A DNA stretch of 64,000 nucleotides from assembly GCA_018268595.1 (NCBI GenBank), contig JAFDWH010000013.1, positions 62,001-126,000 on the forward strand. Reading direction: 5' to 3'. The notes under the pieces are model-generated. The model saw only the letters and a list, made by a program, of their open reading frames with translations. It did not search any database and was not told where the DNA came from. The first letter of the stretch is position 1. Every line of letters begins with the position of its first letter. A program made the translations under genes and the position numbers. Positions 1-64,000 of this stretch are shown one piece after another. The DNA comes from Actinomycetota bacterium. Lineage in GTDB: Bacteria; Actinomycetota; Thermoleophilia; Solirubrobacterales; Solirubrobacteraceae.

Positions 1-156
1 CTGATCGTCGGCGGCCTGCACGAGCTGGCCGAGGTCGGCGGCGGCGAGGCGCTCGAGCTCGCCGGTCCGCTCGCGGCGCTCGCGTTCGCGAGCGCCTGCG
101 GCTGGCTGTTCGTGCGCGGCACGCGCCTGCCGGCGCCACAGCGGCAAGCGGCTTGA
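1..156 (+). CDS. C-terminal fragment of a membrane protein (cut by window start)
   Basis: The frame is open from base 1 to a TGA at 154-156, giving the last 51 residues of a protein whose start lies outside the window. It contains a hydrophobic stretch of about 20 residues (ending in GWLFV) that looks like a final transmembrane helix, followed by a short basic tail. The preceding GLHELAEVG segment loosely recalls the C-terminal part of FTR1/EfeU-type iron permeases, but this is too short to assign a family. What is seen is a hydrophobic C-terminus; the permease idea is only a guess. Confidence 0.5.
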   Translation: MIVGGLHELAEVGGGEALELAGPLAALAFASACGWLFVRGTRLPAPQRQAA

Positions 157-230
157 CGCGCCCGCGCGGTTGACGCGCACCCGCCCGCGCGAGACGATCG
201 CACGCGTCGGTTCCCGACGAGAGGAGCGCA

Positions 231-455
231 ATGGCCCGCAAGATGGCGGACTGCCGTCGCTGGCCGAGCGAGTCGAACTGCTCGCTCGTGATCATCGGTG
301 AGGAGGACGAGGTCGTCCGCGCCGCTTCGGAGCATGCCGCGTCCGTGCACGACCACGAGGACACGCCTGAGATGCGCGAGCAGATCAGGCAGTTCCTCGA
401 GCCGGCCGAGTCCTACCAGCCCGGCCCGCGCGAGCAGGAGCCGCTGCCCGGATAG
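231..455 (+). CDS. DUF1059 family small protein
   Basis: This gene encodes a 74-residue soluble protein of the DUF1059 type. It begins MARKMADC and has the family pattern of two early cysteines (C8, C17), a short strand (SLVIIGEEDEV), a helix with AASEHAASVH, and a TPEMREQIRQFL C-terminal helix. The function of the family is unknown. The ATG start is preceded by a GAGAGGAG-like ribosome site. It stands alone, with the large GGDEF/EAL gene convergent 40 bp downstream. The ORF on the other strand here is a shadow. Confidence 0.8.
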   Translation: MARKMADCRRWPSESNCSLVIIGEEDEVVRAASEHAASVHDHEDTPEMREQIRQFLEPAESYQPGPREQEPLPG

Positions 456-495
456 CCGCGGCCGTCCGCGACGGTGGGGCGGCGTCGCGGTCGCC

Positions 496-3400
496 CTACC
501 GTCGCGCCGCGGCGAGCGCGCGCAGACGCTCGGTCGCCGCCTCCGCCTCGAGCGGGCGGGCGAAGTGGAAGCCCTGCGCGAGCGCGCAGCCGTGTTGCAC
601 GAGGAACAGCCGCTGCGCCTCGCTCGTGACGCCCTCGGCGACCGTCAGCATGCCGAGCGCCGCGCCCAGCTCGATGATCGCTCTCGTCATCGCCGCCGCC
701 TGCGCGTCGTCGGGCACGCCGCGCAGGAACGACTGGTCGATCTTCAGCACCTCGACCGGCACGTCGCGCAGGCGCGCCAGCGACGAGTGGCCCGAGCCGA
801 AGTCGTCGATCGCGAGCCGCACGCCCAGCTCGTGCAGCGCGCGCACGACCGGGTTCGCGCGCTCGGCGTCGAGCATCGCGGCCGACTCGGTGATCTCCAG
901 CGTCAGGCAGCCGGGCGCGACCCCCTCGGCGTCGAGCGACTCGCGCACCGTCGTGGGGAAGTCGGGGCGGCGCAGCTGGCGCGGCGAGACGTTCACGTGC
1001 ACGTGCGTGTCGAGCCCGTCGGCGGACCACTCGCGCAGCTGCGCGCAGACCGCGTGCAGCACCCAGCCGCCGATCGCCTCGATCAGGCCGGCGTCCTCCG
1101 CCAACGGGATGAACTCGTTCGGGCCGACGATCCCACGCTCGGCGTCCTGCCAGCGGACCAGCGCCTCGAACGCGACGAGGTCGCCCGTCGCCGGCACGAC
1201 GATCGGCTGGTAGTGCACGACGAAGTCGTCGCGCTGCAGCGCGCGGCGCAGCTTGCTCGTGAGCGACAGGCGCGCGAGCGTGTGCCGCGAGTCGCCGCCG
1301 TAGGAGGCGATCCCGCCGCGGCCGGCCTGCTTGACCTCGTACATCGCGGCGTCGGCGTGGCGCATCAGCTGGTCGGCGTCGTTGGCGTCGTGCGGGTAGA
1401 TCGAGATGCCGATCGAGGAGCCGATCTCGAACTCGGCGTCGGCGATCGAGAACGGCTCCAGCAGCGCCTGCTCGACCTGCTTGGCGACCGCCTCGGCGGC
1501 CATCCGCGGGTCCGTCTCGAGGTCGGTCAGCAGGATCAGGAACTCGTCGCCGCCCTGGCGCGCGAGCAGGTCGGTCGAGCGCACGACGCCGCGCAGGCGC
1601 ACGGCGATCCGCCGCAGCAGCTCGTCGCCGGCGGCGTGGCCGAGCGAGTCGTTGACGGCCTTGAAGTCGTCGAGGTCGACGTACAGCAGCGCGACCGCGT
1701 GCCCGCTGCGGCGCGCGCGCGCCAGCCCGAGCGCGAGGTGCTCGTCGAGCAGCGCGCGGTTCGGCAGCTTCGTGAGCGGGTCGTGGTAGGCAAGGAAGGC
1801 GATCTGCTCCTGCGCGCGGCGGCGCTCGGTGATGTCGCTGAAGGCCGTCACGGCGCCGTACGGGCGCAACTCGCCCTCGCGCACGAGCGGGTGGCTGGAG
1901 ACCGACGTCCACACCTCGCTGCCGTCGGGGCGCTCGATCTTCAGCACGGCGTCGCGCTGCACGACGCGGTTCTGCAGCGCGCGCTGCGAGGGCATCGCGT
2001 CGTCGGCCAGCTCGGTGCCGTCCTCGAGCCGGATCGTCACGGGCCACTCGCCGGCCGTGCGGTACAGCAGCTCCTCCTCCAGCACGCCGAGGATCCGCAC
2101 GGCCGCCGCGTTGCACGACAGCACGCGCCCGTCGGCGCCGTAGATCAGCAGCCCCTCCTCCAGCGCGTGCACGACGCCGCGGTTGCGCTCCTCGCTCTCC
2201 GCCAGCGCCGCCTCGGCGATCCGCGTCGCGGTGACGTCGGTGATGATCCCCTGCGTCAGGTACGGCTCGCCGTGATCGTCGCGGATCACGGTGTCGCGCT
2301 CCCACACCCACACGACGCGGCCGTCGGCGGCGATCAGGCGGTACTCGCAGTCGAACGCCTTGCGCTCGCGGTAGGCGTAGCGCGTCTCCGCCAGCACGCG
2401 GTCGGCGTCGTCGGGATGCAGCCGCTCCTCCCACAGCGTCGAGGCGCCGAGCCAGTCTCTCGCGGGGTAGCCGAGCAGCTCCTCGATCTGCGGGGAGACG
2501 TAGCGGAAGGAGCCCATCTCGTCCCAGTCGGCGATGTAGGTGACGGCGGGGATCGTCTCGATCAGCGTGCGGTAGCGGGCCTCCGCCTCCTCCAGCTCGA
2601 CCGCGGAGGTGACGCGCGCGGTGACGTCGTGCAGCACGCCGATGTAGCGGCGCGCGACACCGTCCTCGTCGTGGACGGGCGTGAGGAAGACCTCGTTCCA
2701 GAAGGGCGAGCCGTCGCGGCGGTAGTTGCGCAGCGTGACCCAGCACTCCTCGCCGTCGCGCAGCGCGGCGGCCATCTCGGCGACCGGCTCGGGGTCGGTC
2801 TCCTCGCCCTGCAGGACGCTCAGGGAGCGGCCGACGACGTCGGCGCCGCGCCAGCCGGTCAGCAGCTCGAACGCCTCGTTGACGTAGGAGACCGGCCAGC
2901 CGCCGCTGTCCGGGTCGTGGTCGGCGATCACGATGCCGTTGTTGGTCGCGGCGAGCGCGCGCTCGTGCAGGTCGAGCATCGCGGCGCCGCGGCGGTAGCG
3001 CAGGTGCAGCGCGACCTGGCTGGCGAGCGCGGCGACGTCCGCCATCAGACGCGCGTCGGGGCGGGCGCCGGGCGCGAGGCGCAGCTCCAGCACGCCCTCG
3101 CAGGCGCCGCCGGCGACGAGCGGGACGGCGACGTGGGGACCGTCGGCGACGGTCGCGCGAGCGAGCGCGGCGCGGCCGGCGAGATGCTCCTCGGGCTGCT
3201 CGGGCGTGACGGCGGGGAGCGTCGCGTCGCCGAGCGCGGCACGCGCGATCAGCTCGCCGCGCTCGGCCGGCAGCTCCCAGGCGATCCCGCCGGCGGCGCC
3301 GAACAGCGCGGCGAGGATCGTGAGCGCCTCTCGCAGCAGCGCCTCGGGCGGCAGCTCGGCGACGAGCTGGTCGGCGATCTGCTGCTGCGCGGAGAGGAGG

Positions 3401-3765
3401 CGCTGGGCGGCCGCGGCGGCGCCGCGGTCGCGTGCGCAGGCGTGCTCGCGCAGGACGGCGGCTTGGAGGCGATCTGGGTCCGGTTCGTGGGCAGCGCAGC
3501 CCTGCGCGGCCTGTGCCGCGGCGGCCGCGCTCGGGTCGGTCAGCACGAGCGCGACGCCGGCGCGCTCGCACGCGTCGCGGACCTGCTCGAGGGCGGCGTC
3601 GCCGGCGGGCAGCGCGCAGACGACCGCGTCGGCCTCGCCGCGGCCGAGCGCGCCGGGCAGCGCGGCGGGGTCGGGCAGCGCGGTCGCGACGAGGGCGTCC
3701 GCGGTGAGCGCGTCGACCAGCGCTGAGGCAGCTGTGGGATCTCGGTGGACGACGAGCGCGCGCAA
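496..3765 (-). CDS. GAF/PAS/GGDEF/EAL cyclic-di-GMP signalling protein
   Basis: This 1,089-residue cytoplasmic sensor combines cyclic-di-GMP synthesis and hydrolysis modules. In order it has a degenerate receiver-like segment (1-85), a GAF-like region (130-255), a LOV-like PAS (262-383), two further PAS domains (395-514, 520-648), GGDEF (about 655-830) and EAL (about 835-1080). The GGDEF motif is intact (738-742), with an RSTD inhibitory-site motif at 729-732. The EAL motif (867-869) and the downstream ITES, DDFGSG and KIDQSF motifs are also intact, so both activities are possible. The LOV-like PAS lacks the photoactive cysteine. The start is a TTG with GGGAAG upstream. It has no operon partner; the divergent neighbour is the UspA gene. 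Confidence 0.93.
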   Translation of the reverse strand: MRALVVHRDPTAASALVDALTADALVATALPDPAALPGALGRGEADAVVCALPAGDAALEQVRDACERAGVALVLTDPSAAAAAQAAQGCAAHEPDPDRLQAAVLREHACARDRGAAAAAQRLLSAQQQIADQLVAELPPEALLREALTILAALFGAAGGIAWELPAERGELIARAALGDATLPAVTPEQPEEHLAGRAALARATVADGPHVAVPLVAGGACEGVLELRLAPGARPDARLMADVAALASQVALHLRYRRGAAMLDLHERALAATNNGIVIADHDPDSGGWPVSYVNEAFELLTGWRGADVVGRSLSVLQGEETDPEPVAEMAAALRDGEECWVTLRNYRRDGSPFWNEVFLTPVHDEDGVARRYIGVLHDVTARVTSAVELEEAEARYRTLIETIPAVTYIADWDEMGSFRYVSPQIEELLGYPARDWLGASTLWEERLHPDDADRVLAETRYAYRERKAFDCEYRLIAADGRVVWVWERDTVIRDDHGEPYLTQGIITDVTATRIAEAALAESEERNRGVVHALEEGLLIYGADGRVLSCNAAAVRILGVLEEELLYRTAGEWPVTIRLEDGTELADDAMPSQRALQNRVVQRDAVLKIERPDGSEVWTSVSSHPLVREGELRPYGAVTAFSDITERRRAQEQIAFLAYHDPLTKLPNRALLDEHLALGLARARRSGHAVALLYVDLDDFKAVNDSLGHAAGDELLRRIAVRLRGVVRSTDLLARQGGDEFLILLTDLETDPRMAAEAVAKQVEQALLEPFSIADAEFEIGSSIGISIYPHDANDADQLMRHADAAMYEVKQAGRGGIASYGGDSRHTLARLSLTSKLRRALQRDDFVVHYQPIVVPATGDLVAFEALVRWQDAERGIVGPNEFIPLAEDAGLIEAIGGWVLHAVCAQLREWSADGLDTHVHVNVSPRQLRRPDFPTTVRESLDAEGVAPGCLTLEITESAAMLDAERANPVVRALHELGVRLAIDDFGSGHSSLARLRDVPVEVLKIDQSFLRGVPDDAQAAAMTRAIIELGAALGMLTVAEGVTSEAQRLFLVQHGCALAQGFHFARPLEAEAATERLRALAAARR

Positions 3766-3911
3766 GGGGCTTCCCGGGTCGGCGCCGGGCCGGGTTCACG
3801 ACGGTATTCGAGGAGATCGTCAAAACTCCCTGATCGCATGAGCGTTGCACGGCTCCTTGCCGCGAATCTCGTGCAGTACGCTGCCGCCATCCCCGCCCCC
3901 GGAGGCCCCGC

Positions 3912-4826
3912 ATGACCCGCACGATCGTCGTCGGCTACGACGGCACCGATCACGGCGACGACGCGCTCGCGCTCGGACGCCTGCTGGCCGGCGTGGCCGG
4001 GACGGAGCTGGTGGTCGCGTGCGCGTATCCCGACGACCCGCTCGGCGAGAGCGCGGCGGCGCGCGAGGTCGCGCAGGGGATGCGCGAGGACGCGGAGGGC
4101 AAGCTGGAGCGGGCGCGCGGGTGGCTGACGAGCGCGGGCCTCGCCGACGGCGCCGCCAGCTTGCGCGCGGTCGCCGGCGCCTCCCCCTCGCACGTGCTGC
4201 ACGAGTTGGGCGAGCAGCTCGGCGCCGAGGCGATCGTCGTCGGCGCCACCCACCACGGCCGGGCGCTGCGGCTGCTGGCCGGCTCGACGCCCGACGCGGT
4301 GCTGAACCACGCGCCGTGCCCGGTCGCGGTCGCGCCGGAGGGCTTCCGCGACCACGTGCACGGGACGGGCGCCGTGCGCCAGGTGGCGGTCGCGTTCGAC
4401 GGCTCGCCGGAGGCGCGCCACGCGCTCGACGTGGCGGCCGGCTATGCGCGCGCGGCGGGCGCGCGGCTGCGCGTCGTGACGGCCGTCAACACGGCCGCGG
4501 TCGGGATCTACCCGCCGCCGCCGCTCGACGTCGCGTCCTACGAGGAGCTGGGCCGGATCGCGCGCGACGAGGCGCGCGCGCGGCTGGACGCGACGATCGC
4601 GGAGCTGGCGCCGGGGGTCGTGGCGGAGGGCGCAGTGCTGGACGGCGACGTCGTCGGGGTGCTGGTCGAGGACGCGCACGCCGACGACCTGCTGTTCACC
4701 GGCTCGCGCGCGCACGGCCCGTTCAAGCGCGTGCTGCTCGGGTCGGTCTCCACGCACCTGCTGCGCGACGCGCCGTGCCCGGTCGTCGTGGTGCCGCGCG
4801 GGAGCGGCGAGGGCGCGCCCGCGTGA
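3912..4826 (+). CDS. universal stress protein, two UspA domains
   Basis: This 304-residue protein is made of two tandem UspA folds (about 1-143 and 153-298). Each begins with a strand of the VVGYDGT / AVAFDGS kind and ends with the ATP-binding loop region. The Usp nucleotide motif G-x2-G-x9-G(S/T) is modified: the second glycine is His in domain 1 (GATHHG) and Ala in domain 2 (GSRAHG), while the terminal GS/GST is kept. Such proteins bind ATP and support stress or dormancy survival. The start has GGAGG upstream. The stop overlaps the next gene by 4 nt (GTGA), so the two are likely translationally coupled. Confidence 0.92.
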   Translation: MTRTIVVGYDGTDHGDDALALGRLLAGVAGTELVVACAYPDDPLGESAAAREVAQGMREDAEGKLERARGWLTSAGLADGAASLRAVAGASPSHVLHELGEQLGAEAIVVGATHHGRALRLLAGSTPDAVLNHAPCPVAVAPEGFRDHVHGTGAVRQVAVAFDGSPEARHALDVAAGYARAAGARLRVVTAVNTAAVGIYPPPPLDVASYEELGRIARDEARARLDATIAELAPGVVAEGAVLDGDVVGVLVEDAHADDLLFTGSRAHGPFKRVLLGSVSTHLLRDAPCPVVVVPRGSGEGAPA

Positions 4827-5062
4827 GACTGGTGCGCTACGGGCTGCCGGCGGCGATCTGCCTCGCGGGGCTGATCTTCCTGGTGGTGGATCCGGGCGCG
4901 AACTTCGAGGGCGCGATGGCGCTGATCGGCGCCGGCCTGTCGGTCCTGCTCGTGAACGTGCTGTTCCGCTTCGGCGTCACGAGCGACCGCGACCGCGCGC
5001 AGGAGGACGCCGCGCGGCGTGAGTTCGATCGTACGGGTCGCTGGCCGGACGACGAGGGGTGA
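4823..5062 (+). CDS. small two-helix membrane protein
   Basis: This 79-residue protein starts at a GTG that overlaps the UspA stop codon. It has two hydrophobic helices (about residues 6-22 and 30-50), then a charged cytoplasmic-looking tail rich in Asp/Arg (TSDRDRAQEDAARREFD). No family is recognised with confidence. The overlap shows it belongs to the UspA transcription unit, so a stress-related envelope role is possible but is only inferred from context. The predicted topology is two membrane passes with the acidic tail inside. Confidence 0.72.
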   Translation: MRLVRYGLPAAICLAGLIFLVVDPGANFEGAMALIGAGLSVLLVNVLFRFGVTSDRDRAQEDAARREFDRTGRWPDDEG

Positions 5063-5117
5063 GCGGCGGCGCGGGAACGGCGCCCTTCCGTCGCGCGCGC
5101 AGGGTAGGGTCGTGCGC

Positions 5118-5822
5118 GTGCCCGTCACCGTCGAAGCGCTCCCCGCGATGACCGCCGTCGGCGAGCTGCTCGCGTTGAACGAGGGCCTCGTCGGGCCGTC
5201 GACCGGCTACATGGTCGGGGCGCGCGGCGACTGGCCGCGGCTGGTGGCGGCGGCCGAGTCCTGCTCCCTCGACGTGGTCGAGCTGTCGGCCCTGTCGGCG
5301 CGCGAGCTGCCGGGCCTGCTGCGCTTCCTCGTCGAGGCGGGGACGCTGCCGTTCGGCCACGTCTCCGTGCACGGGCCGTCGAAGGGCTGGGACGGCACGC
5401 CGGCCGCGCTGGCGACGGCGCTGGCGGCGGTGCCGGGGTTCGTCGACGGGATCGTGCTGCACCCGGAGACGCTGGGCGACGTGGACGCTTTCGCCGACCT
5501 CGGCGGGCGGCTGCGGCTCGAGAACATGGACTCGCGCAAGAGCGACGCGCGCACGGTCGCCGAGCTGGCTCGCTACTTCGCGGCGCTGCCGCAGGCGCGC
5601 TTCTGCTTCGACGTCGCGCATGCGCAGCTGCACGATCCGAGCATGGGGCTCGCGCACGAGCTGCTGGACGCGTTCGGCGAGCGGCTGGCCGAGGTGCATG
5701 TCTCGTCGATCGAGCCGGACGGCGAGCATGTGCCGCTGCGCGCGAGCGATGCGGAGACGTTCCTGCCGGTGCTGGAGCGCTGCGCGGGCGTGCCGTGGGT
5801 GCTGGAGGCGCCGGCGGGCTGA
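5118..5822 (+). CDS. sugar-phosphate isomerase/epimerase-like TIM-barrel protein
   Basis: The 234-residue product resembles the xylose isomerase/AP endonuclease-2 TIM-barrel superfamily. It has successive strand motifs (VVELSAL, FGHVSVHGPSKGW, GIVLHPE, LRLENMD, FCFDVAHAQLHD, EVHVSSIE) carrying His, Glu and Asp residues where metal ligands sit in this fold. Substrate and reaction cannot be read from sequence. The GTG at 5118 was preferred: TAGGGT lies 7 nt upstream and could serve as a -10 for a leaderless message. GTG 5112 is an alternative, and a longer version from 5019 would run back into the preceding gene. Confidence 0.75.
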   Translation: MPVTVEALPAMTAVGELLALNEGLVGPSTGYMVGARGDWPRLVAAAESCSLDVVELSALSARELPGLLRFLVEAGTLPFGHVSVHGPSKGWDGTPAALATALAAVPGFVDGIVLHPETLGDVDAFADLGGRLRLENMDSRKSDARTVAELARYFAALPQARFCFDVAHAQLHDPSMGLAHELLDAFGERLAEVHVSSIEPDGEHVPLRASDAETFLPVLERCAGVPWVLEAPAG

Positions 5823-5892
5823 GCGGCCTGCGGCGCCCGCGTGGTCGCGCTCGCACTTGCAGCGCCCCAACTCTTTCCCAGATACTGGTGCA

Positions 5893-6936
5893 ATGCGCAT
5901 CGCGTATCGCGCCGATCCGAAGTCGTCCAACGGGCTCTACCGCGGCCTGCTGCCGATGACCGCGCTCGGCGGACTGCGCGGCCACGACGTGCGCAGACTG
6001 TTCACCGACGACGCGAGACCGCTCGAAGCGCGCCTCGACGGCGTCGACGTCGTCCTCATCCACCGCTACTGCAACCCGCCCGCACTCGAGCTGGCGCGCC
6101 GCGCGCAGGAGGCGGGCGCGGCGGTCATGTGGGACAACGACGACGACATGGGCGCGATGCCGAGAAGCAGCGTCACGTACAGGCACTTCGGGGGGATGGC
6201 GTGGGAGCGGCGGCTCGCGCAGATGAGAGCGCTGTTCGCGCACGCCGACCTCGTCACGTCGCCGAGCGAGACACTGTCGGGCCGTTTCGCGCAGTGGGGC
6301 GCGCCTGCGACCGGCGTGATCGAGAACTACCTCGCCGACCCGTGCCTGGAGATAGATCAGCGTCCGCACAGCGGCATAACGATCGGCTGGGTCGCGGGCG
6401 GCGAGCATGCGATGGACATCCAGAGGCTGCCGATCGGCGAGGTGCTCGGGCGGATCCTGGAGGAACGCGCCGACGTGCGCGTCGTCTCGGTCGGCGTCGG
6501 GCTCGGCCTCAGGCACGAGCGCTACGAGCACATAGAGAGCGTGCCGATCTGGACGCTCTCTCAGACGGCTGCCGAATTCGACATCGCGATCGCGCCGATC
6601 GCCGACACCGCCTTCAACCGCTCGCGCTCGAACATCAAGCTGAAGGAGTACGCGGCGGGCGGCACGCCGTGGCTCGCCTCGCCGATAGGCCCCTATGCCG
6701 GGCTCGGCGAGAAGCAGGGCGGCCGGCTGGTGCCCGACGACGGCTGGCACGAGGCGATCACCCGGCTCGTCGACCGCCCGCGCGAGCTGCGCAGGCTCGC
6801 GAAGCGTGCGGCGCGCTGGGGCGCGTCGCAGGCGCTCTCGAAGAACCTCGACGTGTGGGAGCAGAGGCTCGCCGAGGCGGTCGAGCTGCGCCGCGCGAGA
6901 GGCGCCGCCGTCAGAGCACGGCGTAGCGCTGCGTGA
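5893..6936 (+). CDS. glycosyltransferase-like protein (GT-B type), paralogue 1
   Basis: This 347-residue protein has the shape of a GT-B glycosyltransferase. An N-terminal domain carries an unusual acidic WDNDDD motif near residue 83, then SPSE and IENYL. A C-terminal domain carries FNRSRSNIKLKEYAAGG, which resembles the donor-binding region of GT4-like enzymes, followed by SPIGPY. A close paralogue lies at 24876-25934. The donor and acceptor sugars are unknown. The ATG sits 4 nt after TACTGG, suggesting a nearly leaderless message. The gene uses unusual ATA and AGA codons. Its last 26 bp overlap the convergent nucleotidyltransferase gene. Confidence 0.75.
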   Translation: MRIAYRADPKSSNGLYRGLLPMTALGGLRGHDVRRLFTDDARPLEARLDGVDVVLIHRYCNPPALELARRAQEAGAAVMWDNDDDMGAMPRSSVTYRHFGGMAWERRLAQMRALFAHADLVTSPSETLSGRFAQWGAPATGVIENYLADPCLEIDQRPHSGITIGWVAGGEHAMDIQRLPIGEVLGRILEERADVRVVSVGVGLGLRHERYEHIESVPIWTLSQTAAEFDIAIAPIADTAFNRSRSNIKLKEYAAGGTPWLASPIGPYAGLGEKQGGRLVPDDGWHEAITRLVDRPRELRRLAKRAARWGASQALSKNLDVWEQRLAEAVELRRARGAAVRARRSAA

Positions 6937-7933
6937 CGGGGCCCAGCTCGGGTCCGAACAGCAGGCCGAGGAGGCGATCTTCGAGCGTCGCGCCCAGCTC
7001 GGCGACCTCGCGCCAGCGCGGCGAGCCGGCGGCGGCGGCACGCGAGTCGAGCGCGCTCAGCTCGGCGCGCACGGCGTCGTCGTCGAGCAGCGCGAGGAAC
7101 GCGTCGTAGGCGGCGAGCGCCTGCGCGCCCTCGGTGGGCGCGTCGTAGCGCAGGAACGCGTCGGCGACGCGGTCGCTCGGTGGCAGCGCGAACTGCTCGG
7201 CGAGGAACGGCGCGATCTGCTCGGCGCGCAGCTCGTGGCAGCGCAGCACGGGCAGCAGGCCGCTTGCGAACAGCAGCTTGCGGGAGGTGCGCAGCTTCGC
7301 GTTGCGCAGTCCCCAGCCGGCGCCGCCGCGCTCGCGGTCCTTCGCGACGAAGTCGACGCCGATCGTGCGCCAGTAGCGCACGAGGTCGTTGAGCAGGAAG
7401 CGCGGTGGTCGCCGGTCGCGCAGCGCGGCGCGCAGGTAGTCGTGGATCACGTCGAGGCGCACGCCGGCGAGCACGTCGTCATGCACAGCGGCGACCGACT
7501 CCAGCACGAGCAGCATGCGCCGCGTGAGGTTCGTGTTCGTGTCGTCGTCGAGCCCGACGCGCATCAGGTCGGCGGAGTAGACGACCTCCGCGAAGACGCC
7601 CTGCCGGCCGGGCGCGCCGAAGCCGCCGGGGTCGCGCGCGAAGCGCTCGGCGACCGCGGCGGCGGTGTCGTGCGCCGAGCCCCAGCCGCCGTCTGCGGGC
7701 GCGAGCCCGCGCACCAGCACGACGTAGTCGTCGTCCGAGCCGGTCGTGAGCTCGCGCCGCCCCCACGAGCCCATCAGCGCGACGGTGGCGTTCGGCGCGA
7801 TCGCGACGCCCTCCAGCAGCACGGCGCGCTCGGCGAGGCGCCGCGCGGTGCGCTCACGCGCGGCGCTGAGCGCCGGGAAGGCGCGGCCGGCGTGTTGCTC
7901 CAGCCGCGCGAGCGGCGTCTCAGCGGGGGGCAT
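6911..7933 (-). CDS. nucleotidyltransferase-fold protein
   Basis: The 340-residue protein carries the polymerase-beta-type nucleotidyltransferase signature GSWGRRELTTGSDDDY (about residues 55-70). It has GS at the start of the helix and paired acidic residues for metal binding, as in GlnD-like and DUF294-like enzymes. The C-terminal half is helical, with no GlnD HD or ACT domains, so it is not a complete PII uridylyltransferase. The target could be a protein or a small molecule. The ATG start lies 118 bp downstream of the secreted-protein gene 8052-11309, with a hairpin between them, so it is probably transcribed separately. Confidence 0.72.
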   Translation of the reverse strand: MPPAETPLARLEQHAGRAFPALSAARERTARRLAERAVLLEGVAIAPNATVALMGSWGRRELTTGSDDDYVVLVRGLAPADGGWGSAHDTAAAVAERFARDPGGFGAPGRQGVFAEVVYSADLMRVGLDDDTNTNLTRRMLLVLESVAAVHDDVLAGVRLDVIHDYLRAALRDRRPPRFLLNDLVRYWRTIGVDFVAKDRERGGAGWGLRNAKLRTSRKLLFASGLLPVLRCHELRAEQIAPFLAEQFALPPSDRVADAFLRYDAPTEGAQALAAYDAFLALLDDDAVRAELSALDSRAAAAGSPRWREVAELGATLEDRLLGLLFGPELGPVTQRYAVL

Positions 7934-7980
7934 GGGCGGCGATGCTAGCCGGCGGGCGGGGCCTGTAGCGCACCGACGGG

Positions 7981-8011
7981 CGGGGCCGGCACCTCGCTGG
8001 TGCCGACCCCG
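7981..8011 (-). terminator. hairpin downstream of the 8052-11309 gene
   Basis: Two 13-nt arms, CGGGGCCGGCACC and GGTGCCGACCCCG, pair with one mismatch around a 5-nt loop, about 40 bp past the stop of the minus-strand gene. No T-run follows, which is usual for GC-rich actinobacterial terminators. Confidence 0.6.
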
Positions 8012-8051
8012 CCCGGGTCCCCGTCGGGCCCCCCAAGGCCCACCTCGGCCG

Positions 8052-11000
8052 TCAGCGCCTGCGCGTGCAGCCCTTCACCCGCAGGTGCGGGGTGACGTGC
8101 AGGACCTTTCCGTTCTGCGCGGTGTAGAGCAGATCCGCTCGTGCGCGTCTGCTCGCAGGCGAGCAGAGGTTTCTGAACGCGCCGATCGAGGCCGTCGTCG
8201 GCCCGCCCAGCAGGCGCAGCGTGAACGATCTGATCGGCACGTCCGGCGCCGTCGCGAACGTCGTGCGCAGGAACGTGCTGTCCACGATCGTGATGCGCCC
8301 GATCAGGTCGAAGCTGACCTGGCCGCGCAGCGCCACGAACAGGTCCGGGATCCCGTGCCCGTTCTTGACGAAGTACACGTTGCCCCGGAGCGGGTCGTTC
8401 AGCAGCGGCGTGACCGCCGTCGCCGTGCCCGCCTTGGCGTGCGCGCACTTGCTGATGTCGTGCTCGAACTCCGCCCGCGTACAGGCGTCGTTGATCGTGT
8501 TCAGCCGTGCGTTGATCGTGCCCGGCAGGGTCACCCGAACGGATCTCAGGTTCGCCTGGCCGCGCGCCGGCATCGTCAGCGTCGTGGAGAGGGGCGTGGT
8601 GCGCCCGGCCGCGACATGGCCTCTGCCGCCGACCGTCAGCACCATCCGCGGCTTGAAGCCGAGGTTGGCGCACTCGCCGACCTGGAAGCGCGACGAGACG
8701 GAGGCCGAGGCGGCGAGCGTCGAGACGATCGTCCCGTCGATGCGCTTCACGGCGCAGCTCGTCGGGTTGATGATGAACCCTGGCTTGTTCACGTCCACGC
8801 GGACGTCGCGGACGTCGAGCAGGATCCCTCTGAGGATCGTCGGCAGGCTGTCGCTGACGACCCGCAGCGTCGCGTCGTGTCGCCCGACGAACAGCGCCGA
8901 GCGGACGTTGACGTTGCCGAGGTTGAACGGGCCCGCGATCGCCGGCACGACGATCGAGAGGCCGAACGGCGCCCCCTTGTAGGGGCCGGTCAGGAACGCG
9001 CGGCCGTTCGTGATGTAGAACGGGTTGCTGCCTGAGCCGGCGCCGACCGTCACATCGCCGATCTGCGAGCCGAACGTGCAGATGCCCTCGAGCGCCTCGA
9101 CCGCCCCACAGAGCCTCACTCTGGAGACGTAGCCGGTCAGGCCCTGCGGCGTGTGGACCTGGATGCCCGCGAGGAGCTGGTCCTGGTCCGGGCGCGTGAC
9201 GCGCACGTGCAGCGGCGAGGTCTTACCCGCCACCGGGTTCTCTGTCCCGGCGCTGAACCCGGGGCTGAAGCCGTGGTTCTTGCACGGCGTGCCGTCGGCG
9301 TCGTGCGCGAGTGTGAAGCTCGCGTCCGAGCTCGCGGACGCGCCGCTCCAGCCGATCATGTCTGCATGGACGGTGTAGGTGCCGCATCTGTCAGGCGTCG
9401 TGATCGGCGCCCGCGGCCCGTCATTGAACGTGAGTTGCAGGTCGCTGAACGGCGCCTGCGGGTTGTTGTCGAACGTCGTCGTGATCTGACCGTTGCTCTG
9501 GTTCACGTCAACCTGGCCGGGGAGCTTGATCAGCACACCCTGACCTCTGACGACGATGTAGAGCGCGATCAGCGAGTCGGACGGGTTGTCGAACGGCGTC
9601 GCGAGATACACGTTGCCCTTGAGCGGCGTGTCCAGCAGCGGCGTCTCCAACGTCACGTCGCCGATCTTCGACCCGTCGGGACAGGTCGGCTCCTCCAGCG
9701 TGTGGAGCTTGATCTGCGCCGAGGAGCAACCGGCGAGCCCGGCCGCCGAGGCCGGCGAGACGCGCATGCCCACGGGCAGCGTGACGACGGCCTTTCTGAG
9801 GTCGGACTGGCTGATGATGTCCGGATCCTGCGGCTGCGGGATGCTGAGGTCGAACGCGAAGCCGGTCGGCGATCCCGCCCGCGCTGGCTCGACCGGCGTG
9901 GCTCTGAGCGTCGGGGTGAACGGCTCTCTGTCACAGCCGGTCGTCCCCAGCTCGGGCCCCCAGTGTTCCTGCGCCCGCGGATAGCCGGGCAGGTCATGGC
10001 TCGTGAAGCTCGCCGTGACGGTTCTGCCCGGGTCCTTCCACGAGTCGACGCTGAGCGTCGTCGTGAGACCTCTGCCTGCCTGCGTGCACGACGTGGGGTT
10101 GCGCAGGAACGGCACTCTCGGCGCGCCGCTGGCGCAGGTGGGGCCGGCCGGGGCCGGCACGTACTGGGGGTAGTCCGACGCCCCCTGGCACGCGCGCTCG
10201 GGTGTGTGCGCGGGGTCAGAAGGGAAGCCCCACAAGGTTACGGTGGTGCTCGTGAAGGCAAGCCCCTCGGGCAGCTTCGGCGCCGTGACGGTCACGCCGT
10301 AGTCACTGTCGCTGCGGACGTGCGCTTGCAGCGTTGAGACGACCTGGTAGACGTTGAAGCCGAACTCCGCCGGGACGTCTGGCGGCGTGTTGAGGTTGTA
10401 CAGCGGAATCGGCCCAAGCACGTTCGTGGCGAAATTTCCGTTGAGGTGGATCACCACTGTGCCGACCTGCGACGTCTCCGGACAGTTCTTGTCGGCCAGC
10501 TCGGCGGCGTCGCAGCGCGCAGCCGCCGCCGGGTACCCGACGAAGCCGGGCGGCAGGTTCACCGCAAGCGTCTTCGGCGCTGCGACCGGCCACACGTCGC
10601 CGAGGAGCGGAGTCGGGTTCGTCTCGCTGTTGAAGACGATCGTCGTCGAGGCGCTGTACGGGTGACCGCCCGCCTGCGTTTCAGGCGACCCTGCGGCATC
10701 AGCCGCGACCGCCCCGTCGAACACGTCGACGCCGAACACCGGGGGATCTCTGGTGATGCGAGTGCTCTCGTACGTGGCCACCGGGCTGGCGCCGGCACCC
10801 GAGACGGTGAACTGACTCTCCAGCGTGCCCGACGCGTCGCCCGCGATGTCGGCCACGATGATCGGCTTGACCGGAAAAAAACCGCTTCGGTACTCATTTG
10901 GCACGACGGTGCCCGACAGACTGCACTCGACGTTGTGCGCTCCGACGACGGTAGCAGTCGGATCCGGGCCGTCACCCGTGCAGGTCCAGCCGAAAAACGA

Positions 11001-11309
11001 CGCGTCGAAGGTCCCGAATTGCCCGAAGTCGAGCTTGACCACGCCGGTCGCGGTCACCTGCGCAGGCAGCGACGCTCTGACGACGATCGGGTCACCTCCG
11101 CTGCCATCGGCCTGAGCGTCGCCGATGTTCGACGCCTGGACGTGGTAGTTGAGTGTCCCTCCGGGAGCCGCGCTGGAGTTGGCGTCCACGTTGAGCAGCC
11201 ACTGCGGGCCTGCGAACGCCGGTGCTGCTGGAATGAGCATCAGCACGCACGCCAGCACCAGCGAGCGCACGCTGTGTCGGAGGAGCCGCCGGCCCGGTCG
11301 CTTCCTCAT
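8052..11309 (-). CDS. large secreted repeat protein (DUF11-like N-terminus), copy 1
   Basis: This is a 1,085-residue exported protein of unknown function. A signal peptide (residues 1-33, cleavage after APAFA) leads into a DUF11-like beta domain (SSAAPGGTLNYHVQASNIGD). About four related modules follow, each with a C..S.IG core, a TPLL..LKGNVYL strand pair and a GPRAP or similar turn, and it ends in a basic tail (VKGCTRRR). There is no sorting signal or C-terminal helix, so it is probably released or loosely attached. ATG 11309 was chosen because GGAGAGGAG lies 7 nt upstream and the signal peptide is then normal; ATG 11393, overlapping the upstream stop, is an alternative. It is the second gene of an operon with 13888-11390. 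Confidence 0.82.
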   Translation of the reverse strand: MRKRPGRRLLRHSVRSLVLACVLMLIPAAPAFAGPQWLLNVDANSSAAPGGTLNYHVQASNIGDAQADGSGGDPIVVRASLPAQVTATGVVKLDFGQFGTFDASFFGWTCTGDGPDPTATVVGAHNVECSLSGTVVPNEYRSGFFPVKPIIVADIAGDASGTLESQFTVSGAGASPVATYESTRITRDPPVFGVDVFDGAVAADAAGSPETQAGGHPYSASTTIVFNSETNPTPLLGDVWPVAAPKTLAVNLPPGFVGYPAAAARCDAAELADKNCPETSQVGTVVIHLNGNFATNVLGPIPLYNLNTPPDVPAEFGFNVYQVVSTLQAHVRSDSDYGVTVTAPKLPEGLAFTSTTVTLWGFPSDPAHTPERACQGASDYPQYVPAPAGPTCASGAPRVPFLRNPTSCTQAGRGLTTTLSVDSWKDPGRTVTASFTSHDLPGYPRAQEHWGPELGTTGCDREPFTPTLRATPVEPARAGSPTGFAFDLSIPQPQDPDIISQSDLRKAVVTLPVGMRVSPASAAGLAGCSSAQIKLHTLEEPTCPDGSKIGDVTLETPLLDTPLKGNVYLATPFDNPSDSLIALYIVVRGQGVLIKLPGQVDVNQSNGQITTTFDNNPQAPFSDLQLTFNDGPRAPITTPDRCGTYTVHADMIGWSGASASSDASFTLAHDADGTPCKNHGFSPGFSAGTENPVAGKTSPLHVRVTRPDQDQLLAGIQVHTPQGLTGYVSRVRLCGAVEALEGICTFGSQIGDVTVGAGSGSNPFYITNGRAFLTGPYKGAPFGLSIVVPAIAGPFNLGNVNVRSALFVGRHDATLRVVSDSLPTILRGILLDVRDVRVDVNKPGFIINPTSCAVKRIDGTIVSTLAASASVSSRFQVGECANLGFKPRMVLTVGGRGHVAAGRTTPLSTTLTMPARGQANLRSVRVTLPGTINARLNTINDACTRAEFEHDISKCAHAKAGTATAVTPLLNDPLRGNVYFVKNGHGIPDLFVALRGQVSFDLIGRITIVDSTFLRTTFATAPDVPIRSFTLRLLGGPTTASIGAFRNLCSPASRRARADLLYTAQNGKVLHVTPHLRVKGCTRRR

Positions 11310-11389
11310 GCCATGGCTCCTCTCCATCGCCGCCGCGCCGTTGCCAACAGGGGTGTGACCGGCCATCGGGGTCGTCGCGCTGACCGAGA

Positions 11390-13888
11390 TCATCGGACGC
11401 CCCTTGCGGCCACGGTGTGGGAAGCAGTGCGGCGGTGCCGATGTCTCGCCTTTCTCCGCTTCACGCAGCGAGCCTTGCCGCGCACCCTGCGACGGACCTT
11501 CCCTCTGGCGCACTTCTTGCGTCTCGGCGGCGCTCTCACCCGCTCGTGGACGTTGCCGCTGCCGACGAAGCCGACGCTGCCGCCACTCACGACAGCGGGC
11601 GCCCCGTTCAACGGCCCTTGGCAGGCGCTCCCGCTGCACGGACTGGGCGGGACGGGACCGGGAACGCCGCCTCCGACGCGCGCATCGTAGAGGTCGTACG
11701 AGTCGTCGACATCCCAGCCGACGAGCGGCTCGCGAGTAGCGAAGAAGGCGTCCTTGCCGCTCGCGCTCGCGTCCATGAAGTACGAGTCAGAGGTGCTCTT
11801 GCCGCTCGAGACCAGGCTCACTCTGCCGGTCAGAGAGTCGTACTCGTAAACGTCCCGTCTTGCGTTGACATCTCCGGGGACAAGCGCGTCCCCAGTCGTG
11901 AAGAACACCCAACGTCCATCATCAGAAAGCGCGTGAGGCTGATGCGCGGACCCGAGCACCCCCAGAACGATGCTCACAAACGAATTCGCATCCGACGACG
12001 GCGGCCCATTCGGGTTGCACGATACGCACGCCAAGCTCGCATCATCGGCGTGGTAGACGTAGAGCTCAGTGCAACCAACGGCTCCACCCGCACCGCACCC
12101 CGTGTGGTCATAGCCGGTGAGGCCCGAGCCATTCGTCGCCGAGAACAAAAGCGTCCTGCCGTCAGGCGTCACACGCGAGGGAATGTCGCCCCAAAACTGG
12201 CCGGTCCGGTCACCGACCGGCATGTTTCTGACCCAGTCGGACACGGCGCCGAACGTGAGCGCCCCGACGAATCGGAGCTCACCGTCATGCCAGAGATAGA
12301 TGCCGCGTCTGTCAGAGTCCAGGAGCGGCTTTCCCGGCACCAGCTGGCTGTTGGCCACGAAATAGACGTACGCGCCGTCCTTGCTTGTGCCGATGACGCC
12401 CTCGGCCCGCCCTGGAGCATCGGCAGAGTCCTCGTCGCGATCGATCACGGTCAGATGCCCACCGCCCGCAACCCAGGGCGCAACGCTTGCCCCCGGTGCA
12501 CTGCCCGTCAGTGACGTGCCATCGGCCGTAACCAAAGGCAGATCTCTGCCACCAAGGGCATCCCCGAAGGTCAGGAGGTATGGAGTACTCCCGGCGTCGT
12601 CACCTGGGCCGCCTGTCACGTCGACCGATCCGCCCGCGCCGCCGATCGAGCTAAGGGCGTCGAGCGCTGCGGCGACCTGTGCGGCCGATGCACTCGCGGA
12701 GAGCGGGGCGGTTGTCTGCCCGTCGAACGAGAGCGTGAACGTTCCGCCCGAGGCGCTCACGGTCAGCCGCTGCACCTCGTCGTTCGGCGTCTCGTGCCAC
12801 ATGTACAGGTGAGCGAAACCGAGTGGCGTGTCGTCCGTCATCGCCTGGTCGCTCGTGAAGAAGATCCGTGATCCGTCGGTGCTTGCGCCCTGATACACAG
12901 CGCCCGCCGATCCCCCCCCAGGCGCGGTGCTCTCTGACGCGTTAAGGAGCACGGTCGTGTCGTCAGCCGTCGCTGCCGTGCCGTGCGTGTCACGCTGATA
13001 GATGTTGCTCGCACTCAGATCCACGATCCCACCAGCGGTAGGTGCCGTGAAGTTGACGCGGCTGCCGTCAGCGGAGATCACATTCACCAACGTGTGCTGC
13101 GCAGCCGCGCCCAGGCCAGCGATCGAACTGCCGTCGCCGGGCGGCAGCACGCAGGGAGGTCCCGCTCCTCCGCACGACGTCGCCGCGCCCGGCGGCACCA
13201 GGCCGACAAGCGACACCGCGCCATCATCCGAGCGGTAGAGCTTAATAGCGCCCCCACCATCGCCGGTCAGGTTGAGGGTCGACTCGAAGATGACATGTCT
13301 GAAGTCCGCGGATGCGCCCGCCGCGGACGGATAGTCAGCCGCGCTGGTCAGGGGCGTGCCGGCGCATGCAGGGCAGGCGGTGACGAGCGTCGACGCTCCG
13401 CCACCCGCCGAGCGCAAGCCTCGCCGCACGTAGAGGTTCTCCACGTTCGCCACGTCGGGCGCATCTGTCAATGGCGACCATGCACGGAATATCCCAGTGC
13501 TGAGGTCAGGCGAGAACTCATCGACATACGCCGGCGAGCCGCCGTTCGTGAGCGCAAAGATCGAGAGCGGGTCCTGTCTTGGCGTGATCGCATGCGTCGC
13601 CCACCCGGGGGTGCCGGACTGACCGGTGCGCTGAGCGATGTACTCGGTCTCGATCCCGGTCCCGACCGCATCGCCAAAAGGTGTGAGGGAGATGAACGCG
13701 ATCGCCGACCCATCTGCGGCAGCTCTTGTCCGCTCCACCGTCAGGCCCACGCTCCCGCCTGCCTTGTCCGGCGGCGACACCATCTCGTAGCCGCGCCCGT
13801 CGGCAAGGCCAGCCCCGAAAGCGCTCCCAGCGATACTCATGCAGTAGGCCAAAGCGAGAACACAGCCCGCAACACCCTTTTTCAGCAC
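11390..13888 (-). CDS. secreted TolB-like beta-propeller protein, copy 1
   Basis: This 832-residue exported protein has a signal peptide of about 25 residues and at least seven PD40/WD40-like blades of the form S.DGSRI.FTS (for example SADFRHVIFES, STDGSRIFFTS, SDDGRWVFFTT). A 95-residue insertion between blades (SASGGTFTLSFDGQTTAPL onward) belongs to a separate repeat module seen in actinobacterial extracellular proteins. The C-terminus is highly basic with paired cysteines (KKCARGK, KARCVKRRK). The GTG at 13888 was chosen because AAAGAGGAGAG lies just upstream and it gives a clean signal peptide; ATG 13924 has no ribosome site. It is probably the first gene of an operon with 8052-11309. Confidence 0.8.
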   Translation of the reverse strand: MLKKGVAGCVLALAYCMSIAGSAFGAGLADGRGYEMVSPPDKAGGSVGLTVERTRAAADGSAIAFISLTPFGDAVGTGIETEYIAQRTGQSGTPGWATHAITPRQDPLSIFALTNGGSPAYVDEFSPDLSTGIFRAWSPLTDAPDVANVENLYVRRGLRSAGGGASTLVTACPACAGTPLTSAADYPSAAGASADFRHVIFESTLNLTGDGGGAIKLYRSDDGAVSLVGLVPPGAATSCGGAGPPCVLPPGDGSSIAGLGAAAQHTLVNVISADGSRVNFTAPTAGGIVDLSASNIYQRDTHGTAATADDTTVLLNASESTAPGGGSAGAVYQGASTDGSRIFFTSDQAMTDDTPLGFAHLYMWHETPNDEVQRLTVSASGGTFTLSFDGQTTAPLSASASAAQVAAALDALSSIGGAGGSVDVTGGPGDDAGSTPYLLTFGDALGGRDLPLVTADGTSLTGSAPGASVAPWVAGGGHLTVIDRDEDSADAPGRAEGVIGTSKDGAYVYFVANSQLVPGKPLLDSDRRGIYLWHDGELRFVGALTFGAVSDWVRNMPVGDRTGQFWGDIPSRVTPDGRTLLFSATNGSGLTGYDHTGCGAGGAVGCTELYVYHADDASLACVSCNPNGPPSSDANSFVSIVLGVLGSAHQPHALSDDGRWVFFTTGDALVPGDVNARRDVYEYDSLTGRVSLVSSGKSTSDSYFMDASASGKDAFFATREPLVGWDVDDSYDLYDARVGGGVPGPVPPSPCSGSACQGPLNGAPAVVSGGSVGFVGSGNVHERVRAPPRRKKCARGKVRRRVRGKARCVKRRKARHRHRRTASHTVAARGVR

Positions 13889-13921
13889 ACCGACTCTCCT
13901 CTTTCCGGGTAGCCGCGCCAG

Positions 13922-13949
13922 CATATAGTGGCCGAGCTCGCTTGCGCAA
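13922..13949 (-). promoter_or_regulatory. predicted promoter of the 13888->8052 operon
   Basis: On the minus strand, TTGCGC (13949-13944) and TATATG (13927-13922) are separated by 16 nt and lie about 35 nt before the GTG start, leaving a short leader with a strong AGAGGAGAG ribosome site. Confidence 0.5.
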
Positions 13950-13981
13950 CTCGTCGGTCGCTTCGGCGTCAGCCAATCTCC

Positions 13982-14010
13982 TTGACATCCAGCGCTCTGT
14001 TTTTTAGTCT
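13982..14010 (+). promoter_or_regulatory. predicted promoter TTGACA-N17-TAGTCT for the 14289 gene
   Basis: TTGACA (13982-13987) is followed after 17 nt by TAGTCT (14005-14010). The same arrangement precedes the secreted-protein genes at 22239 and 26184. It would give a leader of about 270 nt. Confidence 0.5.
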
Positions 14011-14288
14011 TTCCCAGGATCTGGGTGTGACGTCCGGGCCGAGCCGCGTCGTGAGCGGCGGCGCATCCGCAGACGCCTGACGGCGAGCCCAGGTTCGCGT
14101 CCAAAGGGCAGCTCGCGTCCAAAGGGCAGCGCCGCACTGGCACTGCAGCCATGCGCCAGCTTTGCCCGCTCGCAAAGGGGGAACCATCGGAGTCCAAACC
14201 GCGCACTCGCGCCCTTGGTGCTTGCCGCGTTTCCGGCCGCTCTCACCGCCGGCAGCACCGCTCCACCAATACAAGGAGCCAGTACACC
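14011..14288 (+). promoter_or_regulatory. long 5' leader of the 14289 gene
   Basis: Together with the two promoters, this fills the 400-bp gap between 13888 and 14289. I see no gene in it. It contains a perfect 18-bp tandem repeat (14095-14130), an AAAGGGGGA element near 14176 that recurs in the other two long leaders, and an AGGAG ribosome site about 10 nt before the ATG. It could be a structured regulatory leader, but I cannot match it to a known riboswitch. Confidence 0.4.
14095..14130. repeat. perfect 18-bp tandem duplication
   Basis: TCGCGTCCAAAGGGCAGC occurs twice head to tail (14095-14112 and 14113-14130) inside the leader of the first four-cysteine secreted protein gene. Confidence 0.9.
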
Positions 14289-14930
14289 ATGCGCTTCATC
14301 CAGAAGCTCGTCGTTGCCGCTCTGGCGGCCACGGCACTCTTCGCAGTCCTCGCAAGCGCTTCTTCAGCGAGGGAATTCGAAACTAGTGAAACGAGGATAA
14401 GAGTCGTCTTCAGGCCACTCATATTCCAGAGCACCGAAGGCGCCGACAGGATAAGCTGCACCGTCACACTCGAAGGCACCTTCCACTACAGGACCATAGC
14501 CAAAGTCGAAAGATCCCTAATCGGCTACATCACAAGGGCAATAGCAGAAACAAACACCTGTGCCTCGTCGCCGGCAGGCATCCAGGCCCGCGTCCTAACC
14601 GAAACACTCCCATGGCACGTCCAGTACAAGGACTTCGCCGGCACCCTACCCGAAGTCAGACCCCGAGTCACGGTGGTCAGGGCCGGGTTCGACCTGATCA
14701 GGGTCCCGATCCTCGGCACCTGCAAGTACATCGCCACCACGAACGGCATAATCGTCGGGCCGGCAGGTGGTGGCATCAATGAAGGCACCAGGGCATCGAG
14801 ACTCATCGCCGAAAACGGCGTCGCGAACCCCAGCATCACACCATTCTGCCCCGAAGGCAGATTTACGAGCAACGCCGAACCAATAACGGTCCTAGGCGGC
14901 ACCACAGCAGTAACCGTCAGACTAATATAA
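14289..14930 (+). CDS. small secreted four-cysteine protein, copy A
   Basis: This 213-residue exported protein has a 27-residue signal peptide (cleavage after SASSA). The mature part has four cysteines (57, 91, 145, 187), placed as if for two disulfides, and ends in VTVRLI. No known family is recognised. Copies B (15063) and C (15801) follow directly and D (22239) is a diverged relative. The mature region has unusual codon use: 15 of 17 arginines are AGG or AGA, and ATA, GAA and ACA are common, unlike surrounding genes. ATG 14289 is preceded by AGGAG; the frame extends upstream to 14151, but that would bury the signal peptide. Confidence 0.82.
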   Translation: MRFIQKLVVAALAATALFAVLASASSAREFETSETRIRVVFRPLIFQSTEGADRISCTVTLEGTFHYRTIAKVERSLIGYITRAIAETNTCASSPAGIQARVLTETLPWHVQYKDFAGTLPEVRPRVTVVRAGFDLIRVPILGTCKYIATTNGIIVGPAGGGINEGTRASRLIAENGVANPSITPFCPEGRFTSNAEPITVLGGTTAVTVRLI

Positions 14931-14942
14931 GCAATTGATCAT

Positions 14943-14973
14943 ACAACGGGGCCGCATCCTGCGGCCCCGTTGT
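14943..14973 (+). terminator. perfect 14-bp hairpin after copy A
   Basis: ACAACGGGGCCGCA and its exact complement flank a 3-nt loop 13 bp after the stop, followed by CTTTC. It may terminate transcription or act as an intercistronic stabiliser, since no promoter is evident before copy B. Confidence 0.65.
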
Positions 14974-15062
14974 CTTTCGGCTCGCACCAGGCGATGCGCT
15001 CCCTGCCGAAGGAGGCACCGCTTCCTTACCGCCGAGCCTGCAACCAGACAGGGGACTGACGA

Positions 15063-15704
15063 ATGCAAGCAGTCAAACACTCTCTTCTCGGGATTCTCGT
15101 AGCCACGGCACTCTTCGCAGTCCTCGCAAGCACCGCTTCAGCGAGGGAATTCGAAGTCAGTGAAACGAGGGCAAGAGTGGTCTACAGGCCACTCATATTC
15201 CAGAGCACCGAAGGCGCCGACAGGATAAGCTGCACCGTCACACTCGAAGGCACCTTCCACTACAGGACCATAGCCAAAGTCGAAAGATCCCTATTCGGCT
15301 ACGTCACAAGGGCCGCAGTCGACACCGCCAACTGCGCATCATCACCCGTAGGCATCCAAGCCCGCGTCCTAACCGAAACACTGCCATGGCACCTCCAGTA
15401 CAAGGACTTCGCCGGCACCCTACCCGAAGTCAGACCCAGAATCACGCTGATCAGGGCCGGATTCGACCTCATCAGGGTCCCGATCCTCGGCACCTGCAAG
15501 TACATCATAACCACGAACGGCATAGTTGTCGGGCCAGGCGGTGGCGGAATCAACGAAGGCACCAGGGCATCAAGAATCATCGCCGAAAACGGCGTCGCGA
15601 GCCCCAGCATCACACCATTCTGCCCCGAAGGCAGATTCACGAGCAACGCCGAACCAATAACGGTCCTAGGCGGCACCACAACAGTAACCGTCAGACTAAT
15701 ATAG
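15063..15704 (+). CDS. small secreted four-cysteine protein, copy B
   Basis: This is the second tandem copy: 213 residues, with a 27-residue signal peptide ending STASA and the same four cysteines and VTVRLI end as copy A. Long stretches of DNA in the region coding for residues about 40-75 are identical to copies A and C, whereas signal peptides differ more, which points to recent duplication or gene conversion. AGGGGA lies 7 nt before the ATG. No clear promoter lies in the 132-bp gap after copy A, so it may depend on read-through. Function unknown; export is inferred from the signal peptide. Confidence 0.82.
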   Translation: MQAVKHSLLGILVATALFAVLASTASAREFEVSETRARVVYRPLIFQSTEGADRISCTVTLEGTFHYRTIAKVERSLFGYVTRAAVDTANCASSPVGIQARVLTETLPWHLQYKDFAGTLPEVRPRITLIRAGFDLIRVPILGTCKYIITTNGIVVGPGGGGINEGTRASRIIAENGVASPSITPFCPEGRFTSNAEPITVLGGTTTVTVRLI

Positions 15705-15715
15705 GCATCGTTGCT

Positions 15716-15744
15716 GGACGGGGCCGCACGATGCGGCCCCGTCC
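15716..15744 (+). terminator. perfect 13-bp hairpin after copy B
   Basis: GGACGGGGCCGCA and its complement flank a CGA loop 12 bp past the stop. The flanking and stem sequence is nearly shared with the hairpin after copy C. Confidence 0.65.
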
Positions 15745-15800
15745 GCCGTTAGCCACGGCCAGAAGCATCACCGAGCAACCAGCAAGGGGAACGGCACACC

Positions 15801-16442
15801 GTGCACACACACAAACACCTCATCACCGCAGCGCTCGCCGCCACCGCACTCCTCGTAGCGCTCGCAACGACCGCGTCGGCGAGGCAGTTCGAAACCAGTG
15901 AAACCAGGATAAGAGTCGTCTTCAGGCCACTCATATTCCAGAGCACCGAAGGCAGCGACAGGATAAGCTGCACCGTCACACTCGAAGGCACCTTCCACTA
16001 CAGGACCATAGCCAAAGTCGAAAGATCCCTAATCGGCTACATCACCAGGGCGGCAATCGACACCGCCAACTGCGCATCATCACCCGCCGGAATCCAGTTA
16101 CGCGTTCTAACTGAAACACTGCCATGGCACGTCCAATACGTTGACTTCAGCGGCACCCTACCCGAAGTCAGACCACGCATCAGGGTGATCAACCTAGGAT
16201 TCGATGAGATCAGGGTCCCGATCCTCGGCACCTGCAAATACTCCGGCAGCCCCAACTATATAGCCGTTGGGCCGGCAGGCAATGGCATCAACGAAGGCAC
16301 CAGGGCCGCCAGACTGATCTCCGAAAACGGAATTGCCATTAGGAGCAGCACGGCATTCTGCCCAGAAATAAGATGGACCAGCGGCGCCGAACCAATCACG
16401 ATACTAGGCGGCACCACAGCAGTCACCGTCAGACTAATATAG
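15801..16442 (+). CDS. small secreted four-cysteine protein, copy C
   Basis: This third tandem copy has 213 residues, starting at a GTG with AAGGGGA upstream. It has a 27-residue signal peptide ending TTASA, four conserved cysteines and the common VTVRLI end. It has diverged more than A and B in the second half (for example KYSGSPNYIAVG, FCPEIRWTSGAEP), but shares the central block of identical DNA. AGG/AGA/ATA codons are again frequent. Its last 9 bp overlap the extended tail of the convergent gene 16434-19772. Function unknown. Confidence 0.82.
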   Translation: MHTHKHLITAALAATALLVALATTASARQFETSETRIRVVFRPLIFQSTEGSDRISCTVTLEGTFHYRTIAKVERSLIGYITRAAIDTANCASSPAGIQLRVLTETLPWHVQYVDFSGTLPEVRPRIRVINLGFDEIRVPILGTCKYSGSPNYIAVGPAGNGINEGTRAARLISENGIAIRSSTAFCPEIRWTSGAEPITILGGTTAVTVRLI

Positions 16443-19400
16443 GCATCGTTGCTGGACGGGGCCGCGTGATCGTGGCCCCGTTGGTGCTGCATCACCAACG
16501 CGACGACAGCTGCTCGACCGCATGTACCTCGTCACGCGAACCGGCGGCCCAGAGGCCACTCGACCTTCTCGCTCTCTCTGTCCCCGGCCTCCGCGACCAG
16601 GCCCGTCGAAGCCGTGGCGCTCCGCACAGCCGCGGCGAACCAGGCTCGACAAGGCTCCGACAAGGCTCCCGGCTTGGCTGCGCGTCGCGCTCGAAACGCG
16701 GAGCGGCCCAGTGCCGCCAATCTGACACAAGTTCCGCGCCAGCCCCACTACCCCGCGCCTCCCAGCCCACAGCCGCATTACGAAGCGGCTGATTGGCACG
16801 TCTGGCACTGCGTCGAAGCTCGCGGCGAGGTGATCGCCGCCGGGTATCGCCACGCGGCCGACGAGGTCCACGGACACCTGGCCGCGCAGCGCCACCAGGA
16901 GGTCCGGCAGGTGGCCGACAAGTCTTCTCACCAGATACACCCCACCCCGCAGCGGGTCGCGCAGCAGCGGCGTCACTGCCACAGCGCTGCCGATCCGCGC
17001 CTGCTCGCAGCGCCCGGCGCCGAACTCCTCCCACGTGCAGGCGTCTTCGACGACCGGCAGCCGCGCGCTCAGGATCGAGGGCAGCGTCACGCTCACGCGA
17101 CGGATCCCCGCTTCGCCCGGCTGCTGCGTCAACACCGCCGTCAGCGGCGTCGAGGAGCGCTCTGCCGTGTGGCCTCTCGACCCTACGAACAGCCGCAGAC
17201 GCGGATGGAATGGCAGCGCCCCACAGTCCGCCGCCCGGAACCGATCGTGCACGCCGACGACCCGTCCCGCGACCGACTCCACCATTCCGCGCACCTGCTT
17301 CTCAGCGCAGCTCGTCGGGTTCACCATGAAGCCCGGCCGGTCGACCGCCACGCGCACGTCGCGCAACTGCAGCGGGATCCCCTGCAGCGCCTGCGGCAGC
17401 GGATCGGTCACGACCCGCAGCGCCGCCGTCCGCCGATCGACGAACACCGCCGCCCGCACGACGACCGTCCCCAGGTCGAACGGGCCCGCCACCGCCGGCA
17501 CCACCACCGACAGCCCGAACGGCGCACCGGCGTACGGGCCCGTCACGTACACCCGCCCGCCGCTCAGGTAGAACGGCAGTGGCCCCGCCCCCGCGCCCGC
17601 CACCACATGCCCGATCAACGACGCGGCCGGACACGTCCCGAACCGCGCCTCGCCCTCCCCGCACAGCACGACATCCGACAACCGCCCCAGCAGCCCGCGC
17701 GGCAGCCGCACCGTCACCCGCCCCAGCTCCTCGTCCGCGTCGCCCCGCGTCAGCCGCAGGTGGAACGGCGAGCTGCCGCCCGCCGCGGGGCTCTCCACCC
17801 CCGCTTCGAAGCCCGGCGCGAACGGCCGCGCGCGCGGCGCGAAGCATGCGCCCCCATCCGGCCCCGCGTCCACGCCGAAGCCCGCCGACACCAGGGCGAC
17901 CGCCCCGCTCCACGACGTCAGCTCCCCCTCCACCGCATACGCACCGCACAGCGGCGGGTTCACCAGCGGCGCGCGCGGGCCGCCGTCGAAGCGCAGCCGC
18001 ACCGCCGAGAACGGGAGCTGCGGCACGTCGTCGAAGGTCGCCGTCACCTGTCCGCTCAGCGGGTCCGTCTCGACCCGCCCCGCCAGCTTCACGATCAGCC
18101 CCGGCCCCTTCGCCACCAGGTACACCGCCAGCAGCGAGTCGAACGGGTTGTCGTGCGGCCCTGCCAGGTAGATCGAGCCCTCGAGCGGCACGTCGAGCAG
18201 CGGCGTCTCGACCGTCAGCGACCCGACCCGCGAGCCGTCCGGGCACGTCGGGTCCGCCGTCGAGCGCAACGCCACCTGCGCCGGAGAGCAGCCCTGCAGG
18301 CCGTCCGCCGCCGACGGGTTCACGCGCACGCCGACCGGCAAGCGCACGACGACGCGCCGCACGTCGCCCGTCCCGATCGCCGCCGGGTCGTCGAGCTGCG
18401 GCAGCGTCAGCGCGAACGCGTAGCCCGCCGGCGCGCCCGCCCGCCGCGAGTCCGGCGCGACCGACAGCCGCGGCGCGAACGGCACCGCGTCGCAGTCGGT
18501 CGTCCCCTGCTCCGCCCCCCAGTCGCCCGGCGCATACGGATACCCCGGCGGCAGGTGGCTGACGAACCGCGCCTGCACGAACGCGCCCGGGTGCGCCCAC
18601 GAGTCGAGCGAGACCGTCACCGGCAGCCCCACCCCGGGCGCCGTGCACGACGTCGGGTTGCGGAGGAACGCCTTCAGCGGCCCGTCGACCGTGCACGACG
18701 GCCCGCCCTCCCACGGCGCCTGCTGCCCCGGGCACGCGCGCTCGCGGTCGTGCGCGTGCGCCGCCGGCACGCCCCAGAAGGTCAGGCTCGTCCCCGCTAT
18801 CGCGAGCCCCTGCGGGATGTCGCGCACGCGCACCGACAGGCCGTAGTCGCCGCCGCTGCGCAGCTCGCCGTCGAGCGTGACGACCGTGCCGGCGACGTTG
18901 AAGCCGAAGCGCGCCGGCACGTCCGGCGGCGGCTGCATGTCGAAGATCGGCAGCGGCCCGTAGACCGTCTTGACGCCGACGCCGCTCAGCCGCACGATCG
19001 CCGTCCCGACCTGCGACGCCGACGGGCACTCCGTTCTCGCCAGCAGCCCGCCGGTCGCGAGCTGCGCGGCGGTGCATCTGGCCGCCGCCGTCGGGTTGCC
19101 CACGAGGCCCGGCGGCAGGTCCGCCAGCACGTCCTTGACCGGCTCGACCGGCCACAGCAGCCCCTTCAGCGGCGCCGGGTCGGTGACGGTGTCGAAGTCG
19201 AGCGAGACGGTCGCGTCGTACGGGTGCGCGCCCGCGTGCGTCTGCGGCGCGCCGGACGCGTCGGCCGTCACGGTGCCGTCGAACGCGTCGACGCCGAACG
19301 GTGGCGGCACGTCGCTCATGCGCGTGGGGTCGACCGCGCTCGCCGACGGGTTCGACGGCGCGCCGCCCGCGACCGCGAAGCGGCTCGTGAGCGTCCCGGC

Positions 19401-19772
19401 CGCGTCGCCCGCGACCGCCGCCTGCACGGTGAAGGATCTGAAGCCGCCGGCGGCGATCGCGTCGGTCGCGTCGAGGCAGGTGAAGGCGTGCGCTCCGGGC
19501 ACGAGGCCGGAGCAGTCCCAGCCGGCCGGCCCGCTGAGGATCGTCAGGCCGTCGGGCAGCACGCCGGAGAGGGCGATCGGGGTCGTCGCGCCGTCGGCGG
19601 GCGCGTCGCCGACGTTCGTGATCTGGACGACCCAGGTGTGCGTGGCGCCGGGTGCGGCGGTCGTGTCCGAGAGGACGTCGAGCCGCCAGGCGGGCGCGGG
19701 GGCGGCGCGGGCGGCCGGCGCGCCCAGCGCGGCGAGCAGGACGGCGGCCAGCAGCGGGATCAGGCGCCTCAC
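16434..19772 (-). CDS. large secreted repeat protein (DUF11-like N-terminus), copy 2
   Basis: This 1,112-residue paralogue of the 8052-11309 product starts at a GTG overlapping the upstream propeller gene by 4 nt. A signal peptide ends near AAPAPA. The DUF11-like domain (TTAAPGATHTWVVQITNVGD) and the same module order follow, including CPDGSRVGSLTVETPLLD and NPTSCAEKQVRG. The paralogue ends soon after its RNLC segment; here the frame continues about 57 residues past the equivalent RRGCAERHG, through a hairpin and into the last 9 bp of copy C, so the original stop seems to have been lost. This copy is much more GC-rich than copy 1. Function unknown. Confidence 0.78.
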   Translation of the reverse strand: MRRLIPLLAAVLLAALGAPAARAAPAPAWRLDVLSDTTAAPGATHTWVVQITNVGDAPADGATTPIALSGVLPDGLTILSGPAGWDCSGLVPGAHAFTCLDATDAIAAGGFRSFTVQAAVAGDAAGTLTSRFAVAGGAPSNPSASAVDPTRMSDVPPPFGVDAFDGTVTADASGAPQTHAGAHPYDATVSLDFDTVTDPAPLKGLLWPVEPVKDVLADLPPGLVGNPTAAARCTAAQLATGGLLARTECPSASQVGTAIVRLSGVGVKTVYGPLPIFDMQPPPDVPARFGFNVAGTVVTLDGELRSGGDYGLSVRVRDIPQGLAIAGTSLTFWGVPAAHAHDRERACPGQQAPWEGGPSCTVDGPLKAFLRNPTSCTAPGVGLPVTVSLDSWAHPGAFVQARFVSHLPPGYPYAPGDWGAEQGTTDCDAVPFAPRLSVAPDSRRAGAPAGYAFALTLPQLDDPAAIGTGDVRRVVVRLPVGVRVNPSAADGLQGCSPAQVALRSTADPTCPDGSRVGSLTVETPLLDVPLEGSIYLAGPHDNPFDSLLAVYLVAKGPGLIVKLAGRVETDPLSGQVTATFDDVPQLPFSAVRLRFDGGPRAPLVNPPLCGAYAVEGELTSWSGAVALVSAGFGVDAGPDGGACFAPRARPFAPGFEAGVESPAAGGSSPFHLRLTRGDADEELGRVTVRLPRGLLGRLSDVVLCGEGEARFGTCPAASLIGHVVAGAGAGPLPFYLSGGRVYVTGPYAGAPFGLSVVVPAVAGPFDLGTVVVRAAVFVDRRTAALRVVTDPLPQALQGIPLQLRDVRVAVDRPGFMVNPTSCAEKQVRGMVESVAGRVVGVHDRFRAADCGALPFHPRLRLFVGSRGHTAERSSTPLTAVLTQQPGEAGIRRVSVTLPSILSARLPVVEDACTWEEFGAGRCEQARIGSAVAVTPLLRDPLRGGVYLVRRLVGHLPDLLVALRGQVSVDLVGRVAIPGGDHLAASFDAVPDVPISRFVMRLWAGRRGVVGLARNLCQIGGTGPLRVSSATRSQAGSLVGALSSLVRRGCAERHGFDGPGRGGRGQREREGRVASGPPVRVTRYMRSSSCRRVGDAAPTGPRSRGPVQQRCLY
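16456..16481 (+). terminator. hairpin after copy C
   Basis: An 11-bp stem with one G-T pair (ACGGGGCCGCG / CGTGGCCCCGT) around a TGAT loop, 13 bp past the stop. On the other strand it lies inside the extended C-terminal frame of the neighbouring gene. Confidence 0.55.
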
Positions 19773-21916
19773 CGCTTGCGACCCCTGCGGTGCCGGACGT
19801 GCCGCCGCACGCAGCGCCGTCTGCCGTGCACGCGCCTGTGCACGAAGCCGCGCCGGCAGCGTCTCGCGTGCCGCGGCGGCGGCGATCTCGCGCGCGGCGT
19901 CACCGGCGCGAACACGCGGCTGCCGAGCACCGGCAGCGCCGGCGCCGCGTGCGACGCGCCGCGGCAGCCGTCGCCGTCGCACGGCGCCGGCGGCGCCGGC
20001 GGGTCGGGGAAGCCGCCGCCCACGTGCGCGTCGTAGACGTCGTAGGAGTCGTCGACGTCCCAGCCCGACAGCCGCTCGCGCGTCACGAAGAAGACGTCGT
20101 CGCCGCTCGCGCTCGCGTCGAGGAACCACGAGTCCGTCTCGCTCGCACCGCTCAACAGCAGGTGCGCCGCGCCGCTCGCGACGTCGTACTCGTACGCGTC
20201 GACGCGCCCGTTGCGGTCCTCCGGCACGAGCGCGGCAGCCGTGCTGAAGAAGACCCGCCGCCCGTCCTCCGACAGCGCCCGGCTGAGGTGCCACGTGACC
20301 TGCGAGGCGCCGCCGCCCGAGCGCACGTTCACGAGCGCGTTCGCGCCCGGCACGCTCCCCGGCGGCCCGCACGAGACGCACACGACGTCGGGCGCGAGCG
20401 GGCTCGACTGCGCCGCGCGGTAGACGTACAGCTCCGAGCAGCGCCCGTCGCTGACGGCGTTGGGATTCCCTTCCGGGCAACTGCCGTGGTCGCGTGCGGG
20501 CGCGAGGCCGCTGCCGTCGGAGACCTCGAGCAGCAGCGTGCGCCCGTCCGGCGTCACGCGCGAGACCTGCGGCGTCTGGTTCCAGGGCGTCGCGCCGGCG
20601 TTCGCGTTCGCGTCGCCGAAGCCGATCGCGCCGACGAACGAGAGCGTGCCGCCGGGCGCGCCGGTCGTGTCGTCCCACAGGTAGACGCCGTCCTCGGCGA
20701 CCGGCGGCCCGCCGTCGAGCAGCTGCCCCGGGGTGACGAAGTAGAGGCGGCGGCCGTCGTCGGAGGCGCCGATCGCGGCAGCGGCGCCGGGCGCGATCAG
20801 CGTCAGGTGGCCCGCGCCCTGCGGCGGCGAGCGGCGCCACAGGTAGAGTCCGCCACCCGGCGCGCTCGTGAGCTGCTCGGCGCTCGTGAAGAAGACGCGG
20901 TCGCCGTCGGTGCTGGCGGTCTGGAAGGCGGCCGAGGCGGGCGTTTCGGGCGGCGACTTCTCCGACGCGTTGACGTGCAGCGTCACGTCGTCGGCCGTCG
21001 TGGAAGTGCCGCGGTCGTCGAGCTCGTAGAGCTGGCTGGCGCCGGCGCCGGTCGCGCTCGTCACGCTCCCGGTGTTTGTGACGGGCGAGGTCAGCAGCAC
21101 GCGCGACCCGTCGGCCGACAGCGTGCGCGCGGTGCGCCGCAGCCCGGACACGCCCGCGCCGGCGACCGCGCACGGCCGTGCCGGCGCAGCGCCGCCCGGG
21201 CAGTCGGGCGCGACGGCGAGCAGCCGCACGACGCCGTCGTCGGCCTTGTAGAGCATCACGTTGCCTCTCACCGCGTCCGGCGTGAGCGTCTGGCGCGACT
21301 CGAACAGCACGTGGCGGAAGTCGGCCGAGGCGGCCGCGAGGTACGGGCGCTGGCTGCCCTGTTGGATCGGCGGCAGCGGCGCGGCGGCGTCCGTCAGCAG
21401 GCGGTAGTCGCCGGCGCCGGCCGTGCGCAGGTCGTCGCGCAGGTAGAGGTTCTCGACCGCGGCCACGTTCGGCGCGTCGGTCAGCGGCGACCAGGCGCGG
21501 AAGACGCCCTGCGTCAGGTCGGCCGACATGTCGCCCTCGTAGAGCGGGTCGAGGCTCTGGATCGCGCCGGCGAGCGTGAGCGACTGCTGCGGGGGCGTGA
21601 TCGCGTGCGTCGTCCAGCCGCTCGTGCCGGGCTCGGCGGTGCGCTGCGCGAGGTACTCGGCCGAGATGCCCATGCCCTGCACGTCGCCGAAGCCGCCGAG
21701 CGACGCGAACGCGACCGCCATCGGCAGGCCGGGCGCTGCGGCGGCGGCTGCGCGCGTGCGCGAGCTCTCGGCCATCACGTCGCTGCCGCCCTTCGCGCTC
21801 GGCGAGACGAGCTCCCATGCGCGGCCGTCCGGCAGCGCCGCCTGCCCGGCGGCCGGCAGGAGCGCGCAGGCGACGGTGGCGAGGATCAACCCCCTCTTAG
21901 TGGTCCGCTGCCACAC
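19769..21916 (-). CDS. secreted TolB-like beta-propeller protein, copy 2
   Basis: This 715-residue exported protein is paralogous to 11390-13888, aligning from ALPDGRAWELVSPSAKGG onward. Its blades include SADFRHVLFES, SADGSRVLLTS, STDGDRVFFTS, SDDGRRLYFVT and SEDGRRVFFST, and it has the conserved GWDVDDSYDVYDA segment. It lacks the 95-residue inserted module of copy 1, which accounts for most of the length difference. The tail is basic with paired cysteines (ARRCRRG, RRRCVRRH). The GTG start has AAGAGG too close to be a normal ribosome site, but a promoter -10 lies immediately upstream, so the message may be leaderless. It overlaps 16434-19772 by 4 nt. Confidence 0.8.
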   Translation of the reverse strand: MWQRTTKRGLILATVACALLPAAGQAALPDGRAWELVSPSAKGGSDVMAESSRTRAAAAAAPGLPMAVAFASLGGFGDVQGMGISAEYLAQRTAEPGTSGWTTHAITPPQQSLTLAGAIQSLDPLYEGDMSADLTQGVFRAWSPLTDAPNVAAVENLYLRDDLRTAGAGDYRLLTDAAAPLPPIQQGSQRPYLAAASADFRHVLFESRQTLTPDAVRGNVMLYKADDGVVRLLAVAPDCPGGAAPARPCAVAGAGVSGLRRTARTLSADGSRVLLTSPVTNTGSVTSATGAGASQLYELDDRGTSTTADDVTLHVNASEKSPPETPASAAFQTASTDGDRVFFTSAEQLTSAPGGGLYLWRRSPPQGAGHLTLIAPGAAAAIGASDDGRRLYFVTPGQLLDGGPPVAEDGVYLWDDTTGAPGGTLSFVGAIGFGDANANAGATPWNQTPQVSRVTPDGRTLLLEVSDGSGLAPARDHGSCPEGNPNAVSDGRCSELYVYRAAQSSPLAPDVVCVSCGPPGSVPGANALVNVRSGGGASQVTWHLSRALSEDGRRVFFSTAAALVPEDRNGRVDAYEYDVASGAAHLLLSGASETDSWFLDASASGDDVFFVTRERLSGWDVDDSYDVYDAHVGGGFPDPPAPPAPCDGDGCRGASHAAPALPVLGSRVFAPVTPRARSPPPRHARRCRRGFVHRRVHGRRRCVRRHVRHRRGRKR

Positions 21917-21922
21917 CTCTTA

Positions 21923-21951
21923 ACTGTAAACAGTGATGGCTCCAAGTGCAA
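21923..21951 (-). promoter_or_regulatory. predicted promoter of the 21916->16434 operon
   Basis: On the minus strand, TTGCAC (21951-21946) and TACAGT (21928-21923) are 17 nt apart, and the -10 ends 6 nt before the GTG, predicting a leaderless transcript. ACTGT-AA-ACAGT overlaps the -10 as a small inverted repeat. Confidence 0.5.
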
Positions 21952-22002
21952 GCGGCAAATGCGTTGGCCCACCTGTCCAACTGGAAACTAAAATGTTGTT
22001 TG

Positions 22003-22031
22003 TTGACACACTGGATATTGGTGTGTAGAGT
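22003..22031 (+). promoter_or_regulatory. predicted promoter TTGACA-N17-TAGAGT for the 22239 gene
   Basis: TTGACA (22003-22008) and TAGAGT (22026-22031) are exactly 17 nt apart in a locally AT-rich stretch. The match to the promoters at 13982 and 25975 suggests common control. Confidence 0.55.
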
Positions 22032-22238
22032 GTTGTCACGCTACCGGAAGACCCTGAAGCGCCTGCCCCGACTGCCGACAGCCCGCGGGGACAGGCTCCG
22101 GCCATCCGCTTCCGGGAACGCGCGGGACACCGGCCTGAAGAGACAGAAAGGGGGATCGTGCCCGAACCCGTCTGGCTTGCTCTTCCCTGCTCGTCGCGAG
22201 CGCCCGCTCGCGCCTAATTCGACCCAAAGGACTGCGTC
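22032..22238 (+). promoter_or_regulatory. long 5' leader of the 22239 gene
   Basis: With the two promoters above, this accounts for the 322-bp gap between divergent genes. I see no coding sequence. It holds a GAAAGGGGGATC element near 22149 like the one in the 14289 leader, and AAAGGA 7 nt before the ATG. A CCGAACCCGTC segment loosely recalls the end of cyclic-di-AMP riboswitches, but the rest of that consensus was not found. Confidence 0.4.
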
Positions 22239-22865
22239 ATGAGAACCGGCATCACCGTCGCGCTCGCGACGGCGGCGGCCGCGCTCCTGCTCGCGCTCGC
22301 CGTCGGCTCCGCGTCCGCCAACAGGCTCAGCTACAGCGAACAGAGCTTCAGAATAGTTTGGACCAGACTGATCTTCTCTGAAGCGGGCGGCGGCTTCCCG
22401 ATCAACTGCCCCGTCACCCTCGAAGGCAGCTTCCACGCAAGAACGTTCACGAAGACGAGGGACCAGCTAAGCGGTTACATCACCAACGCGGTGGTGAACA
22501 ACGCCGGCTGCACCGAAGGGCATGCGACGATCCTAAGAGCGACGCTGCCGTGGCACGTCACCTTCCAGTCGTTCACCGGCACGCTACCCAACATAACCGG
22601 GGTCCGTTACGACCTGATCGGCGCGGCCTTCCAGATCGAACCGGGCCTGGGGATCGTCTGCCTAGCCTCCTCGAGCGTCACCTCTCCGGCGGCCGGCAAC
22701 GCGAGCCGCGAAGCGGGCGGCAACATCACGTCGCTGCAGCCGGACTCGTCGCTCGCGATACCCGTCACCGGGGCGCTCTGCCCCGAAGCCGGCATATTCT
22801 CCGGCTCCGGCGAAGTGTATGTCCAAGGCAGCAGCGAAAGACGCGTGAGACTGACCCTAATCTAG
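22239..22865 (+). CDS. small secreted four-cysteine protein, diverged copy D
   Basis: The 208-residue product is a distant relative of copies A-C. It shares a 27-residue signal peptide (ending GSASA), four cysteines (57, 91, 141, 181; the first two at identical positions), the CPVTLEGSFHARTF and LPWHV motifs, and an RLTLI end. Arginine codons AGA/AGG and the ATA codon are again favoured in the mature part. A terminator-like hairpin follows at once. Function unknown; export and two disulfides are inferred. It lies divergent to the second propeller operon. Confidence 0.8.
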   Translation: MRTGITVALATAAAALLLALAVGSASANRLSYSEQSFRIVWTRLIFSEAGGGFPINCPVTLEGSFHARTFTKTRDQLSGYITNAVVNNAGCTEGHATILRATLPWHVTFQSFTGTLPNITGVRYDLIGAAFQIEPGLGIVCLASSSVTSPAAGNASREAGGNITSLQPDSSLAIPVTGALCPEAGIFSGSGEVYVQGSSERRVRLTLI

Positions 22866-22877
22866 GCTGCGCACGGC

Positions 22878-22908
22878 GCCGTGCAGCGGGTCAAGTCCGC
22901 TGCACGGC
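22878..22908 (+). terminator. perfect 12-bp hairpin after copy D
   Basis: GCCGTGCAGCGG and its exact complement surround a 7-nt loop beginning 13 bp after the stop codon. Its position argues that the next gene starts at 22926 rather than at the upstream GTG 22881. Confidence 0.7.
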
Positions 22909-22925
22909 AGCCGATCATCCGGGCC

Positions 22926-23618
22926 GTGAGCCCCCTCAACGCAACGCTCCTGCTCGCGCTCGCGACTTGCGTGCTCGCGCTCGTCGCGCTGCGCCGCCGC
23001 GCGGCGCGCACGCAGCGCGACCTGCGCTCGCTGATGGCGACGACGACTGAGCTGCGCCACCTCGCCGACCACGACGCGCTCACGGGGCTCCCGAACCGCC
23101 GCCGCTTCGAGCAGGAGCTCGCGCGCCACCTCGCGCACGTGCGCCGCTACGGCCCGGAGGGCGCGGTGCTGATCCTCGATCTCGACTGCTTCAAGCCCGT
23201 CAACGACACGTTCGGGCACGCCGCCGGCGACCGCCTGCTGGCGCGCGTCGCGTGCGTGCTGCAGGAGCGCCTGCGCGCGACCGACGTCGTCGCGCGGCTC
23301 GGCGGCGACGAGTTCGCGGTCCTGCTGCCGCGCGTCGACCGCGCCGGCGCGGGCGCCGTCGCGCGCAGCCTCGTCGAGACGGTGCGCGCCGAGGCGCTCA
23401 CCGCCGACGCGCGCGGCGTCACCGTGAGCGTGGGCGTGATCGCGTTCGACGCGCACGCGCCGCTCGTGCCGGAGGGCGTGCTGGCGGCGGCCGACGTCGC
23501 GATGTACGACGCGAAGGCGACCGGCGGCGACGGCTGGGCGCTCTACGCCCAGGCGCGCGTGACGGCGGCGGCGCTGCGGCCGGCGCCGCGTCACTCCCCG
23601 GCGGTCGCGGTCACGTAG
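22926..23618 (+). CDS. membrane-anchored GGDEF diguanylate cyclase
   Basis: This 230-residue protein has one N-terminal transmembrane helix (about 5-22), a short basic linker and a single GGDEF domain. The active-site GGDEF is at 126-130 and a complete RATD inhibitory site is five residues upstream (117-120), so it should make cyclic-di-GMP with product inhibition. There is no recognisable sensor domain. GTG 22926 is chosen because the earlier in-frame GTG lies inside the preceding hairpin. The last 28 bp overlap the convergent cytochrome gene. Confidence 0.88.
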   Translation: MSPLNATLLLALATCVLALVALRRRAARTQRDLRSLMATTTELRHLADHDALTGLPNRRRFEQELARHLAHVRRYGPEGAVLILDLDCFKPVNDTFGHAAGDRLLARVACVLQERLRATDVVARLGGDEFAVLLPRVDRAGAGAVARSLVETVRAEALTADARGVTVSVGVIAFDAHAPLVPEGVLAAADVAMYDAKATGGDGWALYAQARVTAAALRPAPRHSPAVAVT

Positions 23619-24244
23619 GCGGCCACCGCCCTGAGCTGGGCGGGCGAGAGCCTGCTCTTGAACGCGGGCATCTCGTCGGGTATGCCCTTGAGGATCCGCT
23701 CCATCACCATGCGCTCGCTCGGCTTGACGAAGTTGAATTCGGTGCCGGGATACATCGGTGTCCCGGTCCTTCTGCGCCCCGCGATTCCGTGACAGCTCGC
23801 GCAGTTCTGCGCGAACACCTGTCTCCCCGTCGCGAGCTGCGTCGTCCTGGCGCTCGACGCGGCGATTCTGCCGCCGGCGACGTCCGCCACGTAGGCGGCG
23901 ACCGCTCTGATCTGCGTCGCCGACAGCTCGTTTTCGAACGACTGCATGTCGAAGCCGCCCCTGTGAATGCGCTCTTCCACGTATTCGGCTCTCGGCTTGA
24001 CTTCGTCGAGGTTCGGGATCGGCGACTCTATGAACGTCGGGTGCGCCACACGTCCCTCGAGCGTGTGGCACAGCCCGCAGTGCTTGACGAACAGCGGCCG
24101 CCCCGCCGCCACGAGTCTCGCCTGGAGCGCCGCGTGCGCGCGGGCGCGTGCCCTCGCGGCCGCGTCGTCCCTCTTCGAGCTGTCGCTGCCGCATCCGGCG
24201 AGCGCCAGGATCAGCAGCAGTGCGCATGCCGTCGCGCGTCGCAC
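23591..24244 (-). CDS. diheme c-type cytochrome lipoprotein
   Basis: This 217-residue exported electron carrier has a lipoprotein signal (LALAGC, lipidated Cys18) and two cytochrome c domains with heme-binding sites CGLCH (56-60) and CASCH (148-152). Methionines in FDMQSF and DEMPAF are candidate sixth ligands. Each domain ends in the typical LS..Q.RAVAAYV helix. It would be anchored outside the membrane and shuttle electrons, probably to a terminal oxidase; its partner is not in the window. GTG start with GAGGGGGA 7 nt upstream. AGA/AGG codons are frequent, as in other exported proteins here. Confidence 0.9.
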   Translation of the reverse strand: MRRATACALLLILALAGCGSDSSKRDDAAARARARAHAALQARLVAAGRPLFVKHCGLCHTLEGRVAHPTFIESPIPNLDEVKPRAEYVEERIHRGGFDMQSFENELSATQIRAVAAYVADVAGGRIAASSARTTQLATGRQVFAQNCASCHGIAGRRRTGTPMYPGTEFNFVKPSERMVMERILKGIPDEMPAFKSRLSPAQLRAVAAYVTATAGE

Positions 24245-24319
24245 CCGAACGTCCCCCTCGATCGCATGTCCCGGCCGCGCCTTCCCCCGGCGCGGTCCGT
24301 GCGGGCGAGCCTACCAACT

Positions 24320-24793
24320 TCAGGCGCGGCGCAGGCGACGTACCTGCGCGCGCGTGAGCGCCACCAGATCGGCCGGCTCGAGCTCCAGCTCGAGCCCCCG
24401 CCGGCCGGCGCTGACGAACACGCTCGCATGGGCGAGCGCGCTGTCGTCGACGAGCGTCGGCAGCGCGCGCCGCTGCCCGAGCGGGCTGATCCCGCCCGCG
24501 ACGTAGCCGGTCACCCGCTCGGCGCGCTCGGTCGGGGCCAGCGCGGCGCGCTTGCCGACGGCCTTCAGGTCGAGCGTGGCCGCCGACGGCACGATGCAGA
24601 CGGTCAGCCCGTCCGCGCCGCCGTCGGCCGCGACGACGAGCGTCTTGAAGACGCGCGCCGGGTCGAGTCCGAGCGCCTCCGCCGCCTCGAGCGCGTAGGA
24701 GCCGGCCGCCGGGTCGTGCGCGTACGCGTGCAGCGCGTGCTCGATCCCTGCCGCCCGCGCGGCGCGCGTCGCCGGTGTCTCGCGTCCCGCCAT
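24320..24793 (-). CDS. ybaK: YbaK/EbsC-type Cys-tRNA(Pro) deacylase
   Basis: The 157-residue protein matches the YbaK family in length and motifs: VFKTLVV (with the conserved lysine), VCIVPSAATLDLKAVGK, TGYVAGGISPLGQ and VFVSAGRRGLELEL. The family hydrolyses Cys mis-attached to tRNA(Pro) or other mischarged tRNAs in the cytoplasm. The internal ATG at 24793 is used because upstream residues of the longer frame are not part of the fold. The divergent neighbour is the second glycosyltransferase-like gene. Confidence 0.87.
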   Translation of the reverse strand: MAGRETPATRAARAAGIEHALHAYAHDPAAGSYALEAAEALGLDPARVFKTLVVAADGGADGLTVCIVPSAATLDLKAVGKRAALAPTERAERVTGYVAGGISPLGQRRALPTLVDDSALAHASVFVSAGRRGLELELEPADLVALTRAQVRRLRRA

Positions 24794-24875
24794 CGCCCCC
24801 AAGGCAGCGTAGCCGCTTGGGGCGGGTCGACTGCAGACACGCTCCGCCACCGCACAAGCTGCGATACTCCACGTA

Positions 24876-25934
24876 ATGGCGCGTAGGGGGAAGAGCGCGG
24901 CCAATGGGCGCACGGCTCGTTTGCGCATCGGCGTTCTTTGTGCCGAAGACACAGCTAATGCGTACTACCGCACGACAGTGCCGCTGCGTGCGCTCGAGCG
25001 CCGCGGCCATCAAGTGCTTTGGCCCGATCAGCACGATTCGCAAGAGCTCTTGATGAGCGCCGTGCCGGCATTCGACGTCTTCGTAATCCACCACTACTTC
25101 GACGAATGGCTGCACGTGCCGGCAATGCGGTTACGCGAGGCGGGCGTAGCAGTCATCTGGGACAAGGACGACGACATCTCAGCGAACCGGCGTGGCAGCG
25201 TTGCCTTCCGCAGCTATGGCGGCCGACGTGGCATGCGGCGCGCATTTGCGCGAAGCGCCGAGCTGGCTCGTGCCTCCAGCCTGATGACGACGCCGAGCGA
25301 GCACTTGGCGCAGCGCTACCGGGACGAAGGCGTCGAGTTCGTCGAAGTGATCGAGAACTACCTCGCGCCTGAGCAGCTCAAGCCGCAGCGGCAGCGGCAT
25401 CCAGGGGTTGTGATCGGAATCACGGCGGCACGCGAGCATCAGCACGACATCGCGAAGCTGCGGATCGACAAAGTCCTGCAGCGGGTGCTCGAGGCCCACG
25501 ACGGGGTACGCGTGATGAGCTTCGGATGCGCGCTCGACCTGCCGCCTGGACGCTACGCGAACGAGTCGCACGTGCCGATCGAGCAACTCGTCGCACGCGA
25601 GCAGCAGTTCGACATCGGGCTTGCGCCGCTCGTCGACTCGGCGTTCAACCGCGCACGCTCGAACGTGAAGCTGAAGGAGTATGCCGCAGCGGGGGCGATG
25701 TGGCTTGCCTCACCGATCGGCCCCTACGTTGGGATGGGCGAGGCGCAGGGCGGCATGCTCGTCGACGACCATGCCTGGCAGCAAGTGCTGGAAGAGCTGA
25801 TCGTCGACTACCGCCGCCGTGTCGAGCTGATGAAGCGCGCGCGAGCGTGGGCGCCCTCCCAGTCGATCGAGCATGCCGCAGGATCCTGGGAGGCCGCGTT
25901 CGTGGGCGCGCTCCGGCGAGCACAGATGGGCTAG
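24876..25934 (+). CDS. glycosyltransferase-like protein (GT-B type), paralogue 2
   Basis: This 352-residue paralogue of 5893-6936 shares the acidic WDKDDD motif, TPSEHL, VIENYL and the C-terminal FNRARSNVKLKEYAAAG with SPIGPY following. It probably transfers a sugar from an activated donor to an unknown acceptor. ATG 24876 lies 5 nt after GATACTCC, so the message may be leaderless. Its codon use is less GC-extreme than that of its neighbours (many GTT, CTT, AAT codons) and differs from the ATA/AGA-rich paralogue. It lies just before the 26184 secreted-protein gene. Confidence 0.75.
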   Translation: MARRGKSAANGRTARLRIGVLCAEDTANAYYRTTVPLRALERRGHQVLWPDQHDSQELLMSAVPAFDVFVIHHYFDEWLHVPAMRLREAGVAVIWDKDDDISANRRGSVAFRSYGGRRGMRRAFARSAELARASSLMTTPSEHLAQRYRDEGVEFVEVIENYLAPEQLKPQRQRHPGVVIGITAAREHQHDIAKLRIDKVLQRVLEAHDGVRVMSFGCALDLPPGRYANESHVPIEQLVAREQQFDIGLAPLVDSAFNRARSNVKLKEYAAAGAMWLASPIGPYVGMGEAQGGMLVDDHAWQQVLEELIVDYRRRVELMKRARAWAPSQSIEHAAGSWEAAFVGALRRAQMG

Positions 25935-25974
25935 TCGTCAGCCAGCTGCTGTGAGCCGACTGGCACGTTGCAAC

Positions 25975-26004
25975 TTGACAAGCCATTGATCTAGTTTTTA
26001 GAGT
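25975..26004 (+). promoter_or_regulatory. predicted promoter TTGACA-N18-TAGAGT for the 26184 gene
   Basis: TTGACA (25975-25980) is followed by TAGAGT at 25999-26004 (TTAGAG at 17-nt spacing). The same pair of elements precedes the 14289 and 22239 genes. Confidence 0.5.
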
Positions 26005-26183
26005 CTTGTTATCGCGGAGAGGGTCCGCGTGGTCCCGGCGGCCTGCCGCGACAGATGGGGGAGACGGAGCCTGGCGCCCGCCGGTTGTGGGCGCACGCAT
26101 GCATGCGAGCCCCCGTGCGTCCGGCCGGCGGCGCCGGTTCCGGTCGACATCCGCGCGAGACGCGCGGAGAAAGGCAGAGAGAC
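26005..26183 (+). promoter_or_regulatory. long 5' leader of the 26184 gene
   Basis: About 175 nt without a convincing gene. It includes an ATGGGGGAGAC element near 26053 resembling those in the other two long leaders, several GC-rich inverted stretches, and AAGGCAGAGAG before the ATG. No known riboswitch class is recognised. Confidence 0.35.
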
Positions 26184-26945
26184 ATGCGATCACGCAAGTT
26201 CACGCTTGCGCTGACGGCGACGCTCGCCACGCTCGCGCTGGCGGGCATGGGACCTGTCGCACGGGCGACGTTCCCCGACTTCACGGGGTGCAACGCCACC
26301 GACATCAGCAGGGAAGCGTGCATAGACATCCAGCAGCGCAGCGGCAACCTCAACATAAAGGGCTTCAACGTCCCGCTGCATGAAACCATGGAGATCCGCG
26401 GGAAGCTGCTCGCGGAAGCCGGCGGTAACAACACGTTCGTTCCGCCGACCGGCACCAACGGCTTCTTCACGAGACCCGTGTCAGTTCCGGGCGGGATCTT
26501 CGGCATAGAATGGCTGCCGGGCAACGAAGTGCTAGCGATCACCGAGCTCGCCGGCTCGCCGTCGCTAATCCACATCGACACGGGCAACCTCAGCGTCAGA
26601 ATCCCGATCAAGGTGCGGCTCGTGAACCTGCTGCTCGGGATGGACTGCCACATCGGTACGAACAGCAACCCGGTCGTCCTCAACCTGATCACGGGGACCA
26701 CCAGCCCGCCGCCGCCGAACACGCCGATCTCCGGCAGAACAGGGACGCAGTCGTTCACCGAAAGAGCCATATTGATCAGGGGCAACGTGAACGTCGAAAA
26801 CTCGTTCGCGGTCCCCGGCGCGACGGAATGCGGCCTCGGGCTCGGGCTGATCAACTCGCTCGTGAACCTCAGGCTCAGGCTGCCGTCGGCGGCCGGCAAC
26901 AACTCCGCCGAAGCCACCAACGACGTCGCACTCGGCCTCTCGTAG
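26184..26945 (+). CDS. secreted protein of unknown function
   Basis: This 253-residue exported protein has a signal peptide ending near ARA (about residue 28). The mature part contains four cysteines (36 and 46, then in MDCHIG and TECGLG), a PPPPN turn and many short beta-strand-like segments. It is not related in sequence to the four-cysteine family A-D, but shares its promoter type, long leader and AGA/AGG/ATA codon preference, so it is probably expressed with them. ATG 26184 was chosen over 26055 because only it gives a normal signal peptide. A bidirectional hairpin follows. Function unknown. Confidence 0.8.
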   Translation: MRSRKFTLALTATLATLALAGMGPVARATFPDFTGCNATDISREACIDIQQRSGNLNIKGFNVPLHETMEIRGKLLAEAGGNNTFVPPTGTNGFFTRPVSVPGGIFGIEWLPGNEVLAITELAGSPSLIHIDTGNLSVRIPIKVRLVNLLLGMDCHIGTNSNPVVLNLITGTTSPPPPNTPISGRTGTQSFTERAILIRGNVNVENSFAVPGATECGLGLGLINSLVNLRLRLPSAAGNNSAEATNDVALGLS

Positions 26946-26962
26946 GCTCGCGACCCAGCGAC

Positions 26963-26992
26963 CTCCCCTCCGCGCCGCTGCGCGGAGGGGAG
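26963..26992. terminator. bidirectional 13-bp hairpin
   Basis: CTCCCCTCCGCGC and its exact complement around a 4-nt loop lie between the convergent genes 26184-26945 and 27006-29186 and could end both transcripts. Confidence 0.7.
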
Positions 26993-27005
26993 CCGCCGCC
27001 CTTCC

Positions 27006-29186
27006 TCAGCGCGAGCCGAGCGCAGCGGCCGGCGCCTGCTCGACCGCGACGTCCGGGATCGCGCGCGCGAGCCGGCGCGGGAGCCACCAGTTCCAGTCGC
27101 CGAGCAGCTCCATCGCAGCCGGCACCAGCACGAGCCGCACGAGCGTCGCGTCGAGCGCGATCGCGACGGCGCAGCCGACGCCGAGCTGCTGGATCGACGG
27201 CACGCCCGTCCCCACGAACACGCCGAACACGCACGTCATGATCAGCGCGGCGCTCGTGATCGTCTTCGCGCTCGCCTGCAGGCCCTCGGCGACCGCCGTG
27301 CGCGAGTCGCCCGTCGCCGCCCAGCGCTCGCGGATGCGGCTCAGCAGGAACACCTCGTAGTCCATCGAGAGGCCGAACACGATCGCCAGCACGAGCGGCG
27401 GCGTGAGCGCGTCGACGTAGCCGTCGGACCGGAAGCCGAGGAAGCCGTCGATCCAGCCGAGCTGGAAGACCGCGACCAACACCCCGTAGGCGGCGCCCAC
27501 CGAGAGCAGGTTCATCAGCACCGCCTTCAGCGGCAGCACGACGCTGCGCAGCAGGAGCAGCAGCACGACATAGGAGAGCGACAGCACGAACAGCGCGATC
27601 AGGCCCATGCTGCTCGCGATGCGGTCGGCGAAGTCCTTGCCGAACGCCGGCGAGCCGCCGACCTGCGCGCCCGCGGGCAGCTCCGCGCGCAGCCGCTGCA
27701 CCAGCGCCCGCGCCGGCGCCGACTCCCCGTCGTGGCGCGGGATCGCGCGCACCAGCACGCTCGCGCCGTCGCGCGAGCGCAGCGGCGGCTCGAGCCGCAT
27801 GACCTCGCGGTCGGCGCGCACGATCCGCTGCACGGTCGCGAGCTGCCCGCTCGGCGCGACGACCTCGACCGGGCTCGCGGCGCCGGCGCCGATCACCTTG
27901 GCGGCCGCGTCGAAGCCGACGCGCGTCTCGTGGTCCTTCGGGAACTGCTGCAAAGCGCCGTTGCTGATGTGGAGCTGCAGCGCCGGCACGGCGAGTGCGA
28001 GCAGGACCGCGGCCGCGCCGGCCGCCGCCAGCACCGGCCGGCGCATGATCGCGCCGGTCCAGCGGGCCCAGAACGCGCCGGGCGCGTCCTGCGCGCCGCG
28101 CCGCGCGCGCCGCCGCGGCAGCCAGCCGGTCACGCTGCCGACGACCCGCCCCGGCTCCCACGCGCGCCGGCCGGCGAGCGAGATCAGCGCCGGCAGCAGC
28201 GTCGTCGCGGCCAGCACCGAGACGGCGACGACGAGGATCGCGCCGAGCGCCATCGAGCGCACCGACATCGTGTCGACGATGAACAGGCCGGCGAGCGAGA
28301 CGATCACCGTCAGGCCCGAGAACGTCACGGCGACGCCCGAGGTCGCCAGCGCAATCGCGCGCGCGTCTTCCGGCCCGCGCCCGGCGGCGATCTCCTCCCG
28401 AAAGCGCGCCAGCACGAACAGCGAGTAGTCGACCGCGACGCCGATCCCGATCATCGACGCCATGTTCGTGACGAACACGCTCATGCCGGTCACGAGCGAG
28501 AGCGCGTAGATCAGCGCGCCCGTCACCATCACTGCAACGACGCCGAGCGCGACCGGCAGCAGCGCCGCCACGAGCGAGCCGAAGACGGCGAGCAGGATCA
28601 GCAGCACGATCGGGAAGCCGACCGACTCGGCGCTTCTGAGGTCCGCCTTCGTGAGGTCCTGCATGCCGGCCCACAGCGCGCCTTGCCCGACGAGGTGGAA
28701 GGCGACCGGCGCGCTCGCCGCCTGGTCCGCGATGCCGAGCTGCTTGCGCAGCTCGACCGCGACGTCGATCGCGGCCGAGTCGCCGACGCGCGTGGCGAGC
28801 GGCACGACGAGCGTGCGCGGGCCGTCCGCCTGCAGCGCGCGCAGCGCCTGCGCGCGGGCGGCCGGCGCGAGCGCCACGTGGCTGGTCTGCCCCGCCGCCG
28901 CGCCGACGCGGGCGAGCGCGGCGCGCAACTGCGCCGCCGTCGCGTCGCCGTGCGGCACGAGCACCGCCGCGAGCGTCGAGCCCTGCGCGCGGTCGAAGTC
29001 GCGCTCGACCGCGCGCTGCACGGCGACCGACTGCGAGCCGGGCACGTCGAAGCCGCCGCCGGTGAGGTGGTCGGACTGGCGCGCGGCGAAGGGCAGCGCG
29101 GCGAGCACGATCAGCGCCCAGGCGCCGAGGAACAGGCGACGGCGGCGGCGGATCAGCGCGTCGAGGCGGAGCATGGCGGTCTGCAC
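27006..29186 (-). CDS. MMPL/RND family exporter 1
   Basis: This is a 726-residue inner-membrane exporter of the MMPL type (RND superfamily), with about twelve helices. An N-terminal helix is followed by an extracytoplasmic domain and five helices with the FGSL and GVAVDYSLFVL motifs. The second half repeats this with FGLSMDYEVFLLSRIRE, whose Asp-Tyr pair is the proton-relay site. Such pumps export lipids or toxic hydrophobic compounds. GTG 29186 is used because GAGGAGG lies 6 nt upstream; GTG 29210 has none. No regulator is adjacent, but a palindrome lies upstream. Confidence 0.88.
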   Translation of the reverse strand: MQTAMLRLDALIRRRRRLFLGAWALIVLAALPFAARQSDHLTGGGFDVPGSQSVAVQRAVERDFDRAQGSTLAAVLVPHGDATAAQLRAALARVGAAAGQTSHVALAPAARAQALRALQADGPRTLVVPLATRVGDSAAIDVAVELRKQLGIADQAASAPVAFHLVGQGALWAGMQDLTKADLRSAESVGFPIVLLILLAVFGSLVAALLPVALGVVAVMVTGALIYALSLVTGMSVFVTNMASMIGIGVAVDYSLFVLARFREEIAAGRGPEDARAIALATSGVAVTFSGLTVIVSLAGLFIVDTMSVRSMALGAILVVAVSVLAATTLLPALISLAGRRAWEPGRVVGSVTGWLPRRRARRGAQDAPGAFWARWTGAIMRRPVLAAAGAAAVLLALAVPALQLHISNGALQQFPKDHETRVGFDAAAKVIGAGAASPVEVVAPSGQLATVQRIVRADREVMRLEPPLRSRDGASVLVRAIPRHDGESAPARALVQRLRAELPAGAQVGGSPAFGKDFADRIASSMGLIALFVLSLSYVVLLLLLRSVVLPLKAVLMNLLSVGAAYGVLVAVFQLGWIDGFLGFRSDGYVDALTPPLVLAIVFGLSMDYEVFLLSRIRERWAATGDSRTAVAEGLQASAKTITSAALIMTCVFGVFVGTGVPSIQQLGVGCAVAIALDATLVRLVLVPAAMELLGDWNWWLPRRLARAIPDVAVEQAPAAALGSR

Positions 29187-29270
29187 GGAGGTCCTCCTCG
29201 GGTCGGTCACCGCCGCGGCGGCGGCGCCTGGCTGCCTGGCCAGCCGACCCTCTCAGCCGGCCGACCATGA

Positions 29271-29290
29271 GAGTGTGCGATCACTCACAC
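29271..29290. promoter_or_regulatory. possible operator upstream of MMPL exporter 1
   Basis: GAGTG-N6-CACTC, embedded in GTGTG-N8-CACAC, forms nested inverted repeats 85 bp upstream of the exporter start. It resembles TetR-type operators, but no regulator gene is adjacent. Confidence 0.35.
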
Positions 29291-29387
29291 ATAGTGACGG
29301 CCGATCTCCGCCAGCGCAAGCGGCACCCGGCGCACTCAGACGATCACTGCGGGTCTCGCCTCGCATACCGAGGCAAGATCCGCACTG

Positions 29388-30431
29388 CTACGTCCCCGCC
29401 ACGCCCGACGCGGTCACCGCGCCGCGCCCCAGCCCGAACGCCTCCGCGATCAGCTCGTACGAGCGCATCCGCGCCGCGTGCGAGTGAACGATCGAGACGA
29501 CGATCGCCTCCTGCGCGCCGTAGTCGCGCGCGACCTGCTCGATCTCCGCCCGCACCTGCTCGGGCGTGCCGAGGATCGTGCGCCGGCCGTGGCCGCGGTG
29601 GTCGAGCGCGATCCCCTCGCGCTCCAGGAACGCGACCGCCGTCTCGACCGGCGGCACCGGCACGAGCTGCCCGCGCCGCAGCAGCGTGAAGGCCATCTTG
29701 CCGCTCGCGCCGAGCCGCAGCGCCTCCTCCTCCGTCTCGGCCGCGATCGCCCACACCGCGACCGCGACCTGCGGGTCCTCCAGCCGCGCGGAGGGCTGGA
29801 AGCGCCGGCGGTAGTCCTGCGCGATCGGCGCGCCCTGCGCGCTGATGAAGTCCGCGAACGCATACGGCAGCCCCAGCTCGGCCGCCCACAGCCCGCTCTG
29901 CGACGAGGAGCCGAGCAGCCATGGCACCAGCGTCTCCGGCCGCCCGGGCAGCACGCGCGCCAGCCCGGCGAACGGATGGCCGGCGGGCAGCTCGCCGTCG
30001 AGATACGCGAGCAGCTCCGCGAGCTGCTGCGGGAAGTCGTCCGGCGCGGCCTGCCGGCGATCGCGCTGCAGCGCGAGCATCGTTCGCGCGTCGGTGCCCG
30101 GCGCGCGGCCGATCCCGAGGTCGATCCGGCCGGGCGCGAGCGCCGCCAGCATCGAGAACGACTCGGCGACCTTCAGCGGGCTGTAGTGCGGCAGCATCAC
30201 GCCGCCGCTGCCGACGCGGATCCGCTCGGTCGCCGCGGCGATCGGACCGATCAGCACCTCCGGGCTCGCGCACGCGAGCATCGGGCCGCCGTGGTGCTCG
30301 GCGACCCAGTAGCGGTGGTAGCCGAGCCGGTCGGCGAGCCGCGCCAGCTCGAGCGTGTTGCGCAGCGCGTCCGCGCCCGTCGCGCCGTGCGCGATCGGCG
30401 ACTGGTCGAGGACGGAGAGGCGCAGCGGCAC
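29388..30431 (-). CDS. luciferase-like flavin-dependent monooxygenase
   Basis: The 347-residue protein is an LLM-class (bacterial luciferase-like) FMN-dependent oxidoreductase. It shows the LSVLDQSPI start, RYWVAEHH, the GSGGVMLPHYSPLKVAE block and FSMLAALAPGRIDLGIGRAPG, all typical of the family's TIM barrel. These enzymes use reduced FMN from a separate reductase to oxidise small organic molecules; the substrate cannot be inferred. It is followed upstream by the ferritin-like gene, 28 bp away and in the same direction, so they may be co-transcribed. Confidence 0.88.
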   Translation of the reverse strand: MPLRLSVLDQSPIAHGATGADALRNTLELARLADRLGYHRYWVAEHHGGPMLACASPEVLIGPIAAATERIRVGSGGVMLPHYSPLKVAESFSMLAALAPGRIDLGIGRAPGTDARTMLALQRDRRQAAPDDFPQQLAELLAYLDGELPAGHPFAGLARVLPGRPETLVPWLLGSSSQSGLWAAELGLPYAFADFISAQGAPIAQDYRRRFQPSARLEDPQVAVAVWAIAAETEEEALRLGASGKMAFTLLRRGQLVPVPPVETAVAFLEREGIALDHRGHGRRTILGTPEQVRAEIEQVARDYGAQEAIVVSIVHSHAARMRSYELIAEAFGLGRGAVTASGVAGT

Positions 30432-30459
30432 CTCTCCATCCTAGGCCGGCCCGTCGCCG

Positions 30460-30945
30460 CTACAGCATCGCCGCCTGGCGCTCCTCCGCCTGCAGCACCT
30501 CTCGCAGCGTGTGCCGCTCCTGCTCGAGGTTCTGCTCCAGCAGGCGCGCGACGTCCGGTCTGCCCATCGCTCTCGCAGTGATGATGAGGTTCTCGTAGAC
30601 GCCGATCTCGTGGTGCTCGACCTCGGCCGCGCCCTGCAGCAGCACGCCGTCGACGATCGCGTCGTCGGTCTTCTTGACGTTCGCCTTGCCCTCCTTCTCG
30701 AGTCCCTCGATCGCCGGGCACGGCGAGGTGTCGACGTCCCAGCCCATCAGCGCGAACGCCTGCTCGATGTTCGCGATCTGCTGGCGCGTCTCGGCCTGGT
30801 GGTGGCGGAACAGCTGCCGGAGCTGCTCGTCGTGCGCCTCCTCGCAGTTGTCGTCGAGCATGTCGAGCACCGTCTGCTCCATCTTCAAGGCGGCGCCGAG
30901 CTTGTAGTTGTAGGCCTCCTGCGGGGTGTTGAGCCGCTCGAACAC
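30460..30945 (-). CDS. ferritin-like DUF892 (YciE/YciF-type) protein
   Basis: This 161-residue helical protein matches the DUF892 group: an N-terminal TPQEAYNYKLGAALKMEQTVLDML helix (first 17 residues are diagnostic), then LFRHHQAETRQQIANIE and AEVEHHEIGVYENLI with Glu/His pairs placed for a di-iron site. Members are stress-induced and ferritin-like, though a storage role is not proved. GTG start with CAGGAGGGAC 4 nt upstream, a strong ribosome site. It lies ahead of the luciferase-like gene. Confidence 0.85.
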   Translation of the reverse strand: MFERLNTPQEAYNYKLGAALKMEQTVLDMLDDNCEEAHDEQLRQLFRHHQAETRQQIANIEQAFALMGWDVDTSPCPAIEGLEKEGKANVKKTDDAIVDGVLLQGAAEVEHHEIGVYENLIITARAMGRPDVARLLEQNLEQERHTLREVLQAEERQAAML

Positions 30946-31014
30946 GGTCGTCCCTCCTGACGTCGGGTGCCCTGCTCGCCTACCCGTCGCCGCCGGCCCC
31001 GCAACGGCCGCCGG

Positions 31015-31362
31015 TCAGCGCGCGCGGCGCCGGCCGCGCATCCCCAGCCACAGCCAGACCGGGTACGTCGCGAAGATCGCCGCCGCGAGCTTGTGCGTGC
31101 GCCGTCCCGCCTTCGCGGCGTCGAATCTCGTGACGCCGGAGTTGATCATCCAGTCGCGTCCCGACTTCGCGCGCACCGGCCGCCAGATCGGCTTCGTCCA
31201 CTCCTGGTCGAGGTAGAGCCCGACGCTCACGCCGTAGAAGACAGCCATCGTGCGCGCGGCGACCTTCAGGTCGTTCGCGCGCGTGCGCTCCTCCGCCGGC
31301 GTCGTCGCCGCGTACGTGCGGCCGCCGAGGTAGAGCAGGGCGGGGTCGATCAGGAAGGACAT
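31015..31362 (-). CDS. small protein of unknown function, last gene of the GMC operon
   Basis: This 115-residue protein starts MSFLIDPALLYLGGRTYA and has two mildly hydrophobic segments (about 45-57 and 90-108) and a basic RRRR tail, so it may associate with the membrane. Its ATG has GAGGAGG 4 nt upstream and lies inside the end of the GMC oxidoreductase gene (13-bp overlap), so it is translated from that operon. No family is recognised. It could be an assembly or membrane-attachment partner of the oxidoreductase, by context only. Confidence 0.7.
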   Translation of the reverse strand: MSFLIDPALLYLGGRTYAATTPAEERTRANDLKVAARTMAVFYGVSVGLYLDQEWTKPIWRPVRAKSGRDWMINSGVTRFDAAKAGRRTHKLAAAIFATYPVWLWLGMRGRRRAR

Positions 31363-32831
31363 GGGACCTCCTCGAGGGTCGGCGGCACCGCGCGGCCGAG
31401 CAGCCCGAAGGCGAGGCGGGTGGCGAGCGCCATGATCGTGAGCTGCGGGTTGACGCCGAGCGAGCTGGGCACGACCGAGCCGTCGGCGACGTGGACGCCC
31501 CGCACGCCGTGCAGCTGCAGGTCGCCGTCGACGACGCCGTGCTGCGGGCGGGCGTCGGCGCGGGCGGTGCCGAGCGGGTGGAACGCCATCAGCTTGAGGT
31601 CGCGCGCCCGCGCCCGCTCCGGCGCGACGCCGTGCGGCAGCGGCAGGTAGACCTCGCGCGCGCCCGCCGCGCGGAACAGCTCCTCCATGTGGCGCAGGCC
31701 CGTGCGGAAGCGCGCGACGTCCTCCTCGACCAGCTCGTAGCGGATCAGCGGGCGGCCGGCGAGCGCGCGCACCGAGCCGCGCGAGCTGTCGCTGACCATC
31801 AGGCCGAACATCGCGAGTCTGCGGTAGCTCGCCATCGCGTCGGCGTGGCGCTTGCCGCTGAGCGGGAGCGACATCGCGACGTACGACGGCGGTCCGGCGA
31901 CGCCCTCGAACATGATCCCCTCGGCCGCGAACTCGTCGACGTAGAAGCTCTGCGGCACGCCCCTCGCCATGTCGACCGGCTCGTCCATCAGCGCGAACGC
32001 GCCCGTCGCCGGGTGCAGCGCGAGGTTGCGCCCGAGCTGGCCGGAGCCGCGGCCGAGCCCGCTGCGCGCGAGCAGCAGCGGCGTGTGGATCGTGCCGGCG
32101 GCGACGATCACGGTGGGCGCGCGCACCTCGATCCGGCCGCCGCTCGCGAGCCGTCCCTCCACCCCGGTCGCCTGCCCGTGCGCGGTCAGGACGTGGCGCA
32201 CGTCGGCGCCGGCGATCACGCGCGCGCCGGCGGCCTCCGCGCGCGGCACGTACGTGATGCCGACGTGCTGCTTGGCGGACGTCGGACAGCCGAACGCGCA
32301 GACGCCGGAGCCGACGCAGCCGCTCGCGTTGCGTCTGAGGAAGCCGTGCGACCAGCCGAGCGCCTCCGCCCCGCGCCGCGCGACCGCGGCGTTGCGGCCG
32401 GCCAGCTCCGGCGTCACCTCCTGGATCGAGAGGGCGGCCTCGACGCGCGCGAAGCAGGCGTCGAGCGCATCGCCGCTCAGTCCCTCCAGGCCGAACTCGC
32501 GCCGCCAGCGCTCCAGCACCGCCGCCGGCGTGCGGAAGCAGGTGCCCGAGTTGACGAGGGTCGTGCCCCCGAGCCCGCGCCCCAGCGGCAGCAGGATCGG
32601 CGGCGTGCCGAGCGTCGTCGTCTGGCCGCCGTCGCGGTAGACGCGGGCGAGCATGTCGAGCGGGCGCGCGCTGAAGCGGTCGGCGTCGTGGCGCGGGCCC
32701 TGCTCCAGCACGACGACGTCGAGGCCGCCCTCGGCCAGCTCCGCCGCCGCCACCGCGCCGCCGGCGCCGGCGCCGACGACGCACACGTCGGCGTCGATGA
32801 CGCGAGCCCCGCTCGCCCCCCGGCCGCTCAC
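31350..32831 (-). CDS. GMC-family FAD-dependent oxidoreductase
   Basis: This 493-residue flavoenzyme has the Rossmann FAD motif VVGAGAGGAVAA (about 19-30), the ELAEGGLDVVVLEQG segment, GRGLGGTTLVNSG, a cysteine-rich patch CVGSGVCAFGCP and the C-terminal HPLGTAR and DGSVVPSSLGVNP motifs of GMC oxidoreductases. The family oxidises alcohols, sterols or sugars. The cysteine patch is found in a bacterial subgroup often described as fatty-alcohol or steroid oxidases; the substrate here is not certain. The start overlaps the preceding small gene by 4 nt (ATGA). Confidence 0.88.
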   Translation of the reverse strand: MSGRGASGARVIDADVCVVGAGAGGAVAAAELAEGGLDVVVLEQGPRHDADRFSARPLDMLARVYRDGGQTTTLGTPPILLPLGRGLGGTTLVNSGTCFRTPAAVLERWRREFGLEGLSGDALDACFARVEAALSIQEVTPELAGRNAAVARRGAEALGWSHGFLRRNASGCVGSGVCAFGCPTSAKQHVGITYVPRAEAAGARVIAGADVRHVLTAHGQATGVEGRLASGGRIEVRAPTVIVAAGTIHTPLLLARSGLGRGSGQLGRNLALHPATGAFALMDEPVDMARGVPQSFYVDEFAAEGIMFEGVAGPPSYVAMSLPLSGKRHADAMASYRRLAMFGLMVSDSSRGSVRALAGRPLIRYELVEEDVARFRTGLRHMEELFRAAGAREVYLPLPHGVAPERARARDLKLMAFHPLGTARADARPQHGVVDGDLQLHGVRGVHVADGSVVPSSLGVNPQLTIMALATRLAFGLLGRAVPPTLEEVPCPS

Positions 32832-33109
32832 GGCCGCCCCTCCTGCCGCCGCAGCGCCCGCCCGCGCGCGGCGATCGCGTCAGCGTCCCAGCCGAGCGGG
32901 ACGGCGTTGGCGGGGTCCTCGTAGCGGCCCATCGCGACGAGCCCGTTGGCGAGCTGGTCGAGCGTGTGGACGCGGCCCAGCAGGCGCCGCCCGCGCGGGC
33001 GGCGCTCGAGCGCGACGAGCAGCCGCAGCCCGGAGCGCTGCGGTTGCGGCGCGGCGTCGACGAAGCGGTCGACGCTCTCGCGCGCGACGTCCGGGATCGC
33101 GCGGCTCAC
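32828..33109 (-). CDS. small unknown protein between GntR and GMC genes
   Basis: A 93-residue soluble protein starts at a GTG overlapping the GntR stop by 4 nt and ends overlapping the GMC start by 4 nt, which fixes its reading frame well. The sequence (DVARESVDRFVDAAPQPQ, GRYEDPANAVPLGWD) gives no clear family. Its position next to a GMC enzyme recalls the small subunits of gluconate-dehydrogenase-like enzymes, but the match is not strong enough to name it. Confidence 0.7.
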   Translation of the reverse strand: MSRAIPDVARESVDRFVDAAPQPQRSGLRLLVALERRPRGRRLLGRVHTLDQLANGLVAMGRYEDPANAVPLGWDADAIAARGRALRRQEGRP

Positions 33110-33801
33110 GCCGGCGGGTCCCCCACCATCGCCTGCTCCTGCGCCCGCGCCAGCTCGCCGATCGCGTGCGCCGCCGCGTCGCCGTCGCCGGCGCGGATCG
33201 CCGCGGCCGCCTGCAGGTACGTCGGCGCCCACGCGTCGCGGTGGGCGACGATCCCGCCGAACGCGCCGATCCGCGGCAGGTACAGCTCGCGGACCGAGTT
33301 CATGATGAGCTGGAAGACGATGTTGCCGGCGGCGTCGACGACGGCGGCCATGAAGCGCCAGTCGGCCAGCAGCGCGCCATGGTCGTCGCCGGCGCTCGCG
33401 ACCGCGCCGGCCAGCTCGGCGAGCTCGTCCGCCTGCGCCGCGCTCGCACGCTGCGCCGCCAGCCGCGCCGCCTCGCTCAGCAGCAGCCGGCGCGCCTCGA
33501 ACAGCGAGCGCACGACGTCGCGATCGACGCTTGTCAGCAGCGCGAGCGCGTCGAGCCCGCCCGAGCGGCGCCAGTCGCGCACGCGCATCGCGTCGCCGTG
33601 GCGGACCTCGACGAGGCGCAGCTGCTCGAGCCGCTTGATCGCCTCGCGGACGGTCGCGATGTTGACGCCGAGGTCGGCCGCGAGCGCCCGCTGCGTCGGC
33701 AGCCGCTCGCCGGGCTCGTAGCGCCCGGACAGGATCGCCTCGCACAGCCGCCCGAACACCTGGTCCGGGACCGACGCGCGCGACAGGGACTGCTCAGCCA
33801 T
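33106..33801 (-). CDS. GntR/FadR-family transcriptional regulator
   Basis: The 231-residue protein has an N-terminal winged helix (GRYEPGERLPTQRALAADLGV, then ATVREAIKRLEQLRLVE) and an FCD-type helical ligand domain (about 90-220) with the D/H-containing helices of the FadR subfamily. It likely controls its own operon (small gene, GMC oxidoreductase, small gene) in response to a carboxylate or lipid. TGTTC-N-GAACA lies 18 bp before its ATG and could be its operator. It is divergent from the Fic gene across an 87-96 bp region. Confidence 0.9.
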   Translation of the reverse strand: MAEQSLSRASVPDQVFGRLCEAILSGRYEPGERLPTQRALAADLGVNIATVREAIKRLEQLRLVEVRHGDAMRVRDWRRSGGLDALALLTSVDRDVVRSLFEARRLLLSEAARLAAQRASAAQADELAELAGAVASAGDDHGALLADWRFMAAVVDAAGNIVFQLIMNSVRELYLPRIGAFGGIVAHRDAWAPTYLQAAAAIRAGDGDAAAHAIGELARAQEQAMVGDPPA

Positions 33802-33818
33802 CCGCCGCAGTGTATCGG

Positions 33819-33829
33819 TGTTCGGAACA
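33819..33829. promoter_or_regulatory. inverted repeat TGTTC-G-GAACA before the GntR gene
   Basis: Five-base perfect arms around one base, 18 bp upstream of the GntR start; a plausible autoregulatory site. Confidence 0.4.
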
Positions 33830-33842
33830 ATACATAGATCTT

Positions 33843-33860
33843 TACACGATATATCGTGTA
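33843..33860. promoter_or_regulatory. 18-bp perfect palindrome in the GntR-Fic intergenic region
   Basis: TACACGATATATCGTGTA is fully self-complementary. It lies between the divergent GntR and Fic genes and is a strong candidate binding site for one of their regulators. Confidence 0.65.
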
Positions 33861-33884
33861 GACGACTAGACGATCAGTCGTCTA
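33859..33884. promoter_or_regulatory. 26-bp inverted repeat overlapping the Fic promoter
   Basis: TAGACGACT and AGTCGTCTA (9-bp perfect arms, 8-bp spacer) overlap the preceding palindrome by 2 bp and the likely Fic -10 (TACCCT, 33883-33888). Confidence 0.6.
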
Positions 33885-33897
33885 CCCTGTGCGCACG

Positions 33898-34974
33898 ATG
33901 CTCTTCTCGACCCCCGACCTCGACGACGTCACCGCCGGCGATCTCGAGGAGCTCGACGGGCTGCGGGCACGCCTCATACGCGAGACGCATCGGCCCGCGC
34001 CCTGGATGGGAACGCTGCGGCGCCTCGTCAAGGCGACGACGATCGCGCAATCGACCGGCATCGAGGGCTTCCACGTGAGCGATGACGAGGCGCTCTCGCT
34101 CGTCACGGGCTCGGCTCGCGCCGGCGCCGGGGAGACCGCCCAGCAGGCGGTCGAGTGCTACGCGCGGGCGATGAACCACGTCGCCGTCCTGGCGCGCGAC
34201 CCTGGCTTCCGCTGGCTCGACCGCGTGATCCTCGACCTCCATTACGACGCCTGCTCCTTCCAGCGAGACCAGGATCCGGGCATGTGGCGGACGACGCCGG
34301 TCGCGGTCGTGGACGGTCGCGGGCGGATCGTCTACCAGGCGCCTCCGGCCGGCGAGGTGCCGGAGCTGATGCACGCGGTGGTGGAGTGGCTCGACCAAGG
34401 CGATCTGGACGCGCACGTCGTGGTGCGTGCGGCGATGGCGCATCTCCACGTCGTGTCGGTCCATCCGTTTCGCGACGGCAACGGCCGCGTGTCGCGGATC
34501 GTGCAGTCGCTCGTGCTGGCACGCGACGGTCTCCTGACGCCCGAGTTTGCGTCGATCGAGGAGTACCTCGGCGAGCACACGCCCGCGTACTACGAGCACC
34601 TGCAACGCGCCCACGGCCGCACGTACGACCCGCGACGCGACGCCGGCGGATGGGTGAGGTTCTGCGTCCGCGCACATCTCGACCAGGCGCGGCGTCGCCT
34701 CGCGCAGGTGCAGGAGGCCGCGACGCGCTGGGAGCAGCTCGAGCGGTTGGCCGACGATCGCGCCTGGCCCGACCGCTTCGTCATCGGGCTCGAGCAGGCC
34801 CTCTTCGGCGCCTGCGACCGCGCGAGCTACGCGCGCGAAGCCGACGTGTCCGCCGCCACTGCGAGCTCCGACCTGCGGCGCATGGTCGAGGCGGGCCTGC
34901 TCGTCCAGAGCGGTCAGGGACCGGCCACCCGCTACACGCCCTCCGACACGCTGCGCGCGGCGGTCGCGGACTGA
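33898..34974 (+). CDS. Fic-domain AMP-transferase with C-terminal winged helix
   Basis: This 358-residue protein has a Fic core with the intact active-site motif HPFRDGNGR (189-197; catalytic His, NTP-binding loop). An N-terminal S-TGI-E-G element (52-57) fits the class II self-inhibitory motif (S/T)xxxE(G/N). The C-terminal 70 residues (ASYAREADVSAATASSDLRRM) form a winged-helix DNA-binding domain, so it may bind its own promoter. Fic enzymes transfer AMP, or other groups, to protein hydroxyls; the target is unknown. ATG 33898, 9 nt after TACCCT, suggests a leaderless message; GTG 33889 is an alternative. No separate antitoxin gene is seen. Confidence 0.88.
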   Translation: MLFSTPDLDDVTAGDLEELDGLRARLIRETHRPAPWMGTLRRLVKATTIAQSTGIEGFHVSDDEALSLVTGSARAGAGETAQQAVECYARAMNHVAVLARDPGFRWLDRVILDLHYDACSFQRDQDPGMWRTTPVAVVDGRGRIVYQAPPAGEVPELMHAVVEWLDQGDLDAHVVVRAAMAHLHVVSVHPFRDGNGRVSRIVQSLVLARDGLLTPEFASIEEYLGEHTPAYYEHLQRAHGRTYDPRRDAGGWVRFCVRAHLDQARRRLAQVQEAATRWEQLERLADDRAWPDRFVIGLEQALFGACDRASYAREADVSAATASSDLRRMVEAGLLVQSGQGPATRYTPSDTLRAAVAD

Positions 34975-34999
34975 GCCGGACCGCCGCGCGGATGGCGCG

Positions 35000-37168
35000 C
35001 TACTCCGCCTCCGCCGCCGGCTGCGCGCCGGCCGGCACGCCCTCGTGCGCGTGCGACGGGCGCACGCGCAGGAGGCGCGCGAGCCAGTCGGGCAGCCACC
35101 AGTTGGCCTTGCCGAACAGCGACACGGCGGCGGGCACGAGCAGCGCGCGGATGACCGTCGCGTCGAGCAGGATGCCGGCCGCCAGCCCGGTCGCCAGCAC
35201 CTTCACCTGCGTGCCCGGGCTCGACGCGAGCGACATGAACGCGAGGAACAAGATCAGCGCGGCGCTCGTCACGAGCCGGCCGGTGCGGCCGATCCCGCGC
35301 ACGACCGCCTCGTTCGTGTCGCCGGTGTTGTCGTACTCCTCGCGCACGCGCGAGAGGATGAAGACCTCGTAGTCCATCGAGAGGCCGAACAGGAACGCGA
35401 ACGCCATCAGCGGGATCCACGACTCGAGCGAGCCGGACGCCGGGATCCCCCAGATCGCGTCGGACCCGTAGCCCTCCTGCCACACCAGCACCAGCACGCC
35501 CCACGCGGCGGCGACGCTGAGCACATTGAGGATCACCGCCTTGGCCGGCAGCAGCACCGAGCGGAACGCCCGCGCGAGCAGCAGGAAGGTGACGATGCCG
35601 ACCAGCGCGAGCATGAGCGGGAAGTTGCCGTAGACGGCGTCGATGAAGTCCTTGTTCTGCGACGGCTGACCGCCCACGACGACCGCGCCGCCCTGGGCGT
35701 GCGCGGCGGCGCGCACGTCGTCGACCGTCCCGCGCCACGTGCCCGACGAGCCGTCCTCGACCGGGAACGCCAGCACGATCGCGCTGCCGTGCTGACGCCA
35801 GGCGGGATCGCTCGGCGCGGTCGCGCCGGAGATCCCGTCGACGCCCGCGAGCGCATGCGCGACGCGCTCCGGCTGCGTCCCTCTCACCAGCACCTCGTTC
35901 GGCACGAGCGCCCCGCCGCCGATGCCGGAGCTCTCCAGCGCGGCGAGCCCGACCTTCGCGTCGCCCTGCTTGGCGAGCGTGTCGAGGTCGGCCAGGCCCG
36001 GGTGCATGACGGTCGCGGCGGCGACGAGCGCGCCCAGCACCAGCAGCGCGACGCCGGCGGCGACCACGCGGTGCTTCACGACGCCCGTCGCCCAGCGCGT
36101 CCAGAAGCGCGACGCCTGGTCGTCGGTGCGCTTGTGCGGCCAGTCGAGCCGTCTGCCGGCCGAGTGCAGCACGACCGGCAGCAGCGTCAGCGCGACCGCG
36201 ACGCTCATCACCGGGATCAGCAGCCCGCCGTAGCCGACCGAGCGCAGGAACGGCAGCGGCAGCGCGACGAGCGCGAACAGGCCGATCGCGACCGTCGTGC
36301 CGGAGAACGCGACCGCGCGGCCGGCCGTCTCCATCGCGCGCACGATCGCCTCGTCGCCCTCGCGCCCGTGCGCCCGCTCCTCGCGCCAGCGCATCGAGAT
36401 CAGCAGCGAGAAGTCGATCGCGACGCCGAGCCCGACGAGCGCGATCAGGAACTGCACGATCGGCGAGACGCCGGTGATGTGCGTGAGCCCGTAGACCGCC
36501 AGGAACGACGTGAGGATCGCCGGCACCGCCATCAGCAGCGGCACGAACGCGAGCAGCGAGCCGAACACGAAGCCGAGCACGACGAGCGCGCCGAGGCCGC
36601 CGAGCAGCGCCTCGAGCAGCACGCCCGGGCCGTTCGAGTCGCCGCTCTGCGCGTTGAGCGCGTCGAAGCCGGTGAGGTGGACGGGCGCGCCGCCGACCGT
36701 GATGCCGCGCAGCGCGGCACGCGCGGCTCTCTCCGCTCTCGGGTTGTCGCCGAACGGCTGGTTGCGGTCCGGCACTGGGAACGCGACCGCGAACGCGGTG
36801 CGCCCGTCTCTGGAGACGAACGCGGTCTCGCCGGTCGAGCCGTAGCCGGTCACGCGGGCGCCGGGCAGCGCCGCGCGCAGCTTGTCCTCGACGCCGCGCA
36901 GCTCGGCGCGCACGGCGGCCGTGCGGACCGTTCTGCCGGCCGGCAGCTGCACGACCGGCACGAGCGGCGCGGCGTTGCCGCCGGTGCCTCTGTAGAGCTT
37001 CTGGATCTGGACGTTGGCCTCCCAGCCCTCACGGCCGGGGACGGAGAACTTCTGGTTCATCGCTCTGCCGGCCGGGCCGGCGGCGGCCCCGCCGACGACG
37101 GTGAGCACGAGCCAGAAGGCGACGACGAGCTTGCGGTGGGCGAGGACCCAGCGAGTGAGAGCGGTCAT
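35000..37168 (-). CDS. MMPL/RND family exporter 2
   Basis: A 722-residue MMPL-type pump with about twelve helices. An N-terminal anchor (LVVAFWLVLTVVGG) leads to an external domain, then helices with GVAIDFSLLISMRWREE. The repeat half has FGLSMDYEVFILSRVREEYD, and a charged cytoplasmic tail follows. Lipid or drug export is likely. The ATG start abuts a divergent MarR gene and an ATTCGT-N7-ACGAAT site, so expression is probably repressed by that MarR protein. It shares topology with exporter 1 but is not a recent duplicate. Confidence 0.9.
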   Translation of the reverse strand: MTALTRWVLAHRKLVVAFWLVLTVVGGAAAGPAGRAMNQKFSVPGREGWEANVQIQKLYRGTGGNAAPLVPVVQLPAGRTVRTAAVRAELRGVEDKLRAALPGARVTGYGSTGETAFVSRDGRTAFAVAFPVPDRNQPFGDNPRAERAARAALRGITVGGAPVHLTGFDALNAQSGDSNGPGVLLEALLGGLGALVVLGFVFGSLLAFVPLLMAVPAILTSFLAVYGLTHITGVSPIVQFLIALVGLGVAIDFSLLISMRWREERAHGREGDEAIVRAMETAGRAVAFSGTTVAIGLFALVALPLPFLRSVGYGGLLIPVMSVAVALTLLPVVLHSAGRRLDWPHKRTDDQASRFWTRWATGVVKHRVVAAGVALLVLGALVAAATVMHPGLADLDTLAKQGDAKVGLAALESSGIGGGALVPNEVLVRGTQPERVAHALAGVDGISGATAPSDPAWRQHGSAIVLAFPVEDGSSGTWRGTVDDVRAAAHAQGGAVVVGGQPSQNKDFIDAVYGNFPLMLALVGIVTFLLLARAFRSVLLPAKAVILNVLSVAAAWGVLVLVWQEGYGSDAIWGIPASGSLESWIPLMAFAFLFGLSMDYEVFILSRVREEYDNTGDTNEAVVRGIGRTGRLVTSAALILFLAFMSLASSPGTQVKVLATGLAAGILLDATVIRALLVPAAVSLFGKANWWLPDWLARLLRVRPSHAHEGVPAGAQPAAEAE

Positions 37169-37170
37169 GG

Positions 37171-37189
37171 ATTCGTTTGTATCACGAAT
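37171..37189. promoter_or_regulatory. ATTCGT-N7-ACGAAT operator between exporter 2 and MarR
   Basis: Six-base perfect arms, 2 bp from the exporter ATG and 31 bp from the MarR ATG, in the 51-bp divergent region; a likely MarR-binding site. Confidence 0.6.
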
Positions 37190-37219
37190 GAATCGCTTCG
37201 CGTAGCATTTGTGTTACCG

Positions 37220-37666
37220 ATGACGATGGTCGACGGGGAGAGACCGCCGCAGCAGCTCGCGCAGTACTCGGGCTTCCTGCTCAACTGGGTGGCAGCCCGC
37301 TCGCGCCTGCGCTTCGCCACGGCGCTGGCCGAGATCGACCTGCACCCGCGGGAGTTTGCTGCCCTCAACATCGTCGCCGCGAAACCTGGGCTGACGCAGC
37401 ACGAGCTGGCCGCCGCCGCGGAGATCGACGCCAGCACGCTCGTCGCGACGCTCGACGCGCTCGAGCAGCACGGGCTCGCCGAGCGCCGCGTCATGCCGCA
37501 GGACCGCCGCAAGCGCGCGATCCACCTCACGCCCGCGGGCGAGGCGGCGCTCAGACGCGGGCGCGCGCTCGCCAAGCGGCTCGGCGACGAGCTGTTCGGC
37601 ACGCTCAGCGCCGACGAGCGCCGGCAGTTCGAGCTGCTGCTGCGCAAGCTCGCCGGCGTCGGCTGA
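37220..37666 (+). CDS. MarR-family transcriptional regulator
   Basis: This 148-residue protein has the MarR fold: a dimerisation helix, HPREFAALNIVAAKPGLTQHELA, recognition helix region DASTLVATLDALEQHGLAERR, and the wing with the diagnostic DRRKRAIHLTPAGEAAL. It is divergent to exporter 2 and probably represses it until bound by an exporter substrate. ATG 37220 or 37226 are both possible; TAGCAT 11 nt upstream suggests little or no leader. Confidence 0.88.
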   Translation: MTMVDGERPPQQLAQYSGFLLNWVAARSRLRFATALAEIDLHPREFAALNIVAAKPGLTQHELAAAAEIDASTLVATLDALEQHGLAERRVMPQDRRKRAIHLTPAGEAALRRGRALAKRLGDELFGTLSADERRQFELLLRKLAGVG

Positions 37667-37672
37667 CGCCGC

Positions 37673-38797
37673 TCAGCGCCGCAGCACGTCGACGACGCGC
37701 AGCGCGTCGGTCGGCGACAGCATGCCGGCGATGCGCCCGTCCTCGCGCACGAGCGTGCGCCGCAGCGGCGCGCTCAGCAGCTCGCTCAGGTGCTCGACGA
37801 GCGGCGCGTCGGCGTCGAGCACGCGCACCCGCGCGACCGGCACCATCGCCTCCGTCACGAGATGCCGCGCGCGCTCGGCGCGCGGCACGCGCTGCGCGTC
37901 GCGGAACGAGATCAGCCCGACGATCGCGGACCCGTTGCCGGCGACCGGGCCGCCGGACACGACCGGGTAGACGGTGTGGCGCGTGCGCACGACGTCGTCC
38001 TCGAGGAAGCGCTCCAGCGTCGTGCCGTCCGGCACGACGTCCAGCTCGCGGATCGTCACGTCGCCGATCCGCAGGTGCGCGAGGCGGCCCTGCGGCGCGG
38101 CCAGCTCCTCCTGCGCCGCGGCGTTCGTCAGGAACCAGCCGATCAGCGCGAACCAGATCCCGCCGAGGTAGCCGAACAGCGCCATCACGATGCCGGCGCC
38201 GATCAGCACGCGCCCGAACGCGCGTCCGATCGCGCTCGCCGTGCGCGTCGCCTCGCCGAGGTCGCCGCGGCGCGCCCACAACAGCGCGCGCAGCACACGG
38301 CCGCCGTCGAGCGGCAGCGCCGGCAGCAGGTTGAAGGCGAGCAGCGCGAGGTTCACGTAGCCGAGCCAGAAGACGACGCCGTCGACCGCGCTCGGCAGCG
38401 GCACGGCGAGCGCGAACGCGAGCAGCGCGCCGCCGATCGCGAGCGACACGAGCGGACCGGCGAGCGCGATCCGCAGCTCCGCGCGCGCGGACGGGAAGCG
38501 CCCGCCGCCGAAGCGCGCGACGCCGCCCAGCAGCCACAGCGTGATGCCGTCGATCTGCATCCCCTCGCGCCGCGCGACGAGCGCGTGGCCCAGCTCGTGC
38601 AGGCCGAGCGAGAGGAACAGCAGCAGCGCCGCGACGACCGCCATCGCCGCGTACGTGCCGTTGCCATGGCCGGGGTTCGTGTCGGGGAAGACACCGGCCG
38701 CGAGCGACCACACGACCAGCGCGACGATGAACAGCCAGCTCCAGTGGGCCTCGACGTCGATGCCGGCGACCCGCGCGATGCGGATCGAGCCGCGCAT
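37673..38797 (-). CDS. site-2-protease-like zinc metallopeptidase with CBS domains
   Basis: This 374-residue intramembrane protease of the M50/SpoIVFB type has six or so helices, the zinc-binding HELGH motif (67-71), and the second-half ligand motif FNLLPALPLDGG (155-166) with Asp164. A C-terminal region of about 130 residues resembles paired CBS domains (VYPVVSGG, IVGLISFRD, TLVREDGRIAGMLS). It would cleave membrane-bound regulatory proteins such as anti-sigma factors. ATG 38797 follows the stop of the small Thr/Arg-rich gene by two bases, so they are co-transcribed. Confidence 0.88.
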   Translation of the reverse strand: MRGSIRIARVAGIDVEAHWSWLFIVALVVWSLAAGVFPDTNPGHGNGTYAAMAVVAALLLFLSLGLHELGHALVARREGMQIDGITLWLLGGVARFGGGRFPSARAELRIALAGPLVSLAIGGALLAFALAVPLPSAVDGVVFWLGYVNLALLAFNLLPALPLDGGRVLRALLWARRGDLGEATRTASAIGRAFGRVLIGAGIVMALFGYLGGIWFALIGWFLTNAAAQEELAAPQGRLAHLRIGDVTIRELDVVPDGTTLERFLEDDVVRTRHTVYPVVSGGPVAGNGSAIVGLISFRDAQRVPRAERARHLVTEAMVPVARVRVLDADAPLVEHLSELLSAPLRRTLVREDGRIAGMLSPTDALRVVDVLRR

Positions 38798-38799
38798 CG

Positions 38800-39093
38800 C
38801 TAGCGGCCGGCGGCGCCGGCGGTCCCGCGGTGGTGGAGGCGCCGCTCGAGCTCGGCGAGCTCGCGGCCGAAGTCCTCGATCGCCGCGCGCAGCGGACGCG
38901 GCGCGCCGCCGGTCGTGTCGCGCGCCTCGGCGCGGTCGCGCAGCGCGCGGATCACCTGGCGCACGCGCACGGCGCGCTGCTCGAGGCGGTCGCGCTCGAG
39001 CTGGTAGCCGAGCGTGCGGGTGGTGGTGCGGGTGGTGGTGCGAGTGGCGGTGCGGGTGGCCGAAGCTGCGACCGACGGGGTCAGGGTCTCCAT
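38800..39093 (-). CDS. small Thr/Arg-repeat protein upstream of the site-2 protease
   Basis: This 97-residue protein begins with TRTATRTTTRTTTRT, encoded by four 12-bp tandem repeats, followed by an alpha-helical, likely coiled-coil section (ERDRLEQRAVRVRQVIRAL, then DFGRELAELERRLHHR). No family is recognised. Its two-base spacing to the protease gene suggests a shared function, perhaps as regulator or substrate, but that is only context. Confidence 0.65.
   Translation of the reverse strand: METLTPSVAASATRTATRTTTRTTTRTLGYQLERDRLEQRAVRVRQVIRALRDRAEARDTTGGAPRPLRAAIEDFGRELAELERRLHHRGTAGAAGR
39014..39061. repeat. four 12-bp tandem repeats coding TRT(T/A)
   Basis: GTGCGGGTGGTG and close variants occur four times in a row within the 5' end of the 38800-39093 gene; the copy number could vary between strains. 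Confidence 0.85.
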
Positions 39094-39181
39094 GCGTCCA
39101 TCCTCCCCGCAACGGGCTATTTCATGCCTCCGTACTCCTCCGCAGTCCGGTCGTCCTGCGCTACCGATCTGGCATCCGCGA

Positions 39182-40360
39182 TCAGCCTAGGAGCGGCACC
39201 GCGCCGACGGCCGGCGAGCGCCCGCGCGGCAGGCCATGCGCACGCAGCGCGCGCCGCCGCTTGACGCGTCGCCAGACGCCGAAGATCACCAGCGGCGGGG
39301 CGAGCAGCGGCCGCAGCTCACGCGCCATCGGTGCCGTCAGCCCGCGCGCGCGAGCGTTCCCGGGCTCGATCGCCGACAGGTAGAACGCGACCGCGCCGAC
39401 GACGATCGTCAAGTGGTGTCCCGCGCCGGGCAGCAGCGACGCCGCCGCCACCGCGTCGCGCGCGAGCCGCGCGAGCCGCTGCGCAACCTCGGCGTCGGCG
39501 GCGTAGTAGCCGAGGAACGCGTGGCCGCCGTCGCGCGCGTCGGCGTCGGCGTCGATCAAGCTGTCGAGCAGCGTCGTCAGCGCGCACGTCGCCAGGTAGG
39601 CGTCGGCCACGCGGACGGCGAGGGCGGAGCTCGCCGCCGGGTCGGCCGCGAGCGCGATCAGCGCGTGCGCGGCGAGCACGGACGCGGCCGCGGCGGCGGC
39701 GACCTCCAGCCAGCGCATCGCGCCGGCCTCCGGCTGAGCGCTCGCCCACGCGCGCAGCTGCCCGGCGCCGAGCTGCGCGACGGCGTGCGTGCGCGTCTGC
39801 GCCTCACCGCAGCGGGCGAGCACCTCGGCGATCGCGGGCGCGACGACCTGCGCCGCCGGCAGTGACCACATGGCATAGCGGCACGTCGTCACGAGCGCGG
39901 CCAGGTAGCCGCCGTCGTCGTGCTGCGGATGGTGGCGGTAGTAGTCCGCGAGCGGGCCGCAGCAGGCGGTAGCGTCGGCGAACGCGCGGTAGAGCTGGCG
40001 CCCGTTCGCGAGCGGGCGGCGGGCGGGTTGCTCGGTCAGCCCGTCGAGATAGTCGTACATCACCTCGAGCGCGACGATCGCCGCGACCGCGGTGCGTCGG
40101 CGCGCGCGCGGGACGCGCGTCGCGAGCGTCGCGGCGACCTCCGTGTTGAAGCGCTCCTCGCGCAGCTTCGCGACCGCCTGCTCACGCAGCGTCGCGTCGG
40201 GGATTTCCTGCGCGCGGCGATCCCATTTGGCCAGCTCCCGCCGGACGCCGGGGAAGACGCTCGGCCAGTAGCGCACGTTGGCGCGCAGGAGCGCGAGCTT
40301 AGCCGCTGCGGACCAGGGTGCGAGCGCACGCGGGGCACCGACCCATGCCTGCCCAGCCAT
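39182..40360 (-). CDS. DUF2600 protein (YtpB/tetraprenyl-beta-curcumene synthase-like)
   Basis: The 392-residue helical protein fits DUF2600. Near the N-terminus it has RYWPSVFPGVRRELAKW, IPDATLREQA and the aspartate motif YDYLDGLTE (102-110); later LLDSLIDADADARDGG offers a second acidic cluster. In Bacillus the family founder YtpB cyclises tetraprenyl diphosphate to beta-curcumene terpenes, so this may be a class IB terpene synthase, but its product here is unknown. A TATAAA-type promoter and an inverted repeat lie upstream. No prenyltransferase is adjacent. Confidence 0.82.
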   Translation of the reverse strand: MAGQAWVGAPRALAPWSAAAKLALLRANVRYWPSVFPGVRRELAKWDRRAQEIPDATLREQAVAKLREERFNTEVAATLATRVPRARRRTAVAAIVALEVMYDYLDGLTEQPARRPLANGRQLYRAFADATACCGPLADYYRHHPQHDDGGYLAALVTTCRYAMWSLPAAQVVAPAIAEVLARCGEAQTRTHAVAQLGAGQLRAWASAQPEAGAMRWLEVAAAAAASVLAAHALIALAADPAASSALAVRVADAYLATCALTTLLDSLIDADADARDGGHAFLGYYAADAEVAQRLARLARDAVAAASLLPGAGHHLTIVVGAVAFYLSAIEPGNARARGLTAPMARELRPLLAPPLVIFGVWRRVKRRRALRAHGLPRGRSPAVGAVPLLG

Positions 40361-40397
40361 GATGCCATGGTGCCTGACTCCACTTTATAGAGCCATC

Positions 40398-40419
40398 GTT
40401 GTCTCTTGAATTAGACAAC
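40398..40419. promoter_or_regulatory. inverted repeat GTTGTCT-N8-AGACAAC upstream of the DUF2600 gene
   Basis: Seven-base perfect arms in a short AT-rich stretch between the ABC permease stop and the DUF2600 start. On the minus strand a TATAAA -10-like box lies between it and the gene. It could be an operator or a permease terminator. Confidence 0.4.
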
Positions 40420-40437
40420 TAAGAGACGGGAACGGCG

Positions 40438-43011
40438 TCAGCGGTCCTGCAGCCCGAGGTGCGGCGGCACGCGCGCGGCGAACCACCCGGGGATCGCCAC
40501 GACCGCCAGCGCGGCGGCCAGCACGAGCGCGACGATCTCGACGGTCGACCAGCCGGCCACCGTCGACGCCACCGGGAAGCCCGTCACGGTCTGGAGGTAC
40601 CGATCGATCACGACCTGCCCGTAGACCCCGACGAGCGCGCCCGTCAGGCACCCGGCGCCGAGCACGACGCCGGCCTCCAGCAGCAGCACGCGCCACAGCT
40701 GGCGCGGGCTGAAGCTCTGGATCCGCAGCGCCGCGAGCGACGTGCGCCGCTGCCAGATCGCCGCCCCCATCGCCGCCGCCATGGCGAGCACCGCGGCGAC
40801 CAGCAGCAGCGCCGAGATCTGGCCGAGGCGCGAGAGTCCCTCGCGCGCCGAGGCGTTGATCCCCGCCGCCCGCTCCGCCGCCGTCTGCACGAGCAGCCCG
40901 CCGGCCGCGCCGCCGGCCGCGCGCACGACGGCACGCCGCACCGCCTCGCGGTCGGCGCCCGGCGCAAGGTCGACCTCGAGCGCGGTCGGCGCGCTCGTCG
41001 CCCACCCGCGGCGGTAGTCGGCGGCGCCGAGGATCAGCGCGCCCGGGCTCCAGCCGAGGTTCGTCGTCGTCGCGGCGACGCGCAGCCGCAGCGTGCCGGT
41101 CGGCGCCGGGATCGCGATCGTGTCGCCGAGCCCGACCCCGCGCGCACGCGCGATCTGCTGCGACAACACGACCCAGGCGCCGGCGCGCAGGCGCCGCGTC
41201 GCGGCGCCGAGGTCGCCGTCCACGAGCTGGCTGGCCGGCAGCAGCGCGCGGTCGGCGGGCGAGCGCGCGATCACCCACACGCGCCGGCCGTCGAAGTCGA
41301 GGAACCCGCCGCGATACGCCCGCACGGCCGCGACGCCGGGCAGCGCCGCCACGCGCGCGGCGCGGTCGGCGCCGTCCGCGAGCGCGTTCGTCGCCTGGTT
41401 GTCGAGCGGGTTGACGACCCACAGGTCCGCCGTCGCGACGTAGTCGTCCGTGTAGCGCGCGATGCCGTGCAGCAGGTCGTTGCGCGCGCCGCCGACGGCG
41501 ACGCTCCCGAACACCGCGACCGCGCCGGTCGCCGCCAGCGCGAGCGAGCGCAGCGTCGTCGCGCGCAGCGCGAGCAATGCGACCGACAGCATGTTGAGCC
41601 AGTCGAAGCGGGCAGTCGTCGCTTCGGCGACGCGCACGACCGCGGCGAACACCGCCGGGATCGCCAGCACCGTCACGAGCGCGAGCAGCGCGCTCGCGGC
41701 GAGCGTCGCCGCCGGCCAGCCCAGCAGCACCGCGGTCGCGAGCGCGCACAGCGCCAGCGCACCCGCGAACAGGCGCCCGCCGGTGCGCGGCTCGAGCGCG
41801 TTGCCCGGCGCGCCGCCCGCGTGGAAGATCGCGTCGACCGCGCGGCCGCGGCGCAGGTCGAGCAGCGGCGGCGCGGCGGCGAGGCAGCAGGCGAGCGTGC
41901 CGCCGCCGAGCGCCAGCGCGATCGGCCAGGCGCCGATGACGGTCCCGGTCCCGAGCGTGAACGCCGGCGCGAGATAGCCGGGCGAGGCGCCGAAGACGTT
42001 GTGCGACAGCACGCTGCCGGCGAGCAGGCCGGCGAGCGACGCGACGGCGCCGAGCACGAGCGCCTGGAACAGCAGCAGGCCGACGAGCTGGCGCGGCTTG
42101 AAGCCCTGGATGCGCAGCTCGGCGAGCATGCGGCGCCGCTCCGGCGCGGTCAGCAGCATCGCGTTGAAGGCCAGCAGGAAGCCGAGCAGCGCGGCGATCG
42201 CGGCGAAGAAGCCGGTCGCCTGGTCGCTCGGCCGCAGCGCCTGTCGCAGCAGCCCGACCTCGGCCGTCGAGCTCGCCAGCTGCAGGTGGTGGCGCCGCGC
42301 GATCGCGGCGAGGCCCGCGCGCGCCTGCGGCTCCCGGCCCGGCGCCGTCTCGACCAGCACGCGCGTGAGCTGTCCGCGCATGCCGGCGAGCCGCTGCAGC
42401 TGCGCGAGCGGCAGCATCGCCACGCGCGCGCCGGCGACCGGTCCGATCGTCTCGCGTCCGAGCACGGCGGCGACGCGCAGCGGCGCGACGCTCCCGCGCA
42501 GCGCGAGCCCGACCGCCGGCAGCGGGCTCGCGAGCGCGCGGTCGGCGAGGTCCGGCACGCCCAGCGCGCGCGCCGTCGCGCTCGGCAGCAGCACGCCGTT
42601 CAGCAGGCGGAAGCCGCCGGAGGCGAAGTTGGCCGCGAGCCGGCCCGACAGCGCGGCGAGCCGCGGGTCGAGGCTCCCGACGTCGACCGCCACGCGCCGG
42701 CCGCCGGGCCCGATCAGCGTGGCGCGCTGCTCGACCAGCGGCGCCGCCACGTGCACCCCCGGCACGCGCTCGGCCTCGCGCAGCACGCGCGCGTCGAACG
42801 CGCCCCCGTCGGGCGCGCGCAGCTGCAGGTCGGCGCGCCCCACGACCGCCCGCACGATCTCCTGCGCCGAGCCGACAACCGAGCCGTTGGAGACCAGCAC
42901 CGCGAACGCGAGCGCGACGCCGATCGCGATCCCCAGCCCGGCCAGCAGCTCCTGAATCGGATGCGTGCGCAGCCGGCGGCCGTAGAAGTAGAGCAGCGTC
43001 TGGATCCGCAC
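40438..43011 (-). CDS. ABC transporter permease with two FtsX domains
   Basis: This 857-residue inner-membrane protein of the MacB/FtsX class has one N-terminal helix, a large external domain, a three-helix FtsX unit (GFLLAFNAMLLTAPERRRMLAELRIQG; the coupling segment is MLAELRIQG), two middle helices, a second external domain and a final FtsX unit (RRTSLAALRIQSF). It is the only membrane subunit of the adjacent ATPases, 9 bp downstream of the canonical one. Such systems export lipids or peptides, or work on the envelope. It is the last gene of the PadR operon. Confidence 0.9.
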   Translation of the reverse strand: MRIQTLLYFYGRRLRTHPIQELLAGLGIAIGVALAFAVLVSNGSVVGSAQEIVRAVVGRADLQLRAPDGGAFDARVLREAERVPGVHVAAPLVEQRATLIGPGGRRVAVDVGSLDPRLAALSGRLAANFASGGFRLLNGVLLPSATARALGVPDLADRALASPLPAVGLALRGSVAPLRVAAVLGRETIGPVAGARVAMLPLAQLQRLAGMRGQLTRVLVETAPGREPQARAGLAAIARRHHLQLASSTAEVGLLRQALRPSDQATGFFAAIAALLGFLLAFNAMLLTAPERRRMLAELRIQGFKPRQLVGLLLFQALVLGAVASLAGLLAGSVLSHNVFGASPGYLAPAFTLGTGTVIGAWPIALALGGGTLACCLAAAPPLLDLRRGRAVDAIFHAGGAPGNALEPRTGGRLFAGALALCALATAVLLGWPAATLAASALLALVTVLAIPAVFAAVVRVAEATTARFDWLNMLSVALLALRATTLRSLALAATGAVAVFGSVAVGGARNDLLHGIARYTDDYVATADLWVVNPLDNQATNALADGADRAARVAALPGVAAVRAYRGGFLDFDGRRVWVIARSPADRALLPASQLVDGDLGAATRRLRAGAWVVLSQQIARARGVGLGDTIAIPAPTGTLRLRVAATTTNLGWSPGALILGAADYRRGWATSAPTALEVDLAPGADREAVRRAVVRAAGGAAGGLLVQTAAERAAGINASAREGLSRLGQISALLLVAAVLAMAAAMGAAIWQRRTSLAALRIQSFSPRQLWRVLLLEAGVVLGAGCLTGALVGVYGQVVIDRYLQTVTGFPVASTVAGWSTVEIVALVLAAALAVVAIPGWFAARVPPHLGLQDR

Positions 43012-43020
43012 CGGTTCCCC

Positions 43021-43743
43021 CTAGCACCGCCGGGCGATCGCAACCGTGCCCGTCTTGCCGGGCTGCTGCGGCGCGTCGGCGATCCGCCCGTCGCGCAGCG
43101 TCAGGACCCGGTCGGCGACCTCGGCCGCCAGCGGGTCGTGCGTCACGAGCACCACCGTCGCGCCGCGTTCGCGACTGACGCGCAGCAGCAGCGCGAGCAC
43201 CTCGGCGCCGCGCTCGGTGTCGAGGTTGCCGGTCGGCTCGTCGGCCAGCACGAGCCGCGGCGCGTTCGCAAGCGCCCGTGCGATCGCGACGCGCTGGCGC
43301 TCGCCGCCCGACAGGTGCGCCGGCAGGTGGTGCAGGCGCCGGCCGAGCCCCACGCGCTCGAGCCAGGGCGTCGCCTCGCGGCGCGCGGCGGCGAGCGGCA
43401 CGCGGTCGGCGAGCAGCTTCACCGCGGCGTTGTCGAGCGCGGGGACGCCTGGCAGCAGGTCGAACGACTGCGAGATGAAGCCGACGTCGCGGCGCTGGTA
43501 CTCGGCCGCCTCCTGCTGCGACAGCTGTGCGAGGTCGCGGCCGTCGAAGCGGACGCTGCCGGCGCCCGGCGTGAGCAGCCCGGCCGCCAGCAGCAGCAGC
43601 GTCGTCTTGCCCGATCCGCTCGGCCCGTACAGCGCGACGACCTCGCCCGGGGCGACCGTCAGCGTGATGCCGTCGACCGCGCGCACCGTCTCCTCCCCGC
43701 TCGCGAAGTGCTTGACGACCTCGCGCAGCTCGAGCCCGCTCAC
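43021..43743 (-). CDS. ABC transporter ATPase (LolD/MacB type), canonical
   Basis: This 240-residue ATPase has all motifs complete: Walker [10 protein letters not shown] (40-48), Q-loop ISQSFDLLP, signature [15 protein letters not shown], Walker [13 protein letters not shown] and H-loop VTHDP. This pattern is typical of the LolD/MacB family, which powers FtsX-type permeases. GTG start overlapping the upstream ATPase gene by 4 nt. It probably pairs with the degenerate ATPase 43740-44453. Confidence 0.93.
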
Positions 43744-44453
43744 GCGACCGGCTCCGCGTGCCGCGGACGCAGCGGCAGGACGGACGCCTGCTCGGGGACG
43801 GCCTCGCCGCGCAGCCGGCCGCGGTCGAGCGCCAGCACGCGGTCGGCGCCCGCGACCGGCTCGCCGACGGTCATCAGCACGGCGGTGCCGCTGTCGGCCA
43901 GCTCGCGCAGCAGCGCGAGGATCGCGTCGCGCTCGAGCAGGTCGACGCCGTTCGTCGGCTCGTCGAGCAGCAGCAGCCGCGGTCGCGTCACGAGCGCGCG
44001 CGCGATGCCGGCCCGCATCGACTCGTCGGCGTGCAGCTCGCGCGGGTCGAGGTGCGCGCTCGCGCTCGCGCCGGCCCGCTCGAGCGCCTCCTCGGCGCGC
44101 TCGCGGGCGCGCGTGCGCCCGGCCCCGCGCGCGAGCAGCGCGACCGCCACGTGGTCGGTCACGGTGCCGCCGTGCGCGGGGTCGAACGACGGGCTGCAGT
44201 AGCCGATCTCGACGCCGAGCGCGTGCGCCGCGCGTCCGGACAGGTCGCGCCCGCCGAAGCGGACCGTCCCCTCGTCGAGCGGCAGGATCCCCGCCGCCAC
44301 GCGCAGCAGCGTGGTGCGCCCGGAGCGCCGCAGGCCGTACACGGCGACGCAGTCGCCGGCGTCCAGCTCCAGCGACGCGTCCTCGAGCGCGACCGTCTCG
44401 CGCTGCCCGCTCTTGAAGCGCTTCGTCGCGCGCTCCAGCACGAGCAGGCTCAT
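43740..44453 (-). CDS. degenerate ABC ATPase, partner of 43021-43743
   Basis: The 237-residue protein has the ABC ATPase fold but altered catalytic elements. Walker A is GLRRSGRTT (40-48), with Arg for the invariant Lys. The Q-loop Gln is missing (YCSPSFDP), the LSGGQ signature is HADES (141-145), and the H-loop His is absent (MTVGEP). Walker [13 protein letters not shown] with its Glu is retained. It likely forms an asymmetric dimer with the canonical ATPase next to it. ATG overlaps the PadR stop by 4 nt, and its stop overlaps the next ATPase start by 4 nt. Confidence 0.88.
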
Positions 44454-45016
44454 CGCTCCTCCAGCTGGCGGCGCGCGAACAGGATCCACTTCGTGCGCGC
44501 CTCCAGCACGAGCCGCCGCTCCTCCGCGAGCAGGCGCTCGGCGACCGCGGCCCCGTTCGCGTCCGCGTCGGCGTGCGCCGGCGCGAGCTGCGCCATCTCG
44601 TCGAGGCACGCCTGCTCGTAGCGGTCGATCAGCTCGCGCAGCGCGACCGCGTCGTCGGCGACGGACGCGAGCAGGCGCCGACCCAGCTCGAGGCGGTCCG
44701 GGTCGCGGTGCAGCTCCTGGACGACCCATGCGCGGTGCTGCCGGCGACCGGCCGCGGTCGCGCGGTAGGAGGGCCGCGGCTGCCGTCTGCTGACGTGCGC
44801 GGTGCCCGGCACCTCCTCGATCAGGCCGGCGTCGAGCAGCGCGTCGAACGCCTGGTAGATGCGCGAGGCGCCGACGTCGAGCAGGCCGCTGAAGCGCGCG
44901 TCGAAGCGCTGCCACACCTCGTAGCCGTAGCTGGGCTGCTCGATCACGAGCGCCAGCACGGCTGCGCTGACCGGCGCGCGTCCTTGCCCTCTGCGCCTCG
45001 CTCGCCTGGCCGTCAC
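44450..45016 (-). CDS. PadR-family regulator of the ABC operon
   Basis: This 188-residue regulator begins the operon. Its N-terminal winged helix (APVSAAVLALVIEQPSYGYEVWQRF, GASRIYQAFDALLDAGLIEE) matches PadR, and the C-terminal half is a helical dimerisation region (ELHRDPDRLELGRRLL to the end). It probably represses the transporter genes that follow. GTG start. No strong palindrome was found upstream, though the promoter region (AAGTTAGATC) is AT-rich relative to its surroundings. Confidence 0.85.
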   Translation of the reverse strand: MTARRARRRGQGRAPVSAAVLALVIEQPSYGYEVWQRFDARFSGLLDVGASRIYQAFDALLDAGLIEEVPGTAHVSRRQPRPSYRATAAGRRQHRAWVVQELHRDPDRLELGRRLLASVADDAVALRELIDRYEQACLDEMAQLAPAHADADANGAAVAERLLAEERRLVLEARTKWILFARRQLEER

Positions 45017-45169
45017 GTCGCGACCCCCGATGGACTTTAAGTTAGATCGCCGAAAACCTACCCTTCGGTGGGCTACGGTGCAAGCGGGAGCCGACGGGCG
45101 CTTGGGCGCGTTCCCGCTCTAGCGGGGAAGCCGTACGGCGTATTCGCGTGCGTGCCGGGCGCCGCCGAC

Positions 45170-45859
45170 TCACCAGTCGCCGGCCGTCTGCGGCGAGATC
45201 CGTGCGATCCCCTCGCGCACGCCGGCGAGCGCCTGCTCGCGCACGCGCAGCTTGGTCGCGGCGTGCGCGCGGCGGTCGACCGCCAGCAGCGCCCGCGTCG
45301 CCGCGCGCGCCTCGTCCTGGAGCCGCTCGGCCGGCACGACGCGGTCGAGGAAGCCGGCCGCCTGAGCCTCCTCCGGATCGAGCAGCACGCCGGTGCCGAG
45401 GCAGCGGTCGGCGTAGGGGGCCGTGAGGCGGTGGCGCGCCAGCGCGATCCCGAACCACGGCACGGTGAGGCCGATCGCGACCTCGTTGAGACCGAGCTTG
45501 AACGCGCCGGCCGCGCCGAGCCGCACGTCGCAGGCGAGCAGCAGGAAGCCGCCCATCGCGATCGCGTTGCCGTTGCAGGCGGCCACGACGGGGTGCGGGA
45601 ACGACAGCACGCGTTCGGCGAGGCGCGCGCCCGCGGCGACCATCTGCGGCCAGCCGGCCGGCTCGGTGCGCAGGTCGAAGCCGCCAGAGAAGGTGCGCTC
45701 GCGGCCGGTCAGCAGCACGATCGCGCCGTCGGCCTCGGCACGGTCGAAGGCGGCCGACAGCTCGGCCAGCATGGCGACGGAGAGGGCGTTCGCCTTGCCG
45801 TCGTCGAGCGCGATCGCAGCGATGCCGTCGGCGAGCGAGTACGTGGCGAGAGGGCTCAT
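45170..45859 (-). CDS. enoyl-CoA hydratase/isomerase (crotonase) family protein
   Basis: A 229-residue crotonase-fold protein with IVLLTGRERTFSGGFDL (oxyanion-hole strand), HPVVAACNGNAIAMGGFLLLACDVR (short motif CNGNAIAMGG) and LNEVAIGLTVPWFG. The Glu pair of true hydratases is not obvious, so it may be an isomerase or hydrolase of the superfamily. The TACGAT box 8 nt before the ATG suggests a leaderless message. It is divergent from a TetR gene that probably controls it. Confidence 0.85.
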   Translation of the reverse strand: MSPLATYSLADGIAAIALDDGKANALSVAMLAELSAAFDRAEADGAIVLLTGRERTFSGGFDLRTEPAGWPQMVAAGARLAERVLSFPHPVVAACNGNAIAMGGFLLLACDVRLGAAGAFKLGLNEVAIGLTVPWFGIALARHRLTAPYADRCLGTGVLLDPEEAQAAGFLDRVVPAERLQDEARAATRALLAVDRRAHAATKLRVREQALAGVREGIARISPQTAGDW

Positions 45860-45869
45860 GGGGGTAAAT

Positions 45870-45884
45870 CGTAACAGTGTTTCG
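45870..45884. promoter_or_regulatory. near-perfect 15-bp palindrome between crotonase and TetR genes
   Basis: CGTAACAGTGTTTCG is self-complementary except for one base pair and the centre, and lies 11 bp upstream of the crotonase gene in the 69-bp divergent region. It is a likely TetR operator. Confidence 0.5.
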
Positions 45885-45928
45885 GATGTTTGTTTCGTTA
45901 CGCCGTTTCGGTCTCTAGGATTCGCTCG

Positions 45929-46522
45929 ATGCCGAAGGCGAAGACGCGCACCCCCGCGCTGCGCGAGCGGCTGCTCGCGGCGGCCCTGGAGATCGTCGAG
46001 CGCGACGGCGTCGCGGCGCTGACAGCGCGGCGGCTGGCGGCCGAGGCCGGCACCTCGCCGCCTGCGGTGTACGAGCTGTTCGGCGACAAGGCCGGCGTCG
46101 TGCGCGCGATCTTCTTCGCCGGCTTCGCGCAGCTCGGCGCGGCGCTCGGCGAGCTACGCGACGGCGAGGACCCGCTCGAGGACCTCGTCGCGCTCGCGCA
46201 GCGCTACCGGCGCTTCATCCTCGAGCGGCCGGCGCTGGCGGGGGTGATGTTCTCGCGCCCGTTCGCCAGCTTCGACCCCGCGCCCGCGGAGACCGCCGCG
46301 GGCGCGGCGGTGCGCGAGCGGATCGTCGGCGCGGTGCGCCGCGCGCTCGCCGCCGGCCGCCTGCACGGCGACCCGACCGACGTGGCGCACGCCTGTGTCG
46401 CGCTCGTGCACGGCCTCGCGGCGGCCGAGAGCGCGAGACGCCTCGGCAGCTCGGCGGCCGCCGTCGAGCGCCGCTGGGACGTCGCGCTGCGCGCGCTGCT
46501 GCGCGGGTTCGGCGGCGGGTGA
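45929..46522 (+). CDS. TetR-family transcriptional regulator
   Basis: The 197-residue protein has a TetR N-terminal helix-turn-helix (ALRERLLAAALEIVERDG, LTARRLAAEAGTSPPAVYELFGDKAGVV; recognition TSPPAVYELF) and a helical ligand domain of the WHG subgroup (LAQRYRRFILERPALAGVMFS). It likely represses the divergent crotonase gene in response to an acyl-CoA or related compound. ATG 45929, 7 nt after TAGGAT, gives a leaderless start; the longer frame from 45890 is unlikely. Confidence 0.88.
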   Translation: MPKAKTRTPALRERLLAAALEIVERDGVAALTARRLAAEAGTSPPAVYELFGDKAGVVRAIFFAGFAQLGAALGELRDGEDPLEDLVALAQRYRRFILERPALAGVMFSRPFASFDPAPAETAAGAAVRERIVGAVRRALAAGRLHGDPTDVAHACVALVHGLAAAESARRLGSSAAAVERRWDVALRALLRGFGGG

Positions 46523-46595
46523 CGCGGATCGGGGCGGGGCGCCCCGACGACGCCGCGCGCAGGCCCGAGGGTCCGCGCCTACGATGTCGCGCGCC

Positions 46596-47594
46596 ATGCC
46601 CGCGCCCTCCCCCGTCCTCGTCGCCCCCGACTCGTTCAAGGGCACGTTCACGGCGCGCGAGGTCGCCGACGCGCTCGGCCGCGGGCTCGCGCGCGCGGGC
46701 GTCGCGTCGGACCTCCAGCCGGTCGCCGACGGCGGCGAGGGGACGCTCGACGTGCTCGCGGCGGCGCTCGGCGCGGAGCTGCGCACGGCGGAGGTGCACG
46801 ACCCGCTCGGCCGGCCGCTGCGCGCGTCCTACGCGATGAACGCCGCGCACGGCGTGGCGATCGTGGAGACGGCCGCCGCGTGCGGGCTGGGGCTCGTCGC
46901 GCCCGAGGAGCGCGACGCGTGGGCGGCGTCGAGCGCGGGCGCCGGCGAGCTGATCGCGGCCGCCGTGCGCGCGGGCGCACGGACCGTGCTCGTGTCGATC
47001 GGCGGCTCGGCGACCAGCGACGGCGGCGCCGGCGCGCTCGCCGCGCTCGAGGCGGCCGGCGGGATCGGCACGGCGCGCGTCGAGGTGCTGTGCGACGTCG
47101 AGACGCCGTTCGAGCTGGCGGCCGAGCTCTACGCCCCGCAGAAGGGCGCGGACGCGGAGACGGTCGCCGCGCTGACGGCGCGCCTGCACGCGGTGGCGGG
47201 GCGGCTGCCGCGCGACCCGCGCGGCGTCGCGATGACGGGCGGCGCGGGCGGACTCGCCGGCGCGCTGTGGGCCGCCTGCGGCGCGACGCTCGCGCCCGGC
47301 GCGGCGCGCGTGCTCGACGCGGTCGGGTTCGACGTGCGCCTGCGCGCGGCGGCAGCGGTCGTGACCGGCGAGGGCGCGCTCGACCGCCAGACGCTGCAGG
47401 GCAAGCTCGTCGGCGAGATCGGCCGCCGCACGCGGGCGGTCCGCGTCCCGCTGTACGCGGTCGTCGGCCGCGACGCGCTGCCCGTCGAGGAGCGCGCGAC
47501 GCTCGGCCTGAGCGACGTGCTCGAGGCGACCACGCTGGCCGAGATCGAGGCTGCGGGGATGGCGCTCGGGCGGCGGCTGCGGGCGACGGGGTAG
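46596..47594 (+). CDS. glycerate kinase (GlxK/GarK family)
   Basis: The 332-residue enzyme phosphorylates glycerate (usually to 2-phosphoglycerate). It has VAPDSFKGTFTAREVADA at the start, PVADGGEGTLDVL, GGSATSDGGAGAL, YAPQKGA, MTGGAGGLAGAL and TGEGALDRQTLQGK (all family signatures), and is somewhat shorter than the usual 370-380 residues. ATG 46596 lies 10 nt after TACGAT; ATG 46584 is an alternative. It would feed photorespiration-like or sugar-acid degradation products into glycolysis. It has no operon partner. Confidence 0.9.
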   Translation: MPAPSPVLVAPDSFKGTFTAREVADALGRGLARAGVASDLQPVADGGEGTLDVLAAALGAELRTAEVHDPLGRPLRASYAMNAAHGVAIVETAAACGLGLVAPEERDAWAASSAGAGELIAAAVRAGARTVLVSIGGSATSDGGAGALAALEAAGGIGTARVEVLCDVETPFELAAELYAPQKGADAETVAALTARLHAVAGRLPRDPRGVAMTGGAGGLAGALWAACGATLAPGAARVLDAVGFDVRLRAAAAVVTGEGALDRQTLQGKLVGEIGRRTRAVRVPLYAVVGRDALPVEERATLGLSDVLEATTLAEIEAAGMALGRRLRATG

Positions 47595-47621
47595 CCGCGC
47601 CGCGCCGCGCGGCGGGCGGGC

Positions 47622-48200
47622 TCAGCCGTCGCGGCGACGCCGCAGCGCCTCGAGCGCCGCCGGCGTGTCGACGTCGACCGCCCCGGACGCGTCGTACGGG
47701 ATCTCACGCGCGCCCACCGCGGCGAGCAGGCGACCCGCGCCGGCGTCCCCGCGCAGCGTGGCGACGTCGGGGTAGAGCGCGCGCGAGCAGGACGGGATGG
47801 CCCGCGACGCCGCGCACGCTCGCGTGCAGCGCCGCCTCCCGGCCGTCCCACGCGCGCACGAAGCGGTCGAGCGCCGCCGGCTTCAGCAGCGGCTGGTCGC
47901 CCAGCACCACGACGACCGCGTCGGCGTCGGGCGCGAGCGCGGCGACGCCGCGAGGCCCTCCCGCCACTCCTCGACGCGGATCGGCCGCGCCCCGTGCAGA
48001 TCCACCGTCGCGACGATCTCGTCCGCGCGGGCGCCGAGCGTCACGCCGACGCACGCGAGCGACGGCACCGCCGCCATCGCCGCGAGCGCATCCTCGAGCA
48101 GCGGCCGCCCGCCGAGCGGCGCGAGCTGCTTCGCGGCGCCGAACCGCCGCCCAGCCCCGGCGGCGAGGACCAAGCCGGCGATGCGATGCGGCGGTCTCAT
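47622..48200 (-). pseudogene. broken MobA-like (molybdopterin) nucleotidyltransferase
   Basis: The frame starts well (ATG 48200: [20 protein letters not shown], the nucleotide-binding loop of the MobA/MocA family) but runs out of frame near 47950 after REGLA. A second frame supplies [20 protein letters not shown] (47948-47890) and on to HPVLLARAL. Near 47790 the first frame resumes with [14 protein letters not shown] and continues to the TGA at 47622-47624, [11 protein letters not shown] being the typical C-terminus. So two compensating frameshifts split the gene. They are either real decay or sequencing errors in GC runs; the second looks like loss of one GC unit. Confidence 0.75.
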
Positions 48201-48264
48201 CGGCCGCGATCTGCCAGCAGCCCCAGAAACGCCAAAAGCCCCGCTACCGCAGGGCTTCCGTCAG

Positions 48265-48338
<74 letters not shown>

Positions 48339-48400
48339 AGTGCGAGCCGGGGATTGTAGCCGCCGGCCGGCTGGGATGGCCCGCGGGTGGCGGACCTTAC

Positions 48401-48488
48401 GGAGAGGGCGGGATTCGAACCCGCGATGGAGCGTGAACCCCATACTCGCTTAGCAGGCGAGTGCCTTCAGCCACTCGGCCACCTCTCC
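48401..48488 (-). tRNA. tRNA-Ser (anticodon GCT)
   Basis: An 88-nt class II tRNA on the minus strand, with acceptor GGAGAGG, anticodon stem CTCGC/GCGAG around CTGCTAA (GCT), a long variable arm, and T-loop TTCGAAT. It reads AGC/AGU. Confidence 0.95.
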
Positions 48489-48580
48489 CGGTGGGAGAGG
48501 GCCAGTCTAGAGGCTTGCGCGCGCGGGCGTGCGGACGGCGGGTCCGCGCCGACCGGTTAGCATCGGACCGGCCGCGTCAC

Positions 48581-48667
48581 GGAGGGGTGGCAGAGCGGTT
48601 GAATGCACCGGTCTTGAAAACCGGCATGGGCGAGAGTCCATCGAGGGTTCGAATCCCTCCCCCTCCG
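48581..48667 (+). tRNA. tRNA-Ser (anticodon TGA)
   Basis: An 87-nt class II tRNA with acceptor GGAGGGG/CCCCTCC, anticodon stem CCGGT/ACCGG around CTTGAAA (TGA), a long variable arm and GGGTTCGAATCCC T-arm. It reads UCA/UCG. It faces away from the other two tRNA genes. Confidence 0.95.
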
Positions 48668-48713
48668 CCTCACCGCCGGGGACCGTCCGGACCCGTCTTC
48701 ATGCTTCCGCGCC

Positions 48714-49454
48714 ATGAGCTGGCACGAGCGCCGCCTGGCCGCTTTTGACCTGGAGACGACGGGAATCGACAGCGAGTCGGACCGCATCGTGACGGCCGCG
48801 GTGAGCCTCGTCGGCGACGGCCGGCCGTCGGTCTTCCACGCCTGGCTGCTCGACCCCGGGATACCGATCCCGCCGGGCGCCTCCGCCGTCCACGGCATCA
48901 CGACCGAGCGCGCTCGCGCGGAGGGCCGCCCGCCGCTCGAGGCGGTCGAGGAGATCGTCGCGCTGCTCGCCGAGCAGCTCCTGCAAGGCATTCCGGTCGT
49001 CGCCTTCAACGCGCGCTTCGACCTGACCTGCCTCGACCGCGAGGCGCGCCGCCTCGGCATCGAGCCGCTGCTCGACCGCGTCGGGGGCGAGGACGGGATG
49101 CTCGTCGTCGACCCGTACGTGCTCGACAAGCAGCTCGACCGCTTCCGCAAGGGCAAGCGCACGCTCGGCGCCGTCTGCGCGCACTACAACGTCCCGCTCG
49201 ACGAGGCGCACGCGTCGCACGCCGACGCGCTCGCCGCCGCGCGCGTCGCGTGGCGGCTCGGGCAGGCGTTCGAGGAGCTGCGCGCGCTCGAGCTGCGCGC
49301 GCTGCACGACGAGCAGGTCCGCTGGGCCGCCGAGCAGGCCGCCTCGTTCGAGGACTGGCTGCGGCGCAACGGCAGAGACGACCGCATCGAGCCGGCCTGG
49401 CCGATCGTGCCGCTGCCGGACGCGCCCGAGGCGCCGCTGCCGCTCGCCGCGTAG
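48714..49454 (+). CDS. DnaQ-like 3'-5' exonuclease
   Basis: This 246-residue DEDDh exonuclease has motifs Exo I AFDLETTGID (10-19), Exo II VVAFNARFDLTCLD and Exo III HASHADALAAARV, with the HxxxxD pattern. It resembles the epsilon proofreading domain of DNA polymerase III but stands alone, with a helical C-terminal extension. It may act in proofreading, repair or RNA processing. ATG 48714 lies just after the tRNA-Ser gene. Confidence 0.92.
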   Translation: MSWHERRLAAFDLETTGIDSESDRIVTAAVSLVGDGRPSVFHAWLLDPGIPIPPGASAVHGITTERARAEGRPPLEAVEEIVALLAEQLLQGIPVVAFNARFDLTCLDREARRLGIEPLLDRVGGEDGMLVVDPYVLDKQLDRFRKGKRTLGAVCAHYNVPLDEAHASHADALAAARVAWRLGQAFEELRALELRALHDEQVRWAAEQAASFEDWLRRNGRDDRIEPAWPIVPLPDAPEAPLPLAA

Positions 49455-49487
49455 CCGGGGCGGAGGCCGTGGCCGGCCGCGACGGCC

Positions 49488-50357
49488 TCAGGCCGCCGCG
49501 GCCGCTCTCTGCGCCACGCTTTGCACGAACTCGACGAGCAGCCGCTCGACCGTCTCCGGCGCGTCGGCGTAGGGCCAGTGGCCGCTCGCCGGCAGCACGT
49601 GCACATCCGCCGAGGGGAACGCGTCGCGCTGGCGCTCCGCCATCGCCGCCGGCAGGTACGCGTCGTGCTCGCCCCAGATCACGAGCGCCGGGATGTCGCG
49701 CGAGCGCATGTACTCGGCGAACGCCTCGCCGGCCGCGCCGGGATCGTCGGTCGCGCGGTAGAGCGCCAGCACCGCGCGGCGCGTGCGCCGGTCGTAGTGG
49801 TCGTACATCTGGTCGACGAACGCGCGCGGCAGCCCGCGCGGCTCGTTGCGGTTCAGCAGCAGCCGGAAGCCGCGCCGCGTCGCCGTCGCCTGGAACAGCT
49901 CGCCGAGCAGCGGCGTGCGCCAGACGCGCGCGAGCCGGTGCCATCTGTAGCCGGGCAGGATGCCGGTGTCGATCAGCGTCACGCTCGCGACGCGGTCGGC
50001 GTGCATCGCCGCCCACACGAGCCCGATCGGCCCGCCGAAGTCGTGGATCACGAGGTGGACCCGCTCGACGCCGAGCGCGCCCAGCGCCTCGTCGAGGAAC
50101 CCCGCGTACGTCGGCACGTCGTGCACGAACCCGTCCGGCGCGATCGTCTCGCCGAAGTCCGGCAGGTCGAGCGCCACCGCGCGCACGCCGACCGCTCCGA
50201 CCGCGCCCGCGAGCTGCTCCCAGTCGTCGCACGACCCCGGGTTGCCGTGCACGAACACGACCGCCTCGCGCGCGTCGGCCGGCCCCGCCTCCAGCGTCCG
50301 CGGCTGCGTGCCGCCGGCGCGGACGCGGGTGCGGCGAACGGCCGGCGCGCCGCTCAC
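49488..50357 (-). CDS. alpha/beta-hydrolase with Asp nucleophile (dehalogenase/epoxide-hydrolase-like)
   Basis: The 289-residue enzyme has an alpha/beta-hydrolase fold: oxyanion motif VHGNPGSCDDW (37-46), nucleophile elbow HDFGGP with Asp106 in place of the usual Ser, likely acid Asp232 (WGEHDAYLP) and catalytic His260 (ASGHWPYADAPE). An Asp nucleophile points to haloalkane dehalogenase, epoxide hydrolase or haloacid-type activity rather than an esterase. The GTG start overlaps the flavoprotein stop by 4 nt, so both are made together and may act on one substrate. Confidence 0.87.
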   Translation of the reverse strand: MSGAPAVRRTRVRAGGTQPRTLEAGPADAREAVVFVHGNPGSCDDWEQLAGAVGAVGVRAVALDLPDFGETIAPDGFVHDVPTYAGFLDEALGALGVERVHLVIHDFGGPIGLVWAAMHADRVASVTLIDTGILPGYRWHRLARVWRTPLLGELFQATATRRGFRLLLNRNEPRGLPRAFVDQMYDHYDRRTRRAVLALYRATDDPGAAGEAFAEYMRSRDIPALVIWGEHDAYLPAAMAERQRDAFPSADVHVLPASGHWPYADAPETVERLLVEFVQSVAQRAAAAA

Positions 50358-51691
50358 GCGGCCACCGTCTCGGGCTCGGCCTCGCGCGCCGGCGACGGGT
50401 CGGCCGGCGGCGGCCGCTCGCCCGCTCCGTCGCGCGCGAGCAGGCCGCGCGCGTGCGCCGCGAGCGCCAGCGGCAGGAGGCGCGGGAAGGCGCGCGCCGG
50501 CCCGATCTGGCGCGTGCCGAAGTCCTCGAACACGCGCGCGACGCGGTCGTCGCGCGCGGCCGCCGAGAAGATCATCCGCTCGCTGGCGTTGAACTTGCGC
50601 CCGCGCGCGTAGTCGACCATCAGCAGCGCATGCCCTCTGAGCCCGCGCGCGTGCCGCTTGCGGTAGCGCTCGAGCGCCTGCTCCAGCGGCTCGGCGCCGG
50701 CCAGCGCGGGCACGACCGCGTCGGCCAGCCACTCGGCCGACTGGAACGCCCACCCGCAGCCGACGCCCCACAGCGGGTCGATCGCGAGCGCGGCGTCGCC
50801 GATCAGCGCGAGCCCGGGCGCGACCGGGCGGCGCAGGCGGTTCTCCATCTCGAGCTTGCCGATCACCGGGCTCGCCAGCTCGGCCTCGCGGATCGGCGGC
50901 GGGTCGGGCTGGTCGGCGAGGAACGACACGAGCGCGCGCGCGGGGTCGCGCTTGAACTCGGCCAGGCGCGCCTTCGTCGGCATCGCCGCGTAGAAGGTCA
51001 GCTCGCCGTCGGTCGGGAAGGCGGCCGCCCACTGCGGGTCGGTCATCCAGATCGACGCGTCGGGCGCATGCGCGGGCGCCCCGCCGGCGAAGTAGCCGCC
51101 GTAGGCGAAGCGCTCGTGGCGCGTGCGCCGCTCCGGCACGCCCGCCAGCTCGGCGACGCGCGAGTCGCGCCCGTCGGCGCCCACCACGAGCGTGCCGCGC
51201 AGCGTGCGCTCGCCGCCGTCGCGCTCCTGCACGACGACGCCCGTCACCGTGCCGGCGCCGTCGAGCGCGAGCGCGCGTGCGGTGCGGCCGAGCAGCAGCT
51301 CGACGCCGGGCGTCTCGGCGGCGAGCGCGCGCACGAGCGGGTCGAGCTGCTCGCGGCGCAGGTTGACCGACGCGTTGCGCGGGTCGCGGGGGGCGACGAT
51401 CCAGCCCCAGCGCGTCCAGATGCGCAGGTGGGAGCGCAGCCCGCCGGCCGCGAGGATCGGGTCGAGCAGGCCCGTGCGCTCGAGCGTCGGCACGGCCGAG
51501 GCCTGGATGAAGTGCGAGCAGACGCGCTTGAACGCGTCCGCGCTCGCGCGCTTGTCGACGAGCGCGACGCGCGCGCCGGCACGGCCGAGCATCAGCGCGG
51601 CCGTGCAGCCGGCGAGGCTCGCGCCGACGATCACCGCGTCGTAGTCCGCGCCGGCGGAGATGATCCCGTTTCGATGGCTCGAGTCCTGCAT
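50354..51691 (-). CDS. FAD-dependent monooxygenase-like flavoprotein
   Basis: A 445-residue flavoprotein with the N-terminal GxGxxx-type FAD site (VIVGASLAGCTAALMLGRAGARVALVDKR; key residues G-A-S-L-A-G), the DG motif LVVGADGRDSRVAELAG and the GD motif LALIGDAALAIDPLWGVGCGWAFQ, as in PHBH-family hydroxylases and geranylgeranyl-reductase-like enzymes. The substrate is unknown. ATG 51691 with GGGGG 5 nt upstream; 51715 is another candidate. It is paired with the downstream hydrolase and divergent to a PadR gene whose 25-bp palindrome lies between them. Confidence 0.87.
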   Translation of the reverse strand: MQDSSHRNGIISAGADYDAVIVGASLAGCTAALMLGRAGARVALVDKRASADAFKRVCSHFIQASAVPTLERTGLLDPILAAGGLRSHLRIWTRWGWIVAPRDPRNASVNLRREQLDPLVRALAAETPGVELLLGRTARALALDGAGTVTGVVVQERDGGERTLRGTLVVGADGRDSRVAELAGVPERRTRHERFAYGGYFAGGAPAHAPDASIWMTDPQWAAAFPTDGELTFYAAMPTKARLAEFKRDPARALVSFLADQPDPPPIREAELASPVIGKLEMENRLRRPVAPGLALIGDAALAIDPLWGVGCGWAFQSAEWLADAVVPALAGAEPLEQALERYRKRHARGLRGHALLMVDYARGRKFNASERMIFSAAARDDRVARVFEDFGTRQIGPARAFPRLLPLALAAHARGLLARDGAGERPPPADPSPAREAEPETVAA

Positions 51692-51726
51692 CTCGACCCC
51701 CTGCGTCGTGCCCACTCACCTGACCA

Positions 51727-51751
51727 TTCGTCCCGTACTATACGAGACGAA
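51727..51751. promoter_or_regulatory. 25-bp palindromic operator between flavoprotein and PadR genes
   Basis: TTCGTC-x-CGTA-x3-TACG-x-GACGAA is symmetric at all but two base pairs plus the centre. It ends 2 bp before the PadR ATG and overlaps a TACTAT -10-like box. It is a strong candidate PadR-binding site. Confidence 0.7.
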
Positions 51752-51753
51752 CT

Positions 51754-52284
51754 ATGAAACGCAAGCCGATCCGCCTCACGCAGACCTCCTACGCCGTCCT
51801 CGCACTCTTCCAGACGCTGGGCGAGGCCACCTCCTACGACCTCAAGCAGCTGATCGAGCGCTCGATCGAGAACTTCTGGCAGCTCCCGCACACGACCGCC
51901 TACGACGAGCCGGCGCGGCTCGCGAGCGGCGGCTATCTGAGCGTGCGGCAGGAGGCGAGCGGGCGGCGCCGCAAGCTCTACGCGCTCACCGACCTCGGCC
52001 GCGAGGCGCTCGCGGCGTGGACCGCCGAGGCGACCGCCGCGCCGCCGCTGCTGCGCGACGAGCTGCTGCTGAAGGTGTTCGCCGGCGCCGACCCGTCCCC
52101 GCTCGTGCCCGCGCGCCGCGCCTGGCACGAGGCGAAGCTCGCCGAGCTGGAGCGTCTGCTCGGGCGCCTGCGCGAGACCGGCGTCGCACAGGGCCCCGAG
52201 CGCACGCTGGTCGCGGGCGTCGCCTTCCACCGCAAGATGCTCGAGGTGCTCGACGAGCTTGCGCCCCTCGCCGAGCAGTCCTGA
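51754..52284 (+). CDS. PadR-family regulator
   Basis: This 176-residue PadR protein has a winged helix (QTSYAVLALFQTLGEATSYDLKQLIERS; the YDL turn is typical) and a C-terminal helical dimer domain (APPLLRDELLLKVFAG to the end). It is divergent to the flavoprotein-hydrolase pair and likely represses it and itself through the palindrome. The downstream membrane gene begins inside its last 26 bp. Confidence 0.88.
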   Translation: MKRKPIRLTQTSYAVLALFQTLGEATSYDLKQLIERSIENFWQLPHTTAYDEPARLASGGYLSVRQEASGRRRKLYALTDLGREALAAWTAEATAAPPLLRDELLLKVFAGADPSPLVPARRAWHEAKLAELERLLGRLRETGVAQGPERTLVAGVAFHRKMLEVLDELAPLAEQS

Positions 52285-53263
52285 GGCGGCCCCCGACGCG
52301 CGCCGCCAGGCCGGTTCGCCCGCGGCCGCGGGCCGGCGCCTGCGCACGGCGATCGTGTGGGTCCTCGTCGCGTGCGCGCTCGTCGTCGCGCTGCTGCTCG
52401 CCGTGCCGGACCTGCGCTCGGTCGGCCGCCGCATCACGGACATGGACCCGCGCTGGCTCGCGGTCGCGGTCGCGCTCGAGCTGGGCGCCTGCCTCGGCTA
52501 CGTGCTCGTCTTCCGCCTCACCTTTCCGGCGGTGGCGCCGCGGCTCGGCAACCGGCTCGCGGCGGCGCAGCTCGCGTTCGGCGCGGCGCTGCCGTTCGGC
52601 GGCGTCGGCGGGCTCGCGTTCGGGGCGTGGGTGCTGCGCCGCGAGGGGATGGGGACGCGCGAGCTGGCGGAGCGCTCGGCGGTCCTCTACCTGCTGACGA
52701 GCGGCGTCAACGCGCTCGTGCTGCTCGCGACCGCGCTCGCGCTCGGCACGGGCCTGCTGTCGGGCCCGCGCGAGCTGTCGCTGTGGCTGGTGCCGGCGGC
52801 GGCCGTCGCCGCCGTGCTGCTGCTGGTGCTGCTTGCCGGACCGCTCGCGCGGCTGCTCGCGCCGCACACCGGCCCGCGCCTGACCGCGACGCTCGAGAGC
52901 TATGCCGACGCGCTCGGCGAGACGGTGCGGCTGGCGCTGCGCCCGAGCTGGGGGCTGGTCGGCGCGTTCGCGTACCTCGTGTGCGACGTCGGCGTGCTGT
53001 GGGCGTGCGCACAGGGGATCGGCGACGGCATCCCGTGGGCCTCGATCGCGCTCAGCTACCAGGTCGGGCAGCTCGCGACGTGGGTGCCGATCCCCGGCGC
53101 CGTCGGGGCACTCGACGGCGGCATGATCGGCATGCTGCTGGTCTACGACGCGCCCGCCGCGACGGCCGCCGCGGCCGTGCTCGTCTACCACGGGCTGATG
53201 TTTTGGATTCGCACGCTGCTCGGCGGGACCGCGTTCCTGCTGCTGCGGCGGGAGACACACTAG
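52259..53263 (+). CDS. flippase-like UPF0104/YbhN membrane protein
   Basis: This 334-residue integral membrane protein of about eight helices resembles the lysylphosphatidylglycerol synthase transmembrane (UPF0104/YbhN) family. It has AFGAALPFGGVGGLAFGAW and the SYQVGQLATWVPIPGAVGALDGG signature (WVPIPGAVGALDGG is diagnostic). Such proteins move lipids or lipid-linked precursors. The TTG start lies within the end of the PadR gene. It is followed 15 bp later by a phosphoesterase, making a three-gene run. Confidence 0.83.
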   Translation: MRPSPSSPEAAPDARRQAGSPAAAGRRLRTAIVWVLVACALVVALLLAVPDLRSVGRRITDMDPRWLAVAVALELGACLGYVLVFRLTFPAVAPRLGNRLAAAQLAFGAALPFGGVGGLAFGAWVLRREGMGTRELAERSAVLYLLTSGVNALVLLATALALGTGLLSGPRELSLWLVPAAAVAAVLLLVLLAGPLARLLAPHTGPRLTATLESYADALGETVRLALRPSWGLVGAFAYLVCDVGVLWACAQGIGDGIPWASIALSYQVGQLATWVPIPGAVGALDGGMIGMLLVYDAPAATAAAAVLVYHGLMFWIRTLLGGTAFLLLRRETH

Positions 53264-53278
53264 GGTCGGGACCGCGCG

Positions 53279-53971
53279 ATGCTGGCGATCCTCTACGACG
53301 TCCACGGCAACCTGCCCGCGCTCGAGGCGGTCCTCGGCGACGCGGCCGCCGCCGGCGCCGAGCGCTTCCTGCTCGGCGGCGACTACGCGCTGTTCGGCGC
53401 GTGGCCGGCGGAGACCGTCGCGCGGCTCGACGCGCTGCGCGGCACGACCTGGATCCGCGGCAACGGCGAGCGCTGGACGGCCGATCCGCAGCTGGCGCCG
53501 CTGCCGCCCGTGCAGGAGGCCGCACGCGCGTGCGCGCAGGCGCTCGGCGATGCGACGGTCGCGCGGCTCGCGGCGCTCCCGGCCGAGGCCGTCCTCGACG
53601 GCGTGCGCTACGTGCACGGCTCGCCCGGCTCGGACCTCGTCGGCCTGCCGCCGCAGCCGGCGGACGACGAGGAGGCGCTGCTGGCGCCCGTGTGCGAGCG
53701 GCGGCTCGTCGCGGGGCACACGCACCTGCCGTTCGAGCGCACGAGCGCCGGCGGGATCGCGCTGCTGAACCCCGGCAGCGTCGGGATGCCGTTCGACGGC
53801 GACCCGCGCGCGGCGTACGCGCTGCTGCGCGACGACGGGACGGTCGAGCGGCGACGCGTCGCCTACGCGCACGCCGACGCGGCCGAGGCTGTCCGCGCGC
53901 GCTTCGACGGCGCCTGGACCGAGCTGGTCGCGCGGCGGATCGAGACCGCGCGCTTCGAGCAGGACGCCTGA
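53279..53971 (+). CDS. metallophosphoesterase
   Basis: The 230-residue enzyme has the calcineurin-like phosphoesterase motifs in order: YDVHGN (7-12), LGGDYALFG, RGNGE (in place of GNHE), VHGSPGS and AGHTHLPFER, providing ligands for two metals. It is most like the YfcE/phosphodiesterase branch. The substrate is unknown. ATG 53279 follows the flippase-like gene closely. Confidence 0.88.
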   Translation: MLAILYDVHGNLPALEAVLGDAAAAGAERFLLGGDYALFGAWPAETVARLDALRGTTWIRGNGERWTADPQLAPLPPVQEAARACAQALGDATVARLAALPAEAVLDGVRYVHGSPGSDLVGLPPQPADDEEALLAPVCERRLVAGHTHLPFERTSAGGIALLNPGSVGMPFDGDPRAAYALLRDDGTVERRRVAYAHADAAEAVRARFDGAWTELVARRIETARFEQDA

Positions 53972-54220
53972 GCGTCTGCGCAGAGAAGACCTGGCGCGTC
54001 GGCGCTCGCCGGTCGCGGTCCCCGGTTGGCATGCCCGTGGTCGGCCGCGGACGGCGGCGACCAGGCACGCGCGTCTCCCGACCGCGCAAGGCTTTTCCAC
54101 CACTATCGCGTTGTCTCACCGCTCGGTGAAGCGGTGCGGAAAACGCGAGCGTACCCAGAAAACTCCTACCGTCGCCATACCGACGGGACCGCACGTTCGT
54201 GCGACAGTGGGTGAGCGCCG

Positions 54221-54790
54221 ATGCGTCGTTCTGCACCCTCCACCACCGAGCTTCGCATCGCCGCCGGCTTGCGCCGGCGTGACCCGGACGCCGTGCGCGC
54301 GCTGTACGCCGAGTACGGGCCCGGCGCGCTCGCGCTGCTGCACGACGCGATCCGCGACCGCGCGGCCGCCGAGGACGTCTACCAGCAGGTGCTGCTGGAG
54401 GCGTGGGAGCGCGGCCGCTCGTTCGACCCGGCGCGCGCGTCGCTGCGCACCTGGCTCGCGACGATCGCCCGCTCGCGCGCGATCGACCACCTGCGCCGCC
54501 GCGTCCCCGAGCCGCACGACCCGGCGGACGCGTACGCCGACAGCCGCCAGCGCGGCGGCGACGCGTTCGAGCCGGTCGCCCAGCTCGTCGACCGCGTGAC
54601 GCTCGAGCAGTTGCTCGAGCAGCTCGCGCCGGAGGAGGCCGAGGTCGTGCGCCTGCGCTGGCGGCTCGGCCTCAGCCAGCGCCAGATCGCCGCGCACACG
54701 GGCGTCCCGCTCGGGACGGTCAAGTCGCGCACCGCGAGCGCGCTGCGGCGCCTGCGCGCGATGCTGGAGGAGGAGCGCACGCCGCTCTGA
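54221..54790 (+). CDS. ECF-type RNA polymerase sigma factor
   Basis: This 189-residue sigma-70-family protein has region 2 (VRALYAEYGPGALALL, AAEDVYQQVLLEAW, the DVxQ.V signature) and region 4 (LAPEEAEVVRLRWRLGLSQRQIAAHTGVPLGTVKSRTASALRRLR; key recognition VPLGTVKSR), separated by an acidic linker. No anti-sigma gene is next to it, so its control is not evident. The 249 bp before it hold no gene; GGAAAA at about 54137 could be part of an ECF-type promoter, but the match is weak. Confidence 0.9.
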   Translation: MRRSAPSTTELRIAAGLRRRDPDAVRALYAEYGPGALALLHDAIRDRAAAEDVYQQVLLEAWERGRSFDPARASLRTWLATIARSRAIDHLRRRVPEPHDPADAYADSRQRGGDAFEPVAQLVDRVTLEQLLEQLAPEEAEVVRLRWRLGLSQRQIAAHTGVPLGTVKSRTASALRRLRAMLEEERTPL

Positions 54791-54849
54791 GCGGCGTGCG
54801 CATCCGCTTTCGCGCTCCGGCGGCCGGAACCGGCCGCCTTCGCGCGACG

Positions 54850-55116
54850 TCACTGCGCGTTCGCGAAGTGCTCCGCGTTGATGCGGGCGTAGTCCGCCCA
54901 TCTCTCCGGGAGCAGGTCCTCCGGGTAGATGGCGTCGACCGGGCAGGCCTCGACGCAGGCGTCGCAGTCGATGCACTCCTCCGGGTCGATGAACAGCTGT
55001 CTGGCGGCCTCGTGGCCGTCCTCGTCCGGGGTCGGGTGGATGCAGTCGACCGGGCAGACCTCCACGCAGGAGGAGTCCTTCTCGTTGATGCAGGGCTCTG
55101 CGATGACGTACGCCAT
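54850..55116 (-). CDS. fdxA: 7Fe ferredoxin (FdxA type)
   Basis: This 88-residue cytoplasmic electron carrier has cysteines at 9, 17, 21 and 25, then C48-xx-C51-xx-C54-xxx-C58 in a CIDCDACVEACP motif. The widened C9-x7-C17 spacing is that of FdxA-type ferredoxins, carrying one [3Fe-4S] and one [4Fe-4S] cluster. It ends with the helical RWADYARINAEHF tail of the family. It is downstream of sodA on the same strand (8 bp), so co-transcription is likely, and AGA codons are used. Confidence 0.93.
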   Translation of the reverse strand: MAYVIAEPCINEKDSSCVEVCPVDCIHPTPDEDGHEAARQLFIDPEECIDCDACVEACPVDAIYPEDLLPERWADYARINAEHFANAQ

Positions 55117-55124
55117 GACTGCCC

Positions 55125-55730
55125 CTATGCGGTCGCCGCGGCGTAGCGCTCCGCGACCTTGTCCCAGTCGACGACGTTGAACCAGGCGTCGATGTAGTTC
55201 GGGCGCAGGTTCTGGTACTTGAGGTAGTAGGCGTGCTCCCACACGTCGACGCCGAGCAGCGGGACCTTGCCCTGGCTGATCGGGTTGTCCTGGTTCGCGG
55301 AGCCGACGACCGCAAGGCTGCCGTTGTCGAGCACGAGCCACGCCCAGCCGGAGCCGAACTGCCCGGCGCCGGTCGCTCTGATCTTCGCCTTCAGCTCGTC
55401 GAACGAGCCGAACGTCGCGTCGATCGCCTCAGCCAGCGCGCCGCTCGGGGCGCCGCCGCCGTTCGGCGACATGCTCTCCCAGAAGAGCGAGTGGTTGTAG
55501 TGGCCGCCGGCGTTGTTGCGCACGCCCGTCGCCTTGTCGCCGAGGCTGTCGAGGTTCTTGAGGACCTCCTCGACCGGCTTGTCCGCCCACTCCGTGCCCT
55601 CGAGCAGCTCGTTCGCTCTGCTGACGTAGGTGGCGTGATGCTTGTCGTGGTGGAAGTGCATCGTCGCCTCGTCGATGTGCGGCTCGAGCGCGTCGTATGC
55701 GTATGGAAGGTCCGGCACCTCGTAGGCCAT
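55125..55730 (-). CDS. sodA: Fe/Mn superoxide dismutase
   Basis: The 201-residue enzyme converts superoxide to peroxide and oxygen. Its metal ligands are His27 (HFHHDKHH), His80 ([10 protein letters not shown]), Asp162 and His166 ([10 protein letters not shown]), all present. [14 protein letters not shown] and the GNPI-like loop fit the Fe/Mn family; whether Mn or Fe is used cannot be fixed from sequence. The gene has a good ribosome site (GAAAGGGCGGG). It is divergent from a SufR-like regulator with a shared GACAGT/ACTGTC inverted repeat, and fdxA follows. Confidence 0.96.
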
Positions 55731-55758
55731 GCCCGCCCTTTCTTCGCTTGCCGATAAA

Positions 55759-55774
55759 GACAGTCGCTACTGTC
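55759..55774. promoter_or_regulatory. GACAGT-N4-ACTGTC inverted repeat between sodA and the SufR-like gene
   Basis: Perfect 6-bp arms in the 52-bp divergent region. It overlaps the TACTGT box that would be the -10 of the regulator gene, and is a likely regulator-binding site. Confidence 0.6.
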
Positions 55775-55782
55775 CAAACATC

Positions 55783-56460
55783 ATGGCACGCCACCTCGGT
55801 CCAGCGCTCGCCGAGCTGCCGCCCACGCGCCGGGCACTGCTGATCGCGCTGCGCAAGCGCGGCGAGGCGCGCGCGGAGGAGCTGGCGGACGGGTTGGGGA
55901 TCACCGTCGGCGCGGTGCGCCAGCACCTGCAGGGGCTCGCGGCGGCGGACCTCGTCGGCCACCGCGAGGAACGGCCCGGGCCGGGCCGCCCGCGCCACGT
56001 CTACCGGCTCGCGCCCGCGGCCGAGGCGCTGTTCCCGCGCGCCTACGGCGAGCTGACGGTCGAGCTGCTCGACTACATCGGCGACGAGGACCCCGGGCTG
56101 ATCGCGCGTGCGTTCGAGCGGCGCCGCAGAGCGCGCGTGGAGCGCACGCTGGAGCGGGTCGGCGGCCTGTCGTTCGACGAGCGCGTCGCCGAGGTCACGC
56201 GCGTGCTCGACGAGGACGGCTACCTCGCCGACGTCGAGCCGCTGCCGGCGGACGGGCCGGACCGGCCGGCCGGCTGGCGGATCCGCGAGCACAACTGCGC
56301 GATCCTCGCGGTCGCGCAGCGCTACGGCCACGCCTGCGGCGCCGAGATTGCGTTCCTGCGCGAGGTGCTGCCCGACGCCGAGGTCACGCGCGTCTCGCAC
56401 ATCCTCACGGGCGCGCACGCGTGCGCGTACGAGGTGCGGCGGCGCTCAGCCGAGCAGTGA
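55783..56460 (+). CDS. SufR-like winged-helix regulator with Fe-S cysteines
   Basis: This 225-residue protein has an N-terminal winged helix (RRALLIALRKRGEARAEELADGLGITVGAVRQHL; recognition TVGAVRQHL) and a C-terminal domain with Cys172-x12-Cys185-x13-Ala199-x14-Cys214. This is the SufR cysteine spacing, with the third Cys replaced by Ala. SufR proteins hold an Fe-S cluster and repress Fe-S assembly genes; here the divergent target is sodA (and fdxA). ATG 55783 lies 9 nt after TACTGT, fitting a leaderless message. Its end overlaps the convergent hemW by 15 bp. Confidence 0.82.
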   Translation: MARHLGPALAELPPTRRALLIALRKRGEARAEELADGLGITVGAVRQHLQGLAAADLVGHREERPGPGRPRHVYRLAPAAEALFPRAYGELTVELLDYIGDEDPGLIARAFERRRRARVERTLERVGGLSFDERVAEVTRVLDEDGYLADVEPLPADGPDRPAGWRIREHNCAILAVAQRYGHACGAEIAFLREVLPDAEVTRVSHILTGAHACAYEVRRRSAEQ

Positions 56461-57657
56461 GCGCACGACCGCGTCGGCGAGCAGGCGGCCGCGCAGTGTG
56501 AGTCGGACCCGCTCGCCGTCGAGCGTCGCGAGCCCGTCGTTCGCGGCCTGCGCGGCGGCGGCGCGGCCGGCGTCGCCGAGCGTGTCGAGCGGCAGGCCCT
56601 CGGCGAGCCGCAGCTCCAGCATCACGCGCTCGACGCGGCGCGTCTCGGCGTCGAGCTGCTCGCGGCCGGCGGCTGGGGACGCGCCCTGCGCCAGCCGCGC
56701 GGCGTACGCCGACGGGTGCAGCACGTTCCACCAGCGCACGCCGCCGACGTGCGAATGCGCGCCGGGCCCGATCCCCCACCAGTCGCCGCCGCGCCAGTAG
56801 CCGAGGTTGTGGCGGCAGGCGTCCCGCGGGGATCTCGCCCAGTTCGACACCTCGTACCAGCCGTAGCCGGCCGCCGCCAGCGCGGCGTCCGCCAGCTCGT
56901 AGCGGTCGGCGATCGCGTCGTCGTCGGGTGCGGCGAGCGCGCCGCGCTTGACCTGCGCCGCCAGCCGCGTGCCCGGCTCGACGATCAGCGCGTACGCCGA
57001 CAGGTGGTCGGGCGCGGCCGCGAGCGCGGCATCGAGCGACGCGCGCCAGTCGTCGTCGGACTCGCCGGGCGTGCCGTAGATCAGGTCGAGGCTGACGTGC
57101 GCGAAGCCGGCCGCGCGCGCCTCGCTCGCGGCCTGCGCCGCACGCCCCGGCGTGTGCGTGCGCTCGAGCGTCGCCAACACGTGCGGCGCCGCGCTCTGCA
57201 TTCCCAGCGAGACGCGCGTGAAGCCGGCCGCGCGCAGCGCCGCGAGCGACGCCGCGTCGACGCTCTCCGGGTTCGCCTCGGTCGTGACCTCGGCGCCCGC
57301 GGCGAGCCCGAACGTCTCCTCGATCGCACGCAGGATCGCCGTGAGCTGCGCGGGCGCCAGCAGCGTCGGCGTGCCGCCGCCGAAGAAGACCGTGTCGACC
57401 GGCGGCGCGCCCTCCCCCAGCACGCGCCGCGCGAGCGCCAGCTCGGCAAGCGCGGCTGCGACATAGCCGCCGCGCCCGTCGGCGCTGGCCAGCTCCGCGG
57501 CTGTGTAGGTGTTGAAGTCGCAGTAGCCGCAGCGCGTCGCGCAGAACGGGACGTGCACGTAGACGCCGAACGAGCGCGTGCCGAGGCCGGCGAGCGCGCC
57601 GGCGGGCAGCGCGCCGTCGGCCGGCGCCGGGTCGCCGTCGGGCAGGCGAGCTGGCAT
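56446..57657 (-). CDS. hemW: HemW-like radical-SAM protein
   Basis: This 403-residue radical-SAM protein has the CxxxCxxC cluster motif CATRCGYCDF (39-48), preceded by VYVHVPF and followed by VFFGGGTPTLL, TTEANPES and DLIYGTPGES, with the HemW-type C-terminal region (DACRHNLGYWRGGDWWGIGPGAHSH; GIGPGAHS is diagnostic). HemW acts in heme handling rather than as the oxidase HemN, but this distinction rests on family pattern only. Confidence 0.9.
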   Translation of the reverse strand: MPARLPDGDPAPADGALPAGALAGLGTRSFGVYVHVPFCATRCGYCDFNTYTAAELASADGRGGYVAAALAELALARRVLGEGAPPVDTVFFGGGTPTLLAPAQLTAILRAIEETFGLAAGAEVTTEANPESVDAASLAALRAAGFTRVSLGMQSAAPHVLATLERTHTPGRAAQAASEARAAGFAHVSLDLIYGTPGESDDDWRASLDAALAAAPDHLSAYALIVEPGTRLAAQVKRGALAAPDDDAIADRYELADAALAAAGYGWYEVSNWARSPRDACRHNLGYWRGGDWWGIGPGAHSHVGGVRWWNVLHPSAYAARLAQGASPAAGREQLDAETRRVERVMLELRLAEGLPLDTLGDAGRAAAAQAANDGLATLDGERVRLTLRGRLLADAVVRSLLG

Positions 57658-57687
57658 GAGAGGAAGTGTGCCGCGCGGCGGCGGGAG

Positions 57688-58932
57688 CTAGCGCCCCGCC
57701 GAGCTGGCGGCGGGCGCGGGCTGCTCCGGCGCCGACGGCTGCGCGACCCCGTGCCCGCGCACGAGCCCCGGCGCGCTCGCGCCGACCGCCGTCACGAGCG
57801 CCGCCGCCGTGAGCGCGACGAGCACGACGAGCGGGAGCGTCCAGGCGCCGGTCGCGTCGTGCAGCGCGCCGATCGCGACCGGGCCGGCGGCGGCCACGAG
57901 GTAGCCGAGCGTCTGCGCCATGCCCGACAGCTCGGCGGAATGGTCCGCGTCCGGCGCGCGCAGCACGAACAGCGCCAGCACGAGCGTGAAGCCGGCGCCG
58001 AGGCCCGCGCCGAGGCAGCCCGCCCACAGCGACGGCGCGGCGTTCGGCGCGACCAGCACGCCGACCCAGCCGATCCCCGTGACGAGCACCGCCGCGAGCG
58101 CGAGCGAGCGCTGGTCGCGCAGGCGGCCGGCTGCCGCGGCGGCGAGGAAGCCGAACGGGATCCCGACCACGAGCGACAGCGACAGGAGCGCGCCCGCGGC
58201 GCCCTTGCTCATCCCCTCGTGGCGGTAGATCTCCGGCAGCCACGCGACCTGCGAGTAGAACAGGACCGACTGGAAGGCCATGAAGCCGGTCACCTGCCAG
58301 GCGATGCGGTCGTGCCACAGGTTCACGCGCCCGCGCCCGGCCCGCACCCGGCCTGGCGAGGACGCGCGGCGCGCGGCCGGCAGCCACGCGAGCGCCGCGA
58401 CGAGCGCGAGCAGGGACCACACGGCGAGCGCCGCGCGCCACGAGCCGAGCCAGCTCTCGCTCGGCACCGCCAAGCCGGCCGCGAGCGACGCGCCGACGCC
58501 GAGCGAGACCGAGTAGACGCCGGTCATGAACGCCGCCCGCGCGGCGAAGCGCTGCTTGACGAGCGCCGGCAGCAGCACGTTCGCGACCGCGATCCCCGCG
58601 CCGGCGGCGAGCGTCCCGGCGAACAGCAGCGCGACCGGCGGAAGCGGGCGCAGCGCCAAGCTGACGGCCAGCACGAGCATGCAGCCGACGAGCGCGCGCT
58701 CGACGCCGAAGCGCGCCGCCAGCACGGGGGCGACCGGCGCCATCAGCCCGAACGCGATCAGCGGCGCCGCCGCCAGCAGCCCCGCGGCGGTGCCCGACAG
58801 GCCGGTGTCGGCGCGCAGGTCCCCGATCAGCGGGCCGACGACCGTGAGCGCCGCCCGCAGGTTCAGCGCGACGAGCACGAGCGACGCGACGAGCAGTGCC
58901 GTCGCGCGGCGGGGGCGGCTCGTCTCGTGCAC
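57688..58932 (-). CDS. CynX/NimT-type MFS transporter
   Basis: The 414-residue membrane protein has about twelve helices and the CynX/NimT subgroup pattern: LNLRAALTVVGPLIGDLRADTG near the N-terminus (LNLRAALT is typical), GAGIAVANVLLPALVKQRF and MSKGAAGALLSLSLVVGIP. Members carry cyanate, nitroimidazole or other small anions or drugs; the substrate here is unknown. ATG 58932. No operon partner is obvious. Confidence 0.86.
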   Translation of the reverse strand: MHETSRPRRATALLVASLVLVALNLRAALTVVGPLIGDLRADTGLSGTAAGLLAAAPLIAFGLMAPVAPVLAARFGVERALVGCMLVLAVSLALRPLPPVALLFAGTLAAGAGIAVANVLLPALVKQRFAARAAFMTGVYSVSLGVGASLAAGLAVPSESWLGSWRAALAVWSLLALVAALAWLPAARRASSPGRVRAGRGRVNLWHDRIAWQVTGFMAFQSVLFYSQVAWLPEIYRHEGMSKGAAGALLSLSLVVGIPFGFLAAAAAGRLRDQRSLALAAVLVTGIGWVGVLVAPNAAPSLWAGCLGAGLGAGFTLVLALFVLRAPDADHSAELSGMAQTLGYLVAAAGPVAIGALHDATGAWTLPLVVLVALTAAALVTAVGASAPGLVRGHGVAQPSAPEQPAPAASSAGR

Positions 58933-58980
58933 TCGACCGAACCTAGCAGCGGGGTGCCGGGCGGGCCGGCCGGGCGGCGC

Positions 58981-59361
58981 TCAGTGCGCGATCGTGACGC
59001 CGAGCCACACGATCGCGAGCGAGCCGAGGAAGATCAGGCCCTCGAGCGCGTGGAGCTGCGGACGGCGCATGTGCCACACGACCAGCACGCCGACGAGCGC
59101 GACGAGCGCGAGCTTGACGTGCAGCGTGCCGTCGCTCCACAGCCGGTAGTGCCCGGCCATCGCGGCGCCGGTCGCGATCAGCACGCCGATCGCGACGAGC
59201 GTGCCAGCGCCGAAGCGGCGCGCGACCGTGCGCAGCTGCGGTCTCGTCTCGGCGCCGCGCAGCGCGGGCACGACGACCGCTGCCAGGAACAGCTGGCCGC
59301 CGACGAAGAACGCCATCGCGACGAGGTGGAGCCAACGGACGGCGGTCCACCAGGTCGACAC
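58981..59361 (-). CDS. small four-helix membrane protein (CopD/DUF-like)
   Basis: This 126-residue integral membrane protein has about four helices, starting WWTAVRWLHLVAMAFFVGGQLFL. The conserved WLH and VHMR-like histidines recall CopD- or cytochrome-b-type domains, but no firm family is given. It starts 9 bp after the nuoN stop on the same strand, so it is likely transcribed with the complex I genes. Confidence 0.68.
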   Translation of the reverse strand: MSTWWTAVRWLHLVAMAFFVGGQLFLAAVVVPALRGAETRPQLRTVARRFGAGTLVAIGVLIATGAAMAGHYRLWSDGTLHVKLALVALVGVLVVWHMRRPQLHALEGLIFLGSLAIVWLGVTIAH

Positions 59362-59370
59362 GGCGGCTCC

Positions 59371-60909
59371 CTAGAAGATGCCGGTCAACGCCCGGCCGGC
59401 GTCCGCGGCGAGGTCGAACAGCGGCTGGGGCACGATCCCCAGCACGATCGTCGCCGCGGCCGCGAGCCACGCCACGAGCAGGACCTCGGGCTGCGGGCGC
59501 GCGGCCGCGTCCGCCTCCTGCGAGCCGCCGGCGATCACGGGGACGCCGGTCGTTGTCGCCGTCGGCGCCTCCCGCATCCACATCGTCGCGACGACCCGCA
59601 GGTAGTAGCCGAGCGAGATCATCGAGCCGATCACCAGCACGATCGCGAGCCACGCGTAGTCGCCGTCGACGAGCGCGTCGATCAGGAAGACCTTGCCGAT
59701 GAAGCCGGCCGTCGCGGGGATGCCCGCGAGCGCGAGCATCGCGATCGTCAGCGGCCACGCGAGCGACGGCTGCGTGCGGCCGAGGCCGGCGAAGCCCGCG
59801 AGGTCGTCCCCGTCCGCCGGGTTCGCCCGCTCGCGCGCGACCACCACCGCGAACGCGGCGAGGTTCATCGCGAGGTAGACGACGAGGTAGAAGACGGTCG
59901 CCTTCGCGCCGAGCTGCGAGCCGACGATCACGCCCGCCAGCAGGTAGCCGGCCTGCGCGACGCCCGAGTAGGCGAGCATCCGCTTGAGCGAGGTCTGGCC
60001 GAGCGCGCCGACGTTGCCGACGACGATCGTGATCGCGGCCAGCGCCGCGAGCATCGGCGCCCAGTCGTGCTGCGAGCCGATCAGCGCGCTGTCGAACAGA
60101 CGCAGCAGCACGCCGAGCGCAGCCGCCTTCGTCGCGACCGCCATGAACGCCGTCACGGGCGTCGGCGCGCCCTCGTAGACGTCCGGCGTCCACTGGTGGA
60201 ACGGCGCGACGGACGCCTTGAAGGCGAGGCCGACGAGCGTCAGGCCGACGCCGGAGAGCAGCAGCACGTCGCCGCCGACGCCCGCGCCGCTCGCGATCGC
60301 CTTGTCGATGCCGGCGTAGTCGGTCGAGCCGGTCGCGCCGTAGATCAGCGCAAGCCCGTAGACGAGCGTCGCCGAGCCGACCGAGCCGACGATCAGGTAC
60401 TTGAGGCCCGACTCGAGCGAGCGCTCGCGGCGCAGCTCGGTCGCGCACAGCACGTACAGCGGGATCGACAGCAGCTCGAAGCCGAGGAACAGCGTCACGA
60501 GGTTGGTCGCGGCGACGAGGATCGCCATGCCGAGGACGCTGAACAGCAGCAGGCTGAAGAACTCGCCCGGGCTCGCCTCCTGCGCGGCGTGCGAGCGCCA
60601 CGCCAGCAGCGTCGCGCCGATGCCGGCGCCGGCGAACGCGAACAGCAGCGTCCAGGTCAGGTCGTCGGCGAGCAGCGCGCCGGACACGAGCGAGGTTGCC
60701 TCGCCGAACTGCCAGATCCCCAGCCCGATCGCCGCGCCGAGCGTGACGATGGCGAGCAGCGGCGTCGCGTGGCGCACCCAGCGCCCGCGCGCGAGCCCGA
60801 TCAGCAGCGTGAGGATCGCCCCCGCGGTCAGCGCGATGAAGGGCGAGAGCCCGGCGTAGTCGATGTGCGGCGCCTTCGCGTGGGCGGCCGCGGTCACGAG
60901 CGCGTTCAC
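59371..60909 (-). CDS. nuoN: NADH-quinone oxidoreductase subunit N
   Basis: This 512-residue proton-pumping subunit of respiratory complex I (membrane arm) has about fourteen helices. It shows LFLGFELLSIPLYVL (conserved Glu), the FKASVAPFHQWTPDVYEGAPTPVTAF segment (conserved Lys and the HQWxPDVYEGAP motif), KRMLAYSGVAQAGYLL and LAGIPATAGFIGK. The GTG start overlaps the nuoM stop by 4 nt. It is the last nuo gene, with a small membrane gene following. Confidence 0.96.
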   Translation of the reverse strand: MNALVTAAAHAKAPHIDYAGLSPFIALTAGAILTLLIGLARGRWVRHATPLLAIVTLGAAIGLGIWQFGEATSLVSGALLADDLTWTLLFAFAGAGIGATLLAWRSHAAQEASPGEFFSLLLFSVLGMAILVAATNLVTLFLGFELLSIPLYVLCATELRRERSLESGLKYLIVGSVGSATLVYGLALIYGATGSTDYAGIDKAIASGAGVGGDVLLLSGVGLTLVGLAFKASVAPFHQWTPDVYEGAPTPVTAFMAVATKAAALGVLLRLFDSALIGSQHDWAPMLAALAAITIVVGNVGALGQTSLKRMLAYSGVAQAGYLLAGVIVGSQLGAKATVFYLVVYLAMNLAAFAVVVARERANPADGDDLAGFAGLGRTQPSLAWPLTIAMLALAGIPATAGFIGKVFLIDALVDGDYAWLAIVLVIGSMISLGYYLRVVATMWMREAPTATTTGVPVIAGGSQEADAAARPQPEVLLVAWLAAAATIVLGIVPQPLFDLAADAGRALTGIF

Positions 60910-62420
60910 GGCCGGCCTCCGGCGGTCGCGTCGGCGACCTGCGCCGACTGGGTCGAGACCGCGGCGACGCTCGCCTTCGCAGCCGGCTCGCTCCGCTTCA
61001 GCCCGAACTGCGGGTAGAGCGCGAGCGCGAGGATCGCCAGCACCATCGGCGCCAGCACGGCGAGGTCGCCGAAGCCGACCTCGCGCGAGGCGACGCTCGG
61101 CGCGACGCGGTTGTGCATCGCGCGGATGAAGAAGCGCAGCACGTACACGCTCGCCATCGCGACGCCGACCGCGGCGACGAACGCGAACACGACCTTCGCC
61201 TTGAAGACGCCGAGCAGGATCAGGAACTCGCCGACGAAGTTCGCGCTGCCGGGCATCGCGAGCGTCGCGAGCCCGACGATCAGGAACAGCGACGCGAGCA
61301 CCGGCGCGCGGAAGGCGATCCCGCCCATGTCGCGCAGGTCCTCGCTGCCGCCGGCGCGCGCGGCCAGCAGGCCGACGACGAAGAACAGCGGCAGCGTCAC
61401 CAGCCCGTGGTTGACCATCTGCAGCAGCGCGCCCTGCACCCCGTCCTGGTTCAGGGCGAAGATCCCGAGCGTGATGAAGCCCATCTGCGCCACCGAGCTG
61501 AAGCCGACGACGAGGCGGGCGTTCGTGGTGCTGAACGCCATCGCCGAGCCGTAGAGGATCGAGGCGACCGCGATCAGCAGCAGCAGCTCCTGGAAGTGCA
61601 CCGACGCGTCCGGGAAGACCGGCAGCACAATCCGCAGGAAGCCGTAGGCGGCGACCTTCGAGACGACGCCGGAGAACGCCGACAGCGCGGGCAGCGGCAT
61701 CGTGCGATAGCCGTCGGGCAGCCAGCCGTGCAGCGGGAAGGCGGGCATCTTCACGAGGAACGCGGCCGCGAAGCAGAGGAAGATCCACTCCTGCGAGCCT
61801 CTCGACAGCGGCGCGCTCGCGAGCGCGGCGAGCGAGAAGGTCAGGTCGCTGTTGTGCTGCTGCGCCGTCAGCACGCCGGTCGCGACCGCGGCGGCGAGCA
61901 TCAGCAGCGAGCCGACGAGCGTGTAGATCACGAGCTTCGTCGTCGCGCGCACGCGCTCGGGCCGCTCGCCCGCGCCCCAGATCCCGGTCAGGAAGTAGAA
62001 CGGGATCAGCATCAGGTCGAAGAACGCGACGAACAGGATCAGGTCCTGCGCGCAGAAGGCGCCGAGGACGGCCGTCTCGCCGGCCAGCAGCCACATGTAG
62101 AGCTGCGAGGGGCGCTCCCAGTCCGAGCGCAGGTTCGCCATCAGCGTCGCGCCCGCGAACAGCACCGTCGTCAGCAGCACCAGCACGAGGTTCAGCCCGT
62201 CGAGGCCGAGCGAGTAGGAGATCCCGAGCGCGCTGATCCACGAGCGGTCGGTCACGAACTGCATGCCGCCGCCGGTGTGGAAGCGGACGACGAACGAGAT
62301 CGCGATCGCGAGCGTCGCGAGCGTGCCGAGCAGCGCGAGGCGCGCGGCCGCGCGGTTGCCCCAGATCGCGCTCAGCAGCGCGAAGACGAGCGGCAGCCAG
62401 ATGAGGATCGAGAGCGTCAT
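60906..62420 (-). CDS. nuoM: NADH-quinone oxidoreductase subunit M
   Basis: The 504-residue antiporter-like subunit of complex I has YSLGLDGLNLVLVLLTTVLF, FFDLMLIPFYFLTGIWG (conserved Glu site is replaced in this segment by Asp), KMPAFPLHGWLPDGYRTMPL (conserved Lys) and MVNHGLVTLPLFFVVGLL. It pumps protons in the membrane arm. ATG 62420 follows nuoL by 8 bp and ends overlapping nuoN. Confidence 0.96.
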   Translation of the reverse strand: MTLSILIWLPLVFALLSAIWGNRAAARLALLGTLATLAIAISFVVRFHTGGGMQFVTDRSWISALGISYSLGLDGLNLVLVLLTTVLFAGATLMANLRSDWERPSQLYMWLLAGETAVLGAFCAQDLILFVAFFDLMLIPFYFLTGIWGAGERPERVRATTKLVIYTLVGSLLMLAAAVATGVLTAQQHNSDLTFSLAALASAPLSRGSQEWIFLCFAAAFLVKMPAFPLHGWLPDGYRTMPLPALSAFSGVVSKVAAYGFLRIVLPVFPDASVHFQELLLLIAVASILYGSAMAFSTTNARLVVGFSSVAQMGFITLGIFALNQDGVQGALLQMVNHGLVTLPLFFVVGLLAARAGGSEDLRDMGGIAFRAPVLASLFLIVGLATLAMPGSANFVGEFLILLGVFKAKVVFAFVAAVGVAMASVYVLRFFIRAMHNRVAPSVASREVGFGDLAVLAPMVLAILALALYPQFGLKRSEPAAKASVAAVSTQSAQVADATAGGRP

Positions 62421-62428
62421 CGCGTCAC

Positions 62429-64000
62429 CTAGCTCGCGGAGATCAGGAAGTAGAGCAGCACGCCGGCGCCGCCGAGCAGCAGCAGCGCGGCGTAGTAGCG
62501 CAGGAAGCCGGTCTGGATCGCGCGCACGGCGGACGAGCCGGCGCGCACGACCGACGTCGTGCCGTCGACCAGCGTCCCCTCGACGACGACGCGCTCGAAC
62601 GTGCGCCGCGAGAAGGTCCCGAACGCGGCGAACGGGCGCACGACGAGCAGGTCGATCGCCTCGTCGAAGAACCACTTGTTGACGAACAGCGTGTACGCCG
62701 GCTTGAAGCGCGCGCGCCAGGCGGCGGCCGAGCCGGGCTGCGCGACCCAGATGCGGTGCGCGAGGGCGATCCCGGCCAGCGCCAGCACGGTGCCGAGCGC
62801 CATGCCGAAGTAGACCATCCCGTTGCCGGCCTCGTCGTGGACGTACTTCGAGTCGGCGAACGTCGGCTCGAGGAAGTTCGTGATGACGTGGTCGACGTTC
62901 GGGATCTGCACGAGCCCGGCGACGGTCGCGCCCACAGCCAGCAGCGACATCGCGACCTTCATCGGCAGCGCCCACTCGGCGATCGTGTGCTCCGGGCCCG
63001 GGAAGCCGACGTCGGTGTCCTCCTGCTCGCCGTTGGCGGGGTTGGTCGGCACCTCGGCGTGCGCGAGGTGGCCGCCCTCCAGCTCGCGCGCCTCCGCGCA
63101 CGGCTCGCCCCAGAAGGCGCGGAAGATCATCCGCCACGTGTAGACGGCGGTCAGGAACGCGCCGATGTAGCCGACGACGTAGAGCGCGACGAACCAGCCG
63201 CCGCGATGGCCGACGAACGCGAGGATCTCGTCCTTGCTGAAGAAGCCCGAGAAGGGCGGCACGCCGGAGAGCGCGAGGCCGCCGACGACGAAGCAGCCGA
63301 ACGTGAACGGCATCGATCTGCGGAAGCCGCTCATCTTGTCGAGCGACTGCGCGCCGGCCATCGCGCCGATGATCGAGCCGGCCGCCATGAACAGCAGCGC
63401 CTTGAAGAAGGCGTGCGTCATCAGGTGGAAGAGGCCGGCGACGTAGCCGCCGGCGCCGACGGCCATGATCATGTAGCCGATCTGCGACATCGTCGAGTAG
63501 GCGATGACGCGCTTGATGTCGGTCTGCGTGAGCGCGATCGTGCCGGCGATCAGCAGCGTCACGCAGCCGATCACCGCGGCCGTGTCGGCGGCCGCAGGGG
63601 CGGCCTCGAACAGCGGGTGCAGGCGTGCGATCAGGTACACGCCGGCGGTCACCATCGTGGCGGCGTGGATCAGCGAGGAGACGGGGGTCGGGCCCTCCAT
63701 CGCGTCCGGGAGCCAGGTGTGCAGCGGGATCTGCGCGGACTTCGCGAACGCGCCGACGAGGATCAGCAGGCAGCCCGCCACCAAAGCGCCGTGGTGGCCG
63801 GCGAACGCGCCGCCGTGCACCGCTCTGAACGTGCCGAGGAAGTCGAGCGTGCCGCTGTGGCGCAGCACGAAGAAGGTGCCCAAGACGAGCCCCACGTCGC
63901 CGACGACGTTGATCACGAACGCCTTGATGCCGGCCTGCGTCGCGGTGCCGCGGCGGTACCAGTAGCTGATCAGCAGGTACGAGGCCGCGCCGACGAACGC
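62429..64000 (-). CDS. nuoL: NADH-quinone oxidoreductase subunit L (5' end beyond the window)
   Basis: The last 523 residues of the complex I proton-pumping subunit L. The start lies beyond base 64000. Visible motifs include SYLLISYWYRR, KAFVINVVGDVGLVLG, AKSAQIPLHTWLPDAMEGPTPVSSLIHAATM (PLHTWLPDAMEGPTPVS), KRVIAYSTMSQIGYM, THAFFKALLFMAAGS and GVPPFSGFFSKDEIL. The long C-terminal amphipathic helix and final anchor are also present. It is the first gene seen of the nuoL-nuoM-nuoN run, all on the minus strand. Confidence 0.96.
   Translation of the reverse strand, partial: AFVGAASYLLISYWYRRGTATQAGIKAFVINVVGDVGLVLGTFFVLRHSGTLDFLGTFRAVHGGAFAGHHGALVAGCLLILVGAFAKSAQIPLHTWLPDAMEGPTPVSSLIHAATMVTAGVYLIARLHPLFEAAPAAADTAAVIGCVTLLIAGTIALTQTDIKRVIAYSTMSQIGYMIMAVGAGGYVAGLFHLMTHAFFKALLFMAAGSIIGAMAGAQSLDKMSGFRRSMPFTFGCFVVGGLALSGVPPFSGFFSKDEILAFVGHRGGWFVALYVVGYIGAFLTAVYTWRMIFRAFWGEPCAEARELEGGHLAHAEVPTNPANGEQEDTDVGFPGPEHTIAEWALPMKVAMSLLAVGATVAGLVQIPNVDHVITNFLEPTFADSKYVHDEAGNGMVYFGMALGTVLALAGIALAHRIWVAQPGSAAAWRARFKPAYTLFVNKWFFDEAIDLLVVRPFAAFGTFSRRTFERVVVEGTLVDGTTSVVRAGSSAVRAIQTGFLRYYAALLLLGGAGVLLYFLISAS

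What the first reader, a model, noticed from the sequence alone, without database searches (positions are those of the whole stretch)
14370..26945. Strong AGA/AGG/ATA codon preference in the mature parts of exported proteins
In copy A, 15 of 17 mature arginine codons are AGG or AGA, and ATA, CTA and GAA are common, while the signal peptide uses GC-rich codons. Copies B-D, the 26184 gene, the diheme cytochrome (23591) and, more mildly, sodA and fdxA also use AGA/AGG, whereas the large metabolic genes mostly use CGC. This may reflect translational pacing of exported or abundant proteins, or a tRNA pool effect; foreign origin is less likely because sodA shows it too.
Basis: partly seen in the sequence, partly recalled or inferred. 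Interest (0 to 1): 0.55.

Follow-up and report, generated by a model that had tools for sequence, protein, structure and literature searches.

The report
Exported protein segments favour AGA codons
In one genus of actinobacteria the rare arginine codon AGA is used several times more often in protein parts that end up outside the cell than in parts that stay inside, and in one family of exported proteins another rare codon sits at exactly conserved positions, which makes it possible to test directly whether such codons carry a meaning of their own.

Summary
The core observation holds and is wider than the finding says. Layer 1: in this genus (own genome by gene class, six others through binding proteins) exported proteins use AGA, far less AGG, much more than cytosolic ones; 18 genomes of other genera do not. 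The bias follows topology inside single genes: six PASTA kinases have AGA at 52/131 arginines outside, 11/346 inside. At aligned sites the excess is 8-10-fold (6-9 with stricter filters) whether relatives have Lys, Arg or another residue, while Lys->CGN is not raised, so it acts on the codon. EF-Tu and EF-G lack it. Layer 2: copies A-D belong to a genus-restricted exported family whose mature part, not its signal peptide, uses AGR, CTA, ATA and (here) GAA. CTA is column-specific (15/15 at two Leu columns, three species) although common synonyms are randomised. tRNA(UCU), the AGA reader, is remodelled in five of six genus genomes. A plain AGA=Lys code looked likely from alignments but fails at catalytic lysines (0/60). 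Best reading: a codon-level programme for translocated segments, probably slow or specialised decoding (inferred). Ambiguous AGA decoding is not excluded.

The parts
14289..14369 (+). Copy A signal peptide (27 codons), genome-typical codons
   Evidence: sequence; codon contrast; cleavage site placed by an A-x-A pattern, not tested
14370..14930 (+). Copy A mature part: 15/17 Arg AGR, GAA 13/13, rich in ATA and CTA
14646..14648 (+). CTA codon of the GT-L-PE/PN motif, CTA in 15 of 15 aligned family members
14922..14927 (+). Last two sense codons CTA ATA: CTA 15/15, ATA 13/15
15063..15704 (+). Copy B (signal peptide 15063-15143, mature from 15144)
15801..16442 (+). Copy C (signal peptide 15801-15881, mature from 15882), GTG start
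22239..22865 (+). Copy D, diverged paralogue (33-35% identity to A)
26184..26945 (+). Other exported-looking gene with the same codon set (AGR 8/14, GAA 9/11, ATA 4/18), no Pfam match at E 0.1
23591..24244 (-). Diheme cytochrome c lipoprotein, AGR 13/23
48264..48338 (-). tRNA-Arg(ACG), a CGN reader; the AGA reader tRNA(UCU) lies elsewhere in the genome (G000:C4:233190-233262)

Best explanation
Shown: in this genus codon choice depends on where the encoded segment ends up. AGA is preferred in segments that cross the membrane and is rare in cytosolic segments, in the first 40 codons of exported proteins, and at catalytic lysines and strongly conserved arginines. In the A-D family the preference extends to AGG, CTA, ATA and (this species) GAA, and CTA in particular is held at fixed columns. 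Inferred: AGA is still arginine, but is read by a remodelled, possibly poorly charged tRNA(UCU), so AGA (like CTA and ATA, each a rare codon) is a locally slow codon; selection keeps such codons in translocated segments, where slower elongation would help coupling to export or folding outside, and removes them elsewhere. Because lysine has no comparably rare codon in use, positively charged surface sites often became AGA-arginine.
For: Class effect in own genome and in G003 (pooled AGR: 6 lipoproteins 0.31, 6 secreted 0.24, 104 cytosolic 0.07). PF13458 binding proteins: AGA 253/559 Arg vs flanking genes 30/1070 in 27 loci of 7 genus genomes; 1/404 vs 7/1081 in 30 loci of 18 genomes of other genera. 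PF00496: 165/359 in 15 genus loci, 0/257 in 15 others (my sums). Same-ORF topology, six kinases: 11/346 inside, 52/131 outside, P 6e-23, higher outside in 6 of 6. Enrichment in exported proteins is alike at relatives' Lys (0.145 vs 0.016), Arg (0.044 vs 0.005) and other sites (0.015 vs 0.002), while CGN at Lys sites is not raised (0.102 vs 0.170): codon-level, not residue-level. In exported proteins outside the family the other codons stay close to cytosolic usage (GAA 0.07 vs 0.04, AGC 0.40 vs 0.32 being the largest shifts I see). CTA column-specificity 0.87 while no ordinary synonym is significant in the seven most diverged members. Remodelled tRNA(UCU) in 5 of 6 genus genomes examined.
Against: No translation rate was measured. 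Polytopic proteins show only a weak effect (AGA/Arg 0.023 inside, 0.037 outside, P 0.009; AGA against AAR no difference, P 0.54). AGA sits mainly at sites that are Lys in relatives, although turning existing CGN into AGA would be the easiest route to a slow Arg codon. The genome's own only PF13458 protein has AGA 1/50. G001 has AGA-rich binding proteins but a differently built tRNA(UCU) that keeps an A at the place of A20. AGG is rarer than AGA yet hardly used in the genus' binding proteins, and in exported proteins it is commoner in codons 2-40 (22/353) than after (45/2212), the reverse of AGA, so rarity alone is not the rule. Cytosolic exceptions exist (Ku tail, gas-vesicle tails).
Confidence: 0.45

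Rival explanations
1. AGA is no longer plain arginine in this genus: the remodelled tRNA(UCU) inserts lysine, wholly or as a mixture with arginine. Exported proteins tolerate it; catalytic sites avoid it.
For: AGA in binding proteins replaces Lys one for one: per 1000 codons, 42 genus proteins AAR 31.2 + AGA 29.0, 45 others AAR 60.1. Likelihood of outgroup residues favours Lys over Arg by 70 nats in exported proteins, 17.6 with free conservation. Conserved columns: AGA->K 8, R 0 of 12; CGC->R 19 of 24. AGA/CGN stay column-separate (excess concordance 0.42; Ser TCN/AGY 0.12; AGG/CGN -0.02) at 30-50% identity. tRNA(UCU) lacks the A of position 20 in five genomes. The two EF-Tu AGA sites are Lys in 3 and 4 of the 4 PDB homologues shown.
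Against: Catalytic lysines of 30 penicillin-binding proteins are AAG in 60/60 although AGA is 45% of AGA+AAG there; Walker A lysines AAG in 75/75. Cytosolic AGA sites favour Arg (27 nats; 4 with free conservation). In one search the AAG control could not work, since only the few AAA sites were left to train Lys, and it came out as Arg. No clear class I LysRS (one 60-residue local match per genome, just over the cut-off in G000 and G005). Lys identity rests on the anticodon triplet and A73; this tRNA has C35 and G73. At 50-95% identity AGA/CGN concordance (0.61) is not above Ser (0.72). Low prior.
Confidence: 0.25
2. Ordinary GC-driven Lys->Arg substitution (AAR->AGR) at tolerant sites, as reported for 567 high-GC species by Shulgina and Eddy.
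For: AGA sits at Lys sites of relatives; the paper describes this pattern. In other genera AGG does so too (AGG paired with AAG in 11 of 29).
Against: AAG is 99% of Lys codons, so AGG should be the product, yet AGA far exceeds AGG. AAG and AGA have equal GC. It does not explain restriction to exported segments, nor the similar enrichment at Arg and other sites.
Confidence: 0.15
3. Residue-level selection for arginine over lysine outside the cell, with AGA a by-product.
For: Lys falls and Arg rises in the genus' binding proteins if AGA is Arg.
Against: Lys->CGN is not higher in exported proteins (0.102 vs 0.170).
Confidence: 0.07
4. Recent acquisition of AT-rich genes, or codon adaptation of highly expressed genes.
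For: GC3 of A-C is 0.67-0.69.
Against: In the mature parts GAA is 151/155 but CAA 4/30, AAA 7/30 and GAT 1/24; codon set kept at fixed columns in three species; EF-Tu and EF-G lack it; the profile search found no match at E 1e-5 in the 225 genomes of the order outside the genus (at most 13 candidates scored per genome).
Confidence: 0.04

Closest known systems
False AGA/AGG=Lys inferences in 567 high-GC bacteria (Shulgina & Eddy 2021, PMC8629427; section 9 and passages seen)
   Same: AGA codons align with lysine of relatives in a GC-rich genome
   Different: AGA and hardly AGG; concentrated in extracytoplasmic segments; tRNA(UCU) without A20 in 5 of 6 genomes, whereas the paper found almost all such tRNAs Arg-type
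Position-specific conservation of synonymous rare codons (Chaney et al. 2017, PMC5438181; abstract and section list seen)
   Same: Rare codons held at fixed places in homologues
   Different: There rare codon clusters and rarity as such are conserved; here the identity of a single codon (CTA 15/15) in one exported family, while common synonyms are randomised
Rare codon clusters in secreted genes (PMC2833160; search listing only)
   Same: Rare codons linked to secretion
   Different: There at the 5' end; here in the mature part and not in the signal peptide
Regulatory rare codon TTA/bldA of Streptomyces (recalled, no call)
   Same: A rare codon confined to a functional class
   Different: Here sorted by protein topology within genes, not only by gene

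Membership tests
Sense-codon reassignment AGA->Lys | Codon aligns with the new amino acid across the proteome | tested here: inconclusive
   Lys favoured in exported (n 235), Arg in cytosolic (n 106) proteins; the 25 best-aligned non-exported sites are mixed, K 0.24, R 0.16
Sense-codon reassignment AGA->Lys | Codon used at invariant positions of the new amino acid | tested here: not met
   0 of 60 catalytic Lys in 30 PBP domains; 0 of 75 Walker A Lys
Sense-codon reassignment AGA->Lys | Decoding tRNA carries Lys identity elements | tested here: not met
   C35 and G73; elements, sequences
Sense-codon reassignment AGA->Lys | Lysine found in the protein | not testable with these tools
   needs mass spectrometry
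GC-driven Lys->Arg artefact | AGA and/or AGG at Lys columns | tested here: met
   (AGA, exported proteins)
GC-driven Lys->Arg artefact | Follows the main Lys codon (AAG->AGG) | tested here: not met
   genus binding proteins and PBPs: AGA far above AGG
GC-driven Lys->Arg artefact | AGA-reading tRNA of Arg type (A20, A/G73) | tested here: not met
   G000 and G003-G006 lack the A; G001 has it; G002 not examined
Position-specific conserved rare codons | Rare codon conserved at a column beyond chance while other synonyms vary | tested here: met
   seven most diverged members: CTA excess 0.87, permutation P 0.001; CTC/CTG/CTT -0.15
Position-specific conserved rare codons | Slower translation at the codon | not testable with these tools
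   needs ribosome profiling
Highly expressed gene codon bias | Shared with EF-Tu and ribosomal proteins | tested here: not met
Horizontally acquired gene | Composition shift across the whole gene, recent in the species | tested here: not met
   signal peptides ordinary; kept in G003 and G005 homologues

The most novel reading that the evidence does not exclude
In this genus AGA carries its own meaning: the remodelled tRNA(UCU) delivers lysine, or a lysine/arginine mixture, at AGA, and evolution has sorted AGA into extracytoplasmic, non-catalytic sites. It would be a natural ambiguous or reassigned AGA codon in free-living bacteria, filtered by cell compartment.
Probability: 0.22. Interest if true: 0.95.

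Novelty: new variant of a known kind. Interest (0 to 1): 0.72.

Why it matters
If codon choice follows the final side of the membrane within one gene, synonymous codons carry topological information, which tests long-standing ideas on translation pacing during export. If instead AGA is decoded differently, it would be a new kind of code change in bacteria, and many exported proteins of the genus would be wrong in databases. Either way G003 (by its length, 6,359,369 bases, probably the culturable Conexibacter woesei; recalled, not looked up) makes it testable.

Tried and rejected
High expression: rejected. General AT drift: rejected; in mature parts GAA 151/155 but CAA 4/30, AAA 7/30, GAT 1/24. 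Avoidance of GAG as a nucleotide motif: rejected; GAG in frame 0.0018, out of frame 0.0125 and 0.0263. Overlapping gene: not supported; no other frame is open in all 15 members (+3 is open in 5 of 15, all others have stops). Plain AGA=Lys: entertained, given up. An AGA in a KMSKS-like motif lies in a protein with fibronectin type III domains and was dropped; the other 8 such motifs have AAG at both lysines, not checked to be synthetases. Class I LysRS: local matches of about 60 residues in frames of 839-1382 aa in 10 of 12 genomes, over the cut-off in 2; I take them for related synthetases, untested. Structure prediction of copy A from copies A-D gave mean pLDDT 38.5; no fold search was run. 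Tat motifs: 11, 22 Arg, no AGA, too few.

Weak points and errors: read the wrong strand for many loci; one search replaces their binding-protein part and one search is discarded. Of 30 loci, three weak or partial ones (L164, L165, L170) were not used. The 'family' column holds 14 genes chosen by their codons, so I quote (members found by homology) instead. In one search one paralogue (P11) was started 10 codons too far upstream; searches use the right start. Genes were called by my own amino-acid-based caller; some calls are spurious, so class statistics use GC3 above 0.85, which drops genes; export and membrane classes are heuristics. In one search 13 loci were taken and 2 dropped for lack of a clear TM segment; for four of six kinases, and for the five non-kinase proteins, the inside part may hold in-frame sequence upstream of the true start. 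In the two kinases with shorter frames (G005, G006) AGA is 6/61 inside and 20/45 outside. In one search the tRNA of G011 was missed by my script. In the 13-member test Ala, Thr, His and Glu third bases are also significant, from relatedness; hence the seven-member test. Alignment cells are not independent.
Full report
WHAT WAS CHECKED. The main codon counts in the finding are right. The window is G000:C4:62001-126000 of a 3.57 Mb genome. Copies A-D belong to an exported family with about 14 members in this genome (15 matches, one a short fragment), no Pfam match (A and D) and, with a profile, matches at E 1e-5 in 3 of 232 genomes of the order, all in the same genus. The family is rich in Glu and Arg; its function is unknown and the predicted structure was useless.

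GENOME BACKGROUND. I called 1131 genes in the window plus 60 stretches (1.25 Mb, about 35%). Cytosolic genes use CGC 0.69, AGA 0.04, AGG 0.01, GAA 0.04, ATA 0.01, CTA below 0.01. Mature parts of 12 family members: AGA 66 and AGG 84 of 187 Arg, GAA 151/155, ATA 67/164, CTA 63/175, but CAA 4/30 and AAA 7/30. EF-Tu (AGR 2/23) and EF-G (5/49) look cytosolic. tRNA genes seen: Arg ACG, CCG, CCT twice, TCT; Glu TTC and CTC.

LAYER 1, AGA IN EXPORTED SEGMENTS. Outside the family, lipoproteins and secreted proteins use more AGA while other codons stay close to cytosolic usage. The 20 genes with AGR of 0.3 or more include PstS, a Bmp-like and other binding proteins, cytochromes, CoxB, PilA- and PilC-like proteins (by eye), but also a few cytosolic ones such as gas-vesicle proteins. 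AGA is less frequent in codons 2-40 of exported proteins (12/353) than after (209/2212; P 6e-5); AGG goes the other way (22/353, 45/2212; P 4e-5). The trait is found across the genus and not beyond it in what I sampled: G003 shows it, G014 (another genus of the family, AGA 0.2% of Arg; 22 secreted proteins, 1 lipoprotein) does not. PF13458 binding proteins of seven genus genomes (27 loci) have AGA 253/559 against 30/1070 in flanking cytosolic or membrane genes; 30 loci from 18 genomes of other genera have 1/404 against 7/1081. The one PF13458 protein of the own genome is an exception (1/50). PF00496 proteins: 165/359 in 15 genus loci, 0/257 in 15 others (my sums; loci are the best-scoring matches only).

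TOPOLOGY WITHIN ONE GENE. Six PASTA kinases have AGA at 11/346 Arg on the cytosolic side and 52/131 outside (P 6e-23); against Lys codons 11:53 and 52:34 (P 1e-7). Five other PASTA proteins: 5/325 and 8/49 (P 4e-5) (limits in Tried and rejected). Polytopic membrane proteins (134) show little. So in these genes the bias belongs to the segment, not to gene origin or expression.

IS AGA STILL ARGININE? In a UrtA-like binding protein AGA sits at conserved Lys of other genera and not at conserved Arg. Larger sets repeat this for exported proteins. Cytosolic sites are mixed: likelihood favours Arg, but the 25 best-aligned sites have K 0.24 and R 0.16, against R 0.70 for AGG (n 10). EF-Tu's two AGA sites are Lys in 3 of 4 and 4 of 4 PDB homologues shown; EF-G's five are mixed and not Arg in the homologues shown. 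Composition of binding proteins balances if AGA is counted as Lys (60.2 vs 60.1 per 1000). Shulgina and Eddy (PMC8629427) warn that this pattern arises falsely in 567 high-GC species by Lys->Arg change. I therefore tested lysines that chemistry requires. In 30 transpeptidase domains with 178 AGA and 215 AAG, the SxxK and K(T/S)G lysines are AAG in 60/60; Walker A lysines are AAG in 75/75 (the pattern also hit 20 Arg-bearing segments, one with AGA, which I judged by eye not to be a P-loop). A free AGA=Lys code is refuted; a mixed reading is not. Codon exchange in the genus puts AGA equally far from AAR and CGN (ratios 3.2-3.7 and 3.2-3.3; AAR-CGN 2.2; AGA-AGG 11-12). AGA and CGN stay at separate columns (0.42, against 0.12 for Ser TCN/AGY and -0.02 for the few AGG/CGN, at 30-50% identity; but 0.61 against 0.72 for Ser at 50-95%).

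CODON OR RESIDUE? Sorting sites by the relatives' residue (at least 5 of 10 neighbours identical): Lys sites AGA 0.145 exported, 0.016 not; Arg sites 0.044 and 0.005; other sites 0.015 and 0.002. CGN at Lys sites is 0.102 and 0.170. With stricter filters the AGA ratios are 6-9. The enrichment is similar at all three kinds of site and concerns AGA, not CGN, which speaks for selection on the codon. Exported sites come mostly from binding proteins of several genus genomes, the others mostly from G000.

THE tRNA. tRNA(UCU) of G000 and G003-G006 has acceptor GCG(C/G)GAG, D-arm AATTGG-TAGAGC, a G-U first pair and G73, while 9 of the 12 other-genus UCU tRNAs aligned carry the GGATAGAGC D-arm of Arg tRNAs; G001 differs from both (position 20 assigned from my alignment; 19 of 22 genomes had a hit). 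Its nearest relative among the tRNAs compared in the genome is tRNA-Gly(CCC), 75%. A20, C35, U/G36 and A/G73 define bacterial Arg identity, the anticodon and A73 that of Lys (PMC9976931, passages). The tRNA keeps C35, U36 and G73. That it is poorly charged is inference.

LAYER 2, THE A-D FAMILY. Signal peptides use ordinary codons, mature parts AGR and CTA. Across 13 non-duplicate members, two of them from G005 and G003, CTA, ATA and AGR are column-specific; in the seven most diverged the excess is 0.87 (CTA, P 0.001), 0.21 (ATA, P 0.05), 0.44 (AGR, P 0.015; Ser TCN/AGY 0.30, P 0.02), and no ordinary third-base choice is significant. So only CTA clearly exceeds what two-step codon families show. 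CTA is 15/15 at the Leu of GTLPN and at the penultimate codon (the last Leu) and absent from five other Leu columns. Neighbouring Thr and Pro third bases vary, so no RNA motif is evident. GAA is not shared: the homologues in G003 and G005 have GAA 0/3 and 0/4. Precedent: conserved rare-codon positions (PMC5438181, abstract).

LITERATURE. Searches for Conexibacter with AGA and genetic code, with codon usage, and for Solirubrobacter, rare codons in exported proteins, Lys-to-Arg in secreted proteins, alternative codes with Arg codons, conserved rare codons and ambiguous AGA decoding listed nothing that I recognise as describing this; only open-licence PMC papers were searched and listings were capped.

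VERDICT. A real, genus-bound codon programme tied to protein topology, plus a position-specific rare-codon pattern in the A-D family. The pacing reading is the best single account but rests on inference; altered AGA decoding is the main rival.

Noticed in passing
window 5893-6936: A cytosolic glycosyltransferase-like gene (by eye) has AGR 11/41 and ATA 4/17 at GC3 0.91, unlike its neighbours.
   Followed up: no
L110:9789-10691 (G003): Ku protein whose C-terminal tail has AGA at 9 of 10 Arg, where a Lys-rich tail would be expected (recalled); a cytosolic exception to the topology rule.
   Followed up: partly
L063:3079-4232 (G000): Gas-vesicle-like proteins with AGA mostly in Arg-rich C-terminal tails.
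   Followed up: partly
L055:7021-7096 (G000:C26): Second tRNA-Arg(CCT) gene, built differently from the first (73% vs 55% identity to tRNA UCU).
   Followed up: no
G000:C17:778-1135: Cluster of tRNA-Val(TAC), Glu(TTC), Lys(TTT), readers of A-ending codons, near a contig end.
   Followed up: no
window 11390-14104, 16434-19772, 19769-21916: Large exported-looking proteins (16434 with a weak DUF11 and 19769 with a weak PD40 match, both below cut-off) lie around the A-D copies.
   Followed up: no
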